A model generated the notes under the pieces. That model ran no database searches and was not told where the DNA came from. It saw nothing but the letters and a program-made list of their open reading frames with translations. From Cognaticolwellia beringensis (GTDB lineage: Bacteria > Pseudomonadota > Gammaproteobacteria > Enterobacterales > Alteromonadaceae), in the NCBI RefSeq assembly GCF_002076895.1, contig NZ_CP020465.1:744001-808000 (forward strand): DNA of 64,000 nucleotides. Reading direction: 5' to 3'. Made by a program: the position numbers and the translations under genes. Shown piece by piece: positions 1 through 64,000 of the stretch. How positions within the stretch are numbered: position 1 is the stretch's first letter; each line of letters starts with the position of its first letter.

Positions 1-779
1 GGTGACTCAAATGGGTCGATCACTAACTCATGCACAGGTAAATGAGGGTTGTTGCAGCGATAAACACTGCGTTCAACAACATTTTTTAATTCACGAATAT
101 TACCCGGCCAATGATATTCCAGCAAATCACGCTTCGCTTTTGTAGTAAAACCACTGAAAAGTTCAAATTCAAGCTCACGGGCCATATTAATAGCAAAATG
201 CTCAGCTAATACCAGTATATCGTCTAAACGCTCGCGTAATGGGGGCAGGGTGATCACATCAAACGCCAATCTATCGAGTAAGTCAGCGCGAAACTCGCCT
301 GCAGCGGCCATTGAGGGGAGGTCTTCGTTAGTAGCTGCGACTAGACGCGCGTTGGTTTTAAGTGTTCTTGAGCCACCAACGCGTTCAAATTCACCGTACT
401 CTACAACTCGCAGTAACTTTTCCTGGATTAACCCGGTTGTATTTGCTATTTCATCTAAAAATAATGTACCGTTATCTGCGCGTTCAAAGCGACCTTCATG
501 ACGCTTACTTGCCCCAGTAAAGGCTCCGCTGTCGTAACCAAATAATTCAGTTTCTAATAAGTTCTCATTCAACGCTGCACAATTTAGCTTAAGATAATTC
601 TGATCCCAGCGTTTAGATAAATAATGTAAACGTGCAGCAACAAGCTCTTTACCCGTACCACGTTCACCAATGATGAGAACAGGTTTACTTAAAGGCGCTA
701 TCTGTGAAATTTGCTCAAGCACCTCTAAAAAGTTGTTTGATTGACCAATGAGATTATCTTGTTGTTTGAAACGTGTCAT
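1..779 (-). CDS. pspF: PspF, psp operon sigma54 activator (partial, C-terminus cut by window edge)
   Basis: Reading leftward from an ATG at 779, the frame stays open to base 1 and gives about 259 residues. It begins MTRFKQQDNLIGQSNNFLEV and is a sigma54-activator AAA+ domain without an N-terminal sensor domain, as in PspF. Visible motifs are Walker A GERGTGKE, the sigma54-contacting loop GAFTGA (in GYDSGAFTGASKR), Walker B GTLFLDEIA and the arginine-finger region RVGGSR. The C-terminal Fis-type HTH is outside the window. It is divergent from pspA, which is the usual arrangement. In enterobacteria PspA binds and inhibits PspF until the inner membrane is stressed. The intact GAFTGA loop shows a true sigma54 activator, unlike the TyrR encoded further along. 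Confidence 0.93.
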   Translation of the reverse strand, partial: MTRFKQQDNLIGQSNNFLEVLEQISQIAPLSKPVLIIGERGTGKELVAARLHYLSKRWDQNYLKLNCAALNENLLETELFGYDSGAFTGASKRHEGRFERADNGTLFLDEIANTTGLIQEKLLRVVEYGEFERVGGSRTLKTNARLVAATNEDLPSMAAAGEFRADLLDRLAFDVITLPPLRERLDDILVLAEHFAINMARELEFELFSGFTTKAKRDLLEYHWPGNIRELKNVVERSVYRCNNPHLPVHELVIDPFES

Positions 780-905
780 TTACAGACCTAATAATTGGTT
801 TTTTTCACTAACAAATAGTGTATTTTATTAACTGCTTAGAGAGAAGCCTTTTTTCAATTAATAATAAAGCGTTATTAATTATATGCTTACCGTGTTATAA
901 AAACT

Positions 906-920
906 TGGCGCAGAACGTGA
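906..920 (+). promoter_or_regulatory. Candidate sigma54 (-24/-12) promoter of pspABC
   Basis: TGGCGC at 906-911, five bases, then GTGA gives a GG-N10-GA arrangement about 50 bases before pspA. The sigma54 consensus is TGGCAC-N5-TTGC. The -24 half is good but the -12 half is poor; from memory, E. coli pspA also departs from consensus there. The position between pspF and pspA supports it. This is inference. Confidence 0.4.
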
Positions 921-970
921 ATAGTAAAACCTAAGACAATTAAAGTAATTTTTTGAATGAGGAAGTAATT

Positions 971-1642
971 ATGGGTGTTTTTTCGAGATTCACAGATATC
1001 ATTAATTCTAATATTAACAACTTATTAGACAAAGCAGAAGACCCTGCAAAAATGGTGCGCTTAATCATACAAGAAATGGAAGACACGTTGGTTGAAGTGC
1101 GTTCTTCATCAGCGAAAACATTAGCGGATAAAAAAGAATTAGCGCGCCAAGCTAATCGATTTGAATCTGATGCAGCACAATGGCAAGAAAAAGCTGAGCT
1201 AGCGTTAAGCAAAGATCGTGAAGATTTAGCGCGTGCAGCATTGATGGAAAAGAAAAAATGTGTTGAAAGTGCCGGAGCTTTGCGTGAAGAGTTAAGCCAT
1301 GTAGATGAACACATTGCTAAACTGCAAAGTGAAATTTCGCAGCTACAAGATAAGTTAGCAGATGCGAAGACACGTCAAAAAGCAATCATTATGCGCGAAA
1401 AGACGGCAAACTCACGTTTAAAAGTGAAAAAGAACATTGACAGTGATCGTGTGAATGACGCCTTAAGTCGCTTCGATCGCTACGAACGTAAAATTGATGA
1501 TATTGAAGCACAGGTCGAATCATATGATATGGGCAGTAAATCTTTAGCAGATGAAATTGCAGATTTAGCATCAGATGAGAAAGTTGATGATGAATTAGCA
1601 AAATTAAAAGCTAAAATGAAAACAGAAACCCAAAACAAATAA
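971..1642 (+). CDS. pspA: Phage shock protein A
   Basis: This is a 223-aa PspA/IM30 (ESCRT-III-like) protein that coats stressed inner membrane and represses PspF. The start is set at ATG 971 (MGVFSRFTDIINSNINNLLD), preceded by GAGGAAG at a good distance. The upstream in-frame ATG at 953 would only add MNEEVI and lacks homology. The protein is almost entirely charged coiled coil (about residues 25-215). The N-terminal amphipathic helix and the conserved DKAEDP segment are present, and the length matches the family (about 222). It is followed at 50 bp by pspB and pspC on the same strand. Confidence 0.96.
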   Translation: MGVFSRFTDIINSNINNLLDKAEDPAKMVRLIIQEMEDTLVEVRSSSAKTLADKKELARQANRFESDAAQWQEKAELALSKDREDLARAALMEKKKCVESAGALREELSHVDEHIAKLQSEISQLQDKLADAKTRQKAIIMREKTANSRLKVKKNIDSDRVNDALSRFDRYERKIDDIEAQVESYDMGSKSLADEIADLASDEKVDDELAKLKAKMKTETQNK

Positions 1643-1691
1643 TCATACGTTTCGCATACCTTGAATTAGGTGCAATTAAAGGAGAAAGATT

Positions 1692-1919
1692 GTGGATGAG
1701 ATTATCGTCGCCCCAGTAATTATATTTATGGTAGTCGTGGCCCCGATTTGGTTGATATTACATTACCGTAGTAAACGTCAAATTAGTCAGGGTTTCAGTG
1801 AAGAAGAGTATATTCAACTGACTGAGTTGTCTGAATTAGCCGATAAAATGGCAGATAGAATTAAGACATTAGAAGCTATTTTGGATGCTGAAACACCGGA
1901 GTGGAGAAATAAATTATGA
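1692..1919 (+). CDS. pspB: Phage shock protein B
   Basis: This is a 75-aa inner-membrane protein with a GTG start at 1692 and GGAGA eight bases upstream. One membrane segment covers about residues 5-24 (VAPVIIFMVVVAPIWLILHY), followed by a cytoplasmic coiled coil (ELADKMADRIKTLEAIL) and the typical PspB end. With PspC it relays membrane stress to the PspA-PspF complex. Its stop codon overlaps the start of pspC (ATGA), which implies translational coupling. Confidence 0.95.
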   Translation: MDEIIVAPVIIFMVVVAPIWLILHYRSKRQISQGFSEEEYIQLTELSELADKMADRIKTLEAILDAETPEWRNKL

Positions 1920-2401
1920 CCAGCAAATCCCGAGGTGAGTTATATAGAAATACGAGCCAAGGAAAGTTAGCTGGTGTCTGTGCAGGCATTGCCGATTACT
2001 TTGGTTGGGAATCATGGTTGGTGCGTATACTTGTTGTTTCTGGTGTGCTGTTAGGTATGGGTTGGTTTATTGTTATCTATATCGCCGCTTGGTTTATATT
2101 AGATAAAAAACCTGCCAATATTGGTCATGTTAACCGCAATGCCCCAAAGGGAAGTTTTGCACATGACAGCCAATATCATGCTAAAAAAAACGCAGGCTCA
2201 CAACAACATGATTCTGATGAAGATATCACTAATGAATCGATTAAAGTGAAGTCGCGTATTTGGCAAGCAGGCGAACCACCTAAACAAGCATTTCATGATA
2301 TTAGGCGTAAATTCAAAACTTTAGAGCTAGAGCTACAAGTTATTGAGCGTTACGTTACCTCGCCGGAATTTACCGTGTCACGAGAAATTAATAAACTATA
2401 A
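1916..2401 (+). CDS. pspC: Phage shock protein C
   Basis: This is a 161-aa PspC-domain protein. The N-terminal stretch LYRNTSQGKLAGVCAGIADY is the family signature, followed by membrane segments about residues 38-63. The cytoplasmic tail of about 95 residues ends in a conserved EFTVSREINKL element. It partners PspB in sensing membrane stress and overlaps pspB by 4 bp. A hairpin terminator follows at once. No pspD or pspE lies here; the next genes are ycjX and ycjF, as in many gammaproteobacteria. Confidence 0.95.
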   Translation: MTSKSRGELYRNTSQGKLAGVCAGIADYFGWESWLVRILVVSGVLLGMGWFIVIYIAAWFILDKKPANIGHVNRNAPKGSFAHDSQYHAKKNAGSQQHDSDEDITNESIKVKSRIWQAGEPPKQAFHDIRRKFKTLELELQVIERYVTSPEFTVSREINKL

Positions 2402-2403
2402 AT

Positions 2404-2428
2404 AAAGCGGCTCAGCCGCTTTTTTTTA
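2404..2428 (+). terminator. Rho-independent terminator after pspABC
   Basis: An eight-base stem (AAAGCGGC/GCCGCTTT) with a TCA loop is followed by a run of T, directly after the pspC stop. Confidence 0.9.
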
Positions 2429-2568
2429 TCGCCGTAAAGTTAATAATAAATCAAGACAAGTACTGTTATCAAAACCTAAAAACCGCTAGTATCAAAGTCA
2501 TGATAGTTTTGCTTAAATAAGCATTACGGCCTTCAACGTATTGAAAAACCAAAAGATAGCACTTAAGT

Positions 2569-3999
2569 ATGGCATTTATTAGTAAAGCTCAGATAAAAAA
2601 GTTAAAGCAAAAAGCCAGTGACATTGTTAATCGTTCTATCGATCAACATATAACCCTGGCCGTAACAGGACTTAGCCGCAGTGGTAAAACCGCATTTATT
2701 ACGTCTTTAGTTAATCAGTTACTCAACGAAGGCAGTAATTCTCAGCTCAGTTTTTTTAATGTTGTCCATCAAGGTCGTTACATCGCCGCTAAACGCGTTC
2801 CACAAAAGCACCTGCACATACCAAGATTTGAATATGATGGCGCACTATCTGCCTTGTGTCAGTCGCCGCCCAAATGGCCAAAACCGACTAATGGTATAAG
2901 CGAATTACGCCTAGCAGTGCGTTATCAACCCAAAGACTCGATATTAAAATACGCTACAGAGTCAGCGACACTCTATATTGATATAACCGATTATCCTGGT
3001 GAATGGCTACTTGATCTTCCTATGTTATCGCTAACATTTGAAGAATGGTCGATGCAAACTACTATGCTACTCAAACAAGCACCAAGAAACGAACATGCAC
3101 AGGGCTTTCTGGATAAACTGGCTGAATTTGATCCTTTCGCTAGTGTTGATGAAGCCGTTCTAGCGCAGTTATCACAAGAATATACTGACTTATTGCTTCT
3201 GTTCCGTCATCAGCTCGGTTTATCAGTGATTCAGCCTGGACGTTTTATTCTTCCAGGTGAGTTAGAAGATGCACCAATATTACAGTTTTTTCCATATAGT
3301 GAGTTTGACAACATTGACAGTAATAACTATCAAAATGCCAAAGACGACTGTTATATCGGTATGCTACGAGCGCGATTTATTGAATATAAAGAACGTGTCG
3401 TACGGCGCTTTTACAAAGAACACTTTGTTAATTTTGATCGACAAATTGTGCTTGCTGACTGCTTAACACCACTAAACAATGGTCCAGAAAGCTTCGCAGA
3501 TTTACAAAATGCCATGGCGATGATTATGGAAAGCTTCCAATATGGAAAATCGAGTTTATTGTCGCGGTTATTTTCTCCAAAAATAGATCGTTTACTTTTT
3601 GCTGCGACAAAGGCTGACCATATCACACCTGAACAACATGAGAACTTAGTGTCGTTGCTCAACAAACTTGTTTTTCAAACCAAGCAAACACTGAGTTTTG
3701 ATGCTATTAAAATGAAAACAATCGCTATTGCCTCGGTCAAAGCCACCAAAGTGGGAAAAAGCCAATATCAAGGTCAAAATATTCCTGTTATAAAGGGTCG
3801 ACAGTTGAGCAATGATCAAATGATCACACTATTTCCTGGAGCTGTTCCAGCGAGCATTCCAACGTTAGAGTATTGGCAAAAGCAGCCATTTAATTATATT
3901 GCTTTCGCACCCATTGAGTCGGTGAGTAGTGATGAATGCTTACCGCACCTTCGTATGGATCAAATGTTGCAGTTTTTGCTTGGGGACAAATTAAAATGA
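2569..3999 (+). CDS. ycjX: YcjX family P-loop protein
   Basis: This is a 476-aa predicted nucleotide-binding protein of the YcjX/DUF463 family, associated with the Psp stress regulon; its biochemical role is not settled. Walker A is GLSRSGKT at residues 34-41. Further family features are the LYIDITDYPGEWLLDLP block (about 132-148) and a TKADHIT motif (about 347-353) resembling a GTPase base-recognition loop. The length is close to E. coli YcjX. It overlaps ycjF by 4 bp (ATGA). The same pair sits directly beside tyrR in E. coli, and here it lies between psp and the phhAB-tyrR genes. Confidence 0.93.
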   Translation: MAFISKAQIKKLKQKASDIVNRSIDQHITLAVTGLSRSGKTAFITSLVNQLLNEGSNSQLSFFNVVHQGRYIAAKRVPQKHLHIPRFEYDGALSALCQSPPKWPKPTNGISELRLAVRYQPKDSILKYATESATLYIDITDYPGEWLLDLPMLSLTFEEWSMQTTMLLKQAPRNEHAQGFLDKLAEFDPFASVDEAVLAQLSQEYTDLLLLFRHQLGLSVIQPGRFILPGELEDAPILQFFPYSEFDNIDSNNYQNAKDDCYIGMLRARFIEYKERVVRRFYKEHFVNFDRQIVLADCLTPLNNGPESFADLQNAMAMIMESFQYGKSSLLSRLFSPKIDRLLFAATKADHITPEQHENLVSLLNKLVFQTKQTLSFDAIKMKTIAIASVKATKVGKSQYQGQNIPVIKGRQLSNDQMITLFPGAVPASIPTLEYWQKQPFNYIAFAPIESVSSDECLPHLRMDQMLQFLLGDKLK

Positions 4000-5009
4000 T
4001 AGAAAATAAAGAAAAATTTCAACAACAAATATTGTTTGATGCGGTTGATATTGACGAAAGCCCAATCAAAGAAAATACCCCACAAATTATTGTTGATGAG
4101 CAAGACTGGGTTTGTGATGAGCAAGTAGAACAAGTAGACGATAACATTATTATTGAACCTGAAAAACCCAGCTGGCTTTGGCGCACTATAGGCTTAGTAT
4201 TTGTTACATTAGTTGGAGTTGAAGCTGTACAATTTTTTATTAACGGCTTTAGTCAATCGCCGATTATTGCCAGTTTATATGCTATTTTACTGGCTGGTTT
4301 GTCACTGGTTTGTGGCCGTACAGTTTGGCGTGAGTTTTCAGGACTCAGGCAGTTTAAGTACCAACAAAACCTAAAACAAAAAGCTCAAGATGTTTTCAAT
4401 AAAGAAGGTAACGTTGATGCAGCAAGCCTTTGCGATAAAATTTCTAAGCGTTTACCGGGTGACTTAGCGGAATTCGATCACAGCTCTTGGCAAAAGCTAA
4501 ATCTTGAAGAGTATAGTGATGTTGAAATACTACAGTTATATGAGCGCAATATATTGTCTCAGGTCGATCAAAAAGCATTGAAAGAAATTGCAAAGTTTTC
4601 TTCTGAGTCAGTTGTATTAGTAGCATTAAGTCCAATTGCAATTATTGATATGCTGCTGATGCTTTGGCGAAATTTGCGACTGATTAATAAAATCGCGGCT
4701 TTATATGGCATAAAATTGGGCTATTGGAGCCGAGTAAAGCTAATTAAACAAGTTATTATAAATATGGCCTATGCTGGTGCAAGTGAATTAGTCGCTGATT
4801 TAGGCGCTGATCTGCTAGGTGTAGAGCTATTAGGGAAGTTATCAGCGCGTATGGCACAAGGCTTAGGTGCGGGAATGTTAACTGCCCGATTAGGCCTAAA
4901 AGCCATGCACTTATGTCGACCTATTCCTTTTACTGATGACGCGCCTAAGCTTGGTCATATTCGTCAACAAGTTGTTAGCCAAGTACAAGCGCTAGTGAAA
5001 AGAAAATAA
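3996..5009 (+). CDS. ycjF: YcjF family membrane protein (DUF697)
   Basis: This is a 337-aa inner-membrane protein. The start is taken at ATG 3996 (MIENKEKFQQ), overlapping the ycjX stop by 4 bp. An in-frame ATG at 3936 lies deep inside ycjX and is less likely. Hydrophobic segments lie at about residues 62-83 and 88-106, with another near 205-225. The C-terminal part (about 190-330) is the DUF697 region, rich in Ala, Gly and Leu. It is paired with YcjX and linked to envelope stress; the mechanism is unknown. Confidence 0.9.
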   Translation: MIENKEKFQQQILFDAVDIDESPIKENTPQIIVDEQDWVCDEQVEQVDDNIIIEPEKPSWLWRTIGLVFVTLVGVEAVQFFINGFSQSPIIASLYAILLAGLSLVCGRTVWREFSGLRQFKYQQNLKQKAQDVFNKEGNVDAASLCDKISKRLPGDLAEFDHSSWQKLNLEEYSDVEILQLYERNILSQVDQKALKEIAKFSSESVVLVALSPIAIIDMLLMLWRNLRLINKIAALYGIKLGYWSRVKLIKQVIINMAYAGASELVADLGADLLGVELLGKLSARMAQGLGAGMLTARLGLKAMHLCRPIPFTDDAPKLGHIRQQVVSQVQALVKRK

Positions 5010-5056
5010 CTTACAGTATTGAAATTAATAGATAATTTTATAATTGTACACTTAGA

Positions 5057-5074
5057 TGTAACACATATTTTACA
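5057..5074 (+). promoter_or_regulatory. TyrR box upstream of phhA
   Basis: TGTAAC-N6-TTTACA differs by one base from the TyrR consensus TGTAAA-N6-TTTACA. It lies about 145 bases before phhA, and tyrR itself is three genes downstream. This placement suggests TyrR control of phenylalanine catabolism. Confidence 0.75.
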
Positions 5075-5219
5075 CATTCATTGTTCTGATTGAAAAATAG
5101 CCACATTCAAAGTCGTGCTTTTTCTATCAATGTTGCCTTACTATTGTGACAACTAAAGCAGTTTACATATCAAAATAAAATTAATAATAATTTGATATTA
5201 ACAAAGTAAGGTTACACGA

Positions 5220-6020
5220 ATGGCGAAGGCGACTAAGTACGTATCGAAGGTTGCTGATGAACATGGCAATATTGCATGGACAGCAGAAGAAAACCAAATA
5301 TGGCAAGCCTTGATAACTCGGCAACTTTCAACGGTAAAAAACACAGCATGTGATGAGTTTAATGAAGGCTTAGAAAAGCTAAACCTTCCTATTGATCGTA
5401 TACCACAGTTAGAAGAAGTGAGTGAGGTATTAAGAGCGACAACCGGTTGGAGTTGTGAACCGGTACCCGCACTTATCGGTTTTGGTGAATTTTTCAGATT
5501 ACTCTCAGAAAAGAAATTTCCTGTTGCGACTTTTATTCGCTCACAAGAAGAATTTGACTATCTACAAGAGCCAGATATTTTTCATGAAATATACGGCCAC
5601 TGTGCTTTACTCACCAACGAGTCTTTTGCTAATTATACTCAAGCTTATGGCATGATGGGGCTAAATGCTTCGAAAGAAGACCGGGTGTTTTTAGCTCGAC
5701 TTTATTGGTTTACTGTTGAATTTGGCTTACTTGATACGCCTAAAGGTTTACGGGTATATGGTGGCGGTATTTTGTCTTCACCAACGGAAACTGAATATGC
5801 ATTAAATGATAAAAATGTTGAAAGGAAACCACTCGATGTTTTAGATGTATTACGGACACAATATCGTATTGATATTCTGCAACCGGTTTATTTTATGCTA
5901 ACCAAAGTCAGTGATCTCGATGAGATACGAAAATTAGAAGTAGAAGATATTATGGCCTTAGTAGAACAAGCGAAAAAAATAGGTCTACATCCAGCTAAAT
6001 TTGAATTAAAAGCAAGTTAA
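5220..6020 (+). CDS. phhA: Phenylalanine 4-monooxygenase
   Basis: This 266-aa enzyme converts L-phenylalanine to L-tyrosine using O2 and tetrahydropterin, with mononuclear iron. The iron ligands are visible: H122 and H127 in [15 protein letters not shown] and E167 in YWFTVEFGL. The length is typical of the monomeric bacterial form, which lacks an ACT domain. The ATG at 5220 has AAGTAAGG upstream. phhB, which recycles the pterin cofactor, follows by 10 bp, and maiA further down belongs to the tyrosine/homogentisate branch. A TyrR box lies upstream. Confidence 0.97.
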
Positions 6021-6030
6021 GGAATTTTTT

Positions 6031-6369
6031 ATGAGCGGCGAATTATCAAATCAACAATGTGAAGCATGCCAAGTCGACGCGCCAAAAGTTAGTGATGACG
6101 AATTGGCAAGTTTATTAGCACAAATACCTGATTGGGTTCCTGAAGTGAACGAGGGTATTATGATGCTAGAACGGGTTTATAAGTTTAAAAACTACAAGCT
6201 AGCATGGGCTTTTGCAAATAAAGTCTCTGAATTAGCAGAAAAAGAATTTCATCATCCGGCCATTTTATTAGAGTGGGGAAAAGTAAAGGTTACTTGGTGG
6301 ACCCATGCTATTAAAGGGCTGCATAAGAATGATTTTATTTGTGCAGCAAAAACTGATCAGCTTCTGTAA
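6031..6369 (+). CDS. phhB: Pterin-4a-carbinolamine dehydratase
   Basis: This 112-aa protein regenerates the pterin cofactor of PhhA by dehydrating 4a-hydroxytetrahydropterin. The family motif is seen as [20 protein letters not shown] followed by [12 protein letters not shown]. The first 20 residues carry an extra Cys pair (CEACQ). It lies 10 bp after phhA, so the two are an operon, closed by a strong terminator at 6392-6419. Confidence 0.96.
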
Positions 6370-6391
6370 TGTTTTCTTAGTCATAATGAAT

Positions 6392-6419
6392 AGCCTCCTA
6401 AAAATGGAGGCTTTTTTTT
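6392..6419 (+). terminator. Rho-independent terminator after phhAB
   Basis: The stem AGCCTCC/GGAGGCT has a seven-base loop and is followed by eight T residues. It separates phhAB from tyrR. Confidence 0.92.
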
Positions 6420-6421
6420 GT

Positions 6422-6439
6422 TGTAAAAATTAGTTTACA
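6422..6439 (+). promoter_or_regulatory. Perfect TyrR box before tyrR
   Basis: TGTAAA-AATTAG-TTTACA matches the TyrR consensus exactly, 41 bases before the tyrR start. This predicts autoregulation, as in E. coli. It lies directly after the phhB terminator, so it acts on tyrR rather than phhAB. Confidence 0.88.
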
Positions 6440-6480
6440 ATAGAGGTATTAGATTTTTGTTGTTTGCTTGAGGTTAATAA

Positions 6481-8031
6481 ATGCGTTTAGAAATTGGTTG
6501 CCAAGACCGAGTTGGTATTGCGCAAAGTGTGCTGGCAATATTTGTTGAGCGTGGGATTGACCTGCGTGGTATTGAGCTAAAACAGCCGGGAAAAATTTTT
6601 ATTAATATCCCTGATTTAGAGTTTTCTGAGCTGCAAAGTTTTATGCCTCAATTACGTTTAATTGATGGTGTTGTCGATGTTAAAACAACGCCTTACATGC
6701 CATCTGAACGTGAAAGAAACGAATTTGAAACCTTAGTTAAAACCTTTCCAGACCCTTTTATTTCGGTTGATAATAAAGGCCAAATTCGAGTGGTCAATAA
6801 CATTGCCGCGCAAATAATGTGTGAATCACTAGAGCATATTATTGGCGAGCATGTAGGGCAATGGTTAAAAGGCTTTAACTTTTCTCGTTGGCTCGACAGT
6901 GAAGAGGTGTTGGCTCAAACCCGCCGTGTTAAATTTCAAGATGACGATTTTGTTGCTGATATCATTCCCATACATATTGCTGAAGGTGAAGAAAAGAAAG
7001 TCCTCGCTGGCGCGGTACTGATATTAAAGTCAGAAGCAAGGTTAGGTCAGCAAATTAGTGTTTTTAAAAAAGCTAATGAAAATGACTTTACCGGTATTCA
7101 GGCTAATAGTAGTTCAATGCGTAAATTGATACGCGAAGCTAAGCGTATGGCCTTGCTAGACTCCTCTATGTTGATTGTTGGGGAAACAGGCACGGGCAAA
7201 GAGTTACTGGCGCGTGCTTGCCATGCTGCCAGTGATCGCACAGACAAACCTTTTATGACGTTAAGCTGTGCAGCGTTGCCAGATGATGCCGCGGAAACTG
7301 AGTTATTTGGCTCTGGCGCTGCAGGCCAATTAAATAGTAAACGTGGCATTTTTGAGTCAGCTGATGGCGGCACCATATTTTTCGATGAAGTCGGCGAGAT
7401 GTCGGCTAAGTTACAAACTAAAGTGTTACGGGTGATTCAAGACGGAACTTTCAGACGCATTGATGATGAAAAAGAAATCAAAGTGAATGTACGTATTATC
7501 GGCTCAACAAACAGAGACTTACTTAATATGGTTTCTTTAGGTGAGTTTAGAGAAGACTTATATTATCGCTTAAATGTGTTGGGGCTTAATATTCCATCGT
7601 TACGTGAGCGCCGTTCAGATATTGTGCCTTTAGCGGAACTATTTGTCGCTAAGTTTGGTCAACGTATTGGTAAATCGCATATTTCTTTTGACAACGAATG
7701 TCTTGAGTTTATTGAACATTATCCTTGGCCGGGTAATGTTAGGCAGCTTGAAAACGTGCTGATACGGGCAGTATCATTAATTGAAGGTAATATAATCATG
7801 ACCTCACACTTGCAGTTGCCTGCATATACACGAGAACATGGCTACCTTGAGCAAGACTTTGAAGGTACGTTAGATGCGGCCGTGAAAAATTTTGAAGCAG
7901 ATTTATTGCGTAAACTTTATCCTGCTTATCCAAGTACACGACAATTAGCGAAAAAATTAGGGCTTAGTCATACCGCCATTGCAAATAAGCTACGTGACTA
8001 CGATATTAATAAAAAAACCGTTAAAATTTAA
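6481..8031 (+). CDS. tyrR: Aromatic amino acid regulator TyrR
   Basis: This is a 516-aa transcription factor with an N-terminal ACT domain (about 1-75), a PAS domain (about 80-190), an AAA+ domain (about 205-430; Walker A GETGTGK at 234-240, Walker B FFDEVGEM) and a C-terminal TyrR-type HTH (about 470-510, TRQLAKKLGLSHTAIANKL). The sigma54-binding GAFTGA loop is absent: the equivalent stretch reads LFGSGAAGQLNSKRG. As in E. coli TyrR, it therefore most likely acts on sigma70 promoters, as repressor or activator with Tyr, Phe or Trp. Two TyrR boxes lie in this locus. Confidence 0.96.
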   Translation: MRLEIGCQDRVGIAQSVLAIFVERGIDLRGIELKQPGKIFINIPDLEFSELQSFMPQLRLIDGVVDVKTTPYMPSERERNEFETLVKTFPDPFISVDNKGQIRVVNNIAAQIMCESLEHIIGEHVGQWLKGFNFSRWLDSEEVLAQTRRVKFQDDDFVADIIPIHIAEGEEKKVLAGAVLILKSEARLGQQISVFKKANENDFTGIQANSSSMRKLIREAKRMALLDSSMLIVGETGTGKELLARACHAASDRTDKPFMTLSCAALPDDAAETELFGSGAAGQLNSKRGIFESADGGTIFFDEVGEMSAKLQTKVLRVIQDGTFRRIDDEKEIKVNVRIIGSTNRDLLNMVSLGEFREDLYYRLNVLGLNIPSLRERRSDIVPLAELFVAKFGQRIGKSHISFDNECLEFIEHYPWPGNVRQLENVLIRAVSLIEGNIIMTSHLQLPAYTREHGYLEQDFEGTLDAAVKNFEADLLRKLYPAYPSTRQLAKKLGLSHTAIANKLRDYDINKKTVKI

Positions 8032-8098
8032 CGTAAATATGCCAATGTATTAGTCATTCTATATTGGTGTTATGTCCAACGTTATATGAGTATTAGAA

Positions 8099-8740
8099 AT
8101 GAAATTATATGGTTATTGGCGTTCGTCTGCCGCTTATAGAGTTCGAATTGCTATGCACCTAAAAGGATTGACGTTTGAATCAATTCCAGTGCATTTAGTA
8201 AAAGAGGGCGGAGAACAACATAAAGATGCTTACACAGAGTTAAACTCAACGCATTTAGTACCAACCTTAGTTGACGAAGATGTTACTCTACATCAATCGA
8301 TTGCGATAATTGAGTATCTAGATGATAAATATCCTTCGGTTGCTATCTACCCTAAAAACATAGTTGCTAAAGCAAAAATAAAGGCGCTTGCACTGGATGT
8401 AGCCTGTGAAATACATCCGGTTAATAATTTACGCGTACAACAATACTTAGTTAATAATTTTTCACTGCAAGAAAGTGATAAACTGACCTGGAGTCATCAT
8501 TGGATGAATTTAGGCTTTGTCGCTATTGAGCACCAGCTAAAGCTAAACTCTGGAGAATATTGTTTTGGCGATAATATAACGATGGCCGATATCTGTTTAG
8601 TGCCTCAAGTATATAATGCATATCGATTTAATCTTGATATGAGCAAATTTCCAAATATCTGTCGAGTAGCAGAAAATTGCAATCGACACCCAGCATTTAT
8701 CGCATCCTTACCTGAAAATCAGGCTGATGCACAGAATTAA
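8099..8740 (+). CDS. maiA: Maleylacetoacetate isomerase (zeta-class GST)
   Basis: This 213-aa glutathione S-transferase isomerises 4-maleylacetoacetate to 4-fumarylacetoacetate in tyrosine/homogentisate breakdown. The zeta-class glutathione-site motif is near the N-terminus (YWRSSAAYRVRIAMHLKG, about 6-23), followed by the GST C-terminal helical domain with NITMADICLVPQVYNA. It lies 67 bp after tyrR. Homogentisate dioxygenase and fumarylacetoacetase genes are not in the window. Confidence 0.94.
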   Translation: MKLYGYWRSSAAYRVRIAMHLKGLTFESIPVHLVKEGGEQHKDAYTELNSTHLVPTLVDEDVTLHQSIAIIEYLDDKYPSVAIYPKNIVAKAKIKALALDVACEIHPVNNLRVQQYLVNNFSLQESDKLTWSHHWMNLGFVAIEHQLKLNSGEYCFGDNITMADICLVPQVYNAYRFNLDMSKFPNICRVAENCNRHPAFIASLPENQADAQN

Positions 8741-8816
8741 TATAGGATAACGTTTAAAATTCAACTACGAATTTCATCATTTTTTATTCCATTTATTACA
8801 AAGAACAAGGGTTATT

Positions 8817-9677
8817 ATGTCAATTCAAAATACTGAACAAAAACAAACGCCTTGGGCTATTATTGCCATAATCATTGCTGCTATTATCGCTTTTGTTATC
8901 TATTACTATGTTATTGCTGCAGATGACAATAAAGTTATTGATACTGCTGTTCCTACCGTCATTGCACCCGTTGAAGAGCCCGTGCTTGAAATTGATATTA
9001 CGCCTGAGATCATTGAGTCGGATATTACGACAGAGCAAGTTGAAGAAGACACTACTGATATTGAACCTGAAATTGTATTACCTACCTTAGACGAAAGTGA
9101 CACTTGGTTCAGTACTAAATTGCCAACGTTAACTTGGCGTAAAGAATTACTGAAACTGGTGGTTACTGACGATATGATCCGCCGCTTTGTGGTCTTTACT
9201 GATAACTTTAGTCAAGGAACCCTAGCCTATGAACACACACCTTTAATTACCCCTAATGCGAAATTTACCGCTGTAGAAGAACAAACAAACGAGGGAATTA
9301 AATGGCAGTGGGATGAGAGTAGTGCTCGCAGATTTAGTAATTATGTTGATCTATTACGCTCGATGGATAGCGAAATGCTTGTGCAATGGTACGTTGAATT
9401 GAAACCGTTAATTGATCAAGCATATGGAGAATTAGGATATCCAGAACAAGACTTTACCGAAGTGTTGCATAACGCCATAACCAAGGTTTTAGATATGGAA
9501 GTCCCAAAAAATCAACCTGAGTTAGAACGTCCTAGCGTTATGTATAAATACAAAGATGAGTCTTTAGAGTCTTTAGATGACGCAGAGAAGCTATTGCTTA
9601 GATTAGGCAAAGAAAACTTACTTGTTATCAAATCAGTACTGCTAGAAATTAACGAAAAATTAGCAAGAGAACGTTGA
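8817..9677 (+). CDS. DUF3014 single-pass membrane protein
   Basis: This is a 286-aa protein with an N-terminal membrane anchor (about residues 13-35, WAIIAIIIAAIIAFVIYYYV), an acidic low-complexity linker rich in Glu, Ile, Pro and Thr (about 40-90), and a C-terminal globular domain (about 95-280) that I recognise as DUF3014. No catalytic motif is visible and the function is unknown. The topology suggests a periplasmic soluble domain. It is transcribed with the next acyltransferase (18 bp gap). Confidence 0.75.
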   Translation: MSIQNTEQKQTPWAIIAIIIAAIIAFVIYYYVIAADDNKVIDTAVPTVIAPVEEPVLEIDITPEIIESDITTEQVEEDTTDIEPEIVLPTLDESDTWFSTKLPTLTWRKELLKLVVTDDMIRRFVVFTDNFSQGTLAYEHTPLITPNAKFTAVEEQTNEGIKWQWDESSARRFSNYVDLLRSMDSEMLVQWYVELKPLIDQAYGELGYPEQDFTEVLHNAITKVLDMEVPKNQPELERPSVMYKYKDESLESLDDAEKLLLRLGKENLLVIKSVLLEINEKLARER

Positions 9678-9694
9678 GTCTTGGCTAGCGAAAA

Positions 9695-10288
9695 ATGAAT
9701 AAATTGCAAACGCCAACGTTACATTCGTGTATCGCAACCCGCGATTATGGCATGTTAAGACGATGCGCAAGTTACATGATGGTGTGCTTTGGATGGAAGA
9801 TTATTGGAGAGTTGCCAAAACAGCCAAAGTTTATTCTTGCGGTGGCGCCTCATACCTCCAATTGGGACTTTTTTGTTGCCATCGCCAGTGTCTTTTCATT
9901 AAACCTGAAAGTGTCTTTTCTCGCTAAAGGCAGCATATTCCGGTGGCCAGTTAAATCGTTATTGACTGCCATTGGTGGTATTGGTGTCGATCGTAGTCAT
10001 AGTCATGGCGTTGTCGGTCAAATGGTAGAAGAATTTAAAGCTCATGAGCAATTTATTCTAGGCATTGCACCGGAAGGAACCCGTAGTAAAACTATTGAGT
10101 GGAAAACTGGCTTTTTGCAAATCGCCAAGCAAGCTAATGTTCCCATTGTACCGGTGAGTTTTGATTTCATTAAAAAAGAAGTGCGATTTCATTCCGCCGT
10201 CCTTATAACGGGAGATATAAATCAAGAGTTAGTCGAATTTAAGCAAATATTTGCTGATGTTTGTGCAAAAAATCCGCAAGCAGTCTGA
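9695..10288 (+). CDS. PlsC-type 1-acylglycerol-3-phosphate acyltransferase family protein
   Basis: This 197-aa lysophospholipid acyltransferase family enzyme is shorter than classical PlsC. The catalytic HX4D motif is H53-TSNW-D58, the phosphate-binding motif is PEGTRS (E127-R130), and IVPVSFDF comes later. It resembles the YihG/acyltransferase subgroup that lacks N-terminal membrane helices. The physiological acceptor cannot be told from sequence. The start ATG is 17 bp after the DUF3014 gene, and the SRP RNA gene follows on the same strand. Confidence 0.85.
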   Translation: MNKLQTPTLHSCIATRDYGMLRRCASYMMVCFGWKIIGELPKQPKFILAVAPHTSNWDFFVAIASVFSLNLKVSFLAKGSIFRWPVKSLLTAIGGIGVDRSHSHGVVGQMVEEFKAHEQFILGIAPEGTRSKTIEWKTGFLQIAKQANVPIVPVSFDFIKKEVRFHSAVLITGDINQELVEFKQIFADVCAKNPQAV

Positions 10289-10370
10289 TTTTCGTAACTA
10301 GCGCTTGCAACCAAGCAATTGATTAGCGATAATTCGCGCCGCGCTAAAGAGATTCTTTCAGCGCTTCTAT

Positions 10371-10483
10371 GGTGACCCTTTTGGTCCCTCCGCAATGATA
10401 CTCTGTGAATTCGGCCAGGTCCGGAAGGAAGCAACCGCAGCAGACGACTCATGTGCCGGAGTGTGGCTATTAGGGTTGCCACC
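10371..10483 (+). ncRNA. ffs: Signal recognition particle 4.5S RNA
   Basis: This is a small bacterial SRP RNA of about 113 nt. The universally conserved Ffh-binding/apical region GGTCCGGAAGGAAGCA is at 10418-10433. The strand returns with GTGCCGG, and the terminal helix pairs GGTGACCCT (10371-10379) with AGGGTTGCCACC. The RNA scaffolds Ffh for cotranslational membrane targeting. The ends are inferred from the closing helix. Confidence 0.93.
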
Positions 10484-10992
10484 CAATATTTAAAGTACCT
10501 CTCAAGACAGTAAAAAATACTCACCTTCTACGAACTCCAGAAAATATCATATTAGGTATCACAAGTAAGCTTGTCCTAGACCAATTACCTTATTTATCTA
10601 AGTCACTTTTTTCAACAGCCTCTAGACTAGCATGTGAAAGCAGCAGTATTTTTCTTAATATTTTTGAGAAATGAACATTGGAGTCCATTCTACTCAATAT
10701 TTTTAGTCCAATTATATACCCAGCCTAAAAATCAGAAATTACAATTATCCAAGTTATAAACCGCTATATCGTTTTCACTCCATCGCGCAATAAATATATC
10801 TAATCAAATGGCTAAGTTAATTATACCCTGCAGGCCGGTAATAAATGAATACGTATGTAGATACTTGTATTAGAACTGACTAACTAATTAGGATATAGCA
10901 CTACAAATAATAACTTATAAAATATCAGCTGAACCTTTCTTTACTAGTGATTAGTGCCAACAATAGCTATTAGAATAAAGGATGGTAATGGT
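10484..10992. other. Intergenic region before the first amylase
   Basis: About 510 AT-rich bases without a credible gene. It holds one of the three shared operator-like sites (10846-10859), about 135 bases before the amylase start. I see no clear terminator for the SRP RNA beyond its own helix. Confidence 0.6.
10846..10859 (+). promoter_or_regulatory. Operator-like site, copy 1 (starch locus)
   Basis: TGAATACGTATGTA has a CG-centred partial dyad of the type bound by LacI-family regulators. Near-identical copies occur at 15905-15918 (reverse orientation) and 16106-16119 in front of the TonB receptor, and I found no match elsewhere in the window by eye. The likely binder is a maltose/starch regulator such as MalR; this is inference. 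Confidence 0.55.
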
Positions 10993-12747
10993 ATGAAACA
11001 GGATAATTCCACTATGAATTTTAGCCGAGCATTGATCATAACATCTGTTAGTTCCATTTTATCTTTTTCAATTTTTGGCTGTACATCTTCAGTAACGTTG
11101 CCTTCAAATTCATCAGTTATGTCGAATAAACAAACACCAGAATTTTACGGTACTTTGGATCCTTATGCTTCTGAATCAGTGTATTTTTTATTAACTGACA
11201 GGTTCGTTGATGGTGATAAAACTAACAATCATGAAGCGCAAGGCGGAAAATATCCTAGTTTCGATATTCCACTGAACGGCCCGGATGGACAACAAGCTAA
11301 TGTTGGCTATTTAGGTGGTGACTTCAAAGGTGTATTAAATAACGCCGAGTATATTCAAAATATGGGTTTCACTTCGGTTTGGCTAACACCGATATATGAC
11401 AACCCAGACCAAGCTTTTAATGGTGGTGATAAAGTCGCTTTTGGTGAGTATTACAAAGATGGCGGAAAAACCGGTTATCATGGCTATTGGGCCAATAATT
11501 TTTACCAAGTTGATGAACATCTACCGTCAAAAGACTTAAGCTTTGCTGACTTAACTAAGCAACTTAAAAATAAGCATGATTTAAATTTCGTGCTTGATAT
11601 TGTCGCCAATCACGGTTCGCCTTCATACAGCATGGTAGAAGATCAGCCTAAGTTTGGCGAAATATATGATCAAAGTGGCAAGCTAGTTGCCAATCATCAA
11701 AATATCCATCCTGAAAAGCTCGATCCTAGTAACCCGATGCATGCCTTTTTCAATACCCATACTGGCCTTGCACAACTATCAGATTTAAATGAAAACAATG
11801 AAGCTGTGCTAGATTATTTTGAAGGAGCTTATCTTAAGTGGATAGCACAAGGCGCCCATGCTCTTCGTGTTGATACTATTAAAGAAATGCCACATCACTT
11901 CTGGAAAAAACTCTTTGACCGTATTCGTCAGCATCATCCTGATATTTTTATTTTCGGCGAAAGCTACTCTTATGACGCAGAATTTATTGCTGAGCATACT
12001 CGTCCTGAAAATGGTGGTGCTAGTGTTTTAGATTTCCCAGGCAGAAAAGCGATCACCGAAGTATTTGAAAATACGGATAGCGATTTTAGCGATATATTGT
12101 CGTATTTACATCTAGATGACGGTATTTATCAAAACCCGTATGAGCTAATGACTTTCTACGATAATCACGACATGGAACGCATGAATGCCACTGATGAAGG
12201 CTTCATCGATGCCAATAACTGGTTATTTACCACTCGCGGAATTCCTGTAATTTACTATGGCTCTGAAATCAATTTTATGACAGGACAGCCAGAGCATAAA
12301 GGTAATCGAAACTATCTCGGTCAGCAAAGAATTGAACAAGCTAAAAATTACATTATACATAATGAGTTAACCAGCATAGCCCATGTTAGAAAAAGCTCAG
12401 TTGCCTTACAACGGGGCTTACAAGTTAATGCCGACTTTAAAGGTGATTTGGCAAGCTTCTATCGTGTTTACCAAAACAATGGTGATAACCAAACCGCATT
12501 AGTGCTACTGAATAAAGGTGATAGCGAAGCCGAGTTCACTCTGGACAAAATGATGAGTACAGGACTATGGACCGATGCAATGACGGGTCAAGAGTATCTT
12601 ATTGATAACAATAATTTAGCCTTGAATCTCACAGTGAAATCTCATGGCGTAGCGGTGCTACTACTTAATAGCCCTATCAATAATTCTGAACTACTAACAC
12701 AGCTCCTTAGCCAACAAAGCAAACTCCACGAAGCAGCTTCACAATAA
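10993..12747 (+). CDS. GH13 alpha-amylase-type lipoprotein
   Basis: This is a 584-aa predicted lipoprotein glucanase. I start at ATG 10993 (MKQDNSTMNF; AAAGGA upstream) rather than the GTG at 10954. ATG 11014 is also possible. The signal peptide ends in a lipobox-like IFGC. The GH13 signature regions are complete: DIVANHG; HALRVDTI with nucleophile D294; FGES with acid/base E323; YDNHD with D393. The start of the barrel (FLLTDRFVDGDKTNNHE) resembles cyclodextrin-glucanotransferase-like or maltogenic amylases. It should cleave alpha-1,4-glucans at the cell surface or in the periplasm. It is the first gene of the starch locus. Confidence 0.88.
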   Translation: MKQDNSTMNFSRALIITSVSSILSFSIFGCTSSVTLPSNSSVMSNKQTPEFYGTLDPYASESVYFLLTDRFVDGDKTNNHEAQGGKYPSFDIPLNGPDGQQANVGYLGGDFKGVLNNAEYIQNMGFTSVWLTPIYDNPDQAFNGGDKVAFGEYYKDGGKTGYHGYWANNFYQVDEHLPSKDLSFADLTKQLKNKHDLNFVLDIVANHGSPSYSMVEDQPKFGEIYDQSGKLVANHQNIHPEKLDPSNPMHAFFNTHTGLAQLSDLNENNEAVLDYFEGAYLKWIAQGAHALRVDTIKEMPHHFWKKLFDRIRQHHPDIFIFGESYSYDAEFIAEHTRPENGGASVLDFPGRKAITEVFENTDSDFSDILSYLHLDDGIYQNPYELMTFYDNHDMERMNATDEGFIDANNWLFTTRGIPVIYYGSEINFMTGQPEHKGNRNYLGQQRIEQAKNYIIHNELTSIAHVRKSSVALQRGLQVNADFKGDLASFYRVYQNNGDNQTALVLLNKGDSEAEFTLDKMMSTGLWTDAMTGQEYLIDNNNLALNLTVKSHGVAVLLLNSPINNSELLTQLLSQQSKLHEAASQ

Positions 12748-12947
12748 GCTCGGCTGTGATGAAAGGGATGTTTTTAAAAACAATTACTTATGCAATAAAA
12801 AGTAGGGCGTGTAATTTTTTTGTGATTGGGAATATGACGAACGTATAGAAAAATTTTTTAAAGATAACCAGTTGATATTTTTAAAAATCAGTTTTGTTTT
12901 GCATTCAAATTAATGGCGGCTGTTCAGGAACTTAATCGGGAAAAATT

Positions 12948-15605
12948 ATGAATATTAGAATTCACAAACGTCGTGTTTACCTTTTGACGGCGGTATTTTT
13001 AATTATGCTTGCTGGCAATGGCTGTAGTGATACTGTTCATAGTGATAAAGCAAACCTAACTAATGCCTGCGATGCATCAATATCTGGCTGCGTAGATGGA
13101 CGGTTAATACATGTTCCGTCACCAGAATGGCAAGATCAGATTATTTACTTCCTCATGATTGACCGCTTCAACGACGGTGAACCCGCTCGAAATGATCAAG
13201 GTTATAACCTCTATGATCCTAAAAAAGAAAGCCACTATAGCGGTGGTGATCTGCAGGGGGTTATCGACAAATTAGATTATATTCAAAATATTGGTGCTAC
13301 CACCTTGTGGACCACACCACCTGTTACTAACCAATGGTGGAATGCGGCGCAGAATTATGGCGGATTTCATGGCTATTGGCCAATAGACCACAGAAAGATT
13401 GACGAGCATTTTGGGGATTTAGATACTTACAAAAATCTATCTCACGAGCTCCATAGCCGGGGTATGTATTTGATCAAAGATATCGTTATCAACCATACGG
13501 GCAATTATTTTGATTATGACCATGAGTACGATCCAAATGACCCCACCATAGGCTTCGAATTTGTTGGCAATAATATCCCCACTTCAGCGCCAACGATGCC
13601 ACCGCTAGATATGAATAATGCCAATAACCCAGAACATGTTAAGGCCGGCATTTACCACTGGACACCACTTGTGGTTGACCTCGACGATCCGGTGCAGGAA
13701 TGGACTTATCAAATGGGCCGATTAGACGATATCAACACCTCTAATGAATTGGTTCGTAAAGCATTTAAAGATGTTTATAACTATTGGATAAGAGAAGCTG
13801 GCGTTGATGCTTACCGTATCGACACAGTGAAATATGTTGAACATGATTATTGGCACGACTTTTTGCACGCGCAAGACGGCATTCTTAATACCGCAGCCGA
13901 AACAGGCAGAGACAATTTTCTTACTTTTGGTGAAGTTAAAGATGTTTCTAAACCATTGTCAGATGCTGCAGAGCGAAAACTGTTAACTTATTTGGGTACT
14001 GAAGAAAAACCAGAATTATCCTCAATCATTGGCTTTCCGCTGCACGAAGAACTGGGCCGAATTTTTGCCGCAGGTCGCCCAACCAGTTGGTTGACCTTTC
14101 GCGTTAAAGCACACTTAGAAGTTTATCCTGATCCTTATATCGTGCCCAACTTCATTGATAACCATGATACCCCTAGGTTTCCTGGCAGTGAGGCAGGCAT
14201 GAGGCAAGCGCTAGCGTTAATTTTTACCATCCCAGGTATTCCGGTGATTTATCAGGGGAACGAGCAAAATCATGTTGATTCGCGCCAAGCCATGTTTGCC
14301 GGTGGTTACCTAACGGATACCGACCAATTTAATCAAGATTCCGAATTATTTAAATTCACTCAATCCCTAGCAAAGCTTCGTCAAGGTGACAAATTATTTA
14401 GCCGTGGTTCAATGGAATTACTGGCTGATAACCCTACAAGTGCTGGCGTATTTGCTTACAAACGCAGCTACAAAGGCGAGCACGCCTTTATCATTATGAA
14501 CACTGCAGAGCACACTACCTTACTAAATAATATGCCGACAGGCTTGCTTGACGGGCAGGTGCTACAGCCTATTTTCTCAGACAAACTTGGCAACAATACA
14601 ACCACCTTGGTTGTTGGGCAAGATGGTACTCTGACTACGGAAGTACCTGCACGGGGGCTGCTAATATTCAAAGCTGAAAATAAATCTAATGCTGAAGCAG
14701 TTGCAGCTCACAGTATTAGTGTTGATCAGGATTATCGCAAGAAAACGCTAAAGAAGAGCGTCACAATCAGTGGCTCAATCAGCAAACCAAATAGCACCTT
14801 AGCGCTAGTCGTTGACGGCAATCTTGATAACGTAACAAGTATCACCGCAGATGCTAATGGTCGTTGGGAGACCACATTACCAGTTGTTGACTTAGGCACT
14901 CATAAACGGTTCTTCGAAATGTATTCTACTGAGCTTAATGCCGCGAGCGAACGCCAGCAATATAACGAAACCGTAGTTAAAGCCAATTGGGATGTAGCGT
15001 TTAAAGATGGACTTAATGATGACAATGGCCTTTCGGGGAACATTTTTCCTCCAAGTGAATCTACCTTTGGCAAGCAAATGGATATTGAGGCCGTTCGTGC
15101 CCGTAGTGCTGGCGATACATTACTGTTAGATATTACTATGCATGAGCTCACTGATATGTGGGTAGCTTCCAATCATTTGGATCATGTCGCTTTTACACTC
15201 TTTTTTGATTTTCCAGGCCTAGAGGGTATAAAGCCCTTATCTACATTACAGGCAGAGGCACCAGATGGTTTCCTATGGGATTTTTCTCATGTGCTTTATG
15301 GCTGGGGCAATTTCTTATTTGACAGTAATGGAGCCACTGCTGATAAACCCGGACAAAAGCTTGGCACTGCCCCTAGTGTCGAGGTAGATAAAGATGCGCG
15401 TACTATTACGTTAGCTTACAGCGCTTCGGCGCTTGGCCAAGACGGTTGGGCAGGAGCCAAAATCTATCTTACAACTTGGGATAGAGCGGGCGAGGGCGGT
15501 ATTCGAATCTTGTCTCCTGCAGGAGCTGAGTGGGAATTTGGTGGTGCTGAAGGCAGTGCCCCGTTGATTTTGGATGATTTACTGATTGAGCTTCCTAGCC
15601 CATAA
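12948..15605 (+). CDS. GH13 glycosidase with C-terminal glucodextranase-type domain
   Basis: This is an 885-aa exported GH13 enzyme. The signal peptide ends near AGNGC; Cys26 may be lipidated, but the lipobox is not canonical. The catalytic barrel spans about residues 55-470, with regions DIVINHTG, AYRIDTVKY (D292), FLTFGEVKD (E329) and FIDNHDTPRF (D407). After a beta domain there is an Ig-like linker (about 590-680) and a C-terminal beta-sandwich (about 685-885) that resembles the C-terminal domain of glucodextranase. The substrate is probably starch or pullulan fragments. It lies 200 bp after the first amylase, on the same strand. Confidence 0.85.
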   Translation: MNIRIHKRRVYLLTAVFLIMLAGNGCSDTVHSDKANLTNACDASISGCVDGRLIHVPSPEWQDQIIYFLMIDRFNDGEPARNDQGYNLYDPKKESHYSGGDLQGVIDKLDYIQNIGATTLWTTPPVTNQWWNAAQNYGGFHGYWPIDHRKIDEHFGDLDTYKNLSHELHSRGMYLIKDIVINHTGNYFDYDHEYDPNDPTIGFEFVGNNIPTSAPTMPPLDMNNANNPEHVKAGIYHWTPLVVDLDDPVQEWTYQMGRLDDINTSNELVRKAFKDVYNYWIREAGVDAYRIDTVKYVEHDYWHDFLHAQDGILNTAAETGRDNFLTFGEVKDVSKPLSDAAERKLLTYLGTEEKPELSSIIGFPLHEELGRIFAAGRPTSWLTFRVKAHLEVYPDPYIVPNFIDNHDTPRFPGSEAGMRQALALIFTIPGIPVIYQGNEQNHVDSRQAMFAGGYLTDTDQFNQDSELFKFTQSLAKLRQGDKLFSRGSMELLADNPTSAGVFAYKRSYKGEHAFIIMNTAEHTTLLNNMPTGLLDGQVLQPIFSDKLGNNTTTLVVGQDGTLTTEVPARGLLIFKAENKSNAEAVAAHSISVDQDYRKKTLKKSVTISGSISKPNSTLALVVDGNLDNVTSITADANGRWETTLPVVDLGTHKRFFEMYSTELNAASERQQYNETVVKANWDVAFKDGLNDDNGLSGNIFPPSESTFGKQMDIEAVRARSAGDTLLLDITMHELTDMWVASNHLDHVAFTLFFDFPGLEGIKPLSTLQAEAPDGFLWDFSHVLYGWGNFLFDSNGATADKPGQKLGTAPSVEVDKDARTITLAYSASALGQDGWAGAKIYLTTWDRAGEGGIRILSPAGAEWEFGGAEGSAPLILDDLLIELPSP

Positions 15606-15904
15606 CAACCACCAAAAATAAAAGCCTGCTATTTGTAATTTCAACCTTTTTAGCGCTTTCGATTATTAATAAAGCTCACAGGATGCATCAAGTTAAACTG
15701 GTGCAAAAATTCAGGCGAAAAGTCGACTTTACTCGATACGAAAGGCCATTCTCAAGTGACAACACGAAGTGAATATAATGCCTATGGTGTTAAGTGCCCT
15801 TTACAGATAAAACAATTTAACTTTTATTTTCATCGTGTGATCCTATTTTAATTAATTATTTAATCTGCTTTTTATGTTAGCTATTTATGAATATAGAGCA
15901 CAAT

Positions 15905-15918
15905 TGCATACGTATTCA
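15905..15918 (-). promoter_or_regulatory. Operator-like site, copy 2 (starch locus)
   Basis: TGCATACGTATTCA; its reverse complement TGAATACGTATGCA differs from copy 1 at one base. It overlaps the palindrome at 15914-15927. Confidence 0.55.
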
Positions 15919-16105
15919 TATATGAATCGACTTTGGTGGCTAGAAGCTAAAATCGCTAATGATTTTTTGTAAATTAGTTCTTCTTATATTCAATGTTAAC
16001 TTAGTTATATTAAGCATGTGCTGCGCTTGCCGACATTTACGCCTACTTTTCAAACAACAATATTACTGAGCAATCAAGGCAATTATTGTTGGGTTTTGCC
16101 AATTA

Positions 16106-16119
16106 GGAATACGTATGCA
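16106..16119 (+). promoter_or_regulatory. Operator-like site, copy 3 (starch locus)
   Basis: GGAATACGTATGCA, about 108 bases before the TonB receptor start. It shares 12 of 14 bases with copy 1 and 13 of 14 with the reverse complement of copy 2. Confidence 0.55.
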
Positions 16120-16226
16120 GTCTATATCTATTGTGTTTTATGTTTTCTATATTGGTTTTAATCAATAAATCAGTGGTGAGGCTGATCTACAAATAGAATA
16201 TTCAGGGATGAAATCAAGGGGGAACA

Positions 16227-19200
16227 ATGTCTAAAATTAAACCAAGCTTTAAACTCAGTAACCTTACTTTAGCTATAATGACGAGTGGTTTGATTGCTTA
16301 TTCTGGAGCTTTGTATGCTCAAGATGACAAGAAAACAGCTGTAGCAGAACAAGTTGAAAACATAGAAGTACCAGAAAAAATAGAAGTGATTGAAGTGACC
16401 GGCTTTCGTCGCTCACTGATACAATCTATTAACCAAAAACGTTTTGCTGATACGGTAACCGAGCAACTCAGCGCAGATGATTTAGGCAGTTTACCTGACG
16501 TTTCTATGGCGGATGCATTAACACGCTTACCTGGTATTTCTGCAGTAAGAACGGGTGGGCAGGCGGCTGAAATTAACATTCGTGGTATGTCAGGTGGTTT
16601 TGTTTCTACAACCTTAAATGGTCGCGAACAAGTCTCTACTGGCGGTAAACGTAGTGTTGAATTTGATCAATATCCATCAGAGTTAATTTCAAAAGCGGCA
16701 GTTTATAAATCGCCTAAAGTTTCATTAATTGAAGGTGGTGTTGCTGGTACGGTGGAGTTAACCACTGCTAGCCCCTTGTCTAACGAAAAAGATCACACCT
16801 TTAGTATTAATGCCCGTGGCATGTATAACGATTTAGCCGCAGATGTGCCAGATGCCACATCTACAGGTCATCGCTTTAGTGTTTCATATCAAGGTAAATT
16901 TGCCGATGAAACGCTAGGTGTTGCTTTAGGCTATGCTCGTTTATTTCAACCAAGCGCTACTGCGCAATTTGTCGGTTTAAATTACAGTAAATTACGCGAC
17001 GTTGATAATCTTGATAATGATACTAACGGTCCGACTAAAGATAACGGCGTTAATATCAATAAAGAATACATCAGCGAAGGTTTTGAGATACAGCACAAAG
17101 GCGGTGAAGAGACCCGTGATGGCTTCATGGCAACGCTTGAATGGCAACCTACTGATAACTTCAAACTTAAAACAGATGGTTTTTATTCAAAGTTTACTTC
17201 GGAAGAGTTTGCTCGTGGTTTTCGAGTGAAATTTGAAGGAGATCAAGCCGCGATTAGTAACCCTGTACTTCATGAAAACTCTGTTATTGGTGGCAACATT
17301 AGCCGCACATCGAACAGCGCAACTCGCATTGAAATGGTTAACGATGATAATTCTGATGTTGATGAAGTGCAAAGTTTTGGTATTAATGCTGATTGGCAAA
17401 TAACAGAACGCCTAAATATGAATCTGGATTTATCGTATTCATCGGCAAAAAGTGAATTTCAAAATGGCTTGATTTGGGCGCTAGTGGCACAAGATGCTAA
17501 CGCGGATGTTCCTAAACTTGATAGCAATGTATCTATTAACTACTTATTGAATGGTTTAGACCTACCTGATGTTGGCTTAAACCAAGCTGACGCTTTTACT
17601 GATTTAAACAAAGTAATGGTAAGTAAATACGGGATCTATCCGTATGTTAATTCAGATGAAGTAAGCGCTGTTCGAGTTGATTTTTCTTATGAACTAGATA
17701 ATGACTACATTACTTCAATTGAAGTAGGTGCGCGTTATTCCGAACGTGAATACAGTAACGATCGCTCGGTATTTGAATACGGTAGTGATAGTTCGTTAAG
17801 TTCATTAGAGGCGCCACTTCGCATTACTGATGATATGGCGACAATTGTTAACTGGAGTGGCAATTTTTCAAACTTCCCAAGCTACCTAGCGTTAGATCAA
17901 GATAAAGTATTGGATGCTTGGTTCCCTGATGGACGTCCAGATCCAGTGCAAACTTGGGGTGATAAAGCCAGCGGTGTCATTAACGGCGCTGCGATTGGTA
18001 AAACCTCTGATTGGACGATGAAAGAAAGTGGTCAAGTATATGAAGATGTTCTGTCAATTTATGTGATGGCGAACATTAATACAGAAATTGCGGGCATCCC
18101 AGTCACGGGTAATTTTGGCGTACGCATGGTGGAAACTACGCAAGCGTCAACATCATTGCAAGATGTTGGTTTAAGCACTAAGAAAGATCAATACGGGCAA
18201 GATATTAAAGATGCACAAGGTAACCCATTAGAATTTGCTAACGCTGACTTGGGTGCTCAATTTATCACGGACGAAGTGGGTCTAATTAACCAACGTTATT
18301 TTCCTACTGTGATCAGCAGTACTTACAGAGACTATTTACCACAGATCAATTTAAATTTTCAGTTAAGTGAAAGCGATCAAATTCGTTTTGCTGCAGCTAA
18401 AGTCATGAGTCGTCCTAACATTGAACGTTTAGCATCAAACTCTAGTTATAATATCAATGTGGTTAATACTGATGCTGGCAGTTATGCCAAAATTGGAGGC
18501 CAAGCGAAAAATAGCCCGCATTTAAAGCCGTTTTATGCCAATCAATATGATATTTCTTATGAAAAGTATTTTACTGAAACCGATGGTAAATTTGTTGCGG
18601 CTGTTTTTTATAAAGACATAGAATCAGCGGGTATTATTACCCAAACCATTACAGAATATGACTTTGCGGGCAATGGCTTTGCTGTACCCGAAGCCTATAC
18701 CGATCCATTGAGTGGTATCCCCTTAGAAGTCAGAAATGGTGATTTTGAAACGGCATTTAACGACGAAGCCGGCGGTTACATTCGCGGTATTGAATTAGGT
18801 TATACGCAAATATTTTCATTCCTACCTGAGTTATGGTCTGGTTTAGGCTTTGATGCGAGTTATTCACACACCGAAAGTGAAATACAACAAATTTCACAAC
18901 TTGGGCAACAAAATTTAGCTATTTCACTACCAGGCTTATCTGAAAATGTGCTGCAAACCACACTATTTTGGGAATACCAAGGCTTCGAAACCCGCTTAAG
19001 TGTGCGTTATCGCGACGAATTTGTTTCTGAACAAGTCGCTGTGGAAGCACAAACAGTCAACTACGATGGCGAAACTGTCCTTGATTACCAAGCCTCTTAT
19101 CAAGTAAATGATAATTTAGGTGTAGTTTTCCAAGTGAACAATTTAACCGACGAACCTACCAAAAGTTACTTTGGCGAAACCGCTCAAACTGGCACGTTAC

Positions 19201-19247
19201 AATACTTTGGCCGCCAGTTCTTTTTAGGTCTCACTTATTCATTGTAA
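16227..19247 (+). CDS. TonB-dependent outer-membrane receptor, probably for maltodextrin
   Basis: This is a 1006-aa outer-membrane transporter. The signal peptide is cleaved near LYA-QDD. A TonB-box-like segment (IEVIEVTG, about 52-59) is followed by the plug (about 65-195: LPGISAVRTGGQAAEINIRG) and a large beta-barrel ending in an aromatic-rich strand (FFLGLTYSL). The size and its place between three GH13 enzymes suggest import of alpha-glucan oligosaccharides, comparable to Caulobacter MalA. The start ATG 16227 is preceded by AAGGGGGAA. It should draw energy from a TonB/ExbBD system such as the one at 34354-39297. Confidence 0.9.
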   Translation: MSKIKPSFKLSNLTLAIMTSGLIAYSGALYAQDDKKTAVAEQVENIEVPEKIEVIEVTGFRRSLIQSINQKRFADTVTEQLSADDLGSLPDVSMADALTRLPGISAVRTGGQAAEINIRGMSGGFVSTTLNGREQVSTGGKRSVEFDQYPSELISKAAVYKSPKVSLIEGGVAGTVELTTASPLSNEKDHTFSINARGMYNDLAADVPDATSTGHRFSVSYQGKFADETLGVALGYARLFQPSATAQFVGLNYSKLRDVDNLDNDTNGPTKDNGVNINKEYISEGFEIQHKGGEETRDGFMATLEWQPTDNFKLKTDGFYSKFTSEEFARGFRVKFEGDQAAISNPVLHENSVIGGNISRTSNSATRIEMVNDDNSDVDEVQSFGINADWQITERLNMNLDLSYSSAKSEFQNGLIWALVAQDANADVPKLDSNVSINYLLNGLDLPDVGLNQADAFTDLNKVMVSKYGIYPYVNSDEVSAVRVDFSYELDNDYITSIEVGARYSEREYSNDRSVFEYGSDSSLSSLEAPLRITDDMATIVNWSGNFSNFPSYLALDQDKVLDAWFPDGRPDPVQTWGDKASGVINGAAIGKTSDWTMKESGQVYEDVLSIYVMANINTEIAGIPVTGNFGVRMVETTQASTSLQDVGLSTKKDQYGQDIKDAQGNPLEFANADLGAQFITDEVGLINQRYFPTVISSTYRDYLPQINLNFQLSESDQIRFAAAKVMSRPNIERLASNSSYNINVVNTDAGSYAKIGGQAKNSPHLKPFYANQYDISYEKYFTETDGKFVAAVFYKDIESAGIITQTITEYDFAGNGFAVPEAYTDPLSGIPLEVRNGDFETAFNDEAGGYIRGIELGYTQIFSFLPELWSGLGFDASYSHTESEIQQISQLGQQNLAISLPGLSENVLQTTLFWEYQGFETRLSVRYRDEFVSEQVAVEAQTVNYDGETVLDYQASYQVNDNLGVVFQVNNLTDEPTKSYFGETAQTGTLQYFGRQFFLGLTYSL

Positions 19248-19271
19248 GCATAGTTAAAGAGAGTAATAAAA

Positions 19272-22200
19272 ATGAAAATATTCAAACAACTTAATGCTAA
19301 CAATAGATTAGCGTCAAATAGCGCTCGAAACTCGGGCCAACGGAGTTCTGTTATGTTTACTTACAATGCCTTTATTAGGCTAGCGACAGTCGCGTTATTT
19401 AGCTTACTGTTATCAGCTTGTGGCGGTAGTGATGCAACTGAGCCCGGAAAAGTATTATTAAGCTGCGATGTGCCCTTGGTGCCAGATGCAACCGGCTCAA
19501 CTTGTGTAGCCCCCGAGCCTATTCAATGTGCAGCACCAACAGTCCCCGACGCTTTAAATGAAAGCTGTGTTGTTGGCGTAGATCCTAATGCTGCTATTCC
19601 GGTATTTTTTCCTAGCGATAATCAAGCCGTACTTTATTACAACCGCACTGACGAAAACTATGCGGAATATAAAGTACATAATTGGAACGACACCACCTGT
19701 GATGCCTATGCCGATGATTCAATTGCCCCAAGCTGGGACAACGGTTTATCTCTAACCGGCATTGACCCAGTTTATGGCGCATATTGGGTATTTAACTTAA
19801 AAGAAGGTTATAACGAATGTGGTAACTTTATTGTTCATAAAGGTACCGATGATGCTGGCAAAGAATTTGGTGGTGGAAACTTTAAAATGCCACTTATGCA
19901 AGAAAATGAAACTTATCAACGGATGAATTTTACCATTTCTGGTGAAGGTTCGGTGTTTGAGTTTCCTATTGAATCTTTAGGTGAGCAAGCGTTAAAAATA
20001 GCTGATTTTGCGGGTCATTGGATTGATGCAAATACCTTGGTTTGGAACGCTGCGAATGTGAATGTTGCTAAACTGCATCACTCAGCAACGGCTGGCATTG
20101 CCGCTGATCCTGAAAACAATGGTCAAGTTAATGGTACCGCGTTGGAATTAACGCCAATTAACTTAACTGATGAACAAAAATCAGCAGCACCATTAGTGGC
20201 TGACTGGCCAGCTTATAGTATTGATTTAAGTATTGATGAAGCTAAAGCTGTTGCCAAAAATCAGTTAGTACTAGTAGGTTATGATGTGGACGACATCCCG
20301 ATTGCCGCCACTTATGTGCAAGCAGATCTTGTTTTAGATGACTTATATACTAAAGGCGATAACGATGCTGATGAAGCCACGTTAGGTCTAGTTTATGAAA
20401 ATGGTACTGTATTAGTTTCTGTATGGTCACCGACAGCTCAAAACGTAAATTTAAACGTTTATGATAGTGAGAAAAACCTGACGGCAACTCATCAAATGAG
20501 TGAAGACTCAGCTACGGGTATTTGGTCATATCAAGGAGATGCGAGTTTAAATCGTCAATACTATCGTTTTGAACTCAGTATTTATCATCCACAAAATAAA
20601 GCGCTTGAAGTGATTGAAAGTACCGACCCTTATTCAGTGAGTTTATCAACTAATGGAGAATACTCACAGTTTGTTAATTTAAATGACCAAGACTTACAAC
20701 CTGAGGGATGGGAAGGTCATGCTGTAGCGAGTATTGAAAATTATGAAGATGCGGTAATTTATGAAGGTCACATTCGTGATTTCAGTATTAATGATCACAG
20801 TACCAGTGCAGAAAATCGTGGTAAATTTTTAGCATTTACCGAACTTGATTCAGTACCAATGAAGCATTTGAAGACCTTAGCTGACAACGGTTTAACTCAT
20901 TTTCATATGTTGCCTGCCAATGATATTGCCACTATTGATGAAAACCCTGCGAATATTATTGACTTGAATAGCACTGTTCTTGATTTATGTAAAAAAGACT
21001 TCCAAGCACCGCCTTGTTATCAAGGTATTGACGATCAAACGTTACGTTCAGTGCTCGAAAGCTATGACAGTGCTACTGATGATGCCGCTAAATTGATGGA
21101 ATTTGTGCGTAATTTTGACAGTTTCAATTGGGGTTACGATCCTAAACACTTTAATGTGCCAGATGGTATTTATGCTTCAAGCCCTGAAGGGGTAACTCGT
21201 ATTAAAGAAATGCGAGCAATGATCAAAGGCTTGCATGACACTGGACTACGCGTAGTTTTAGATGTGGTTTATAACCATACTAATTCATCAGGTTTATGGG
21301 ATAACTCAGTACTTGATAAAATCGTCCCAGGTTATTATCACAGCCGTGATGTAATCACGGGTAGCGTACAAAACAGTACTTGTTGTAGTGATACTGCGCT
21401 TGAGCATAAAATGATGGATAAATTGATGGTTGATTCATTAAAGCAATGGACTACACAATATCAATTTGACGGTTTCCGTTTTGACATCATGAGCCAAGGT
21501 TCAAAAGATCAAATGTTAGCGGCCCGTGATGCAATACAAGCTCTTGACCCAGATAACCATTTCTACGGTGAAGGCTGGTATAAAGAAAGTCGCGGCTTTG
21601 AACGTGCAGACCAAGAAAATATGGCCGGCAGCGAAATTGGTACCTTTAACGATCGTTTACGTGATGGTGTAAGAAGCGCGGCACTATTTAATAATCAAAT
21701 GGAAGATAGTGAACACTTTGATGATGGTTATGCTTTCTACCAACAAGATATTATCAAGTTTGGTATGGCAGGCACATTAGCTGACTATATTTTAAAAACA
21801 GCGGGTGGCTCTGATACTCAAGGTAGCTCTTTTGGGCAAAAAATGTATGCTAAAGATCCTGCTGATATTATCAACTATATTTCAAAACACGATAACGAAA
21901 CACTTTGGGATGTATTACAGCTAAATCTAACCCCGTCAATGACTATGGATGAACGTGTACGTGCGCAAAACGTTTCTCAATCAATTGTATTATTTTCTCA
22001 AGGTATTCCGTTTTTACAAATGGGTGGTGATTTCTTACGCTCTAAATCACTAGACAGAAATACCTATGATGCAGGTGACTGGTACAACTTAGTTGATTTC
22101 TCCTTAGAAGAAAATAACTGGGATATAGGCTTACCAATTGACCCTGGTTATTCAAAGTTAGAGAAAGCTAAAAATATCAGTGAAGATGATAAAAAGGATG

Positions 22201-23684
22201 CGCTAATACATCTTGCAACTACACCTGAAGCAAAGGTTTATGGCGCTGAAATGATGTTTGCATCATCAGTATTTAACGAGTTTTTAGCTATTCGTTCGAC
22301 TAGCCCGTTATTTAGGCTAACCACAGCAGATGATATTATCGACCGAGTAGGTTTCCACAATATTGGTAAAAACCAAATCCAAGGTTTAATTGTAATGAGC
22401 ATTGATGACGGTACTGAACTTGCCGACTTAGACGCAAATTACGACGCAGTAATGGTAATTGTTAACGGTAGCAATAATGAACAAACTCATACTGTTGCTA
22501 CGGCTGCTGGCTTTAGCTTACATCCAAGTTTAGCTACTTCAATAGACAGAACAGTGGCAAGCGCTAGTTTTAATGAAGATGAAGGTAGCTTTACCGTACC
22601 AGCATTAACTACTGCAGTATTTGTGAAAGCCCAAGGCGAAGCTCAAGGTGTAGGTTTATCTGCTTATGCAACCGCTGGCGCACCTGATGTAGTGCCGTTC
22701 GGTGATGGTATTCCTCTAGTTCGTGGTGACATGAATGGTTGGGGTGAAGCTGACAGCCTAGTTTATAAAGGCGACGGCATTTACCAAGCAACAATCACTT
22801 TAAATGCTGATAGTTACGGTTTTAAAATTGCCTCAAGCGATTGGTCAACGGTTAACTTAGGTGCACCAGGTACAGGTGGCTTAGTTACTGAAGGTGAAAC
22901 GTTCACCCTATTACCGGGAAGTAATGACAACCTCAGCATTAACATTGCAATAGATGGTACTTATATCTTTGAATTGGATGCTTCTAACCTTGATGCTCCG
23001 ACATTAACCGTTACCAATGAAGAGCCCTTTGTTGGTACTGCCGTCTTTGTCCGTGGTGACATGAATGGCTGGAGTGAAGACAACCCGTTCACTTACATTG
23101 GTGGTGGTAAGTATCAAACTACCATTAGTATTAGTGCTTCAACACCTAGTTTCAAAATTGCTTCAGCTGACTGGTCAACTGTAAATATGGGCGCGCCTGC
23201 GGATGACATGGAAATAATTGAAGGTGAGCAACAGTTATTATTATCAGGCAGTAATGATAACTTCAGTATGGCCTTTACTGAAGATGGCGATTATACTTTT
23301 GTTTTTGACGCGTCAAATTTAGCCGAACCAACGCTAAGCATTTATGCCGCAGAAATGTATGCTGGCACGCCTGTATTTGTAAAAGGTAGTATGAACGGCT
23401 GGGGTGCTGTAGATGAATTGAGTTACCTTGGCAATAGCAGTTATAGTGTTGAAATTGCCCTCAACGCTGAGGCTTATGAGTTTAAAGTTGCTGATGCTGA
23501 TTGGAGTAATATTAATATGGGCGCAGGCGAAAATAATATCGTTACTGTAGGTTCAACAACTGAGTTATCTCAAGGCTCACAAACTAACCTTAGCTTAACT
23601 ATCGCAGAAGCAGGTACGTACATTTTTACTGTTACGGGCCCTAATCCACAAACACCGACCATATCATTATCTAAGAAACCTTAA
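19272..23684 (+). CDS. Pullulanase-type GH13 lipoprotein with three C-terminal repeats
   Basis: This is a 1470-aa cell-surface debranching enzyme that should cleave alpha-1,6 links in pullulan or starch. The lipobox is LLSAC (Cys at about 50). The start is either 19272 (AAGAGAG upstream) or 19353 (MFTYNAF), which gives a more usual signal peptide. Domains are a CBM41-like starch-binding region (about 110-240), N-terminal pullulanase and CBM48-type modules (about 350-470), and a GH13 barrel with VVYNHT, FRFDIM (D738), GEGWY (E767) and KHDNE (D874). Three tandem modules of about 110 residues, each starting RGDMNGW or KGSMNGW, fill about 1150-1470 and may bind starch. It follows the receptor by 24 bp, so they form an operon. 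Confidence 0.9.
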   Translation: MKIFKQLNANNRLASNSARNSGQRSSVMFTYNAFIRLATVALFSLLLSACGGSDATEPGKVLLSCDVPLVPDATGSTCVAPEPIQCAAPTVPDALNESCVVGVDPNAAIPVFFPSDNQAVLYYNRTDENYAEYKVHNWNDTTCDAYADDSIAPSWDNGLSLTGIDPVYGAYWVFNLKEGYNECGNFIVHKGTDDAGKEFGGGNFKMPLMQENETYQRMNFTISGEGSVFEFPIESLGEQALKIADFAGHWIDANTLVWNAANVNVAKLHHSATAGIAADPENNGQVNGTALELTPINLTDEQKSAAPLVADWPAYSIDLSIDEAKAVAKNQLVLVGYDVDDIPIAATYVQADLVLDDLYTKGDNDADEATLGLVYENGTVLVSVWSPTAQNVNLNVYDSEKNLTATHQMSEDSATGIWSYQGDASLNRQYYRFELSIYHPQNKALEVIESTDPYSVSLSTNGEYSQFVNLNDQDLQPEGWEGHAVASIENYEDAVIYEGHIRDFSINDHSTSAENRGKFLAFTELDSVPMKHLKTLADNGLTHFHMLPANDIATIDENPANIIDLNSTVLDLCKKDFQAPPCYQGIDDQTLRSVLESYDSATDDAAKLMEFVRNFDSFNWGYDPKHFNVPDGIYASSPEGVTRIKEMRAMIKGLHDTGLRVVLDVVYNHTNSSGLWDNSVLDKIVPGYYHSRDVITGSVQNSTCCSDTALEHKMMDKLMVDSLKQWTTQYQFDGFRFDIMSQGSKDQMLAARDAIQALDPDNHFYGEGWYKESRGFERADQENMAGSEIGTFNDRLRDGVRSAALFNNQMEDSEHFDDGYAFYQQDIIKFGMAGTLADYILKTAGGSDTQGSSFGQKMYAKDPADIINYISKHDNETLWDVLQLNLTPSMTMDERVRAQNVSQSIVLFSQGIPFLQMGGDFLRSKSLDRNTYDAGDWYNLVDFSLEENNWDIGLPIDPGYSKLEKAKNISEDDKKDALIHLATTPEAKVYGAEMMFASSVFNEFLAIRSTSPLFRLTTADDIIDRVGFHNIGKNQIQGLIVMSIDDGTELADLDANYDAVMVIVNGSNNEQTHTVATAAGFSLHPSLATSIDRTVASASFNEDEGSFTVPALTTAVFVKAQGEAQGVGLSAYATAGAPDVVPFGDGIPLVRGDMNGWGEADSLVYKGDGIYQATITLNADSYGFKIASSDWSTVNLGAPGTGGLVTEGETFTLLPGSNDNLSINIAIDGTYIFELDASNLDAPTLTVTNEEPFVGTAVFVRGDMNGWSEDNPFTYIGGGKYQTTISISASTPSFKIASADWSTVNMGAPADDMEIIEGEQQLLLSGSNDNFSMAFTEDGDYTFVFDASNLAEPTLSIYAAEMYAGTPVFVKGSMNGWGAVDELSYLGNSSYSVEIALNAEAYEFKVADADWSNINMGAGENNIVTVGSTTELSQGSQTNLSLTIAEAGTYIFTVTGPNPQTPTISLSKKP

Positions 23685-23717
23685 ATCATTGACATAAGTT
23701 ATTTTGATGGTTTTTCT

Positions 23718-23746
23718 AAAGCACCCTATATTTAGGGTGCTTTTTT
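23718..23746 (+). terminator. Rho-independent terminator after the pullulanase
   Basis: The stem GCACCCTA/TAGGGTGC with a four-base loop and a T run closes the receptor-pullulanase operon. Confidence 0.9.
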
Positions 23747-24088
23747 GTTTGCCCAGGGTTTGGTGAGCGGATGGTTGTGTCAGAAATTATTAATAACCTA
23801 CACATCTTCAATAGCTCTTATAGTCAATTGCTACAAAAGATGTCACACCATGACACTAAAACTCATAGATTATTTATAAAATATTCTTTATGCCTTACAT
23901 AGCTATCTGTTCAGATAACGCAATTCTGTAGCCATAAGAGCTCGTATACTAATGATTTTTAAAGCTTGAAAATTATTGTAAGGGGTTGTGAGTAGAGCTT
24001 GAGAATGGACACTTAAAAATAACTGATAAGGCTAAGTATCAATTTAATCGAAACTTAGCCTTTAACTTAATAGTAAAAGGGTACTCAG
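23747..24088. other. Intergenic region between convergent genes
   Basis: About 340 bases with no gene. A 10-bp inverted repeat, AAGGCTAAGT at 24028-24037 and ACTTAGCCTT at 24053-24062, lies just downstream of the leftward SLC13 gene and may end its transcript. The T run on that strand is interrupted. Confidence 0.5.
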
Positions 24089-25918
24089 TTATAAATACAT
24101 CCAATTTAGCAGTAAAGAAAGTGTTATCCACATTAATATGATCAACGGAATACCTATGCGCATAAAGTCAGAGAACTTATACCCTCCAGCGTTCATTACT
24201 AACAAGTTAGTTTTATAAGCCATAGGTGTTGCGTAGCTTAGGTTAGCGCCGAACAATACAGCTAAAATAAACGGCTCAGGTGGCAGGTTCAATTGGCTAG
24301 CAACTGAAATGGCTATTGGAGTACCAATAACGGCTGCGGCATTGTTAGAAACGATGTTGGTTAAGATGGCTAATAACAGCATCAAAGCAGCTAAAATACC
24401 ACCTGGTGGTAATCCGGCTGATAATGCGACAAAAACTTGGGCGATATATTCGGCGCCCCCTGTCATCATCATCGCAGAGCCTAAAGCTAGTGAAGCAGCG
24501 ACAATCAATATAACCTGAGTACTAAGCGCTGATGAAGCTTCTTGCCAATCTAAGCATTTAGTAAGCAAGAGTATAAGTACTCCACATACTGAACTAATTT
24601 CAATGGGTAAAATACCGAGCGCTGACGATACAACAACGCCTAGTAATGTCAGTAACGCTATGGGGGCTTTGCTCGTTTGTGGTAGTGATTCTGCACCATC
24701 AATGATCAACAAGCCGGGCTTAGCTTTTAGTAAAGCTATTTGCTCGGTTTCCCCTTGCACGAGTAAGACATCGCCGATCAGCAAACGGGTTTTCCCTATA
24801 CCATTTCGGCCTATTTCCATCGCTTGACCTGCTCTATGCAAGGCAACTACAGTTAAAGCGTGTTTATTAATGAAGTTTGCTTCTTGTAAGGTTCGTCCTT
24901 CAATACCAGAGCCGGCGATGATAACAATCTCGGCCAACGTTTGTTTCTCAGCGTTTAAAGGGTGTTCATCATCAACTTTATGCTGGCCAGAAAATAAAGT
25001 TGCGCCTAATACCGTTTCATATTCTTTTAGGCGATCTGGGTAATCATGTACTTTTAATCTATCGCCCACAATAAGCACAGTATCAGGTAAAGGCACAATG
25101 TTTCGATTATCAGGACCGCGCTGGATACTCTCTATTTTTAGTTGCCCATCGGTTAAAGCAATTATTTCGGTAATTGTTTTCTCGTTAACGGCGCTTTCTT
25201 CGTTAATATTGAGATAAGCACTAAATATACGTGGCGAGGTATCAGGCATTGAAGGTGATCTACTCGGCAAAAGTTTTGGAGCTATCAACCATAAATAAAG
25301 TACAGCCACTACCGCAGCAATAAGAGCAGGTTGTGCAAAGTCAAATAGGCCAAATTCAGCAGCGCCCATATTTTTTGCAATACTAACCACCAGTAAGTTA
25401 GTTGAGGTACCAATAGTTGTTGCCATACCACCAACTAAAGTTGCTAGTCCCATAGGGAGCAACATCGGTGAAGAGTCAGTTTTAGTTCGTAATGACACAC
25501 TGATCAAAATAGGCAGCAATAAAACCACAACAGGTGTGTTGTTTATAAAGGCACTTAGCCCCCCGGCAAGAACAAGGGTTATCAACAAAGATAATGTAGG
25601 ACTTATTTTCCACAATTTTGCCAGGTATCGGCCGATAGGCTCTAATGCGCCGGTTCGCACAATACCGTGGCCAATAATCATTAATGCACAAACAGTGACT
25701 AAGGCTTCATGACCAAAACCAAAGAATAAAGAGCTTGGTTCGAAGTGTTTATCATCAACATAAAACGGAAAAACTGCAAACATTACACTCAATATCGCGA
25801 TAACAGCAAGTGATGACGTTTCTAACGGTACATCATCTCGGCGAAATAAATATAATGCCAGTAGGGTGATTAATAAAACAGCTAATGCATGATTATTAGG
25901 GATATCTGGAATATTCAA
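24089..25918 (-). CDS. SLC13-family anion transporter with two RCK_C (TrkA-C) domains
   Basis: This is a 609-aa inner-membrane transporter of the DASS/SLC13 type. The N-terminal half has about five to six membrane segments, including FINNTPVVVLLLP (about 126-138) and the TTIGTSTNLLV signature. A cytoplasmic insert (about 225-405) holds two RCK_C domains (IVPLPDTVLIVGDRLKV and RLLIGDVLLVQG). The second half repeats the fold with SNNAAAVIGTPIAI. The substrate could be sulfate, a dicarboxylate or another anion; sequence alone does not decide. Start ATG 25918. Confidence 0.85.
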   Translation of the reverse strand: MNIPDIPNNHALAVLLITLLALYLFRRDDVPLETSSLAVIAILSVMFAVFPFYVDDKHFEPSSLFFGFGHEALVTVCALMIIGHGIVRTGALEPIGRYLAKLWKISPTLSLLITLVLAGGLSAFINNTPVVVLLLPILISVSLRTKTDSSPMLLPMGLATLVGGMATTIGTSTNLLVVSIAKNMGAAEFGLFDFAQPALIAAVVAVLYLWLIAPKLLPSRSPSMPDTSPRIFSAYLNINEESAVNEKTITEIIALTDGQLKIESIQRGPDNRNIVPLPDTVLIVGDRLKVHDYPDRLKEYETVLGATLFSGQHKVDDEHPLNAEKQTLAEIVIIAGSGIEGRTLQEANFINKHALTVVALHRAGQAMEIGRNGIGKTRLLIGDVLLVQGETEQIALLKAKPGLLIIDGAESLPQTSKAPIALLTLLGVVVSSALGILPIEISSVCGVLILLLTKCLDWQEASSALSTQVILIVAASLALGSAMMMTGGAEYIAQVFVALSAGLPPGGILAALMLLLAILTNIVSNNAAAVIGTPIAISVASQLNLPPEPFILAVLFGANLSYATPMAYKTNLLVMNAGGYKFSDFMRIGIPLIILMWITLSLLLNWMYL

Positions 25919-25994
25919 AGGCTACACCTAGTTGATTTAATTATTTACTTTCAGAACAAGCCCTTAAAAAGCAGCGTGCGATATTTATAAAGTA

Positions 25995-26255
25995 TTAATT
26001 ATGGTCTTTCATAAATTCTAAAGATTTAGATACCGCAACTTTGACATTATTTTCCATTTCAAAACGTTCAGACGCGGGTAAATAAAATGCCATATCTACT
26101 TCATGCCGAATGTAGCGGGTAGGTAATTGGTTTAACACGACACAAACTAAGTCGTCTATAAAATCAGCACTGTAGTTATCTTCTAGTTTTAAATCTGTAA
26201 AGTGTTGAGAAACTAGTTTTTCGTAGTAGTTATGAATATCATCAGAAATTTTCAT
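25995..26255 (-). CDS. ComFB-like small protein
   Basis: This 86-aa protein fits the late competence protein ComFB family, especially the core FIDDLVCVVLNQLPTRYIRHEVD (about 30-52) where the family shows a conserved Asn, Leu-Pro and Arg-Tyr. Some ComFB homologues bind cyclic dinucleotides, but whether this one does is unknown. It lies on the same strand as PriC and the SLC13 gene, with gaps of about 75-120 bp. Confidence 0.6.
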   Translation of the reverse strand: MKISDDIHNYYEKLVSQHFTDLKLEDNYSADFIDDLVCVVLNQLPTRYIRHEVDMAFYLPASERFEMENNVKVAVSKSLEFMKDHN

Positions 26256-26378
26256 GTCTGCGACTCTTATTTTGAAAGTATATTTTCAAGACTAATGCTA
26301 GAGCAATGAAAACACCAACTTTTTTTATGGGTATAGGTAAATTATTTGATAAAATAATGAAGTACAGGGAGAGGTAGA

Positions 26379-26981
26379 CTAAAACTTTTCCGATTGTGCT
26401 ATTTCACGCTCTAATTTGGAAATGGCTTGGCGACATCGACCAAGGCGTTGATGCAGTGCGAGAACTTCGTCAGTTAGTTGCTTTGATTGTTTCGCGGTAA
26501 TATTGTTATTTTGTCGTTCGCGCGCGTGGATCATTTCCAATAATCGTCGTTCAAATTCAAATGTTTCATTGAGCTTTTTATGTAAATTGTGGCTTGATTG
26601 CATCACCGCTTGAGCGGCTTTTTTATAGCGCCTAGCTTTCATAGCAACTAGTCTTTGTTCGGGCTCTTTATGTAATGCGCCATTTGCATTCAACGCGTTA
26701 CGTAATGCTGATATTTGCTGCTCTATGATTAGCAAACGGCTGTAAGCTAATGCGTTTTTGTTAGCGATTAGTAAGCGAGAAAGTTCATTTGTTTTACTTT
26801 TTACTTCAGCAATATAAGGGTGGAAAAGATCGCTGTGGGTATTAAATAGTTTTTCAGAAAAAATATCATTTTCTTGAATTATTTTATGTGATTTTGAGAG
26901 TTTATTTTGTTGATCTACCTGCTTGGCTTGCTCGTCAAGTTGATCAAGAATGGCATGAATTTTATTAATTGCGCTTTGCAT
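26379..26981 (-). CDS. priC: Primosomal replication protein PriC
   Basis: This 200-aa helical protein acts in DnaB reloading at stalled forks (PriC restart pathway). The C-terminal half carries the family core FEFERRLLEMIHARE and LHQRLGRCRQAISKLEREI, closely matching E. coli PriC. It is slightly longer than the E. coli protein (175 aa). Start ATG 26981, 12 bp after the TauE/SafE gene on the same strand. Confidence 0.88.
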   Translation of the reverse strand: MQSAINKIHAILDQLDEQAKQVDQQNKLSKSHKIIQENDIFSEKLFNTHSDLFHPYIAEVKSKTNELSRLLIANKNALAYSRLLIIEQQISALRNALNANGALHKEPEQRLVAMKARRYKKAAQAVMQSSHNLHKKLNETFEFERRLLEMIHARERQNNNITAKQSKQLTDEVLALHQRLGRCRQAISKLEREIAQSEKF

Positions 26982-26993
26982 AAATAAACTTTC

Positions 26994-27776
26994 CTAGCTT
27001 AACCAAGCTTGATAAGCCAAGTTAATAGACATGAGAATGACAACGGTGATAAAAACTGGGCGAATAAACTTACTACCAAATTTAATTGCCCAATGTGCAC
27101 CTACCCATGCACCCAGCATAATAAATATTCCCATAGAAATACCTAATACAAAATTAACATGGCCAAGATAGATAAAAGTTAATAAGCTAAAAAAATTGCT
27201 GACGAAGTTGGTTGAGCGAGCTAAACCAGAGCTTAAAAGAATGTTGATTCTATAAATAGCATTAGACGAGCTAACCCAAAATGCACCGGTACCTGGGCCA
27301 GCAACACCATCATAAAAACCTAAAATTAACCCTTGCACTACCTGTTTAACTTTAATATTGATTGTTTTTATCGGTAGTCCCTGTATTTCGCTAGTGACTG
27401 ATTTTGAAAATAAGGTATATATTGCAGTCATGACTATTAGTACAGGTATGTATTTATCTAAAAACTCTACAGACAAGAAATTGACAATTATGGTGCCTAA
27501 AATGGCACCAATTGCAGTAGCAATAATAGCTAATCGCCAATACTTAGGATTAAAGAGGTTTTTTCGATAAAAAGTAAATGATGCCGTGAATGAACCAAAA
27601 GAGGCGGCGAGTTTATTTGTGCCCAAGGCAACGTGAGGCGGTAAACCTGAAGTTAATAATGTTGGAACTGTTAGCATCCCACCACCACCTGCGATGGCAT
27701 CAATAAGCCCCGCGACGAAGCCGACACTACATAAAGTTATCCATAAACTCATGTCTAGGACGGGATCAATAACCAT
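26994..27776 (-). CDS. TauE/SafE-family sulfite/organosulfonate exporter
   Basis: This 260-aa polytopic inner-membrane protein carries the family N-terminal motif VGFVAGLIDAIAGGGGMLTV and the second-half motif GFYDGVAGPGTGAFW. About eight membrane helices are predicted. The frame can start upstream at a TTG (27806), but I take ATG 27776 (MVIDPVLDMSLW); ATG 27752 is also possible because no clear ribosome site marks either. The likely role is export of sulfite or a similar anion; the exact substrate is unknown. Confidence 0.85.
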   Translation of the reverse strand: MVIDPVLDMSLWITLCSVGFVAGLIDAIAGGGGMLTVPTLLTSGLPPHVALGTNKLAASFGSFTASFTFYRKNLFNPKYWRLAIIATAIGAILGTIIVNFLSVEFLDKYIPVLIVMTAIYTLFSKSVTSEIQGLPIKTINIKVKQVVQGLILGFYDGVAGPGTGAFWVSSSNAIYRINILLSSGLARSTNFVSNFFSLLTFIYLGHVNFVLGISMGIFIMLGAWVGAHWAIKFGSKFIRPVFITVVILMSINLAYQAWLS

Positions 27777-28513
27777 AGAAACTTTTGCACAGTAAATTTG
27801 CTGCAACTATAACACAGAGATCGCTTGATTCGATGGCCATATTTCTTCAAATTTCTAATATATAGTCAGTTTGTCGTTATTGTGTATTAATTAAACATAA
27901 CTTACACATTTATTATGTTAGAGCAGTTGTTGCCGAATAAATTAAGCGGTTGATCAAACCTAAAGTATAAACAGAGCCTGCTAGCGCAGTGAATTGTCAT
28001 CAAATTATAAGCTAAGTTAAAAATAATTTATATGAATATGGAGTAACTGTTCCTTTTTGTTTACATTTTCGGGCTTGTTGATTAAGTTACTGTAAATATT
28101 AGTTTATTTTGTTTTGTTATTTTTGGACATATTTTACCATTATCTAGTTTTTTAGAAATCACTTTCTAAACTAGAATGTTAATTAAAGTGTAACTTATTG
28201 CTTTAACGGACTTAATGCTTTTTTTTTGTTGGGATGGATGAATGTTAATGAGATTGTTGTGTAAGTTTTCACTTATGTAAATATTTTTATTATCTTGTTG
28301 TTTTTAGAATATATTGTACATTTTTTATATGATTTTTTAGTGCTTCTATCGTTAAATGTAACCAGAGGGTAACTGTTTGTATTGCCCGTTAACAATATTA
28401 GGTTTATTATCTTAGATGAAAGATTGGCTCTTAGAGCAAAATTAATCAACAACAAGGCAACATAGCCTTGAACTTAAACACTAGTATCACGAAAGTGGTC
28501 CAGGGAGTATATT
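27777..28513. other. Long AT-rich intergenic region between divergent genes
   Basis: About 740 bases separate the TauE/SafE gene (leftward) from the second TonB receptor (rightward). I see no gene, tRNA or strong hairpin. Short T-rich runs and repeated GTAACTGTT (near 28044 and 28371) are present. It probably contains both promoters and a long receptor leader. Confidence 0.5.
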
Positions 28514-31513
28514 ATGTATAGTAATAGCAAAATAGCTAAAGCAGTACGCGTTGCCATGATGTTTGGCGCAGGTGCAGCAGCAGCAATTTCGGCACCTGCA
28601 TTTTCAGCTGAAGAAGGCGCTGAAAGCGTAGAACGTATCGAAGTAACAGGTTCACGTATCAAACGTGCTGATATGGAAGGTGCAAACCCTGTCCAAGTTA
28701 TCACTCGTCAAGACCTTGTTGCATCAGGTATCTCTAATATGGGTGATATTTTACAAGAAATACCTTCTGTAGCTGGTGCCGCAACGAATACTGCAATCAA
28801 CAACGGTGGTTCAGGTGCCATTCGTGTTTCATTACGTGGTTTAGGTTCTCCTCGTACATTAGTACTTTTAAATGGTCGCCGTATGGTTGCCTCGGGTACT
28901 GGTGCAGACAGTTCGGTTGATTTAAGTACTATCCCGACTGCAATAGTAAAACGTGTTGAAGTTTTAAAAGATGGCGCATCAGCTATCTATGGGTCTGATG
29001 CCATTGGTGGTGTTGTTAACATTATCACGCGCGATGACTTTGAAGGTTTCGAATTCAATGCTGGTTATGACATCGGCACTGAAGAGTGGGATGGCGAAAC
29101 CAAAAATATGGATTTAACCATAGGTTTTTCTGGTGACAAAGGTAATGCAGTTGTAAACGCATACTATGTTCAGCAGGGCGCACAATGGTCTGGCGATCGT
29201 GATTGGTCTGAATTCGATTTCAGAATGAATGCCGATGGTTCATTATCAAAAGCTGGGTCATCGGCTCCACCATGGGGGCAATATAATGGTGTAAATTCAG
29301 CTAATCCAGCTAACCTGACGCAGCATGCGAAAGATGACGATGGTAACTTGAGATATAAATTAGATGACAACGGTGATCCGATTTTAACTTCTCCAGTTTT
29401 GGAATTACCTACTGGCACTTGTAACTCATTTACTCACGGCGCAGCTAACGGTCCTGGTCAATTTGATCCGTCGAACCCAGCAAATGCTACTGGTTATGAC
29501 TGTTGGGACGGGGGTAGAGATGCCTATAACTTCGCACCTGCTAACTACCACTTAACGCCACAAGAGCGTTACGGTATATTTGCCTCAGGTTCTTATGAAA
29601 TCACTGATACTACCCGTGTATTTACAGAATTAAGCTTTAACCGTCGTACATCAAAAACTAAATTAGCGCCTTTACCATTAGCACCTTTAGCATTCTTTGG
29701 TTGGGGCGATGCAACATATTCTGCAGATAACTACTACAACCAACAATTTGGTCCAAAAGACAAAAATGGCGATACAGTAGATATTGCTGATTGGCGTCGA
29801 CGTATGGTTGAAACAGGTGGTCGTGATTCACAATTTCGTATTGAAACTGTTCGTGCCATGTTTGGTATCGATGGTGAATTTGACAATGGTTGGGGCTGGG
29901 AAGCTAGCTACATTTTCGGTCGTAACGATTCAGCAACACAAGGTGCTGGCGGTGCAAACTTCGAAAAAGTTAGCTTAGCCGTGGGGCCATCTTTTATGGA
30001 TGACTTAGGTAATGTATTGTGTGGACGTCCAAATGTTGCGCAGACTGACACTGGTGGTAACCCTTTATTAGATGACGATAACAACCCAATATTTAAAGAT
30101 GAAATTGTTGAAGGGTGTGTATCTTTAAACACTTTCGGTACGCCAGGTACTGATGGTGCAGTTTCACAAGAAATGATGGATTACATCTTATTTGAAGCGC
30201 ATGATGTGGGTTCTAACGAACAACAAATCATGTCAGCAAGTATTTTTGGTGATGCATTTGAATTACCGGCAGGTACTGTTGGTTTCGCAGCAGGTATTGA
30301 ACATCGTGAAGAAAAAGGTGCTGATTACCCTGACGCGTTAATTGCGCTAGGTATTACATCGGGTTCATCACGTACATCAACAGAAGGCAGCTACGAAGTA
30401 GATGAAGTTTTCCTTGAAACGAATGTGCCACTATTAAGTGGTGTTGCTGGCGCAGAAGTATTAGAAGTAGATTTAGCGGTTCGTTACTCTGACTACAATA
30501 CCTTTGGAGATACAACTAACCATAAAATTGGTGTTCGTTGGGTTCCATTTGACGGCCTAATGGTTCGTGGTACATCATCAACAGCATTCCGTGCTCCTTC
30601 TACATCTGATTTGTTTGCTGGTTCTTCAGACAACAGCCCACAAGTAGTTGATAAGTGTAGTGGTAAAGTTGATGGATTCGCTCCAGGTACACCTTCATGT
30701 CTTGCTTCAGGTGCTCCTGCAGTAGGCTTCGTACCTATTGGAGACCAATTATCTTCAACGCGTGGTGGTAATCAAGACCTTCAACCTGAAGAAGCTGATA
30801 TCTTTACCGCTGGTATCGTATATAGTCCAGACTTCATGGAAGGTTTATCATTAACGTTAGATTACTGGAATATTGAAATTACGAGTGCAATTAGTACTTT
30901 AGGTGAGCAGTTAATTCTAGACAGCTGTTATAATACAGGCGAGCATTGTGATAAAATTACTCGTTTCGGCGTTGATAGCCCACTTTATGGTAACTCACTT
31001 GATATTGACGACCGTACAACTAACGTTGGTGGTGTAGAATCATCGGGTTACGACTTTAACATTCGTTACTCTACAGACCTTGAAGGTGGCACAATAACTT
31101 TCAATGTAGACACAACTTATTACGATACATATGATATTACACAAGCCAATGGCGATGTAATTGAAAATGCGGGTCAATTCCTACGTAATAGTGGTGATGG
31201 TAACTTCCCTGAGTGGAAGACTAATGCTGATGTTCGCTATACCAGCGATAATTGGTCTGCAGCTTGGTCAGTGCGTTACATTGGTCAAGTAGATGAGCCG
31301 TTTGGTGGTTCTTCACGTACGATTGATGAGCAAATTATTAATGATGCGCGTTTTAGTTACTTCATGGATAACATGACAGCAACTATCGGTCTTAATAACG
31401 TATTTGATGAAGATCCACCGTATGCAGCTACTGGCTTCAATGATAATACAGACCCACGTACTTATAATACTTCAGGTCGCCATGTTTACGTAACTTTAGG
31501 CTTGTCTTTCTAA
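28514..31513 (+). CDS. TonB-dependent receptor, substrate unknown
   Basis: This is a 999-aa outer-membrane receptor. The signal peptide ends PAFSA-EEGA. The TonB box is near VERIEVTGSRIKR (about 39-51), the plug has LVLLNGRRM and GASAIYGSDAIGGVVNI, and a long barrel ends in VYVTLGLSF with C-terminal Phe. The pattern is that of the large Alteromonadales receptors often used for peptides or carbohydrates. No catabolic genes adjoin it, so the ligand is open. A Cys-bearing extracellular loop lies at about 297-335. Start ATG 28514 with CAGGGAG upstream. Confidence 0.9.
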   Translation: MYSNSKIAKAVRVAMMFGAGAAAAISAPAFSAEEGAESVERIEVTGSRIKRADMEGANPVQVITRQDLVASGISNMGDILQEIPSVAGAATNTAINNGGSGAIRVSLRGLGSPRTLVLLNGRRMVASGTGADSSVDLSTIPTAIVKRVEVLKDGASAIYGSDAIGGVVNIITRDDFEGFEFNAGYDIGTEEWDGETKNMDLTIGFSGDKGNAVVNAYYVQQGAQWSGDRDWSEFDFRMNADGSLSKAGSSAPPWGQYNGVNSANPANLTQHAKDDDGNLRYKLDDNGDPILTSPVLELPTGTCNSFTHGAANGPGQFDPSNPANATGYDCWDGGRDAYNFAPANYHLTPQERYGIFASGSYEITDTTRVFTELSFNRRTSKTKLAPLPLAPLAFFGWGDATYSADNYYNQQFGPKDKNGDTVDIADWRRRMVETGGRDSQFRIETVRAMFGIDGEFDNGWGWEASYIFGRNDSATQGAGGANFEKVSLAVGPSFMDDLGNVLCGRPNVAQTDTGGNPLLDDDNNPIFKDEIVEGCVSLNTFGTPGTDGAVSQEMMDYILFEAHDVGSNEQQIMSASIFGDAFELPAGTVGFAAGIEHREEKGADYPDALIALGITSGSSRTSTEGSYEVDEVFLETNVPLLSGVAGAEVLEVDLAVRYSDYNTFGDTTNHKIGVRWVPFDGLMVRGTSSTAFRAPSTSDLFAGSSDNSPQVVDKCSGKVDGFAPGTPSCLASGAPAVGFVPIGDQLSSTRGGNQDLQPEEADIFTAGIVYSPDFMEGLSLTLDYWNIEITSAISTLGEQLILDSCYNTGEHCDKITRFGVDSPLYGNSLDIDDRTTNVGGVESSGYDFNIRYSTDLEGGTITFNVDTTYYDTYDITQANGDVIENAGQFLRNSGDGNFPEWKTNADVRYTSDNWSAAWSVRYIGQVDEPFGGSSRTIDEQIINDARFSYFMDNMTATIGLNNVFDEDPPYAATGFNDNTDPRTYNTSGRHVYVTLGLSF

Positions 31514-31541
31514 GATAGTTTTAAAATAATGTAAACCATAC

Positions 31542-31576
31542 AAAAACCATTGAGATTCACTCAATGGTTTTTTTTT
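31542..31576 (+). terminator. Rho-independent terminator after the receptor
   Basis: The stem CCATTGAG/CTCAATGG with a five-base loop is flanked by A and T runs just after the receptor stop. Confidence 0.92.
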
Positions 31577-31730
31577 GTTCGTAATTTATAAACGATATAA
31601 TACGAAGTTGATTAATTAACTGCTCATTTTGAATGGTTAAAATTACTAATGACGACGTTATAAAATTTATAAATAGAATAATAATTGAGTAAATAGGGAT
31701 AATAGTAGTGCCTATTTATGAGGAGAAATA

Positions 31731-31765
31731 AAAAACCTTACTAGGCTAACTAGTAAGGTTTTTTT
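31731..31765 (-). terminator. Bidirectional hairpin terminator near the small lipoprotein gene
   Basis: A 14-bp stem starting AAAAACCTTACTAG, with loop GCTAA, carries A and T runs on both sides. It can terminate the leftward lipoprotein transcript and back up the receptor terminator. Confidence 0.8.
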
Positions 31766-31825
31766 AATATATAGGCGAGGTTGTTCTGGATACTAAAGAA
31801 TTGTCTTTAGCACTTTATGGTAGCG

Positions 31826-32098
31826 CTAAATTGTTGAACCTGCGCTAGTTTGACTTTTGTATTCTTGAGATCTAAGCGCTTCTTGGTTTCTTCTTCTTAC
31901 TTCGTCAGCGAGTTCTTTCTTCATACAAGTACGTTTTTTTCTATGACTGCCTGTCGTAGGTCTATATTCACAGACCATATCTTTGTCTTTTGCCATTTTG
32001 TCATACATAGCATCGTTTGCTTTAGATTTTCCTGGGTCAGTAGCGCTACAAGCGGCTAATAATACTGCAAGGCTAATCAGTGATATTTGTTTAAACAT
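31826..32098 (-). CDS. Small lipoprotein with CEYRPTTGSHRKKRTC motif
   Basis: This 90-aa predicted lipoprotein starts at ATG 32098 (MFKQISLISLAVLLAACSAT), where GGAG lies six bases upstream. The ATG at 32110 lacks such a site. The lipobox is LLAAC. The mature part is charged and has VCEYRPTTGSHRKKRTCM, a Cys-x14-Cys segment resembling the CR-TGSRI-CR motif of small exported proteins of unknown function common in gammaproteobacteria and xanthomonads. It stands alone between terminators. Confidence 0.75.
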   Translation of the reverse strand: MFKQISLISLAVLLAACSATDPGKSKANDAMYDKMAKDKDMVCEYRPTTGSHRKKRTCMKKELADEVRRRNQEALRSQEYKSQTSAGSTI

Positions 32099-32481
32099 AT
32101 TGAGCTCCATAGTTATTTTATAGTTATTTTACAGTTGTATATTTGCTAGGGTTACTAAGCTTCAGCAGGGCGTTAAACCTGCCTTATTATGTTCTTAACG
32201 GCAAAGGCCATCCTGCGAGGTCAATACAGTTGGTTTGTAGCAAATCCACACTTACATACAACTGTGCCGTAACCAATATTGAAAGTTAGCAACATTAACA
32301 AGGTTTTTATTATATTTCTTTATAAACAGTTGCTAATAAAGTCTAGACTATCATTTGTTGCAAGTCTGTAAATAATAAATTTGTAACAAATGACATAAAT
32401 AAAAAATAATTTTAAATAGGCTATACAGGTGAATTTACAAAGATTATTCTGAACTGAAAATAATAGTGTGAGCAGATAGTT
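32099..32481. other. Intergenic region between divergent genes
   Basis: About 380 bases before the methyltransferase, AT-rich, with no gene or convincing RNA. It must hold promoters for the small lipoprotein and the methyltransferase. Confidence 0.45.
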
Positions 32482-33756
32482 ATGGATAATAAGCCGTATT
32501 TAAAAAAAGTAAGAGACCAATATGAAAGTTATCCATACCCCTTTAGAGATCCGTCTCAGGAGAGCCGTAGATTAGTTGAAATAGCGATTGAACGCATTGA
32601 TTTGATCAACTTTTATTGCTTTAAAGGCGCTTGTAACTTCAATAAATTTAGAGTTTTAGTGGCTGGCGGAGGAACGGGAGATTCTATCATTTTTTTAGCT
32701 GAGCAGTTAAAGCATACAACGGCAGAATTATGGTATGTGGATATTAGCCAAGCTTCTATGAATATAGCTAAACAGAGGGCTGAAAAAAGGCGTTTGACCA
32801 ATATAAATTGGCTGCACGCCTCACTACTATCACTTGATGAAAATATAGGTAAATTTGACTATATAAGCTGCACGGGAGTATTGCATCATTTAGATGACCC
32901 TTTGTTAGGTCTGAAAACACTTAAAAATTTATTAAATGATGCTGGTGCAATGGGCTTAATGCTATACGGTGAATATGGACGAACAGGTGTTTATCAAATG
33001 CAGCAACTGATGAAAATGATCAATGTGAACGAAAATCAATTAGCTGATAAGGTCATAAACACTAAAAAGATATTAGCCAACTTGCCAGAAACCAATTGGT
33101 TTACTCATAATGAAAAGTTTTTAGTTGATCATATTAATGGTGAAGACAATGGCTTAGTCGATCTCTTATTACACGAACAAGACCGAGCATACAGTATTTT
33201 AGATGTTTATCAATTACTCGAACAATCTGCGTTAAAATTTGTTGAGTTTAGTGATGTTAAAATGAGAATGTCATATCGTCCTGAACAATATATCAATGAT
33301 AGTAGCTTGCTAAAGACAATAAAACAGCGACCGATTAAAGAGCAGCATGGCATTGCTGAATTATTAGTGGGGGCGTTTAAAAAACATGAGTTTTATGCCT
33401 CAATGAATGCTGATACTAAGGCAAGCTTTACAGAACTATCAAATATTCCCTTTTTCTTTCCGTCTGAGCATTATAAAAATTTAGGTCACCAGTTAGCGAA
33501 TGCCATATTAGCTAGCCCAAATAAAGTTATCTCAATGAAACACAGCAGTGGTTTTGAATTCGATCTTAGTGCTTCTCAGTTGAATTATACAATATTTAAA
33601 AATATTGACGGTAAAAACACCTTACAAATGATTTTTGATGAGATTAGAAAAGAGCTAAAAAGTGAAACTTTAAATAATGAGCAATTAGTGGCTTATATAT
33701 GTCAGTGCTTCAAGCCGTTTATACAACTTGATTGGATATTGTTGAAAGCAAGTTAA
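32482..33756 (+). CDS. Class I SAM-dependent methyltransferase
   Basis: This is a 424-aa protein. The N-terminal QYESYPYPFRDP is followed by a Rossmann methyltransferase domain (about 50-190): motif I VLVAGGGTGDSI, acidic motif II LWYVDIS and motif IV-like YISCTGVLHHLDDP. The C-terminal half (about 200-424) is a separate domain without a catalytic signature and may be regulatory or substrate-binding, as in some peptide methyltransferases. The substrate is unknown. It is a single gene with long non-coding flanks on both sides. Confidence 0.82.
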   Translation: MDNKPYLKKVRDQYESYPYPFRDPSQESRRLVEIAIERIDLINFYCFKGACNFNKFRVLVAGGGTGDSIIFLAEQLKHTTAELWYVDISQASMNIAKQRAEKRRLTNINWLHASLLSLDENIGKFDYISCTGVLHHLDDPLLGLKTLKNLLNDAGAMGLMLYGEYGRTGVYQMQQLMKMINVNENQLADKVINTKKILANLPETNWFTHNEKFLVDHINGEDNGLVDLLLHEQDRAYSILDVYQLLEQSALKFVEFSDVKMRMSYRPEQYINDSSLLKTIKQRPIKEQHGIAELLVGAFKKHEFYASMNADTKASFTELSNIPFFFPSEHYKNLGHQLANAILASPNKVISMKHSSGFEFDLSASQLNYTIFKNIDGKNTLQMIFDEIRKELKSETLNNEQLVAYICQCFKPFIQLDWILLKAS

Positions 33757-34353
33757 ATTAAGTGACCTGTATTTTTAATAAATGGTTAATCAAGTTGTGC
33801 AGCGTGAGCGCTAAAAAAAACGGCAAATTAAATAAGTTATTTTATTAACTCGTTATTTCGAGCTTGTACTACTATTATTTTATTGACAGAGTATTTACTG
33901 GTATTGAACGATAAATTACATCGCAACACTGGGTTTTAGTCACTAGATTTGCGAGCCGCAATATTACTTAATGATTTATAATTGTTCAATTAAAAAGCTA
34001 ATTAGCGAATTTACGTAGCAATTTAGCAATAATATTTGACTTACTACGAAAGAGTTAGTAAAACATAGGGAGCACATATTTTTACAATTAAGAGGACTTC
34101 TGTAACATTGGTTAAAACAATCATGTTCTTTACTAAATGAATATGGTATTTAATGTCAGGTTACAAATAGTTTACGGCGCTCCTTAAGAGCAAAATAAAC
34201 ATTCTTTTTAATGTACTTAGTTGACAGTTAGGCTGTCGTCTGGGAATATTGCATGGTTTTATTCTAAGAAATTAAAACTTAAAATGGCAGATTATTAAAT
34301 TTGCGTTAACAATAAGCTTGTTATCAAAATTCAATAGCAATTGGTTGGGAACT
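33757..34353. other. Long intergenic region before the TonB2-type operon
   Basis: About 600 bases, AT-rich, with no credible gene. I looked for a Fur box (GATAATGATAATCATTATC) and saw no good match. The promoter of the operon must lie here. Confidence 0.5.
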
Positions 34354-35133
34354 ATGTCCAAATTAAGCAAGAAAAGCCTTATCGCATCGACGATAATTGG
34401 CGCACTAGCATTTTCAGCAAGCAACTTCGCTGCTGCAGACGCATTAACAGAACTACAAAAAGCCGAAGCTCAAATTTTTAAAGCTTCAAGTAAATCACAA
34501 AGCAAAATAGACAATATTTACGGACAAACTCAAGAGTTGTTAGCTGAGTACCGTAATACAGTCGATGAAGCTGACGTGTTAAGCGGCTATAACGATCACG
34601 TTCAACTTATGGTTGACGATCAAAAAGCTAATATCCAATCATTACAAAAGCAAATTGCTGGTATAGATAAAACCAAGCAAGGCGTAGTACCTCTAATGTA
34701 CAAAATGATTGACACGTTAGAGAAGTTTGTTGACCTTGATGTTCCTATGAACATTGATGCACGTAAAGAGCGTATTGCTGGTTTACGTGATGTAATGGGT
34801 GATTCAGATGTATCAGTATCTGAACAATTTCGTTTAGTGCTTGAAGCATATGAAATTGAAGCCAGTTACGGCACTATATTCGGTGTGTATCAAGGTGAGC
34901 TTGACTTAGGTGATCGTATGATTACTGCAGACTTCGTTCACATGGGTCGTATTTCTTTTGTTGCTCAATCTCTTGACATGAAAAACTCTTGGGTTTGGAA
35001 CAATGAGAAGCGCGCATGGGAAGCTTTAGGTGACGAATACTTGAAACCTGTTACTGATGCCGTTCGTATGGCTCGTAAGCAATTACCACTTGATCTAGCT
35101 AAACTACCCGTATTTGCAGCAGGAGCAAAATAA
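34354..35133 (+). CDS. DUF3450 periplasmic coiled-coil protein of the TonB2 system
   Basis: This is a 259-aa exported protein with a signal peptide (SKKSLIASTIIGALAFSASN, cut near AAA-DAL). A long N-terminal coiled coil (about 25-115) is followed by a globular part. I start at ATG 34354 (MSKLSKKSLI; GGGAA upstream) instead of the TTG at 34318. DUF3450 genes regularly precede the large ExbB-like TtpC gene in Vibrio, Shewanella and relatives. The stop and the next start share one base (TAATG), so translation is coupled. The role in TonB energisation is inferred from context. Confidence 0.88.
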   Translation: MSKLSKKSLIASTIIGALAFSASNFAAADALTELQKAEAQIFKASSKSQSKIDNIYGQTQELLAEYRNTVDEADVLSGYNDHVQLMVDDQKANIQSLQKQIAGIDKTKQGVVPLMYKMIDTLEKFVDLDVPMNIDARKERIAGLRDVMGDSDVSVSEQFRLVLEAYEIEASYGTIFGVYQGELDLGDRMITADFVHMGRISFVAQSLDMKNSWVWNNEKRAWEALGDEYLKPVTDAVRMARKQLPLDLAKLPVFAAGAK

Positions 35134-36476
35134 TGAAAAAAGTTATTAATTTCGTATTATTTGCTGCTTCAATGACAGTAGCAGCTTCAGCTTCGGCCAA
35201 TCAGTTAGACGACTTATTAAAACAAGTCAAAAATGACCGTATTTCTGAAGCAAAAATTGATAAAAAACGTGAAGCAGAATTTATGTCTGCACGTTCTGAC
35301 AAGCAATCTTTATTGAATAAAGCTAAAACAGAACTAGCAAATCAACAAGCAAGAAACAAACGTTTAACGAAAGAGTACGCTGCTAACGAAATTACATTAG
35401 CGCAAAAAGCTGTAGAGTTAGACAATGCCCAAGGTACTTTAGGTGAAATGTTCGGTGTAAGTCGTGCAGCTGCAGCTAATGCATACGGTTCAATTGTTAC
35501 ATCAATTGTTTCAGCTGAATACCCAGGCCGTGGCGAAACGTTAGACAAAATTGCTAACTCAAAAGCCATTCCTGAACTTGAGCAACTTGAAGAATTATGG
35601 TTTGCCTTGCAAACTGAAATGACTCAATCAGGTGAAGTTTCTAAGTTTACTACAGAAGTAACTAACTTAGATGGTTCAAAGTCAACTGAGTCAGTAACAC
35701 GTATCGGTACTTTCAACTTAGTATCTGAAAACGGTTACCTAAACTACAATGATGAAGTTGGTCAAGTACAGCCACTAGCTAAGCAACCTGCTGGTTATAT
35801 TGCTGGTGCTGCTTCTTCTTTCTTCGGTGTAACTTCAGGTTACGCTCCTTTATATGTGGATCCATCTCGTGGTGCTATCTTAACGCTAGAAACGCGTAAG
35901 AAAACACTAATGGAATTCTACCATGAAGGTAAAGAAGTTGGTTATGCTATCACTGTATTGTTAGTTATTGGTCTACTTATTGCCTTAGAGCGTATGATTG
36001 TTCTTGGTAACATGAGTTCTAAAATTCGCACTCAAGAGAAGAACCTTGATCAACCGAATGACAACAATCCACTTGGCCGTTTGTTAAAAGTTTACTTTGA
36101 TAACAAATCGGTTGATGCAGAAACACTAGAACTTAAACTTGATGAAGCTATATTACGTGAAACACCAAAAGTTGACCGTGGTATTAACTTAATCAAAATG
36201 TTCGCTGCAATTGCACCACTAATGGGTCTATTAGGTACAGTAATCGGTATGATTATGACGTTCCAAACGATTACATTGTTTGGTACAGGTGACCCGAAAA
36301 TTATGGCGGGTAACATCTCACTAGCACTTGTAACAACAGCTCTAGGTTTGATTTGTGCATTACCACTAATCTTAATACACAGCATCGTAGCTGGTAGAAG
36401 TAAATCTGTATTACAAAAATTAGACGAGCAAAGCGCTGGCTTAATCGCTGCTATTGCCGAGAAGGAGTCTAAATAA
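35133..36476 (+). CDS. ttpC: TtpC-like MotA/TolQ/ExbB proton-channel protein
   Basis: This is a 447-aa ExbB-like protein with a long periplasmic extension. A signal sequence (about 1-22) is followed by a coiled coil (about 25-100), a periplasmic domain to about 265, and then three membrane segments: about 270-288, 347-370 (MFAAIAPLMGLLGTVIGMIMTF, the ExbB/TolQ signature) and about 390-415. Vibrio TtpC is the essential extra component of the TonB2 complex. It is coupled to the genes on both sides by one-base TAATG overlaps. Confidence 0.9.
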   Translation: MKKVINFVLFAASMTVAASASANQLDDLLKQVKNDRISEAKIDKKREAEFMSARSDKQSLLNKAKTELANQQARNKRLTKEYAANEITLAQKAVELDNAQGTLGEMFGVSRAAAANAYGSIVTSIVSAEYPGRGETLDKIANSKAIPELEQLEELWFALQTEMTQSGEVSKFTTEVTNLDGSKSTESVTRIGTFNLVSENGYLNYNDEVGQVQPLAKQPAGYIAGAASSFFGVTSGYAPLYVDPSRGAILTLETRKKTLMEFYHEGKEVGYAITVLLVIGLLIALERMIVLGNMSSKIRTQEKNLDQPNDNNPLGRLLKVYFDNKSVDAETLELKLDEAILRETPKVDRGINLIKMFAAIAPLMGLLGTVIGMIMTFQTITLFGTGDPKIMAGNISLALVTTALGLICALPLILIHSIVAGRSKSVLQKLDEQSAGLIAAIAEKESK

Positions 36477-37000
36477 TGTTATTCCTGATAGAGCTTTGGG
36501 AATCTGTCAGGAGTTTTATTGCGACTGGCGGTAACGTGCTTTACGTTGTTGCCTTCGCACTCTTATTGATGTGGATAATGATGATAGAGCGTTATTGGTT
36601 CTTATCTAAAGTTTATCCAAAAATGAAAGACGATATCGTCGGACGTTGGGATGCGAGAGAAGATACTACTTCTTGGTATGCACATCGAATTAGAGATACT
36701 TGGATCTCCGAAGCGACAGAACTACTAGAGCAACGTATGCTCACAATTAGAACCTTGGTGGCAATGTGTCCACTAATTGGTTTACTTGGTACCGTAACCG
36801 GCATGATCGGTGTGTTTGAAGTTATGGCACAACAAGGTACTGGTAATCCGCGTCTGATGGCGTCTGGTATATCAATGGCAACAATCCCGACAATGGCGGG
36901 TATGGTTGCAGCATTATCAGGAGTGTTTTTCAGTTCAAGGTTAGACGCTAAAGTTAAACTAGCAAAGGCTAAACTGGTTGACAGTTTACCTCATCACTAG
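36476..37000 (+). CDS. exbB: ExbB-type biopolymer transport protein
   Basis: This 174-aa inner-membrane proton-channel subunit has the usual ExbB length. Membrane segments lie at about 17-36, 96-118 (VAMCPLIGLLGTVTGMIGVF) and about 128-150. It pairs with ExbD to convert proton flow into TonB motion. It starts one base before the end of ttpC. Confidence 0.95.
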   Translation: MLFLIELWESVRSFIATGGNVLYVVAFALLLMWIMMIERYWFLSKVYPKMKDDIVGRWDAREDTTSWYAHRIRDTWISEATELLEQRMLTIRTLVAMCPLIGLLGTVTGMIGVFEVMAQQGTGNPRLMASGISMATIPTMAGMVAALSGVFFSSRLDAKVKLAKAKLVDSLPHH

Positions 37001-37012
37001 AGAGATATTCGA

Positions 37013-37414
37013 ATGGCACGTAAACGTATTCGTGAGGACGAAGAAGCAGTTATAGATATGACACCGATGCTTGACATCGTATTCATTATGCTGATTTTCT
37101 TTATCGTAACTACTTCTTTTGTTAAAGAAGCTGGTATTGAAGTTAATAAACCTAAAGCGGCAAATCAATCTAAACAAAAGTCAGCTAATATCTTTGTTGC
37201 AATTAAAGATAATGGCGAAATTTGGTTAGATAAGCGTCGTGTAGATGTTGAACGCGTAGCGGCCAATATTGAAAAATTATTGGCTGAGCAACCAACTGAT
37301 GTTGTAATCATTCAAGCTGACAAAGACGCAAAACATGGCGTAGTTGTTAAAGTAATGGATGCAATTAAAGAAGCGGGCATAGACAGAATTTCTATCGCTG
37401 CAGCTAAGGGGTAG
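37013..37414 (+). CDS. exbD: ExbD-type biopolymer transport protein
   Basis: This is a 133-aa protein with one N-terminal membrane segment (about 20-40) bearing the conserved proton-path Asp in the motif IDMTPMLDIVFIMLIFF, and a small periplasmic domain. It is the ExbB partner, 12 bp after exbB and 3 bp before tonB. Confidence 0.96.
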   Translation: MARKRIREDEEAVIDMTPMLDIVFIMLIFFIVTTSFVKEAGIEVNKPKAANQSKQKSANIFVAIKDNGEIWLDKRRVDVERVAANIEKLLAEQPTDVVIIQADKDAKHGVVVKVMDAIKEAGIDRISIAAAKG

Positions 37415-37417
37415 TCT

Positions 37418-38035
37418 ATGGTTCGCTTTTTAGTATCTATACTACTAGGCGCGGCAGTAACATTTGCTTTGTTTGCTTTTATGGCGTTTCTTGTTTCTAG
37501 CGGTGATAGAACCAAGGAAGAAGCCTTAGAAAACATCATAGTAGAAGTTAATACGACGCCACCTAAGTCAGCTGCAGAACGCCGTCAACGTGTTCCGCCG
37601 CCGCCGCCGCCGCCGCCTAAAACGCCACCTAAGCCTCAAGCTCCAGAGCCTGAGACTAATAATGATTCTGGTGGATTAACGTTTAATATGCCTGGTGTTC
37701 AGTTAGCCGGAGCAAATGCAGGTATTTCTGCACCTGGTGCTGGTTTTGGTCGTGACGGAGATGCAACACCGATAGTTCGTATTGAGCCTAAATACCCAAT
37801 ACAAGCTGCTCGTGATGGTAAAGAAGGTTGGGTTACGCTTTCATTTACTATCAATGAAATTGGTGGTGTTGAAGATGTTGATGTTATTGAAGCCGAGCCA
37901 AAGCGCGTTTTTGACAAAGAAGCTAAAAGAGCTTTGCGAAAATGGAAGTACAAACCGAAAGTTGTTGATGGTAAACCTATGAGACAACCTGGTTTGACTG
38001 TACGACTTGACTTTAAAATGGACGGAGGAAATTAA
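37418..38035 (+). CDS. tonB: TonB energy transducer (TonB2-type)
   Basis: This is a 205-aa protein. An N-terminal anchor (about 1-26) is followed by a short proline-rich spacer (VPPPPPPPPKTPPKPQ, about 63-78) and a C-terminal TonB domain (about 115-203) with YPIQAARDGKEGWVTLSF. The spacer is short compared with TonB1, as in TonB2 proteins. It transfers energy to TonB-dependent receptors, including probably the two in this window. It is packed between exbD and the TPR gene. Confidence 0.95.
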   Translation: MVRFLVSILLGAAVTFALFAFMAFLVSSGDRTKEEALENIIVEVNTTPPKSAAERRQRVPPPPPPPPKTPPKPQAPEPETNNDSGGLTFNMPGVQLAGANAGISAPGAGFGRDGDATPIVRIEPKYPIQAARDGKEGWVTLSFTINEIGGVEDVDVIEAEPKRVFDKEAKRALRKWKYKPKVVDGKPMRQPGLTVRLDFKMDGGN

Positions 38036-38037
38036 TA

Positions 38038-39297
38038 ATGAATAAGATTTTTTCATCTTTACTGTTAATTATTTCAGTTGTTCTAATTCAATTGCCAATG
38101 GTTGCAGAAGTTTCTGCAGCCGGCGCTGAAGATTCAGAAAAGCCAAAGCGTAAAACTCAGCTTGTTGGTCCTAGTGTTGGTAAAAAAGTAGGTAAAGCCT
38201 TTGAATCTTATTCAGCGGATGATATTCCAGGTGCTTTAACTATTCTTTTAGATATTGATGCTAAGAAAGACTACGACAAAGCTTATGTTGCTCGTTTTAT
38301 AGCGGTTATGTATGCAACTATGGGTGATGAAGAAGCTAACGCGATCAAATACCTAAAAATTGCTGTAGAACCTGACATTCTCAATGAGGGTGATCATGGT
38401 GAAGCGATTAAGTTGTTAGCTGATTTGCAGATGCAAACAAAAGCGTATGAAGAAGCCCTAGTCAATTATAAAGCTTGGATGGATTTTACGGGTAAATCAG
38501 ATGGTGATACTTGGACTAAAATAGCTAATGCACATTATGCGTTGAAACAATTAGATAAAATGATTGTTCCAGCAGATAATGCGATTGCAGCTTACGGTGA
38601 CAAGCAAAACAAAAATCCTTATATATTGAAAGTTACTTCATTTTATGAAAATAAAAAATATAAAGATGCTGTTAAAACGCTTGAAACTGTTATTCAAATA
38701 TTCCCAGAAGATAAAACTTGGTGGACTCAACTTGGCATGTTTTACTTGCTAGTTGAAGATTATCAGAAAGGTCTAGAAACACTTGACCTGGCTTATAAAC
38801 AAGGTTTCCTTGTTAAAGAATCTGAAATTAAAACACTAGCAAGTTTATACTCGCAAAATGCAGTGCCTTACAAAGCGGCTTTATTGCTAGAAAAGCATAT
38901 AGACTCTGGTTTAGTACCTCGTGATGATAAAAACTTATCTTCACTAGCTAACGCTTGGCATGCTGCTCAGCATATCGATAAAGCGGCTAAGTATTACGGT
39001 GAATTGGCTAAAATGACTAACCTTTCTAAGCATTACAGCAAGCAAGGTATGTTATTAAAGCAGGATGAACAGTTTAAACCAGCAATTGTTGCGTTAAGCA
39101 AAGCTTTAGAGCTTGGTGTTAAAGATGAAGGTAAACTGCATATGAGTATTGCAGAATCACACTTTTATTTAGAACAGTATAAGCAAGCTTACAAAGCTAT
39201 TAGTCTTGCGATGAAAGATCCTAAAACCCGAAGATCAGCAAAGGGTTGGGAAAGTTTCATTAAAGACACAGCACAACGTAAAAAAGTTTCTATCTAA
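38038..39297 (+). CDS. TPR-repeat protein of the TonB2 operon
   Basis: This is a 419-aa exported protein with a signal peptide (about 1-29) and a helical TPR/Sel1-like array over most of its length (for example YVARFIAVMYATMGDEEANA, YKAWMDFTGKSDGDTWTKIA, LSKALELGVKDEGKLH). TPR genes commonly end ttpC-exbB-exbD-tonB operons in marine gammaproteobacteria and are likely periplasmic scaffolds. The start is 2 bp after the tonB stop, and a strong terminator follows. Confidence 0.9.
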   Translation: MNKIFSSLLLIISVVLIQLPMVAEVSAAGAEDSEKPKRKTQLVGPSVGKKVGKAFESYSADDIPGALTILLDIDAKKDYDKAYVARFIAVMYATMGDEEANAIKYLKIAVEPDILNEGDHGEAIKLLADLQMQTKAYEEALVNYKAWMDFTGKSDGDTWTKIANAHYALKQLDKMIVPADNAIAAYGDKQNKNPYILKVTSFYENKKYKDAVKTLETVIQIFPEDKTWWTQLGMFYLLVEDYQKGLETLDLAYKQGFLVKESEIKTLASLYSQNAVPYKAALLLEKHIDSGLVPRDDKNLSSLANAWHAAQHIDKAAKYYGELAKMTNLSKHYSKQGMLLKQDEQFKPAIVALSKALELGVKDEGKLHMSIAESHFYLEQYKQAYKAISLAMKDPKTRRSAKGWESFIKDTAQRKKVSI

Positions 39298-39324
39298 AAA
39301 TTTAGTTTTAGATTGTATGACACT

Positions 39325-39353
39325 AAAAACCAGCCTATTAGGCTGGTTTTTTT
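39325..39353 (+). terminator. Rho-independent terminator after the TonB2 operon
   Basis: The stem ACCAGCCT/AGGCTGGT with loop ATT is flanked by A and T runs. Confidence 0.92.
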
Positions 39354-39479
39354 ATGCTTGACCTACGGGGCTGGTAAACTTGTTGATACCAATTTCACTT
39401 TACGAAATCAAATAACACTACCTTTTAAAGCACTTTTGGTCTACAATCCGCGCCGATTAATCAAACGAAAGGAATGCTC

Positions 39480-39602
39480 ATGTCAGAAGAAAACTTTAAA
39501 GATAGCACATCGCTCGTTCATATATTTACAGCAGTATTAGTGATGTTTGCCGCGCCGTTATTACCAATGTTGGCCGGTTGGTTTACATTGTTATCAAATT
39601 AA
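39480..39602 (+). CDS. 40-residue single-pass membrane peptide
   Basis: ATG 39480 to TAA 39602 encodes 40 residues: a short polar start (MSEENFKDSTS), then a hydrophobic segment (LVHIFTAVLVMFAAPLLPML) and a short tail. AAAGGA lies seven bases before the ATG, which is a strong ribosome site. It comes after a terminator and 21 bp before the response regulator, so it may be the first gene of that unit. I do not recognise the family. Confidence 0.6.
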   Translation: MSEENFKDSTSLVHIFTAVLVMFAAPLLPMLAGWFTLLSN

Positions 39603-39623
39603 TCAAAGACACTTGTAGTTAGC

Positions 39624-40007
39624 ATGAAAATACTCGTTGTAGACGATAACCCAGCAATACTCGATAGTCTTAGTGCATTATTATCTGCTCAAGGTTATTT
39701 TATTAATACCGCATGTCATGGCCTTGCAGCATCTGAAAAACTGCAAAATGATTGTTATGATTTAATTATAGTTGATCACTTAATGCCAATTATGAATGGT
39801 ATTCAGTTAACTAAACATATTCGTCAGCATGAAATTTATTCAGAAAAGCCAGTTATATTTATGACCACACAAGGGCGTAAAACGGTGAAGAATATTTGCG
39901 ATACCAGTTTGTTTTCGGCAATCATTGATAAGCCGATAGATGAGCAAAACCTGCTTAAATTGATAAATGATTTACTATCGCCAAATACTCGCCTTCAGTC
40001 ACTATAA
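39624..40007 (+). CDS. Single-domain response regulator (CheY-like)
   Basis: This is a 127-aa stand-alone receiver domain. The acidic pocket is D7-D8, the phosphoacceptor is D51 (IIVDHLMP), the switch Thr is T81 (FMTTQG) and the Lys is K103 (IDKP). No output domain or histidine kinase adjoins it, so it must act by protein contact or in a phosphorelay. Start ATG 39624. Confidence 0.88.
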   Translation: MKILVVDDNPAILDSLSALLSAQGYFINTACHGLAASEKLQNDCYDLIIVDHLMPIMNGIQLTKHIRQHEIYSEKPVIFMTTQGRKTVKNICDTSLFSAIIDKPIDEQNLLKLINDLLSPNTRLQSL

Positions 40008-40061
40008 ATTTTCAGTGAATTGCTTTATTCTGTAACTAAAATATCTTTTGACTTTTAGAAC

Positions 40062-40607
40062 ATGACTGAAACAGAAATTAACACACTCAAATCCGCAATT
40101 CACACCATTCCTGATTATCCTAAAGTCGGTATTATGTTTAGAGACGTAACCGGGATATTGGATGATGCAGACGCATTCAAGCTCACCATAGATATTTTAG
40201 CTGATAAATTTAAAGATGGTGGCTATACCAAAATTGTTGGTACTGAAGCGCGAGGATTTCTTTTTGGCGCGCCATTAGCACTAGCAATGGGCTTAGGGTT
40301 TGTTCCTGTTCGTAAGCCAGGGAAGTTGCCAAGAGCTACTTATATGCAAGATTATCAGCTAGAGTATGGGCACGACACTTTAGAAATCCATCAAGATGCG
40401 CTAACAGAGCTCGACAATGTTTTAATTGTCGATGACTTACTGGCAACTGGTGGCACGATAGAAGCTACAACCAAGTTGATAAGACGCTTAGGTGCAAAAG
40501 TAACTGATGCTGCATTTGTAATATCTTTACCGGACTTAGGCGGTGAAAAAAAACTCGAAGATATGGATTTATCTGTATTTTCTTTATTGCAATATGCTGG
40601 CGATTAA
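40062..40607 (+). CDS. apt: Adenine phosphoribosyltransferase
   Basis: This 181-aa purine-salvage enzyme converts adenine and PRPP to AMP. The PRPP-binding motif is [17 protein letters not shown] (about 119-135), and the N-terminal [13 protein letters not shown] and GTEARGF elements are typical. It is followed 9 bp later by dnaX, the same order as in E. coli. Confidence 0.97.
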
Positions 40608-40616
40608 GGCTGAAGT

Positions 40617-42890
40617 ATGAGCTATCAGGTTTTAGCAAGAAAATGGCGACCAAAATCCTTTAGTGAGCTTATGGGCCAAGAGCATGTCGTTACTGTTTTG
40701 GTTAATGCACTTACTCAAAAGCGTTTACATCATGCCTATTTATTCACCGGAACGCGTGGTGTTGGTAAAACTACCATCGCGAGAATTTTTGCTAAAAGCC
40801 TAAATTGCGAAACAGGTATCACTGCAACACCGTGTGGCGTTTGTGACGCATGTGTTGATATTGATCAAGGTAAATTTGTTGATTTACTTGAGATTGATGC
40901 CGCTTCTCGTACAAAGGTCGATGATACGCGTGAAATATTAGACAACGTACAATATGCGCCAACAAGGGGTCGGTATAAGGTTTACTTGATTGATGAAGTT
41001 CATATGCTATCAAAAAGTAGCTTTAATGCTTTATTAAAGACACTGGAAGAGCCGCCAGAGCATGTTAAGTTTATTCTTGCGACGACAGATCCACAAAAGT
41101 TACCGGTTACAGTGCTTTCTCGCTGTTTACAGTTTCACTTAAAAGCGCTAACAATAAAGCAAATTAGCGATAAAGTTATAGAGATACTAAATCAAGAGTC
41201 GGTATCATTTGATGACGAAGCTATAGCACTTTTAGCCAAAGCTGCGCGTGGTAGTATGCGTGATTGCTTAAGCTTAACTGACCAATGTATTGCACAAGGG
41301 AATGGCAATATTACAAGAAACGATGTCCAGCAAATGTTAGGTGGAGTTGACAGAGACTGGGTCTTCAAAATCCTCGTCGCTTTATTAAAACAAGACGCCA
41401 CTGCTTTAATGCAACTTTCACTGTCTATTGCTTCATATGCACCAAGTTACAGCCGATTATCCGCTGAGCTGATCCAATTGTTACACCAAATAGCCATGAC
41501 ACAAGTTGTCGAGGCTAACTTTAGTTTACCGACAGAGCATCAACAACTGTTAACGCGATTTTGCCAATTAATGTCGCCCGAAGATGTTCAGCTTTATTAT
41601 CAGATAGTCTTAACGGCTAGAAAAGATTTACCTTACGCAGATGACGAACAGGCTGCATTTGACATGATGCTTTTAAGGTTGTTAGCGTTCAAACCCGTTG
41701 TTAATAATCAAGACTTACCTGTTGCAGCGATTGAGAAAACAGATGAACTGTTCAAAAAAGAACTTGATCAACTAACACTTGGTGAAACAGCCTCAATCGC
41801 AAAAACTGATGATTTAGCAGCAGACAACCTTCAGGCAAAAAGTAATATCACTACCCCTGAGCCAGAGCTGTCGCATTCAGTTCAAGAAGAAGTATTATTA
41901 GAAAACGACCCGTTCAATTCAGGTTTTAGTCATACGGCGCCAATTGATAGTGATGCAGCACAACCACACGCTAGCTCTATTGAAGTAGAACAAACGCAGA
42001 GTGAAGATGCTGGCATATTGTCAGCTCAGGAGTCTCAGGCGAATGATGTGCTCACAGCGGAGATGTTAGCAATAGATCATCAAGCCAATTCGCTTACTGA
42101 GCAAATACCTGAGTCGCAATCATTACAACCTGAGCAGAGTATTACTGATGAAATTATTCCTCATCAAAACACTACAGTTATAGAAGATGACAGAGCGGTT
42201 GCTTCAACAACAGACGAAATTGCAGACTCACCAGAAGATAATAACGATAAAACGTCATTCTCATCGCCAGTGGCTGCTGCAATCGCTACTCGAAATATGT
42301 TGAGAAGCAGGAAAAAGTCGATGGAGGAGGGCGGAAAAAAGCCTAATGGGGCTAAAGTACGTCCCATATCAGAGACAAGTGACGATACAAGTGTGGAAGC
42401 GGTTAAAAATAATGTTGTAGAACAGCCTAATGTACCTGATTTAGCCACATTACCTGAGCAACCTTATAGCGAAGATGTTATTAACCCCGCAACCATAAAG
42501 TTAGCAAACCAGGTCGATAAATGGGCACACATGATTGACAGCATGTCCTTAATCGCTCGTTTAAGGCAGTTAGCCATTCATGCTACGGTTGATGAAGCAT
42601 CGACAGACGATGTGTTGATATTACAATTAGATCAATCGATAAAACACTTAAATAGTGATGCAGCACACAAGCAATTAGAAGCACGAATATCTGAATATTT
42701 ACAACGACAAGTTACCGTTGAGTTAAACATTGTTGAAAAAACGGTGGCAGATCCCTATCAAATTCAATCAGATATTAATGCAAAACGTTATGAATACGCA
42801 AAGCAAGTGTTAGCTGAAGATGAAATAGTGATTGCCTTGCAACAACAATTTCAAGCTGAGCTTGATCAAGAAACTATCGTAGCGCGATAA
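40617..42890 (+). CDS. dnaX: DNA polymerase III tau subunit
   Basis: This is the 757-aa clamp-loader ATPase. Walker A is GTRGVGKT (45-52), the zinc site is C64, C73, C76 and C79, and Walker B is VYLIDEVHML (about 121-130), with the sensor-1 ATTDPQKLP. Domains I-III end near residue 370. An acidic Gln/Glu/Asp-rich linker runs to about 565, and the tau-specific C-terminal region, which contacts DnaB and polymerase alpha, follows. A slippery A-AAA-AAG at codons 573-575 with a -1 frame stop two codons later predicts a 576-aa gamma form (see the separate feature). Confidence 0.97.
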   Translation: MSYQVLARKWRPKSFSELMGQEHVVTVLVNALTQKRLHHAYLFTGTRGVGKTTIARIFAKSLNCETGITATPCGVCDACVDIDQGKFVDLLEIDAASRTKVDDTREILDNVQYAPTRGRYKVYLIDEVHMLSKSSFNALLKTLEEPPEHVKFILATTDPQKLPVTVLSRCLQFHLKALTIKQISDKVIEILNQESVSFDDEAIALLAKAARGSMRDCLSLTDQCIAQGNGNITRNDVQQMLGGVDRDWVFKILVALLKQDATALMQLSLSIASYAPSYSRLSAELIQLLHQIAMTQVVEANFSLPTEHQQLLTRFCQLMSPEDVQLYYQIVLTARKDLPYADDEQAAFDMMLLRLLAFKPVVNNQDLPVAAIEKTDELFKKELDQLTLGETASIAKTDDLAADNLQAKSNITTPEPELSHSVQEEVLLENDPFNSGFSHTAPIDSDAAQPHASSIEVEQTQSEDAGILSAQESQANDVLTAEMLAIDHQANSLTEQIPESQSLQPEQSITDEIIPHQNTTVIEDDRAVASTTDEIADSPEDNNDKTSFSSPVAAAIATRNMLRSRKKSMEEGGKKPNGAKVRPISETSDDTSVEAVKNNVVEQPNVPDLATLPEQPYSEDVINPATIKLANQVDKWAHMIDSMSLIARLRQLAIHATVDEASTDDVLILQLDQSIKHLNSDAAHKQLEARISEYLQRQVTVELNIVEKTVADPYQIQSDINAKRYEYAKQVLAEDEIVIALQQQFQAELDQETIVAR
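42311..42367 (+). promoter_or_regulatory. Probable programmed -1 frameshift cassette in dnaX
   Basis: In the tau frame, A AAA AAG occupies 42335-42341. After a -1 slip the next codons are GCC and TAA (42344-42346). A Shine-Dalgarno-like GGAGGAGGG (42323-42331) lies just upstream. A stem ATGGGGC/GTCCCAT (42346-42352 with 42361-42367, one G-T pair) starts four bases downstream. A second heptamer, G AAA AAG at 42311-42317, leads to the same -1 frame stop. This mirrors the E. coli dnaX signal that makes gamma. Confidence 0.82.
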
Positions 42891-42957
42891 TCGCTACTTG
42901 AATTTTTAGCCGTTAACTACTATCTTTGGCGGCATATTACATTTGGAGTGAAAAATT

Positions 42958-43284
42958 ATGATGAAAGGTGGCATGGGCAACTTAATGAAGCAAGCCCAAC
43001 AAATGCAAGCGAAAATGGCAAAAGCACAAGAAGAGCTAGCCAATATGGAAGTAACAGGCGAGTCTGGTGCTGGCATGGTTAAAGTGACTATGACAGGTAA
43101 CCATAACGTTCGCCGTGTAGTTATCGATGATAGCTTAATGGCAGATGACAAAGATATGCTTGAAGACCTAGTTGCAGCAGCAATGAATGATGCTGTGCGT
43201 CGTGTAGAAGAGCAAAACAAAGATAAGATGGGTGCACTAACTGGTGGTATGCAAATGCCTCCAGGGATGAAGATGCCGTTTTAA
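42958..43284 (+). CDS. ybaB: YbaB/EbfC nucleoid-associated protein
   Basis: This 108-aa DNA-binding protein family member binds DNA as a dimer. The Met/Gln-rich start ([20 protein letters not shown]) and [18 protein letters not shown] are typical. Two adjacent ATG codons (42958, 42961) are possible starts. It follows dnaX as usual, but recR, which normally comes next, is missing; a terminator and a DsbA-like gene follow instead. Confidence 0.95.
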
Positions 43285-43331
43285 TCCTGTTTTATGAAAC
43301 AGTAATAATCTTTTGTTAAGCTTATTAAATT

Positions 43332-43355
43332 AAAGCCCAGCCATGCTGGGCTTTT
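43332..43355 (+). terminator. Rho-independent terminator after ybaB
   Basis: The stem AAAGCCCAGC/GCTGGGCTTT with loop CAT is followed by T residues. Confidence 0.92.
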
Positions 43356-43472
43356 TGTTATTTAGCTTCGGCTAGTTTAGCTAAAGTTGGTATACACCAT
43401 ATCGAGTGATATTTTGCTGGCAATGACAATGGCCATGAATTTATTAAAACTAATATTAAAGGAGATAAAAAT

Positions 43473-44081
43473 TTGAAAGCGCAACTCTATTATATTTACG
43501 ATCCCATGTGCAGTTGGTGTTGGGGTTATGCTCCTACGTGGCAGCGACTGCAAAAAGAGCTCGCGCCTCATGTCGATATTATTTATGGTCTTGGCGGATT
43601 GGCAACAGACTGTGATGAAATCATGCCCGAAGAAATGCAAACCTTCTTACAGCAAACTTGGCGCAATATATCTCAACAGCTAGGTACAGAATTCAATTAT
43701 GATTTTTGGCAACAATGTCTACCAAGGCGCTCTACTTATCCAGCTTGTCGAGCGACAATAATTGCACGGGGTAGCGACAAAGAGCAGGCCATGCTCACGG
43801 CGATTCAGCACGCTTATTATTTACATGCAAAAAATCCATCTGATATAGATACATTGCATGCGTTGGCAGTTGAAATTGGCTTAGACAGTAGTGACTTTTT
43901 AGCAAAAATGAATAGTGAGCAAGTTAATAATATTTTCATAAAAGAAATGACTAGAATGAGAAACCTGCCGATCAACGGCTTTCCATCTCTAGTGTTAGTT
44001 CAAAACCATGCTACTAATACCATCCCTATCGATTATAAAGATTGGCGTAAAAGCTATGAGTTAATATTATCCAAAATATAG
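43473..44081 (+). CDS. DsbA-family thiol oxidoreductase-like protein (cytoplasmic)
   Basis: This is a 202-aa DsbA/FrnE-like protein with active-site Cys pair C13-SW-C16 near the N-terminus (YDPMCSWCWGY) and a cis-Pro region at GFPSLVLV (about 168-175). No signal peptide is present, so it is probably cytosolic, like the polyketide-isomerase-like FrnE subgroup. The start is TTG at 43473, chosen because AAGGAGAT lies eight bases upstream and the Cys motif position fits. The reaction is unknown. Confidence 0.8.
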   Translation: MKAQLYYIYDPMCSWCWGYAPTWQRLQKELAPHVDIIYGLGGLATDCDEIMPEEMQTFLQQTWRNISQQLGTEFNYDFWQQCLPRRSTYPACRATIIARGSDKEQAMLTAIQHAYYLHAKNPSDIDTLHALAVEIGLDSSDFLAKMNSEQVNNIFIKEMTRMRNLPINGFPSLVLVQNHATNTIPIDYKDWRKSYELILSKI

Positions 44082-44222
44082 TTTAAGCAACGTTTATGCT
44101 AAATATAGACGATAAATACCGTAAAAATTCGTCAATAATCTGATATTTTGTAGTATCATAATACGATAAAAAATAGATTATTCTTTGCTTCTTAAAGTAA
44201 ATAACAGCAAAAAAGGCTTATT

Positions 44223-45293
44223 ATGACATACGCAGCAATTACCGGTTGGGGCAAATGCTTACCGCCCGCTATCCTTACCAATGATGACTTAGCGACGTTT
44301 CTAGAAACAGATGATGAATGGATCACTTCTAGAACAGGCATGAAAGAGCGAAGAATTTCTCATGTTACCGTGAGTGAATTAGCTCATGTTGCCTGTGCAC
44401 GAGCCTTAGCTGCTGCGGGAAAAACGGCTAAAGATGTTGAATTAATTGTGTTTGGTAGCACGACATTTGATGAGATTTGTCCTAATGCAGCCTCTAATGT
44501 TCAGCGTTTACTGGGGGCTGAAAATGCCGCTTGTATCGATGTTAGTACGGCGTGTACCGGTGGTATGTATAGCTTAAGTGTTGCAACCTCTATGATCAAA
44601 AGCGGTGTAGTTAAATCTGCACTGGTAATAGGTGCTGAAACTATTTCACCTATTATGGACTGGAGTAATCGAGATGTTGCGGTATTATTTGGTGATGGCG
44701 CTGCAGCACTTTATTTGGAAGAAAGTGCTGAAGAAACTGGCGTTATAACACAAGCTTTAGGTTGCTATGGCGAATCTAGAGATATTCTTTCAGTGCAAGG
44801 CTGGGGGATGAAATATGCCAACAAAGGACGTTTGCTCGGACAAAGCAATTGGGCGTTTTTAGGGCAAGAAATTTTCAAAAAAGCAGTTGCTGGCATGGCT
44901 CAAGCGTGTGACAAAGCATTAACGCAAGCGCAATTGAGTGCCGATCAAATATCGAGTGTTGTTCCTCACCAAGCAAATTTGCGTATTATTGATACTCTCG
45001 TAAAGCGTTTAAAAATGGACAAAGATAAAGTATTTATCAATATTCATAAGTATGGCAATATGTCGGCGGCAACAACCTTGGTCGCATTTGTAGAAGCGAT
45101 AGAAGAAGGTTTTATCGCCAAGCAGTCTTATGTGTTACTTCCTGCCTTTGGTGGTGGTTTAACCTGGAGCGCGCATGTCGTAAAATGGGGTGATAGAACC
45201 CATGCTTTGTCTACAACAGACGTTGATTTACCCGAATGTAAGCAATCTGGTTTAGCACTAGTTCAAGATATTATTGCTGCCAAATCTGTTTAA
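44223..45293 (+). CDS. 3-oxoacyl-ACP synthase III (FabH-type)
   Basis: This 356-aa thiolase-fold condensing enzyme has the triad C111 (STACTGGMY), H249 (VPHQANLRI) and N279 (HKYGNMSAA). The ending GGGLTWSAHVVKW is typical of KAS III. It is longer than housekeeping FabH (about 317 aa) and lies outside a plsX-fabH-fabD cluster. It may be a second KAS III used for a special primer or lipid; this is inference. The N-terminus TGWGKCLPPAILTN is family-like. Confidence 0.85.
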   Translation: MTYAAITGWGKCLPPAILTNDDLATFLETDDEWITSRTGMKERRISHVTVSELAHVACARALAAAGKTAKDVELIVFGSTTFDEICPNAASNVQRLLGAENAACIDVSTACTGGMYSLSVATSMIKSGVVKSALVIGAETISPIMDWSNRDVAVLFGDGAAALYLEESAEETGVITQALGCYGESRDILSVQGWGMKYANKGRLLGQSNWAFLGQEIFKKAVAGMAQACDKALTQAQLSADQISSVVPHQANLRIIDTLVKRLKMDKDKVFINIHKYGNMSAATTLVAFVEAIEEGFIAKQSYVLLPAFGGGLTWSAHVVKWGDRTHALSTTDVDLPECKQSGLALVQDIIAAKSV

Positions 45294-45348
45294 AATTTAA
45301 CAGCCGACACACTATTGTGTTGGCTTCTCGCTATAAGTAAGGATACCC

Positions 45349-45729
45349 ATGCGCTTTCTCTCTCGTCGGCTAATTTTGCCAAATGATTTAAATTATGCCA
45401 ATTCATTATTTGGTGGCAGAGCATTAGCTTGGATTGACGAAGAAGCTGCCATCTATGCTATATGTCAGCTTGAAACAAACTGTTTGGTCACTAAGCATAT
45501 TGGTGCAATAAATTTTGAATCGCCTGCTCAACAAGGCGACGTTGTTGAATTTGGTTTATCAACTAAGTCGGTTGGAAAAACGTCGATTACAATTACTTGC
45601 ATGATGCGTAACAAAATCACCAAAAAAACAATATGTCTAGCGGATGACATTGTTTTTGTTCAAGTTGACCCTGAAACTAAACTCCCGATCCCACATGGCA
45701 AAACTTTAGAGTCGTTGTCAGATATTTGA
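45349..45729 (+). CDS. Acyl-CoA thioesterase (hotdog fold, YciA-like)
   Basis: This 126-aa hotdog-fold thioesterase has the active-site helix region ANSLFGGRALAWIDEEAA (Asn and Asp as in YciA/BACH) and a later FESPAQQGDVVEFG segment. It hydrolyses acyl-CoA; chain-length preference is not predictable. It lies 55 bp after the KAS III gene on the same strand, with a short imperfect hairpin between them. Confidence 0.85.
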   Translation: MRFLSRRLILPNDLNYANSLFGGRALAWIDEEAAIYAICQLETNCLVTKHIGAINFESPAQQGDVVEFGLSTKSVGKTSITITCMMRNKITKKTICLADDIVFVQVDPETKLPIPHGKTLESLSDI

Positions 45730-45866
45730 TTGAGCTTTAAGTTATAAGCTTTCAGCGATCAGTTAAAAGGCAGAGATGATTTGGGAGCGAAACTATGGAG
45801 GCTTGTTTTGTTTTTACTGACAGCTCGATACTGAAAGCTTACAGCTAAAATAATTTTTCAGCGTAT

Positions 45867-46070
45867 TTAGGTTTCCTCTTCAGTTAGATATTGCTGGTAA
45901 GCTTTGATCGCAAAATAACGCACTGATTTTTTCAGCGTAACTCTTTTTGAAATAAGCGCTTGGTGACGAAAGATTTTAACCACTTGCTTCTCACCATTTA
46001 CATCACTTTCAACGCTATGCAGCGGATTGTTTCGCAAATTATCAAACTCTGATCTCATGATTAATTTCAT
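45867..46070 (-). CDS. Small hypothetical protein
   Basis: This is a 67-aa basic protein (MKLIMRSEFDNLRNNPLHSV to YQQYLTEEET). I do not recognise it, and no clear ribosome site precedes either possible start (46070 or 46058). It is embedded in the repeat patch but its own sequence is not repetitive, which argues for a real gene. Support is weak. Confidence 0.4.
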   Translation of the reverse strand: MKLIMRSEFDNLRNNPLHSVESDVNGEKQVVKIFRHQALISKRVTLKKSVRYFAIKAYQQYLTEEET

Positions 46071-46196
46071 ATTAAATAAAAACTATTTGGAAGTTTACAG
46101 GTATCAGTTAAAAGATAGTTAAGCGTTTGAAGCTGTCAGCTAGCAGTTAAAAGAAAGCAATTAGTTGTAGCTTGCAGTTAGACTTGTCTTTATTTT

Positions 46197-46252
46197 ACTG
46201 ACAGCTCATTACTGACAGCTCATTACTGACAGCTCATTACTGACAGCTCATA
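46197..46252 (+). repeat. Four tandem copies of a 14-bp unit
   Basis: ACTGACAGCTCATT occurs four times head to tail (46197-46210, 46211-46224, 46225-46238, 46239-46252). The last copy differs at the final base. The unit is too short and unspaced for CRISPR. Confidence 0.95.
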
Positions 46253-46294
46253 GCTATTTTTTTTATAGCTATGTTTTTTATAGCTATATTTTTC

Positions 46295-46537
46295 TCACAG
46301 CTTGTTGATCTCTTTTCTTATGTCATAACCTTCATCAGTGACAATTTTTTCTAACACTTGCATACGCTCTTCAAGTGCTTGAACTTGTTTATTCATAGCT
46401 ACAGCTTGTTCATTACTCTGGCTATTGTGGTTTAAGGTTTTTTCTTTAAACTCTAAATGCTTTTTGTACATGTCAAATAGCACACCAAAGCCAACAGAGA
46501 TAAACACAATTGCCACAACCATCGCTGTACCTGACAT
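46295..46537 (-). CDS. PspB-like small membrane protein
   Basis: This 80-aa protein has one N-terminal membrane segment (about 4-24, TAMVVAIVFISVGFGVLF), then a coiled coil (about 46-65, NKQVQALEERMQVLEKIVTD) and the end GYDIRKEINKL. The architecture and the Arg-x-Glu-Ile-Asn-Lys-Leu-like end recall PspB and the tail of PspC (EFTVSREINKL) from the same chromosome. It may be a stand-alone Psp-type partner. It is far from the psp operon, and the function is inferred. Confidence 0.6.
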   Translation of the reverse strand: MSGTAMVVAIVFISVGFGVLFDMYKKHLEFKEKTLNHNSQSNEQAVAMNKQVQALEERMQVLEKIVTDEGYDIRKEINKL

Positions 46538-46663
46538 ACCTAAAACCCCTTTTAAACTGATAAATAAAATCTAGTTAAGCATAGCGTATCTAAGAGAAAA
46601 ACACCTAAAATTGCTTAATTACCTGCTTTGAAATTACTGCCTATATAATATAGGAATTGTTTA

Positions 46664-47641
46664 CTAGTTAGTAAAAAGTCCGTTGAGCTCTTGCTTAGCT
46701 AAATAATTATCCATCGTTGAACGCAACAGTTTGTAAAGCAGTATTGAACCGTCAATTTCTTCTTTACGGTTGGTTAAACTCTCAATATTAAGCCCTAGAG
46801 GTAATTTGTAGGGTAATACAGCATCGAGTATTTGTACTAAGGTATTGCTGCAAATTCTAATTGATTCGTATAATGGTTTTTCAGCATTTAAAATGCGTAA
46901 ACTTGTTGCTTCAGGAACACTAACACCAAGCCATTCAATAAACTCTAACGTTTTCTTACTACCACAAGGCGAGAAGGTTAAAATGATTCGTTGTGGTTTA
47001 ATACCTTGTTGCTGACACTCAATAGCATAGCGGGTTAACACATCAATGGTTGCTTGAGCATTATAAATAGCTTGCGAGATAAAAAAGTTACAGCCTTGTT
47101 GATGTTTTTCAATTAATTTAGCATGCTCATTACCTTTATTCGCATGGCGCTCAGCGATAGTAATACCGCCAATAAAAAAATTGTTTTCATTGGCGACTAA
47201 AGTTTTATAGGCCTCGCCCAAAGGCAGACTAATATTATTTTGCTGGGAAGGACTGCCGACAAGTACAATGTCGCGAATACCATAGTCATGCCAAGCTTCG
47301 TTAGCCCATTGATTAAAGTCATCACTATTTGATTGCACAACGCTTTTGTAAGTGATCACGGGGCGGTTTGACTTTTGCTGTAAAAGTGAGGAATAAAGTC
47401 GAGGGTCATGAGTCGACTTAAACGGAAAAGGGCGCGGCTTTGAAGTTCGTGAATCTTCATTCTGAATGTCATAAACAATTAAACCGTCAAAGTCGATATC
47501 GCTAACTCGTTCAAGTAACTTGTCTGCAATTGTCGATACTTGCTCGGTTGGAGTATCACTTTTAGGCGGTGTTGTGCCGATAAAGTAAACGCCACGATTG
47601 ACGTCATTATATCGTGCTCTTAGTTCTGAACCATTCTTCAC
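46664..47641 (-). CDS. Methylenetetrahydrofolate reductase-like TIM-barrel protein
   Basis: This 325-aa protein resembles the MTHFR superfamily: DGLIVYDIQNED near the N-terminus, DIVLVGSPS, a GGITIAERH strand and QQGCNFFISQAIYNA, the last matching the substrate/FAD-side region of MetF. It lacks the length and several motifs of canonical MetF and starts with an unusual GVYFIGTTPPK. It may be a divergent folate-linked reductase. No met genes adjoin it. Confidence 0.6.
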   Translation of the reverse strand: MKNGSELRARYNDVNRGVYFIGTTPPKSDTPTEQVSTIADKLLERVSDIDFDGLIVYDIQNEDSRTSKPRPFPFKSTHDPRLYSSLLQQKSNRPVITYKSVVQSNSDDFNQWANEAWHDYGIRDIVLVGSPSQQNNISLPLGEAYKTLVANENNFFIGGITIAERHANKGNEHAKLIEKHQQGCNFFISQAIYNAQATIDVLTRYAIECQQQGIKPQRIILTFSPCGSKKTLEFIEWLGVSVPEATSLRILNAEKPLYESIRICSNTLVQILDAVLPYKLPLGLNIESLTNRKEEIDGSILLYKLLRSTMDNYLAKQELNGLFTN

Positions 47642-47797
47642 TATCGTTACTTCTTATTTAAGGTAAATTAATTGTCTTTAATAACAATTATCTTACCTTG
47701 TTGCATGGTAAAAATCAGCGTTAGCCTAATAATAATTTTCTCAAAATTGGAGAGAATATTAATAAGGATATCAGGAGCGGTTTATAGCGTTAAATCG

Positions 47798-48751
47798 TTA
47801 TGTCGATGCCACAATATCTATTTGATGAAGTATTTCATCTTTATTTTTTAACAGTTTTATAGCATTAAATAAGCTTTCTGCTTGCGGATATTGTAGTCTC
47901 AAATAGCGCAGCCATTGTTTTAAACGACTTGAAAAATAGAAGCTTTTATCACCTTGTAACTCTAATTCACTGTAGCGTTTTAATATGCCGATAAGTTCAG
48001 ACCAAGGCATGGGTGTTTCATCAAACTTAATCACATTAGCCAAATTTGGCAAAGCTAGTGCACCACGGCCAAGCATTAAATTAGGCGTTTGGCTTTGACT
48101 TATACAGTTTTCGGCGTCATTTTTATTCCAAATTTCACCGTTAGCAAAAATTTCAATATCATATTTTTTTCTAACTTCGGCAATAAAGTGCCAATAAGCC
48201 GGAGGGCGATAGCCATCTTGTTTTGTTCTGGCATGAATTGTTAATTGATTAACATGGGCTGATTGCACAGCGCTAACAATTTCATCTAATTTTGAGGCAT
48301 CAGTAAATCCGAGTCTTATTTTTGCAGACAAGGTAGCGTCTACGCCAATAGCACTCCTCATTTTAGCCATAATTTGATGTATTTTTTCTGGCTCATTTAG
48401 TAATACAGCACCGCCTTTGCTTTTGTTCACCGCCTTAGCAGGACAGCCAAAATTAACGTCAATACCGTGTGAGCCCATAGCGAGTGCTCTGACTGCATTT
48501 TCAGCCATCCAGTCAGGTTCTTGGCCCAGTAGTTGCATTCTTAAAGGGGTGCCGCTTTGAGTCATACAGCCATAGTCTAATTCGGGACAAATTTTTCTAA
48601 AAACATGCTTCGGCAATAAGGAGTCAACAACGCGAACAAATTCCGTTACACAAAAATCATAATTGTTTAAAGATGTTAATAAATGCCTCATTAACTCATC
48701 AGCCACGCCTTCCATAGGGGCTAAGATTATTTTTTTTACTTGTGGTTTCAT
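47798..48751 (-). CDS. dusC: tRNA-dihydrouridine(16) synthase
   Basis: This 317-aa flavoenzyme reduces uridine in tRNA. The FMN-barrel start is ILAPMEGVAD, the active-site Cys is in VNFGCPAKAVNKSKGGAVLL, and TIHARTKQDGYRPPA and ANGEIWN follow. The PAKAVNKSKGGA stretch and the length point to DusC rather than DusA or DusB. It is divergent from the Cys-repeat protein gene. Confidence 0.92.
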   Translation of the reverse strand: MKPQVKKIILAPMEGVADELMRHLLTSLNNYDFCVTEFVRVVDSLLPKHVFRKICPELDYGCMTQSGTPLRMQLLGQEPDWMAENAVRALAMGSHGIDVNFGCPAKAVNKSKGGAVLLNEPEKIHQIMAKMRSAIGVDATLSAKIRLGFTDASKLDEIVSAVQSAHVNQLTIHARTKQDGYRPPAYWHFIAEVRKKYDIEIFANGEIWNKNDAENCISQSQTPNLMLGRGALALPNLANVIKFDETPMPWSELIGILKRYSELELQGDKSFYFSSRLKQWLRYLRLQYPQAESLFNAIKLLKNKDEILHQIDIVAST

Positions 48752-48914
48752 GGAGATAAAGCTAGGCTCAATGGTGTTGTAAAAACAAAAAGGTTATTAA
48801 AATTAATTGAAAAAAATTTACAGCGCTTGAAATTTATTTTCATTGTATATGGTCTTTGTAAATAGCTATACGTATAGATGTAGTGTCAAATTGATAAAAC
48901 AAAAGGAAAACAGT

Positions 48915-49373
48915 ATGAAATTAATTAAAAAATCTTCAATTGCGGCTTTATTAGGCTTGTTTGCATTAGCAGTTGCGGCATCAATGCCAGTAAAAGCAGA
49001 AACTAATCCATTTGCTGTTCAAGATGTAATGACCATAGTGTCTGCTGATGAACACGAGAAAGGTAAGTGTGGCGAAGGCAAATGTGGCGAAGGAAAAATG
49101 AAAGACAAAGCCAAAGGTAAATGTGGCGAAGATAGAATGAAAGACAAAGCCAAAGGCAAGTGCGGTGAAGGCAAGTGCGGCGAAGGAAAAATGAAAGATG
49201 CAGCCAAAGGTAAATGCGGCGAAGGCAAATGTGGTGAAGGTAAAATGAAGCACGAAGCCAAAGGTAAATGTGGTGAAGGCAAAATGAAAGATAAAGCCAA
49301 AGGCAAATGTGGTGAAGGTAAATGTGGTGAAGGTAAAGCCGCAAAAGCTAAAGAAGGTAAGTGTGGCGAATAA
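48915..49373 (+). CDS. Secreted Lys-Cys-Gly-Glu repeat protein, HvfA-like RiPP metallophore precursor candidate
   Basis: This is a 152-aa protein. The start is ATG 48915 (AAAAGGA upstream); the frame opens earlier at 48843 but without homology or a ribosome site. A signal peptide (about 1-28, cut near PVKA-ETN) is followed by a Lys/Gly-rich region with 11 Cys, all in KCGE. Cys positions are 52, 57, 70, 83, 88, 101, 106, 119, 132, 137 and 150; every spacing is 5 or 13. EGKCG motifs are the modified sites of HvfA-type RiPPs, where an MNIO enzyme converts Cys to oxazolone-thioamide groups that bind copper. No DUF692 (MNIO), DUF2063 or DoxX gene is within the window, so it is an orphan here. The alternative is an unmodified metal-buffering repeat protein. 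Confidence 0.75.
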   Translation: MKLIKKSSIAALLGLFALAVAASMPVKAETNPFAVQDVMTIVSADEHEKGKCGEGKCGEGKMKDKAKGKCGEDRMKDKAKGKCGEGKCGEGKMKDAAKGKCGEGKCGEGKMKHEAKGKCGEGKMKDKAKGKCGEGKCGEGKAAKAKEGKCGE

Positions 49374-49414
49374 GCCTAACGCTTAGTAAAAAAGCTTATC
49401 GATTGATAGCATAT

Positions 49415-49443
49415 AAAAACCACTTCACTTGAAGTGGTTTTTT
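49415..49443 (+). terminator. Rho-independent terminator after the Cys-repeat gene
   Basis: The stem ACCACTTC/GAAGTGGT with a four-base loop is flanked by A and T runs. Confidence 0.9.
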
Positions 49444-49493
49444 AGTTTTAATGCTGAATAATTATTTACATTTTAAAAGTTAAGGAAAAATAA

Positions 49494-49997
49494 ATGAGCA
49501 ATAATATTGTTATTACTGGCGCAAATCGTGGCATAGGTTTAGCCATGTGCATGCATTTTAAAGCGCAAGGAGATAATGTATATGCGCTGTGTCGAAAATC
49601 GTCTACTGAGCTAGAAGCCCTTGCAGTTAATATTATTGAAGATATCGATGTAGCAAGTGACCTTGGTATTGCTACTATGGTATCAGCATTAAGCTCTGTG
49701 CATATTGATGTACTGGTGTGTAACGCCGGTATTTTACGTGATGAAAGCCTAGCCGAACTTAACTTAGATACCATACGTGAACAGTTTGAAGTTAATGCGG
49801 TAGCACCACTGAGAGTTGTTGCTAGCCTGCAAAAACAACTGAACGAAGGGGCAAAAATAGCGCTTATCACTTCCAGAATGGGCTCTATTAGCGATAATGG
49901 TTCAGGCGGGCGTTATGGTTACTTTTCGTCACTGTGTATTGAACGAATTATTTGTAGATATTTTTCTTTGTGTTATTGTATCTACAAAGCTACATAG
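49494..49997 (+). pseudogene. SDR-family dehydrogenase, 3' part displaced by island insertion
   Basis: The first 143 codons are a good short-chain dehydrogenase: NAD(P)-binding GANRGIG (9-15), NAG (about 77-79), catalytic-Ser region ALITSRMGSISDN and GGRYGY ending at Tyr143 (TAC 49920-49922). In intact relatives the text continues YRMSK, so Tyr143 is the YxxxK tyrosine. From 49923 homology stops and about 24 unrelated residues (FSSLCIERII) lead to a stop. The catalytic Lys and the C-terminal third are missing. The rest should lie beyond the right end of the island, outside this window. Confidence 0.88.
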
Positions 49998-50008
49998 TGG
50001 TAAGTTAA
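49923..50008 (+). mobile_element. Left terminus of the genomic island (attL region)
   Basis: Host SDR sequence ends at about 49922 and the recombinase operon starts at 50009. The 86 bases between contain a perfect 10-bp inverted repeat, TTTGTAGATA (49951-49960) and TATCTACAAA (49979-49988), a candidate recombinase binding site. The island extends to at least base 64000. The exact crossover base needs the right end or an empty-site genome. Confidence 0.7.
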
Positions 50009-51139
50009 GTGTTGACTAAAAAAGAGTTTGTAATTAAAAAGCACGGCATCGATTCAACCTATTGGGCGTTTTTCCAAAAAAATGGGGAAATAGATATAAC
50101 CCCCACTATTTTGTTTGCCAAAATGTGTGAAGCAGACAGAAAAAGAAGCTGGGAGCTAAGCACTATTGAGCAGTATGCGAGTATTATAGCAATGTTCTTT
50201 GGAACAATGAGGATGTATCAAGCTACTATTCAAACTATAACCACAAAAGAGACGCAAGGCTTTATGCAAGCCTTATACATGAAAGAACTACCTTTTCAAG
50301 AGAAAGACGGGAATCCTACATCAATATCGCGCATGAATTCTGTTGAAACAGTATTAATCGATCTGGTTGAAAAAGCCGCTCAATTTGGATTTAGAGAAGA
50401 CAGGAGCCTATCATTTAATTACAAAGAAATCTCAGGGACACTTGGGAAGCTTGATGATGCGGATAGAATCCACCAATGCTACATTCCTACTGGTTTGTTT
50501 GAAGAACTAATAAAGCATTTGAAAGTCGATGGGGACTTTGAAAAAGAGAGAGATGAAATAGCACTAAGAGTCGGGTATGAGTTAGGAGTAAGGGCGGAGG
50601 AGCTAGTGCGAAAGAATAACTTTTCTATTGAAAGGTTTAAAAAAGCCCGATTAACCTACAAATTTGGTGATGAAATTGATTTGAGAAATATTATTGGGAA
50701 AGGGTCGAAGGGGGGGAAGGCAAGAAATGTAATCATAAAACCTAAGTTAGCGGTTAAAGTTTTCGACTTTATAGAGAAACACAAAGCTATATACAAAAAA
50801 AGTGAGCACTTGTTTTGCCACCGAAGTGGAAGAAAGCTTTCCCCAAGACATGGAACGACGACTTTTCGGAATGCAAAAAATAATTTGAATCACCATGAAC
50901 TAAATAACAAAAGTTTTCAAAAGTTACGACACTCATATGCTACCAATATGGCCATTTTCTGTCGTAAAAATGGAATAAATTCGCGCCTTATCCAAGACAG
51001 GCTTGGCCATGCTAACTCCAGTACGACTCAACTCTACATTGAAGTAGCTTGTCTTGTGGAAGGCGACTACGACAAAGCGGAAGAGATGAGAATGGTTCGC
51101 CATGAAAATCGCGATAAAAATAAAAAAAGAAAGAAATAG
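50009..51139 (+). CDS. Tyrosine recombinase 1 of the island (GinA/TnpA-like)
   Basis: This is a 376-aa site-specific integrase with a GTG start. The catalytic residues fit the tyrosine recombinase pattern: R195 (GVRAEEL), R307 (KLRHSYATN), H334 (RLGHANSSTTQ) and nucleophile Y343. The usual His three residues before R307 is Gln304. The N-terminal SAM-like domain covers about 30-135. It is the first gene of a six-gene overlapping operon at the island's left end. The size matches TnpA of Tn554 and the first recombinase of GInt/tri-integrase islands. Its low-complexity basic end is KNKKRKK. Confidence 0.88.
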   Translation: MLTKKEFVIKKHGIDSTYWAFFQKNGEIDITPTILFAKMCEADRKRSWELSTIEQYASIIAMFFGTMRMYQATIQTITTKETQGFMQALYMKELPFQEKDGNPTSISRMNSVETVLIDLVEKAAQFGFREDRSLSFNYKEISGTLGKLDDADRIHQCYIPTGLFEELIKHLKVDGDFEKERDEIALRVGYELGVRAEELVRKNNFSIERFKKARLTYKFGDEIDLRNIIGKGSKGGKARNVIIKPKLAVKVFDFIEKHKAIYKKSEHLFCHRSGRKLSPRHGTTTFRNAKNNLNHHELNNKSFQKLRHSYATNMAIFCRKNGINSRLIQDRLGHANSSTTQLYIEVACLVEGDYDKAEEMRMVRHENRDKNKKRKK

Positions 51140-51146
51140 GCTCAAA

Positions 51147-53579
51147 ATGGATAATGAAATAACCACAGGGGATGAGATTACAATGGAAAAAGAGGGGCTT
51201 GGTTATCTCTCTAAATATGTCGCAGAGCAAACCATTCATCTAGAACAACTCAAAGACAAAGTGCATTTTAAACTTGATTTGCTAGAAACTGAAGAAGGTA
51301 AATTAACCGATAAAACGCTTGAAATCCCAGAACCATTTAAAAACTCACTTTTTTGCCAAGCAATCATTGCGTACTTATACTATGACGTGTTTATCGGGCG
51401 TAGCGAGTCTACAAAAAGTGGTTATATTGACCTGCTTAATCGTTTCTTTTTATACCTAACAACCCATGACGAAGGCTTAGATAACAATGAAACCTGGGCC
51501 AGATTATTAACCTTGCCAGAGGGGGATTTACCTCACAATGTAATACACCAATTTCTATTGTATCTATCTGAGAATACTGGCACTGGAAGTAATTCGCTTC
51601 ACGGCTACCAGAATAAACTTCTAATAGTGGTAACTTGGGCAACTCAACTTAATATCACAACTGCAGAACCCAACTTTGCTAATGGTAATAAGCTACTCCC
51701 TTATGTGTCAGATCAAAATAACCCTGAAATAAAAAAGGATGATGTCACGCCTAAGCCAGCACTATCGCAACTCTTTACTATTAATTATGAAACAGGTGAA
51801 GAAATTAAGTGTCCTTATTCTGATTCTAAACTTATAACTAACTTGCGCTGGTTTGCTATGTGGTACCTCAATACCATGCGCCAAAAACGACTTTTCTTAC
51901 GTAAAATAATGTGGGATGAAGAGCGAACTATTTATGAGGTTTTAAAAGACAGGATAGAAGATGGTACTTGGTCTATAGAATGCGCCCCATTAAGTTCAAT
52001 GTATGGGAGAGCGACGAAAACACCTATAACTGATTATCTCGAAGCGAGCGCTATGTATGCTAAAGTTTACGAGGCTCTATTACCTTCAAAAGTTGAGGCT
52101 AAAAAAATGTCTGGAGGCGAGATATCTTCAAACCTTGAAAATAGACTGATGTGGGCTGAGTCAGAAGGACATTCGACACAGAATTTTATACGCTTAGTAA
52201 AAAGCTTACCAGAAGAAGAGAGCTCTAGTGCAAGTATCATTAAAAGATTGGAAGAGCAAATATCATACAATTCAACAGTTTCACCTTCCAAAAATAAACA
52301 TGAAAGCATAAAGGTTCCAATTAGGCTTTATTGCGGAAAAAAATTAAGAGCATCTCCGATACCGAACTTTAGCTTAGCATCAATGATTATACCAACAAAA
52401 TCAGAAAACCTTGTCATGTCTTGGTTGCTTTCCTCTGAGAGCATTCAATCGTCAAATAAATACAGGTTAAAATTAGATGATTTAAAGCAATTTAATCGAG
52501 GGAATACATTACAAGCTATCACTGATGATATTCAGGTAGATTCCATTAAATTCGTTCATCACAAGGGCCGTTCGAAAGATAAAGCCAAACGAAGAACTGG
52601 TCAAGATTTTAAAACGATTGAATATAAAAAAGGAGACCCCCTTTTTACTACATACATAAACTGGCATAAAGATATGAAGCAAGCACAGCCTTATATAACT
52701 AAGCAGCAAGAAGCATGGCTTTATTATGGGCGTAGGGAAAGATTAACTGGGGGCTCTCTTATAAATCTTAGCTTCTTAGTTGCAAAGGATAGCTTATTTA
52801 AAAGTGCTTTTAAAAAATCGGAGAAAGAACTAAAGTTTCACAGTGAAGTCAATGGTGAAGGGGCATTTCAATGGCTATTTACTCAATTCATCATAAATCA
52901 CGCAAATTTTTTGAAAATTCGTCACACACGCCATTTGAATAATCGTAATACCCCAAAAGAGATCTCTTTGAGTTCAGATGCTATACGCCAAAGCAGAATC
53001 ATCTTTGAAGAAAGCGAAGATATAACTGACAAAGAAAACGCAAAACGCACCGCTCACAGCGAACAGCAGGTCGATGCATACAGAGAGAACGGTGTAGCCA
53101 AAGAACGCATCCAAAATGGTATAAAAGCCAATATACAAATCTCTAACAAGATGTATGAGGAAGCTGTAAGTATCGTAGACACATACCACCTGTTGAGCGT
53201 CGATGAAGTTGATAAACAATTTCATGCCCCAAAAGGAATGTCTAATGACGATGTGATTGGGTTTATTAATGAATGTGCAGCAACCCCAAAAAAATATGGC
53301 GTGACTATTTTTGGCGGAATAATGGATAAATCAAACCCCGAGGGCGGCATAATAATCATTAAGGATGTGAAGTCTGCTTGGATGATGCTCTGCTACATTA
53401 ATCACATGGAGTCTGAGCTTGAACAAATCAAAGAGAACCATGATAAACAACAGGTAGGGGAACATATATTTAAGCACGCTCAATGGTCAATGCTATTTGA
53501 ACGCTTCCCTATTGAAATGCAAGAGCAAGCCAAAGAACTTGCTAAGACGCATACTATACCTTACCCACCATTGTTTTAG
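51147..53579 (+). CDS. Large integrase-like protein 2 of the island (GinB-like)
   Basis: This is an 810-aa protein. I place the start at ATG 51147, 7 bp after the previous stop with AGG upstream; an in-frame ATG at 51102 overlaps the previous gene. I cannot see a complete tyrosine recombinase signature: there is an Arg-rich NTMRQKRLFLRK (near 245-255), an IRHTRHLNNRN segment near 590-600 that may be the His-x-x-Arg region, and Tyr-rich parts. It is probably the second, divergent member of the recombinase trio (similar in size to the large partner in GInts or the VPA1269/GmtZ type). This is inference from context. Confidence 0.65.
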   Translation: MDNEITTGDEITMEKEGLGYLSKYVAEQTIHLEQLKDKVHFKLDLLETEEGKLTDKTLEIPEPFKNSLFCQAIIAYLYYDVFIGRSESTKSGYIDLLNRFFLYLTTHDEGLDNNETWARLLTLPEGDLPHNVIHQFLLYLSENTGTGSNSLHGYQNKLLIVVTWATQLNITTAEPNFANGNKLLPYVSDQNNPEIKKDDVTPKPALSQLFTINYETGEEIKCPYSDSKLITNLRWFAMWYLNTMRQKRLFLRKIMWDEERTIYEVLKDRIEDGTWSIECAPLSSMYGRATKTPITDYLEASAMYAKVYEALLPSKVEAKKMSGGEISSNLENRLMWAESEGHSTQNFIRLVKSLPEEESSSASIIKRLEEQISYNSTVSPSKNKHESIKVPIRLYCGKKLRASPIPNFSLASMIIPTKSENLVMSWLLSSESIQSSNKYRLKLDDLKQFNRGNTLQAITDDIQVDSIKFVHHKGRSKDKAKRRTGQDFKTIEYKKGDPLFTTYINWHKDMKQAQPYITKQQEAWLYYGRRERLTGGSLINLSFLVAKDSLFKSAFKKSEKELKFHSEVNGEGAFQWLFTQFIINHANFLKIRHTRHLNNRNTPKEISLSSDAIRQSRIIFEESEDITDKENAKRTAHSEQQVDAYRENGVAKERIQNGIKANIQISNKMYEEAVSIVDTYHLLSVDEVDKQFHAPKGMSNDDVIGFINECAATPKKYGVTIFGGIMDKSNPEGGIIIIKDVKSAWMMLCYINHMESELEQIKENHDKQQVGEHIFKHAQWSMLFERFPIEMQEQAKELAKTHTIPYPPLF

Positions 53580-53590
53580 GGGCTTTTAAC

Positions 53591-55567
53591 ATGGCAGTAA
53601 AAGAAGATATACACAATGGCATTGTTGAAGGCTTGGTTGAGCCACAATCAACAACTCCTAGAGTAAAGTCTACTGGGGCAATAAACCAGCTAGGCCAACC
53701 AATATGGATAATAAAAGATAGGTCAACTGACGAGTTAATGAACTTACACTTTAGCAGTATTGATGAGCGAAATTTAATTTGGGTTCAAAAAATGATACTT
53801 CATGACTTTCCTTATCAGGATGGGTATAACACATTGAGCTATGCGCACAGCACAATGAGGAAGCATAAAAATGGAATTGAAAAACTGCTTACTCAACTTA
53901 ATAAGAAGGAAGGACCCAAGAAACTATTAAATAATTGGACAATGAAAGATGTAACTTCTTGTATTAAGGATACGGCGATTGATGATGGAGTATTAATGTC
54001 CAATGGAACAGTGAGGTTATTACTGGAGGCACTTAAAACAAGCTATTCGATGCGTCACAAACAGGACGGAATTGAACTCTCTATTCCCAACGTTATCTTA
54101 GTGAGGGTAATGACACCTATACTTGAAAACTTTGACTTGACATACTCGCAGTGGGAAAGAGGAGAAAGTTTTGGCATGGTACCAATGCCGGTCGCTACAC
54201 TGATGCTAGCTGATGCTATTAAACTGATACGCAGTGAAAAATGTCAATTACTGCAATGCTATTTCACATCCTTCAAAGATAAAGAAATATCCTTAGCAAT
54301 CATAAACGGAACAGCCCACAAAAAATCAATATTCAAAGATAATATTTCTGGTTTCATAAAGTTTAACCCTAAAAGTGCTCATAATAAATCCCACCAAAAA
54401 CGACTGGAATTTGTAAAAAAAATACATGCTATTAACCCTGAACTCACTGATTTTCCGTTTAAGTCATTTAGCCAAATAAATGATTGCGTAGAAGAAATAC
54501 ACGGAGCATGCATAGCTATACTGCTATCAGTTACATTGATGCGTATTAGTGAGTGTCATAGCGTCGGATCTGACTGGATGGAAGCTATTGAATATCTAGA
54601 TGTCAATGGAGAATGGGATGTAGATGCAATACTTAAATCTAAAATCATTAAGACAGGCGGAGGCATTGTTGCTAAAAGAGGTTTATCACCCCTTGGAGTT
54701 GAAGTAATTAAATTAATCAACACTCTATCATGGGTTGATAAAGAAGCACTAGGGTTAAAGCTTTTTGTTCCGACATATAAAGGTAATTGGACAAAAAAAA
54801 ACATACCTGGCAATATTAAGAGAGCCTTTAGTAAAGTCACTTTACGGAAAAGACTAAAATCATATTACCATAAGTTTATAGCGCGCTCTCATAAATCTGT
54901 TGCTGAGACTTACCCTGATATTATTCCTCATAACTTACGTCACCTGAAAATGGCATTCGGCTTGCGTAAGTTCGATGGTAATCTTGAAGCTACAATCAGG
55001 CAGGAAATGCGTCACAACAACCCTCATACACAAGCCTATTCTCTAAACAAACTAAACGAAGTGGAATCAGCACAAGTGAGAAGAGATTTTGTAAGTGAAG
55101 TGGTAAAGCGCATATTAATTAACGACCAGGAAGATAAGTGGGTTGGCCCATCAATCAAGAAAGTAAGAAAGCTTGCTAAAAAACTTTTAGGTGATAGAGA
55201 TATTAAAATGCTATCCCTAGTGGAATTAGCAGAGTTTCATGAGGAAATTAACGAAAACGTACACACCATGATGTTCCACAGCTACGGAGCCTGTATTGTG
55301 CTAAACGACGAAATAAAGGTAGCTCAATGCAGTATTAAGGACAACATAGTGATGGCGGGGTCTGCGACCTCAAGTAAATGTCAAATATGCACTAATTTTT
55401 GCGTTAATAATAAGTCTCACGAACACAATATGCTAACAAATAAAGCGAGATGGCAAGACACCGCAGATTGTGAAATCATTGCTTCTTTCCCTATTGTGGC
55501 CGAAGCCAAGAAAATGGTACAACACATTGAAAAGTTAGAGGCTGAACTGGTGGCGAGCGATGAGTGA
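53591..55567 (+). CDS. Tyrosine recombinase 3 of the island (GinC/TnpB-like)
   Basis: This is a 658-aa recombinase. Catalytic pattern: R318 (LMRISECHS), H447-x-x-R450 (PHNLRHLKMAF), H475 (MRHNNPHTQAY) and Y483. After the catalytic domain comes a Cys/His-rich stretch (CQICTNFCVNNKSHEHN, about 597-613) that could bind zinc. The size resembles TnpB of Tn554 (about 630 aa). It starts 11 bp after gene 2 and overlaps gene 4 by 8 bp. Confidence 0.85.
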   Translation: MAVKEDIHNGIVEGLVEPQSTTPRVKSTGAINQLGQPIWIIKDRSTDELMNLHFSSIDERNLIWVQKMILHDFPYQDGYNTLSYAHSTMRKHKNGIEKLLTQLNKKEGPKKLLNNWTMKDVTSCIKDTAIDDGVLMSNGTVRLLLEALKTSYSMRHKQDGIELSIPNVILVRVMTPILENFDLTYSQWERGESFGMVPMPVATLMLADAIKLIRSEKCQLLQCYFTSFKDKEISLAIINGTAHKKSIFKDNISGFIKFNPKSAHNKSHQKRLEFVKKIHAINPELTDFPFKSFSQINDCVEEIHGACIAILLSVTLMRISECHSVGSDWMEAIEYLDVNGEWDVDAILKSKIIKTGGGIVAKRGLSPLGVEVIKLINTLSWVDKEALGLKLFVPTYKGNWTKKNIPGNIKRAFSKVTLRKRLKSYYHKFIARSHKSVAETYPDIIPHNLRHLKMAFGLRKFDGNLEATIRQEMRHNNPHTQAYSLNKLNEVESAQVRRDFVSEVVKRILINDQEDKWVGPSIKKVRKLAKKLLGDRDIKMLSLVELAEFHEEINENVHTMMFHSYGACIVLNDEIKVAQCSIKDNIVMAGSATSSKCQICTNFCVNNKSHEHNMLTNKARWQDTADCEIIASFPIVAEAKKMVQHIEKLEAELVASDE

Positions 55568-56204
55568 TTTCTTTAAACAATTTGAAAAAGAACAACCAAA
55601 GGTTGAGGAAGTAGAGGCTGAAATCAAAGAATACCCTGATTGGGTTCTTCACGCCAAAAGCCCTGATAAGACCATGATTATGTTTGATGTAGTGGTAGAC
55701 CTATATGAAAAGGCAAAGGATAAAATTAAAAGAAGGGACTACGAACATACTAGGGAGGTCACGCTTTCAAACGCACAGGTCATTAAAGCCACCCCCTTTC
55801 TTGAATCGCGTTCTGCGTTAAAGAACCACCAGGGCATTGTCGGTTGGATCAAACTTAAAAATGAAGACTTAGCAAAGCGACTTCTTGACGCTAAAGCAAA
55901 AGGTAAGGGAGTATCCACAGCAAGAAAAACCAAGGATATGCTTCGGGCTGAGCGTGATGAATACATAGGTAAGCATACAGCTAAAACACAAATTGAGATG
56001 GAACACCTAATTCAAAGTGACATGCTAGTCTCACACGCAGACTCAATTCGAGTAAATGCTGAGCAAAAGAAAACTATCAATGAACTACATAAAGAAATAG
56101 CTGAAATTAAGCATGCCAACAAATCTCTACAAGAAGAAGTTAGAACCCTACAAGAGAAACTTTTCAAAGATCAAAAGCCTCTTGTTCTAAAAGTTAAGAA
56201 GTGA
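55560..56204 (+). CDS. Coiled-coil accessory protein of the island (GinD-like)
   Basis: This is a 214-aa highly charged protein. The first half has a compact region (about 20-120) with KNHQGIVGWIKLKNEDLAKR; the C-terminal part (about 150-205) is a coiled coil (ELHKEIAEIKHANKSLQEEV). It has no catalytic motif. It overlaps recombinase 3 by 8 bp, so the two are translated together. The position matches the small fourth gene of ginABCD modules. Confidence 0.65.
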   Translation: MSDFFKQFEKEQPKVEEVEAEIKEYPDWVLHAKSPDKTMIMFDVVVDLYEKAKDKIKRRDYEHTREVTLSNAQVIKATPFLESRSALKNHQGIVGWIKLKNEDLAKRLLDAKAKGKGVSTARKTKDMLRAERDEYIGKHTAKTQIEMEHLIQSDMLVSHADSIRVNAEQKKTINELHKEIAEIKHANKSLQEEVRTLQEKLFKDQKPLVLKVKK

Positions 56205-56339
56205 ACTTATATCAACCTAGTAAGCCTGTTCATGGACTTATTCACGTTTTTTGACATAAGTCCAGCCAATGTTAGTGTGAACCTAATTTACAATATATGT
56301 CGACCAAACTTTAATCGAAAAATTAAAAGAGAAAAAACA

Positions 56340-56768
56340 ATGAGTTCTGTTGGGAAAAATCAAAACATCCAGAAATGGAATGACTGGAAAGGAAATATGA
56401 CCGATCAGCAATACGTGCAGATGGTTCATGACAATAAACTGAGTCGAAAAGTTATTGCAGAAGCATGTGGTTTCTCTAAATCTGCTCTCAGACAAAATCC
56501 TACGATAGCAAAGGAACTTGCTGAGCTTGAAAATGATCTAAGAAACCGGCTTATTCTGCCACCTTTAACACCCAAAGGTGAAGATGAATCACGAACACCC
56601 AAAGCAATACAAAAAGAATCAATGAAGGCCGCTAGGGAACAGTCCAGAGTTCCCGAACTAGAACAGCGCATACTAGAGCTTGAAGCAGAAAATAAAGCCC
56701 TAAAGGGGAAGTTGGGACGCTTTAGCGAATTAAGTGACGTTTTTATGGATATGGAGGAGTTAAGATAA
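56340..56768 (+). CDS. Small HTH/coiled-coil protein of the island (TnpC/VPA1267-like)
   Basis: This is a 142-aa protein. The start is ATG 56340 (MSSVGKNQNIQKWNDW), not the upstream 56232, because the protein-like sequence begins there. An HTH-like segment lies at about 30-55 (KLSRKVIAEACGFSKSALRQ), with a coiled coil at about 105-135 (VPELEQRILELEAENKALKG). Its place resembles TnpC of Tn554 and the VPA1267-type proteins I recall from Vibrio islands; that likeness is from memory. It overlaps the helicase gene by one base (TAATG). Confidence 0.65.
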   Translation: MSSVGKNQNIQKWNDWKGNMTDQQYVQMVHDNKLSRKVIAEACGFSKSALRQNPTIAKELAELENDLRNRLILPPLTPKGEDESRTPKAIQKESMKAAREQSRVPELEQRILELEAENKALKGKLGRFSELSDVFMDMEELR

Positions 56769-58996
56769 TGCAAACGTCCTATAAGGCTGATCTTGTTGTT
56801 CGCATTACAAAGGTGTTTAATAATTATAAAAAAAGAGACACGTCAATTAACTTTAGTGCGGTTTCAGTTCATAAGTTACACCATACGGTTCTGAGTAAAA
56901 TAGATTACTACACAATTAAAGCCCCTAACACTATTTCACCAGAGCCTTGTGAGGGTGAAATATGGGCGATAATAGGTGATGCTAGTTATGAAGAAACTCA
57001 AAGTTTTGACGGGAATTACTTCATCAAAAAGCATCATGTAGTGGTTGTTACTGCGGAGATAATTCTTTCCAATAATCCAGTAGGGTTTAAATCGTTTATT
57101 GCAGATACCCCTCATTTTGAAGGGATAGGGATAGCAACAGCAGAAAAACTATGGCAAACGTTTGGCGGTGATATATACCAAATTTTAGAGGATAAAAATT
57201 TATCAAAATTATTGACTGTAAAGGGTTTAGGTAATGTTTCCGCAGTAAGCTTAATTACGGGCTACGAAAAATTTTCCTATCTGAGGTATTCAAAGTTCTT
57301 CACAGAATATGAAATACCGGTGCCAATTCAAAAACGCATCTATAAATTCAAAGGAGTCACCGACGGATCATTAATTGAAAAAGATGGGATTAAATTTGAT
57401 CCTGATCCATCACTTATGATTACAGAAAACCCTTATTCATTAAGCATTTTTGGAATGACCTTTAATCAAAACGATAGAATAGCCAAAAAACATTTTGGAA
57501 TTAAAGACGGTGACCCTAGACGATTGATTGCTGCTGTTACTCAATGCTTAAGGAAGCATACGTCTAATGGACATACGATAGCTATTAACAAGCAATTAGT
57601 TAAGCCATTAAAAGATATGTTGCGTTGTAATGAGTTGGTAAGTAAAGCACTGGCGGGAGCTTATGATAGGCGAGCATTTATCATTTACCCTGATAGTGGA
57701 GTATATCAATTTACCCCCACTTACATTATGGAAAATGTAGTAGAAAAACGTTTCTTAAAATTACACAATAAAGGTGAGACATACAACGAATCAGAAAATG
57801 ATGCTTGTTCAAGTGCTTTTCAATTAAATTCCTTTGAATTGGAAGAACAACAACGTGAAGCTGTCATAACTTCAGTCAGTTATGCTATCTCATGCATAAC
57901 TGGTGGAGCGGGTACCGGTAAAACAACAGTCCTTAATACTGTTTTAAATGCTTACGAACAGATGGGCTATAATATCAAAGCTGTAGCATTAAGTGGTCGG
58001 GCAGCAATGAGAATGCGACAAAGTATCCAACGACCCTGCTCAACGATTGCCAAATTTTTAAAAGAAGAACCCATTGATGATATTGGTAATAACAAATTTT
58101 TATTAGTTATTGATGAAAGCTCTATGATTGATTTACCGACCATATTTAAAATGGTCATACATATAGACCCCGAAGTAAGAATATTATTTGTTGGAGATCC
58201 TAATCAATTACCTCCTATTGGTGCAGGGAATATATTAGCTGACATAGTGCAATCAAGAATCATAAATAACACTGAATTAAATATTGTGAAGCGCCAAGGC
58301 GCAAGCTCTGGCATTCCTGAATATTCAAAGTTAATCAATCAAGGAATTGTTCCCAGTAAATTAACAACTGGTTCCATAACGTTTCATGAAACAGAATTTG
58401 AAGGTGTGGTAGATGCATGCGTAAAACTTTACAAACAAGCACCGTCAGACAGCCGTATAGTGGCTCCGACTAACGCCCTTGTTGATAAAATTAATGAGGA
58501 ATGTCAAAAAGTATTAAACCCAGACGGCAAACAACTAGCATTTGAGATTGACGGGCAACACTTTTTTGATCGATTTTATCTAGATGATCCTGTTTTGTTT
58601 ACACAAAATAACTATGACGCAGGTGTGCAGAACGGTTCGTTGGGTAAATTGATTTCCGTTGAGCAAACGGATGGACAGCTTGGTATAGTGCAGATGGATG
58701 ATTTCGAAAATGAAGAAGACAAATTCGTACCATTGACACAAATATTACTTCAGTCTGTAAAGGCAGGATATGCTATTACGCTCCACAAGGCACAAGGTTC
58801 GCAATTTCCAAAGGTTATCATCGCTTTGTCGGCTGGTAGAAACTTAGATAGAGCATGGCTCTATACAGCCATTACAAGAGCTGAATCTGAAATTCATATT
58901 GTAGGAACAAGAGATAAACTGCTTAGCGCTATTAAAAATCAAAGTAATGCCAGTAAGCGGCAAACCTATCTAAAAGAGCTTTTAAAAAGTAAATAA
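56768..58996 (+). CDS. RecD2-like superfamily 1 DNA helicase of the island
   Basis: This is a 742-aa SF1B helicase. The N-terminal part has a helix-hairpin-helix-like segment (FEGIGIATAEKLWQTF, about 118-133), as in RecD2. The motor has Walker A GGAGTGKTT (379-387; K385), Walker B LLVIDESSMID, motif III FVGDPNQLPPIG, motif V YAITLHKAQGSQFP and motif VI LYTAITRAE. RecBC partners are absent. Its coupling by overlap to the recombinase operon suggests a role in island excision, processing or replication, which is inference. Confidence 0.87.
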   Translation: MQTSYKADLVVRITKVFNNYKKRDTSINFSAVSVHKLHHTVLSKIDYYTIKAPNTISPEPCEGEIWAIIGDASYEETQSFDGNYFIKKHHVVVVTAEIILSNNPVGFKSFIADTPHFEGIGIATAEKLWQTFGGDIYQILEDKNLSKLLTVKGLGNVSAVSLITGYEKFSYLRYSKFFTEYEIPVPIQKRIYKFKGVTDGSLIEKDGIKFDPDPSLMITENPYSLSIFGMTFNQNDRIAKKHFGIKDGDPRRLIAAVTQCLRKHTSNGHTIAINKQLVKPLKDMLRCNELVSKALAGAYDRRAFIIYPDSGVYQFTPTYIMENVVEKRFLKLHNKGETYNESENDACSSAFQLNSFELEEQQREAVITSVSYAISCITGGAGTGKTTVLNTVLNAYEQMGYNIKAVALSGRAAMRMRQSIQRPCSTIAKFLKEEPIDDIGNNKFLLVIDESSMIDLPTIFKMVIHIDPEVRILFVGDPNQLPPIGAGNILADIVQSRIINNTELNIVKRQGASSGIPEYSKLINQGIVPSKLTTGSITFHETEFEGVVDACVKLYKQAPSDSRIVAPTNALVDKINEECQKVLNPDGKQLAFEIDGQHFFDRFYLDDPVLFTQNNYDAGVQNGSLGKLISVEQTDGQLGIVQMDDFENEEDKFVPLTQILLQSVKAGYAITLHKAQGSQFPKVIIALSAGRNLDRAWLYTAITRAESEIHIVGTRDKLLSAIKNQSNASKRQTYLKELLKSK

Positions 58997-59727
58997 TGAT
59001 AGGGGGCCACCTCCTGTAAACACCACTCTAAAACCGTAACCTAAACAAAGCTTAACATTAAGTTTGCATTCTTTGGTTGCTTGTTTCATGGGATACACAA
59101 TAATTATTTGTGACTACGCATAATGTTTGAAATTGACTCTTAATAATCACTAATGCCACTTACTGACCTTATTTAGGTGTTAAAAAAACACCTCAAAAGG
59201 ACGGCTTTTAGCCAAAAGCGGAAGTTAGCTTTTGAGTTAAAACGGCAGATCAGGGACCCTAAAGTTGTCGTTTTTATATAAAAACTCACATCCATTCACA
59301 ATTGAGATTGTGCCGAAAATTTTTTCACGGAATTAGATCTCAAATCCCCAAAGCGGACATTGAATCATGCATGTAAGCTTTAAATAAATTTAGAGTATTA
59401 AATCTAAGGCGCTTTCGCCCCCCACGCGAGTTAGCGTCTCCTTCAAGCTCAGACTGTGTGAAAACTATTTTGAACTTGCGTAATTCGGAAATAACAACGA
59501 AAAAAGGCTCTGTAGATTTAAATCTGTAGTATGTTTGGTGTCAAACTACCTTTGAATTTACGTAGCGTTGCATAAAAATTGTAAGCTGAGAGTTTTCACA
59601 CAGCTTTAGCTCAAAACAGACACTCACCGTTATTAGCAATAATGACTTAATTGAACGATAAGCAATCGTTTAATATACTTCATTTCACAGATTGTAAAAT
59701 CATTTAAATTTATAAGTGACTATAGGT
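58997..59727. other. Non-coding junction between recombination module and metal cargo
   Basis: About 730 bases without a gene, richer in GC than its flanks in places. It contains a 13-bp perfect inverted repeat pair bounding 150 bp (59454-59603), and the promoter of merR must lie at its right side. It may mark a former insertion boundary. Confidence 0.55.
59446..59611. mobile_element. MITE-like or IS-remnant element bounded by inverted repeats
   Basis: CTGTGTGAAAACT (59454-59466) and AGTTTTCACACAG (59591-59603) are perfect inverted repeats. Both are followed outward by AGCT-containing, partly matching bases, so the ends may be about 20 bp with mismatches. The interior of 124 bp has no gene. 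This suits a miniature inverted-repeat element. No target duplication is certain. Confidence 0.5.
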
Positions 59728-60105
59728 ATGAAGACAATTGGCAAGCTCGCCAAAGAGTTAGATATAAATGTTGAGACCATAAGGTTTTATGAAAAAAAAG
59801 GGCTTATTTCTCAACCAATAAAGCCAGAAAATGGTTATCGTTTATATAGTAGTGCTATTGCAGACAAGCTTAGGTTTATCGCTAAAGCAAAAGCTCTTGG
59901 CTTTACATTAAAAGAAATATCCTCATTAATGTCTATGGAAAATAACTGCGCCCAAGTAGAAAGTCTAGGTTTGCAAAAATTAGATATAATTCGAAATAAA
60001 ATATTTGATTTACAGCGTCTAGAGAGCGTTATTAGTAAAATGACTAATTCATGTAAAACCAATCAAGACCAATACTCTTGCCCTATTATTGACTCATTAA
60101 AGTAA
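59728..60105 (+). CDS. merR: Mercury-responsive regulator MerR
   Basis: This is a 125-aa MerR-family regulator starting at ATG 59728 (MKTIGKLAKELDINVETIRF); a GTG at 59716 would add four residues. The winged HTH is at about 1-70. The three Hg(II)-binding cysteines of MerR are all present: C74, C109 and C118, with spacings 35 and 9 identical to Tn501/Tn21 MerR (82, 117, 126). It activates a promoter with a 19-bp spacer upon Hg binding. It is co-directional with merC, and the operator lies immediately after its stop codon rather than upstream as in divergent mer operons. Confidence 0.93.
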   Translation: MKTIGKLAKELDINVETIRFYEKKGLISQPIKPENGYRLYSSAIADKLRFIAKAKALGFTLKEISSLMSMENNCAQVESLGLQKLDIIRNKIFDLQRLESVISKMTNSCKTNQDQYSCPIIDSLK

Positions 60106-60108
60106 TTG

Positions 60109-60140
60109 TTGACTCCGTATCTATATACGGAGTTTATCGT
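60109..60140 (+). promoter_or_regulatory. mer operator/promoter of merC
   Basis: The -35 TTGACT (60109-60114) overlaps a 9-4-9 dyad, ACTCCGTAT (60112-60120) and ATACGGAGT (60125-60133). The -10 region, about TTATCG/TATCGT, begins after a 19-20 bp spacer. Dyad and long spacer are as in Tn21 PmerT. Confidence 0.9.
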
Positions 60141-60169
60141 GATTATAAATTACTTAGGAATGATTCTAT

Positions 60170-60559
60170 ATGATAAACAAATTACTCGATAAAGTTGGCT
60201 CTGGTGGGGTTTGGATAGCAGCTCTTAGTTGTACTGCCTGTTTTCCTGCATTAGGCTCGTTGGCATCAGCACTTGGCTTGGGATTTCTTTCATCTTTTGA
60301 AGGCGTTGCAGTAAATACTTTACTACCTATTTTCGCTACCCTTGCGTTACTCGTAAATATATATAATTGGTATCGCAATAAAAACTATTTAAGAGGTGCT
60401 TTAAGTATTCTTGGTCCTATAGCTGTTTTACTAACACTATATCCTCTTTGGCAATATGGTTGGAGTACCTATTTATTCTACTTTGGCATAAGTTTAATGG
60501 TCGTAATGTCAGTATTAGATATTGTAAAACCTATAAAGGAGCGAATATGCAAAGTGTAA
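60170..60559 (+). CDS. merC: Mercury transport protein MerC
   Basis: This 129-aa inner-membrane protein imports Hg(II). About four membrane helices are predicted. The N-terminal Cys pair is in ALSCTACFPALGSLASALG, matching Tn21 MerC, and GLGFLSSFEG follows. It is controlled by the mer operator at 60109. Neither merT, merP nor merA follows. It overlaps the next small gene by 13 bp. Confidence 0.9.
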   Translation: MINKLLDKVGSGGVWIAALSCTACFPALGSLASALGLGFLSSFEGVAVNTLLPIFATLALLVNIYNWYRNKNYLRGALSILGPIAVLLTLYPLWQYGWSTYLFYFGISLMVVMSVLDIVKPIKERICKV

Positions 60560-60762
60560 AATTAAACTCAACAATAACTTGTCCTGAGTGTGGTCATAGT
60601 AAAACAGAAAAAATGCCAACCAATGCCTGTCAGTGGTTCTATGAATGTGAATCATGCAAAGTATTATTAAAGCCTTTAAAAGGTGATTGCTGCGTTTTCT
60701 GTTCTTATGGAACTGTTAAATGCCCACCAATTCAAGAAGGACAAGATTGCTGTAATAGCTAA
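60547..60762 (+). CDS. GDCCVxC-domain small Cys-rich protein
   Basis: This 71-aa protein starts at ATG 60547 (GGAGCG upstream), inside the end of merC. It has ten Cys: a CPECG/CESC zinc-ribbon-like pair, the family motif GDCCVFC, KCPP and a terminal DCC. In some relatives the last Cys of GDCCVxC is selenocysteine; here the codon is TGT. It is a likely cytosolic metal ligand or thiol partner for the mercury imported by MerC (inference). Confidence 0.85.
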   Translation: MQSVKLNSTITCPECGHSKTEKMPTNACQWFYECESCKVLLKPLKGDCCVFCSYGTVKCPPIQEGQDCCNS

Positions 60763-60925
60763 CCATCATAGTCATCCGTCAGATTTGAGCGTACATAAAA
60801 TAAATCCGTAGCATGCTACTGTAGTAGCTCTAAAGTCTTCCACACTAATAAGAGAAGATGTTCTCTCAAAACAACGAGCCTGTAACAGGTTTAGTTAAAA
60901 TGTCTTTTCATCTTTGAAAGTATTT

Positions 60926-61846
60926 CTAATTGTTTTTTGAGTCTCTACATATTTCGTCTACGAACTCAAATTCCAGTGTTGTATGTTCAAGATGAAAAGG
61001 GCTAAGTCGTGTCGATATTTCATGCTTTATTTCAATATATTCTTGTTTATCAAAATAATGATTCAACACTAAATGAGCAGTAAGTACATGCCTTTCACCA
61101 TCAAGGGACCACAAATGGAAATGATGAATATCTTCAATAAACTTCAATGTTGATAATTCAATTTTTATTTTTTCTTGAATGGCTTGCTCTGGTGTTGCCT
61201 GTAAAAACAGACGTATTGCAGTGCGGAGGTTTTTTAATACATTAAAAAGAATAAATAAGGTAAATCCGATTGAAAGTATCGGATCAAGTATTGGGAGTTC
61301 GATAAACATTAGGACGATAGCAACAATGAATACGGCTACCCAACCTAAAACGTCTTCCAATAAATGCCAATTAAGTACACGTTCGTTTAATGTTTTCCCG
61401 TCACTTAATTTGAAAGCAGCATAACCATTAACAGTCACCCCTAATATCGCTAACCATAACATGCCTTGAGCATCAGGCATCTCTGGCGATAACAATCGAG
61501 GGAATGAAATAGTTAATACCCAAATTGATCCAGCGATTAAGACAACACCATTAATAAGTGCGCCTAATAAAGAGAAACGATGGTAGCCGTAACTAAACAT
61601 TTCATCATGGCTTTTCTTGCTGAGTTTATTTAATCCCCATGCGAGACCGATGGATATACTATCTCCTAAATCGTGAACCGCATCCGCCATTATTGCGGTG
61701 CTGTTGGTTAACCAGCCGCCAATAAATTCGATAATAGTAAAACAAACATTTAATATAAATGCCCAGCCAATACGACTTGAAGACATATCTTTAGAAATAT
61801 GATTGTGTCCATGGCTAGTTGAGTGTTGATGTAAATTGTCGGACAT
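60926..61846 (-). CDS. Cation diffusion facilitator (Zn/Co/Cd-type)
   Basis: This 306-aa CDF transporter has a His-rich N-terminus (HQHSTSHGHNH), about six membrane helices, the metal site ADAVHDLGDS (about 56-65) and a C-terminal cytoplasmic domain (about 220-300) with HHFHLWSLDGERHVLTAHL. It exports divalent cations by proton antiport. It lies downstream of the RND pump gene on the same strand (gap about 90 bp), so the two probably form one metal-efflux unit, convergent to merR-merC. Confidence 0.9.
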   Translation of the reverse strand: MSDNLHQHSTSHGHNHISKDMSSSRIGWAFILNVCFTIIEFIGGWLTNSTAIMADAVHDLGDSISIGLAWGLNKLSKKSHDEMFSYGYHRFSLLGALINGVVLIAGSIWVLTISFPRLLSPEMPDAQGMLWLAILGVTVNGYAAFKLSDGKTLNERVLNWHLLEDVLGWVAVFIVAIVLMFIELPILDPILSIGFTLFILFNVLKNLRTAIRLFLQATPEQAIQEKIKIELSTLKFIEDIHHFHLWSLDGERHVLTAHLVLNHYFDKQEYIEIKHEISTRLSPFHLEHTTLEFEFVDEICRDSKNN

Positions 61847-61936
61847 TACTTTCTCCTATAAATTGATATCCCGTAGTGAATACCTACGGGATATAGCGTT
61901 AAAGCAAACAGTTACATTTACTTTAACCAAGCAGAA

Positions 61937-64000
61937 CTACCTTCTCATTTCTTCAATTCGACCTTTAGAAAACCAACCATAAAGTACGGGAAGGACAAAT
62001 AAAGTAAGGAACGTTGCTGTAACCAAACCACCAACAATTACCGTGGCTAATGGTCGTTGTATCTCAGAGCCTACACCGCTTGACATGATAATAGGAATCA
62101 AACCAAGGGCGGAAGTAATCGCTGTCATCAGTACAGGGCGAAGCCTTGATACAGCGCCTTCGTAAACGGCTTTGGAAATACTTTCCGTACCTGTTTGAAT
62201 GCGTAAATTAATCGCTTCAACCATAACCACACCATTAAGAACAGCAACACCAAATAAGGTAATAAAACCAATCGAGCTAGGTACAGATAGGTATTGACCA
62301 GAAATATATAAGGCGACAACCCCACCAATCATAGCTAAAGGTAAATTAACGAGGATGAGCATGGCTTGACCAACACTGGCAAAAGCAAAATATAATAAGA
62401 GCGCTATCATGGCAATAGAAAGTGGTACAACGATAGAGAGTCTTTGTTGTGCCCTTTGTTGATTTTCAAATTGCCCACCGATATCAACGGAATACCCGGG
62501 AGGTAAATCAACCTTACTCTCAATTGCTTCTCGAATATCTTTTACGACACTACCCATGTCTCGCCCTTGTACATTGGCTTGAATAACGACGCGTCGCTGA
62601 ACATCATCTCGACGTACCTGAGGAGGGCCAGATTCAATGGCAATATCGGCAACATCACCTAGCCGTACCCATGCACCTGTTGGGGCTTGTAGTCGTAAAT
62701 CAGCAATAGTTTGTTGCTGATTTCTAAACTCTTTGGCTATTCGCAGGTAAATGTCATAACGCTCATTTCCATTAATGACTTGTCCTACTTCGTGGCCACC
62801 AATACCATTACGCACTAATCTCATCACATCACCAACCGATAAACCGTATCGAGATAATTGACGACGGTTTGGTCTAACGACTAACTGAGATTCACCTGCT
62901 ATTGGCTCCATAGCGACATCCCTTGCACCATCAACACCTTGAATAGCATTAACTATAGCCTGGCCTTGCTGAGCAAGGATATCGAGATCAGCACCAAATA
63001 GTTTTATGGCTAACTGCGCTTTAACACCAGAAAGTAATTCATCTACTCTTGTTGCTATCGGTTGAGAAAAATTCAGTAGTAAACCTGGAAATTGCTCAAG
63101 CTTTACTTCCATCAAACCTTGAAGTTCATGGCGTGTTTTAGCACTGGTCCACTCTACAACTGGTTTGAGACCAATATAGATTTCAATGTTACTGACCGGC
63201 TCTGGATCGCCACCAATTTCTGCTCGGCCAATACGACTGGTAGCATAAATTACTTCAGGAAATTCAAGTAATATTTTTTCCAATTTAGGTGAAACTGAAA
63301 GGGCAGTCGCTAAACTGGTTGAAGGGGCCATGGTTACCCGTAAATTAATAGTGCCTTCTTCAAGCTCTGGCACAAATTCAGTGCCTAAATTTGGCACTAA
63401 AAATAACATACCAACAAGCAAGGCTCCAGACCCGATAAGAACTACTTTTTTGGCGTTCATCGCTTTTGTTAAACTACTGCGGTAAAGCTTTTCTAGCACA
63501 CTAACGAAAGGGCTGGTTCGTGCTTTAAAACCTCGTTGAAACAGGTAACTGGCTAACGCAGGTACAACAATGAGTGATACCGCTAAAGACGCCACCATAG
63601 CAATCATAATACTAATCGCCATGGGTTGAAATAGTTTGCCTTCAACGCCTTCTAAGCTAAACAAAGGCGCAAAAACCACCATAATAATGGTTACTGCAAA
63701 AAATACAGGCTTAGCGACTTCTCTAGCGGCAATTTGTATACGCAAACTTACATCGATATCTTTTTCGACATCAAAAGGGTTCTCACTGTCATGCGTTCCT
63801 TCATGACGACGGTCTGGCTGACTGAGATGTTTGAAAATATTTTCCATCATCACCACCGCACCATCTACCATCATCCCTATAGCGACCGCTAAACCACCCA
63901 GTGACATTAAATTCGCAGACAAGCCATTGTAAGCCATAATCATTAATGCCATACCAACAGAAAGCGGGATAGAAATAAGTACCAGTAAAACTGCGCGGAT
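61937..64000 (-). CDS. CusA/CzcA-type heavy-metal RND efflux pump (5' part beyond window)
   Basis: The leftward frame stays open through the right edge: before the internal Met at 63952 come IRAVLLVLISIPLSVG in frame. About 687 C-terminal residues are visible. Recognisable parts are the membrane segments GLAVAIGMMVDGAVVMMENI, FFAVTIIMVVFAPLF, a periplasmic pore region (GIGGHEVGQVINGNERYD) and the final helices. The outer-membrane and adaptor genes (CusC/CusB type) should lie upstream, outside the window. It probably expels Cu/Ag or Co/Zn/Cd; the Met-triad positions were not checked. Confidence 0.9.
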   Translation of the reverse strand: MRAVLLVLISIPLSVGMALMIMAYNGLSANLMSLGGLAVAIGMMVDGAVVMMENIFKHLSQPDRRHEGTHDSENPFDVEKDIDVSLRIQIAAREVAKPVFFAVTIIMVVFAPLFSLEGVEGKLFQPMAISIMIAMVASLAVSLIVVPALASYLFQRGFKARTSPFVSVLEKLYRSSLTKAMNAKKVVLIGSGALLVGMLFLVPNLGTEFVPELEEGTINLRVTMAPSTSLATALSVSPKLEKILLEFPEVIYATSRIGRAEIGGDPEPVSNIEIYIGLKPVVEWTSAKTRHELQGLMEVKLEQFPGLLLNFSQPIATRVDELLSGVKAQLAIKLFGADLDILAQQGQAIVNAIQGVDGARDVAMEPIAGESQLVVRPNRRQLSRYGLSVGDVMRLVRNGIGGHEVGQVINGNERYDIYLRIAKEFRNQQQTIADLRLQAPTGAWVRLGDVADIAIESGPPQVRRDDVQRRVVIQANVQGRDMGSVVKDIREAIESKVDLPPGYSVDIGGQFENQQRAQQRLSIVVPLSIAMIALLLYFAFASVGQAMLILVNLPLAMIGGVVALYISGQYLSVPSSIGFITLFGVAVLNGVVMVEAINLRIQTGTESISKAVYEGAVSRLRPVLMTAITSALGLIPIIMSSGVGSEIQRPLATVIVGGLVTATFLTLFVLPVLYGWFSKGRIEEMRR

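Follow-up and report, generated by a model that had tools for sequence, protein, structure and literature searches.

A 64,000-nucleotide stretch of Cognaticolwellia beringensis DNA (hereafter the window) carries a gene for a 152-residue Cys-repeat protein. In our reading, to which we give a probability of about 0.58, this gene represents a distinct, vertically inherited, standalone HvfA-like EGKCG subfamily of the Colwelliaceae that has parted from the MNIO and PME genes, has an ECF-type promoter and encodes a Sec-exported protein with an unmodified thiol or soft-metal role in the periplasm. The protein belongs to the EGKCG sequence family and not to the MNIO-modified RiPP class as that class is defined by its enzyme. 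No enzyme was found in this genome or in many of its relatives, and the Cys residues and a stress-type promoter have been kept, so the protein probably works unmodified.

The Cys-repeat gene and its surroundings

The features of the window on which the argument draws are as follows.

34354..39297, + strand: DUF3450-TtpC-ExbB-ExbD-TonB-TPR cluster, which the standalone EGKCG gene follows in Colwellia and Thalassotalea
47798..48751, - strand: dus (PF01207, dihydrouridine synthase), divergent, a neighbour in many relatives
48828..48855, + strand: candidate ECF-sigma-type promoter, TGAAATTT-N15-GGTCT within TGAAAT-N17-GGTCT, 59 bp before the ATG, from upstream alignment
48915..49373, + strand: standalone EGKCG/KCGE-repeat gene, ATG start, 152 amino acids, 11 Cys
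48915..48998, + strand: predicted Sec-type signal peptide, M1 to A28, cleavage between VKA and ETNPF, by eye
49062..49370, + strand: Cys array of tandem repeats, 11 KCGE units, spacing 5/13, KGKCG in 6/11 and EGKCG in 5/11
49415..49442, + strand: intrinsic-terminator-like hairpin with a 12-bp stem, 1 seen against 0.5 in shuffles
49494..49922, + strand: SDR gene, the downstream neighbour in most members of the genus, interrupted at ~49922 by an island

A recount placed the 11 Cys at residues 52, 57, 70, 83, 88, 101, 106, 119, 132, 137 and 150, with intervals of 5, 13, 13, 5, 13, 5, 13, 13, 5 and 13, and found all of them (11/11) in KCGE, in agreement with the preliminary description of this DNA. 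The same description spoke of EGKCG motifs, which is accurate for five of the 11 Cys, while the other six lie in KGKCG. Composition-matched shuffles of the mature part (20,000) gave at most two KCGE, against 11 in the real protein. Pairwise comparison of the codons of the KCGE repeats gave 82 synonymous and 0 non-synonymous differences, and the repeat is therefore kept at the protein level. The signal peptide reported earlier is Sec-like, with cleavage at A28 as read by eye, and a short NPF-containing linker lies between it and the array; the protein would be exported by Sec.

The description of the protein as HvfA-like was also borne out: it matches NCBIfam NF050137 (HvfA family domain, EGKCG/KCGE repeat) at 77 bits, above the cut-off of 19.5. 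The HvfA equivalog model NF050188 scores it at 59.6 bits against a cut-off of 95. In a control, however, 4/10 MNIO-linked and 0/10 standalone relatives passed this model, so it separates the two kinds poorly and is not decisive; its score was rejected as a classifier for that reason. No family was matched in a Pfam search with the 152-residue protein. AlphaFold2 models of a standalone and an MNIO-linked form were both poor (mean pLDDT 44.4 and 41.4), too poor for a statement about the fold: neither reproduced the beta-helix of PMC12452194, and a fold difference between the two forms was discarded as a candidate because the models could not show any.

The hairpin behind the gene and the divergent dus before it make a single-gene transcript probable. 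The TonB cluster lies 9.6 kb from the gene, and a large TonB-dependent receptor-like gene (28514-31513, by eye) lies upstream of that cluster. A conserved protein at 46664-47641, with 89-98% identity in the genus, shows a below-cut-off likeness to methylenetetrahydrofolate reductase. On the other side, the SDR ORF runs from 49494 to 49997, its nucleotide likeness to a relative (G163) stops at 49922, and the corresponding ORFs are longer in relatives. The island (49923-64000) begins inside the SDR gene at ~49922. It holds one clear tyrosine recombinase (50009-51139), a second gene with an integrase match just below the cut-off, a RecD-like helicase and, by eye, a MerR-type regulator, a Mer-like membrane protein, a CDF transporter and a CzcA-type RND pump. 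Such a set of genes is likely a heavy-metal island, lying 0.6 kb downstream of the Cys-repeat gene.

Distribution of the enzyme and two kinds of EGKCG protein

The genome consists of one contig of 4,661,274 bases (completeness 100). Profile searches of the complete genome for PF05114 (MNIO) and PF09836 (the DUF2063/PME partner) gave no match, whereas the positive controls in Caulobacter were matched. Alignment of 13 MNIOs from relatives gave no match to this genome at E<=1, and tblastn of MNIO seeds against the window returned chance-level hits (best E 0.03 over 50 residues). A search of the genome for a second EGKCG precursor found none. One YcaO gene is present, ~259 kb from the Cys-repeat gene, of a family that also has matches in E. 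coli.

These results go further than the preliminary description, which called the gene an orphan after seeing no MNIO within 14 kb: that was right but too weak a statement, with no PF05114 or PF09836 match anywhere in the genome and an MNIO in only 7/17 genomes of the genus. Its suggestion that a distant MNIO might serve the protein does not apply here, where the PF05114 search and the MNIO alignment found no such enzyme and the PF09836 search no DUF2063 partner; a distant MNIO is possible in the 7/17 genus genomes that have one at other loci. It had proposed a genome search for DUF692 and DUF2063 genes and for further EGKCG precursors, and counted a genome with no MNIO, together with an unmodified protein, against its view. 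None of these genes was found, which supplies the first half of that counter-evidence.

The MNIO-less state of the protein is lineage-wide and extends beyond this genome. Within the genus, an EGKCG protein occurs in 17/17 genomes and any MNIO in 7/17 (the ten without one include G250, which is 66% complete). An MNIO beside an EGKCG gene was found in G249 alone of the 17, where the EGKCG gene next to it is an additional copy, belongs to the other type and has a product that bears a GY motif; G249 therefore has both EGKCG forms. Among 246 genomes from the family, the EGKCG domain is present in 180 and an MNIO in 177: 143 have both, 37 EGKCG only, 34 MNIO only and 32 neither. The 37 EGKCG-only genomes fall in genera g52 (8), g38 (8), g1 (6), g8 (4), g27 (3), g34 (3) and five others (1 each); 31 lie outside the genus, four of these not being of high quality. 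MNIO alignment at E<=1 against 20 of 41 EGKCG-positive, MNIO-negative genomes gave no match in 19 and one weak match (E 0.03, G174). A full-length relative from Colwellia sp. BRX10-3 (P0002) carries the UniRef name HvfA family oxazolone/thioamide, and no MNIO was seen in its genome (G228). Table 3 of PMC12452194 gives EGKCG without MNIO in 67 of 2583 complete EGKCG genomes, and the available text of that paper names two options for such cases: working unmodified, or no longer being expressed or functional.

We compared 122 distinct proteins with at least three KCG each among the matches listed (L001-L031, L087-L212; 30 loci from 180 positive genomes, and the best 80 of 316). Of these, 41 are MNIO-linked (an MNIO no more than 3 kb away, always on the same strand, gaps of 0-198 bp) and 56 are standalone (no MNIO, flanks of 2.5 kb or more on each side). 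The remaining 25, which had no MNIO and a flank shorter than 2.5 kb, were left out of this comparison; four of them had GY. One locus (L118) was unreadable and one genome (G120) gave no locus. Two N-terminal marks, defined in this analysis and not in print, distinguish the classes among the matches listed: a GY motif between the signal peptide and the first KCG (39/41 MNIO-linked, 1/56 standalone) and a GA-V-V-like motif in the signal peptide (34/41 and 1/56). The protein of the window has neither. Among EGKCG-positive, MNIO-negative genomes outside the genus, 29/30 loci were readable and GY occurred in 0/29.

In an N-terminal tree of 98 rows and only 52 columns, the GY region among them, a branch with 100/99 support sets apart 56/57 standalone proteins, among them that of the window, and this standalone clade spans several genera. 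For the contrast between the two classes, the Fisher value of 1.6e-23 overstates the case, as the sequences share ancestry and the tree includes the GY columns. The exception, L173 (Pseudomaricurvus), falls among the MNIO-linked proteins and is also the one standalone protein with GY. Pseudomaricurvus alcaniphilus has two EGKCG loci, L173 and L203, the former with GY and no MNIO within 3 kb. The record named Endozoicomonas sp. G2_1 (L166) groups with Thalassotalea in both tree and gene order, and its name appears doubtful.

The arrays differ as well. All array Cys of the 56 standalone proteins among the matches listed lie in KCG (597/597, excluding one further Cys before the array in L160), and Glu follows in 572. 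The three residues before these Cys are EGK in 273, KGK in 216 and others in 108, against EGK in 460/490 units of the MNIO-linked proteins listed. At position 1 of EGKCG, three residues before the Cys, the listed MNIO-linked units are acidic in 490/490, whereas the standalone units are acidic in 294/597 and Lys in 254/597. In the available text of PMC13097082, turnover by FonBC was blocked when both repeats had Arg at position 1, and by no other non-Pro change at positions 1-2. Lys at position 1 in 43% of standalone units fits a loss of substrate status, although it differs from the Arg tested there. The Sec signal peptide acts in a leader-like manner for HvfBC (PMC13419390, in the text available), and the changed signal peptides of the standalone proteins matter for this reason. 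On the other hand, single Ala substitutions upstream of the core were all tolerated by FonBC (PMC13097082, section 12), and an absent GY would therefore be insufficient by itself to prove a loss of modification.

Gene order points to long residence. Among the matches listed, 53/56 standalone genes share a block made up of DUF3450-TtpC-ExbB-ExbD-TonB-TPR, dus (opposed), EGKCG, a response regulator, apt, dnaX and ybaB, which indicates that the gene is old and mostly vertically inherited; the block is absent from L173, L174 and L187. The full order is found at three Thalassotalea loci and one Thalassomonas locus (L149, L153, L172, L150). Colwellia loci have no dus at that place, and in Cognaticolwellia dus and EGKCG lie a few kb past ybaB, with a dus-EGKCG gap of 0.6-2.7 kb in some. 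The EGKCG gene stands behind the TonB-ExbBD cluster in 30/56 of the standalone loci listed, with dus between in 6/30.

Promoter motif and candidate regulon

No sigma-70-like promoter was found on the + strand near the Cys-repeat gene. The TGAAATTT-N15-GGTCT motif occurs with at most one mismatch before 52/56 standalone genes among the matches listed and is exact in 40 (shuffles, 0). The form TGAAAT-N16..18-GGTCT is exact in 47/56 standalone and 21/41 MNIO-linked genes listed. Since MNIO-linked genes carry the motif too, the regulon is no evidence for or against modification; it seems that the standalone gene lost its tie to the enzyme but retained the family's mode of control.

Eight exact TGAAAT-N17-GGTCT sites occur in this genome, against three for a reversed control. 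Five lie 8 to ~102 bp before an ECF sigma gene, msrA (~54 bp), katG (102 bp), a TonB-dependent receptor gene (70 bp) and the Cys-repeat gene; the other three are not promoters by position, since two fall within ORFs and the third has no start near it. For the ECF sigma gene the distance of 8 bp is valid for the second ATG only, since the longest ORF starts inside the motif. This gene (NF009170 family, near 475 kb of the genome; L275 1482-2700) is overlapped by a DUF3379 gene, whose product is a candidate anti-sigma factor. The literature searched yielded no paper on DUF3379, nor any on 'low-complexity protein' with copper and Colwellia.

Across six Cognaticolwellia genomes the exact motif recurs before the Cys-repeat gene (6), the TonB-dependent receptor gene (6; L219, L217, L220, L218, L273, L274), the ECF sigma gene (6) and msrA (5; the site is ~55 bp ahead of the start in four genomes and 324 bp ahead of it in G007). 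Ten genomes gave 58 exact sites, against 41 for the reversed pattern; 31 regions from these sites plus further known loci were examined. Some sites (L289, L290) recur because they lie inside conserved coding sequence, and it is intergenic recurrence that counts. One-mismatch matches to the 13-base promoter were at control level in four genomes (57 against 58 reversed), so that only exact, recurring sites were used. Elsewhere the motif precedes genes for a glutathione reductase-like protein (G214), thioredoxin-like proteins (G109, G052), an AhpC/TSA protein (G103) and CutA1 (G041). It was also seen 69 and 103 bp before a gene for a membrane protein (277 and 274 amino acids) in G249 and G007 (L296, L298).

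Judged by motif match only, an ECF sigma gene, an msr gene and the Cys-repeat gene share a promoter motif. Motif recurrence supports a regulon of the ECF sigma, msrA, katG, receptor and Cys-repeat genes.

Proposed role and relation to known systems

The preliminary description had offered an unmodified metal sink as one option. This is now the leading idea, although the promoter motif speaks for oxidative or thiol stress no less than for copper. Oxidative or thiol stress would free the ECF sigma, which would direct single-gene transcription from the TGAAAT-N17-GGTCT-type promoter, and the protein would be exported by Sec to the periplasm. There, on a Lys-rich strand, the unmodified KCGE thiols might be oxidised sacrificially and then re-reduced, or might sequester Cu(I) or other soft metals when the envelope is under stress, or both, with the protein acting beside MsrA and KatG. 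That the thiols carry no modification is suggested by the missing enzyme and the missing motifs of MNIO-linked proteins, and their thiol or metal chemistry by the composition of the KCGE array. Thiols in the periplasm are liable to disulfide formation, which counts against a free-thiol reading.

The strict conservation of KCG is what a modifying enzyme would demand, and together with the YcaO gene it favours a RiPP that is still modified, its heterocycles being installed by an enzyme other than a known MNIO (YcaO, radical-SAM or an unrecognised MNIO-like protein). We regard this as unlikely: the YcaO gene is distant and its family is shared with E. coli, nothing MNIO-like was matched in the genome at E<=1, no modification enzyme was seen by eye among the recurrent neighbours of the 56 standalone genes listed, and the N-terminal motifs of MNIO-linked proteins are gone. 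Modification in trans, by an MNIO where a species has one and not elsewhere, this genome included, would suit the seven genus genomes with MNIOs at other loci. It nonetheless appears quite unlikely, because the protein is kept in the ten genomes in which no MNIO was found (the 66% complete G250 among them), and because in G249, the sole genus genome with an EGKCG-linked MNIO, that enzyme adjoins its own GY-bearing precursor.

It is also conceivable that the protein captures metal outside the cell or in the periplasm and that the motif-sharing TonB-dependent receptor imports the metal or the complex. The recurrence of the motif before the receptor gene in 6/6 Cognaticolwellia genomes and the standing of 30/56 listed genes behind a TonB-ExbBD cluster (six with dus between) speak for this, but we hold it to be decidedly improbable: the receptor has a distant likeness to the Fe-pyochelin receptor, with a TIGR01786 match below cut-off only, the other motif-bearing genes mostly serve oxidant repair, and the TonB cluster is 9.6 kb away in the window. 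That the gene is a leftover, decaying after loss of its MNIO operon, can scarcely be credited. EGKCG-only genomes are rare and lost expression or function is one option named in PMC12452194, as cited above; yet the protein occurs in all 17 genus genomes, its KCGE codons differ only synonymously, every array Cys of the 56 listed proteins lies in KCG, the promoter motif is conserved and the clade spans several genera.

If the unmodified reading holds, this lineage, with neither decay nor enzyme, offers a natural experiment on what EGKCG repeats do without 5-thiooxazole, the more so as sister genes in related bacteria adjoin the enzyme and G249 holds both forms. GY, the GA-V-V-like motif and an acidic residue versus Lys at position 1 are offered as marks to sort likely substrates from non-substrates. 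The automatic database name, oxazolone/thioamide HvfA, appears to mislead for this subfamily, which is linked to a promoter motif of the stress type, the candidate anti-sigma factor being a DUF3379 protein. At about even odds, a broader statement would apply: a whole bacterial family would keep an HvfA-like protein, freed from RiPP modification, as a dedicated ECF-controlled buffer of envelope thiols (and soft metals), with a KCGE array functional in itself, and database names denoting an oxazolone/thioamide-modified RiPP metallophore would be mistaken for this clade.

Metallothioneins and bacterial copper storage proteins likewise have many regularly spaced Cys and are possible soft-metal sinks by analogy; the window protein differs from them in having a signal peptide and no Pfam match. 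With the EGKCG captophorins (Buf_EGKCG) HvfA/oxazolin, fontiphorin and gonophorin it has in common the signal peptide, the KCGE/EGKCG repeats and the NF050137 match. It differs from them in that no MNIO or DUF2063 gene was found anywhere in its genome, in the absence of the GY and GA-V-V-like motifs, in a probable single-gene transcript and in a different chromosomal block, and from MNIO-linked relatives in general in the KGK before 216/597 of the listed subfamily's Cys (6/11 here). The preliminary description gave oxazolone-thioamide as the chemistry of the class; this has been superseded in print by 5-thiooxazole (PMC13097082, PMC13419390, in the text available).

The sharing of a motif recalls the published HvfA operon, where an ECF sigma controls the operon and msr genes alike (PMC7907618). 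According to the available text, H. influenzae RpoE2 controls msrAB and a four-gene cluster (COG3767, COG3220, DUF2063, DoxX), with induction by hypochlorite (PMC7907618), and has a counterpart in the similar sigma-E regulon of Neisseria (PMC7907618, PMC2893595). Those regulons combine an ECF sigma with msr genes and either an HvfA-type or an MNIO operon, and here the motif links an ECF sigma gene, msrA and the Cys-repeat gene; there, however, the HvfA-type gene is accompanied by MNIO, DUF2063 and DoxX genes, and here no MNIO or DUF2063 gene was found. The anti-sigma factor of those systems is a small zinc (ZAS) protein, whereas here a DUF3379 gene lies behind the sigma gene, and TGAAAT-N17-GGTCT is unlike the consensus given for Neisseria (GTMAGBWTT / CGTCTAAH with 12-13 nt; PMC2893595). 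Also close are the MNIO-less EGKCG precursors in Table 3 of PMC12452194, which like this one are orphan genes in MNIO-less genomes. There they form a rare category; here they make up a lineage of their own, with motif loss, a conserved gene block and a promoter.
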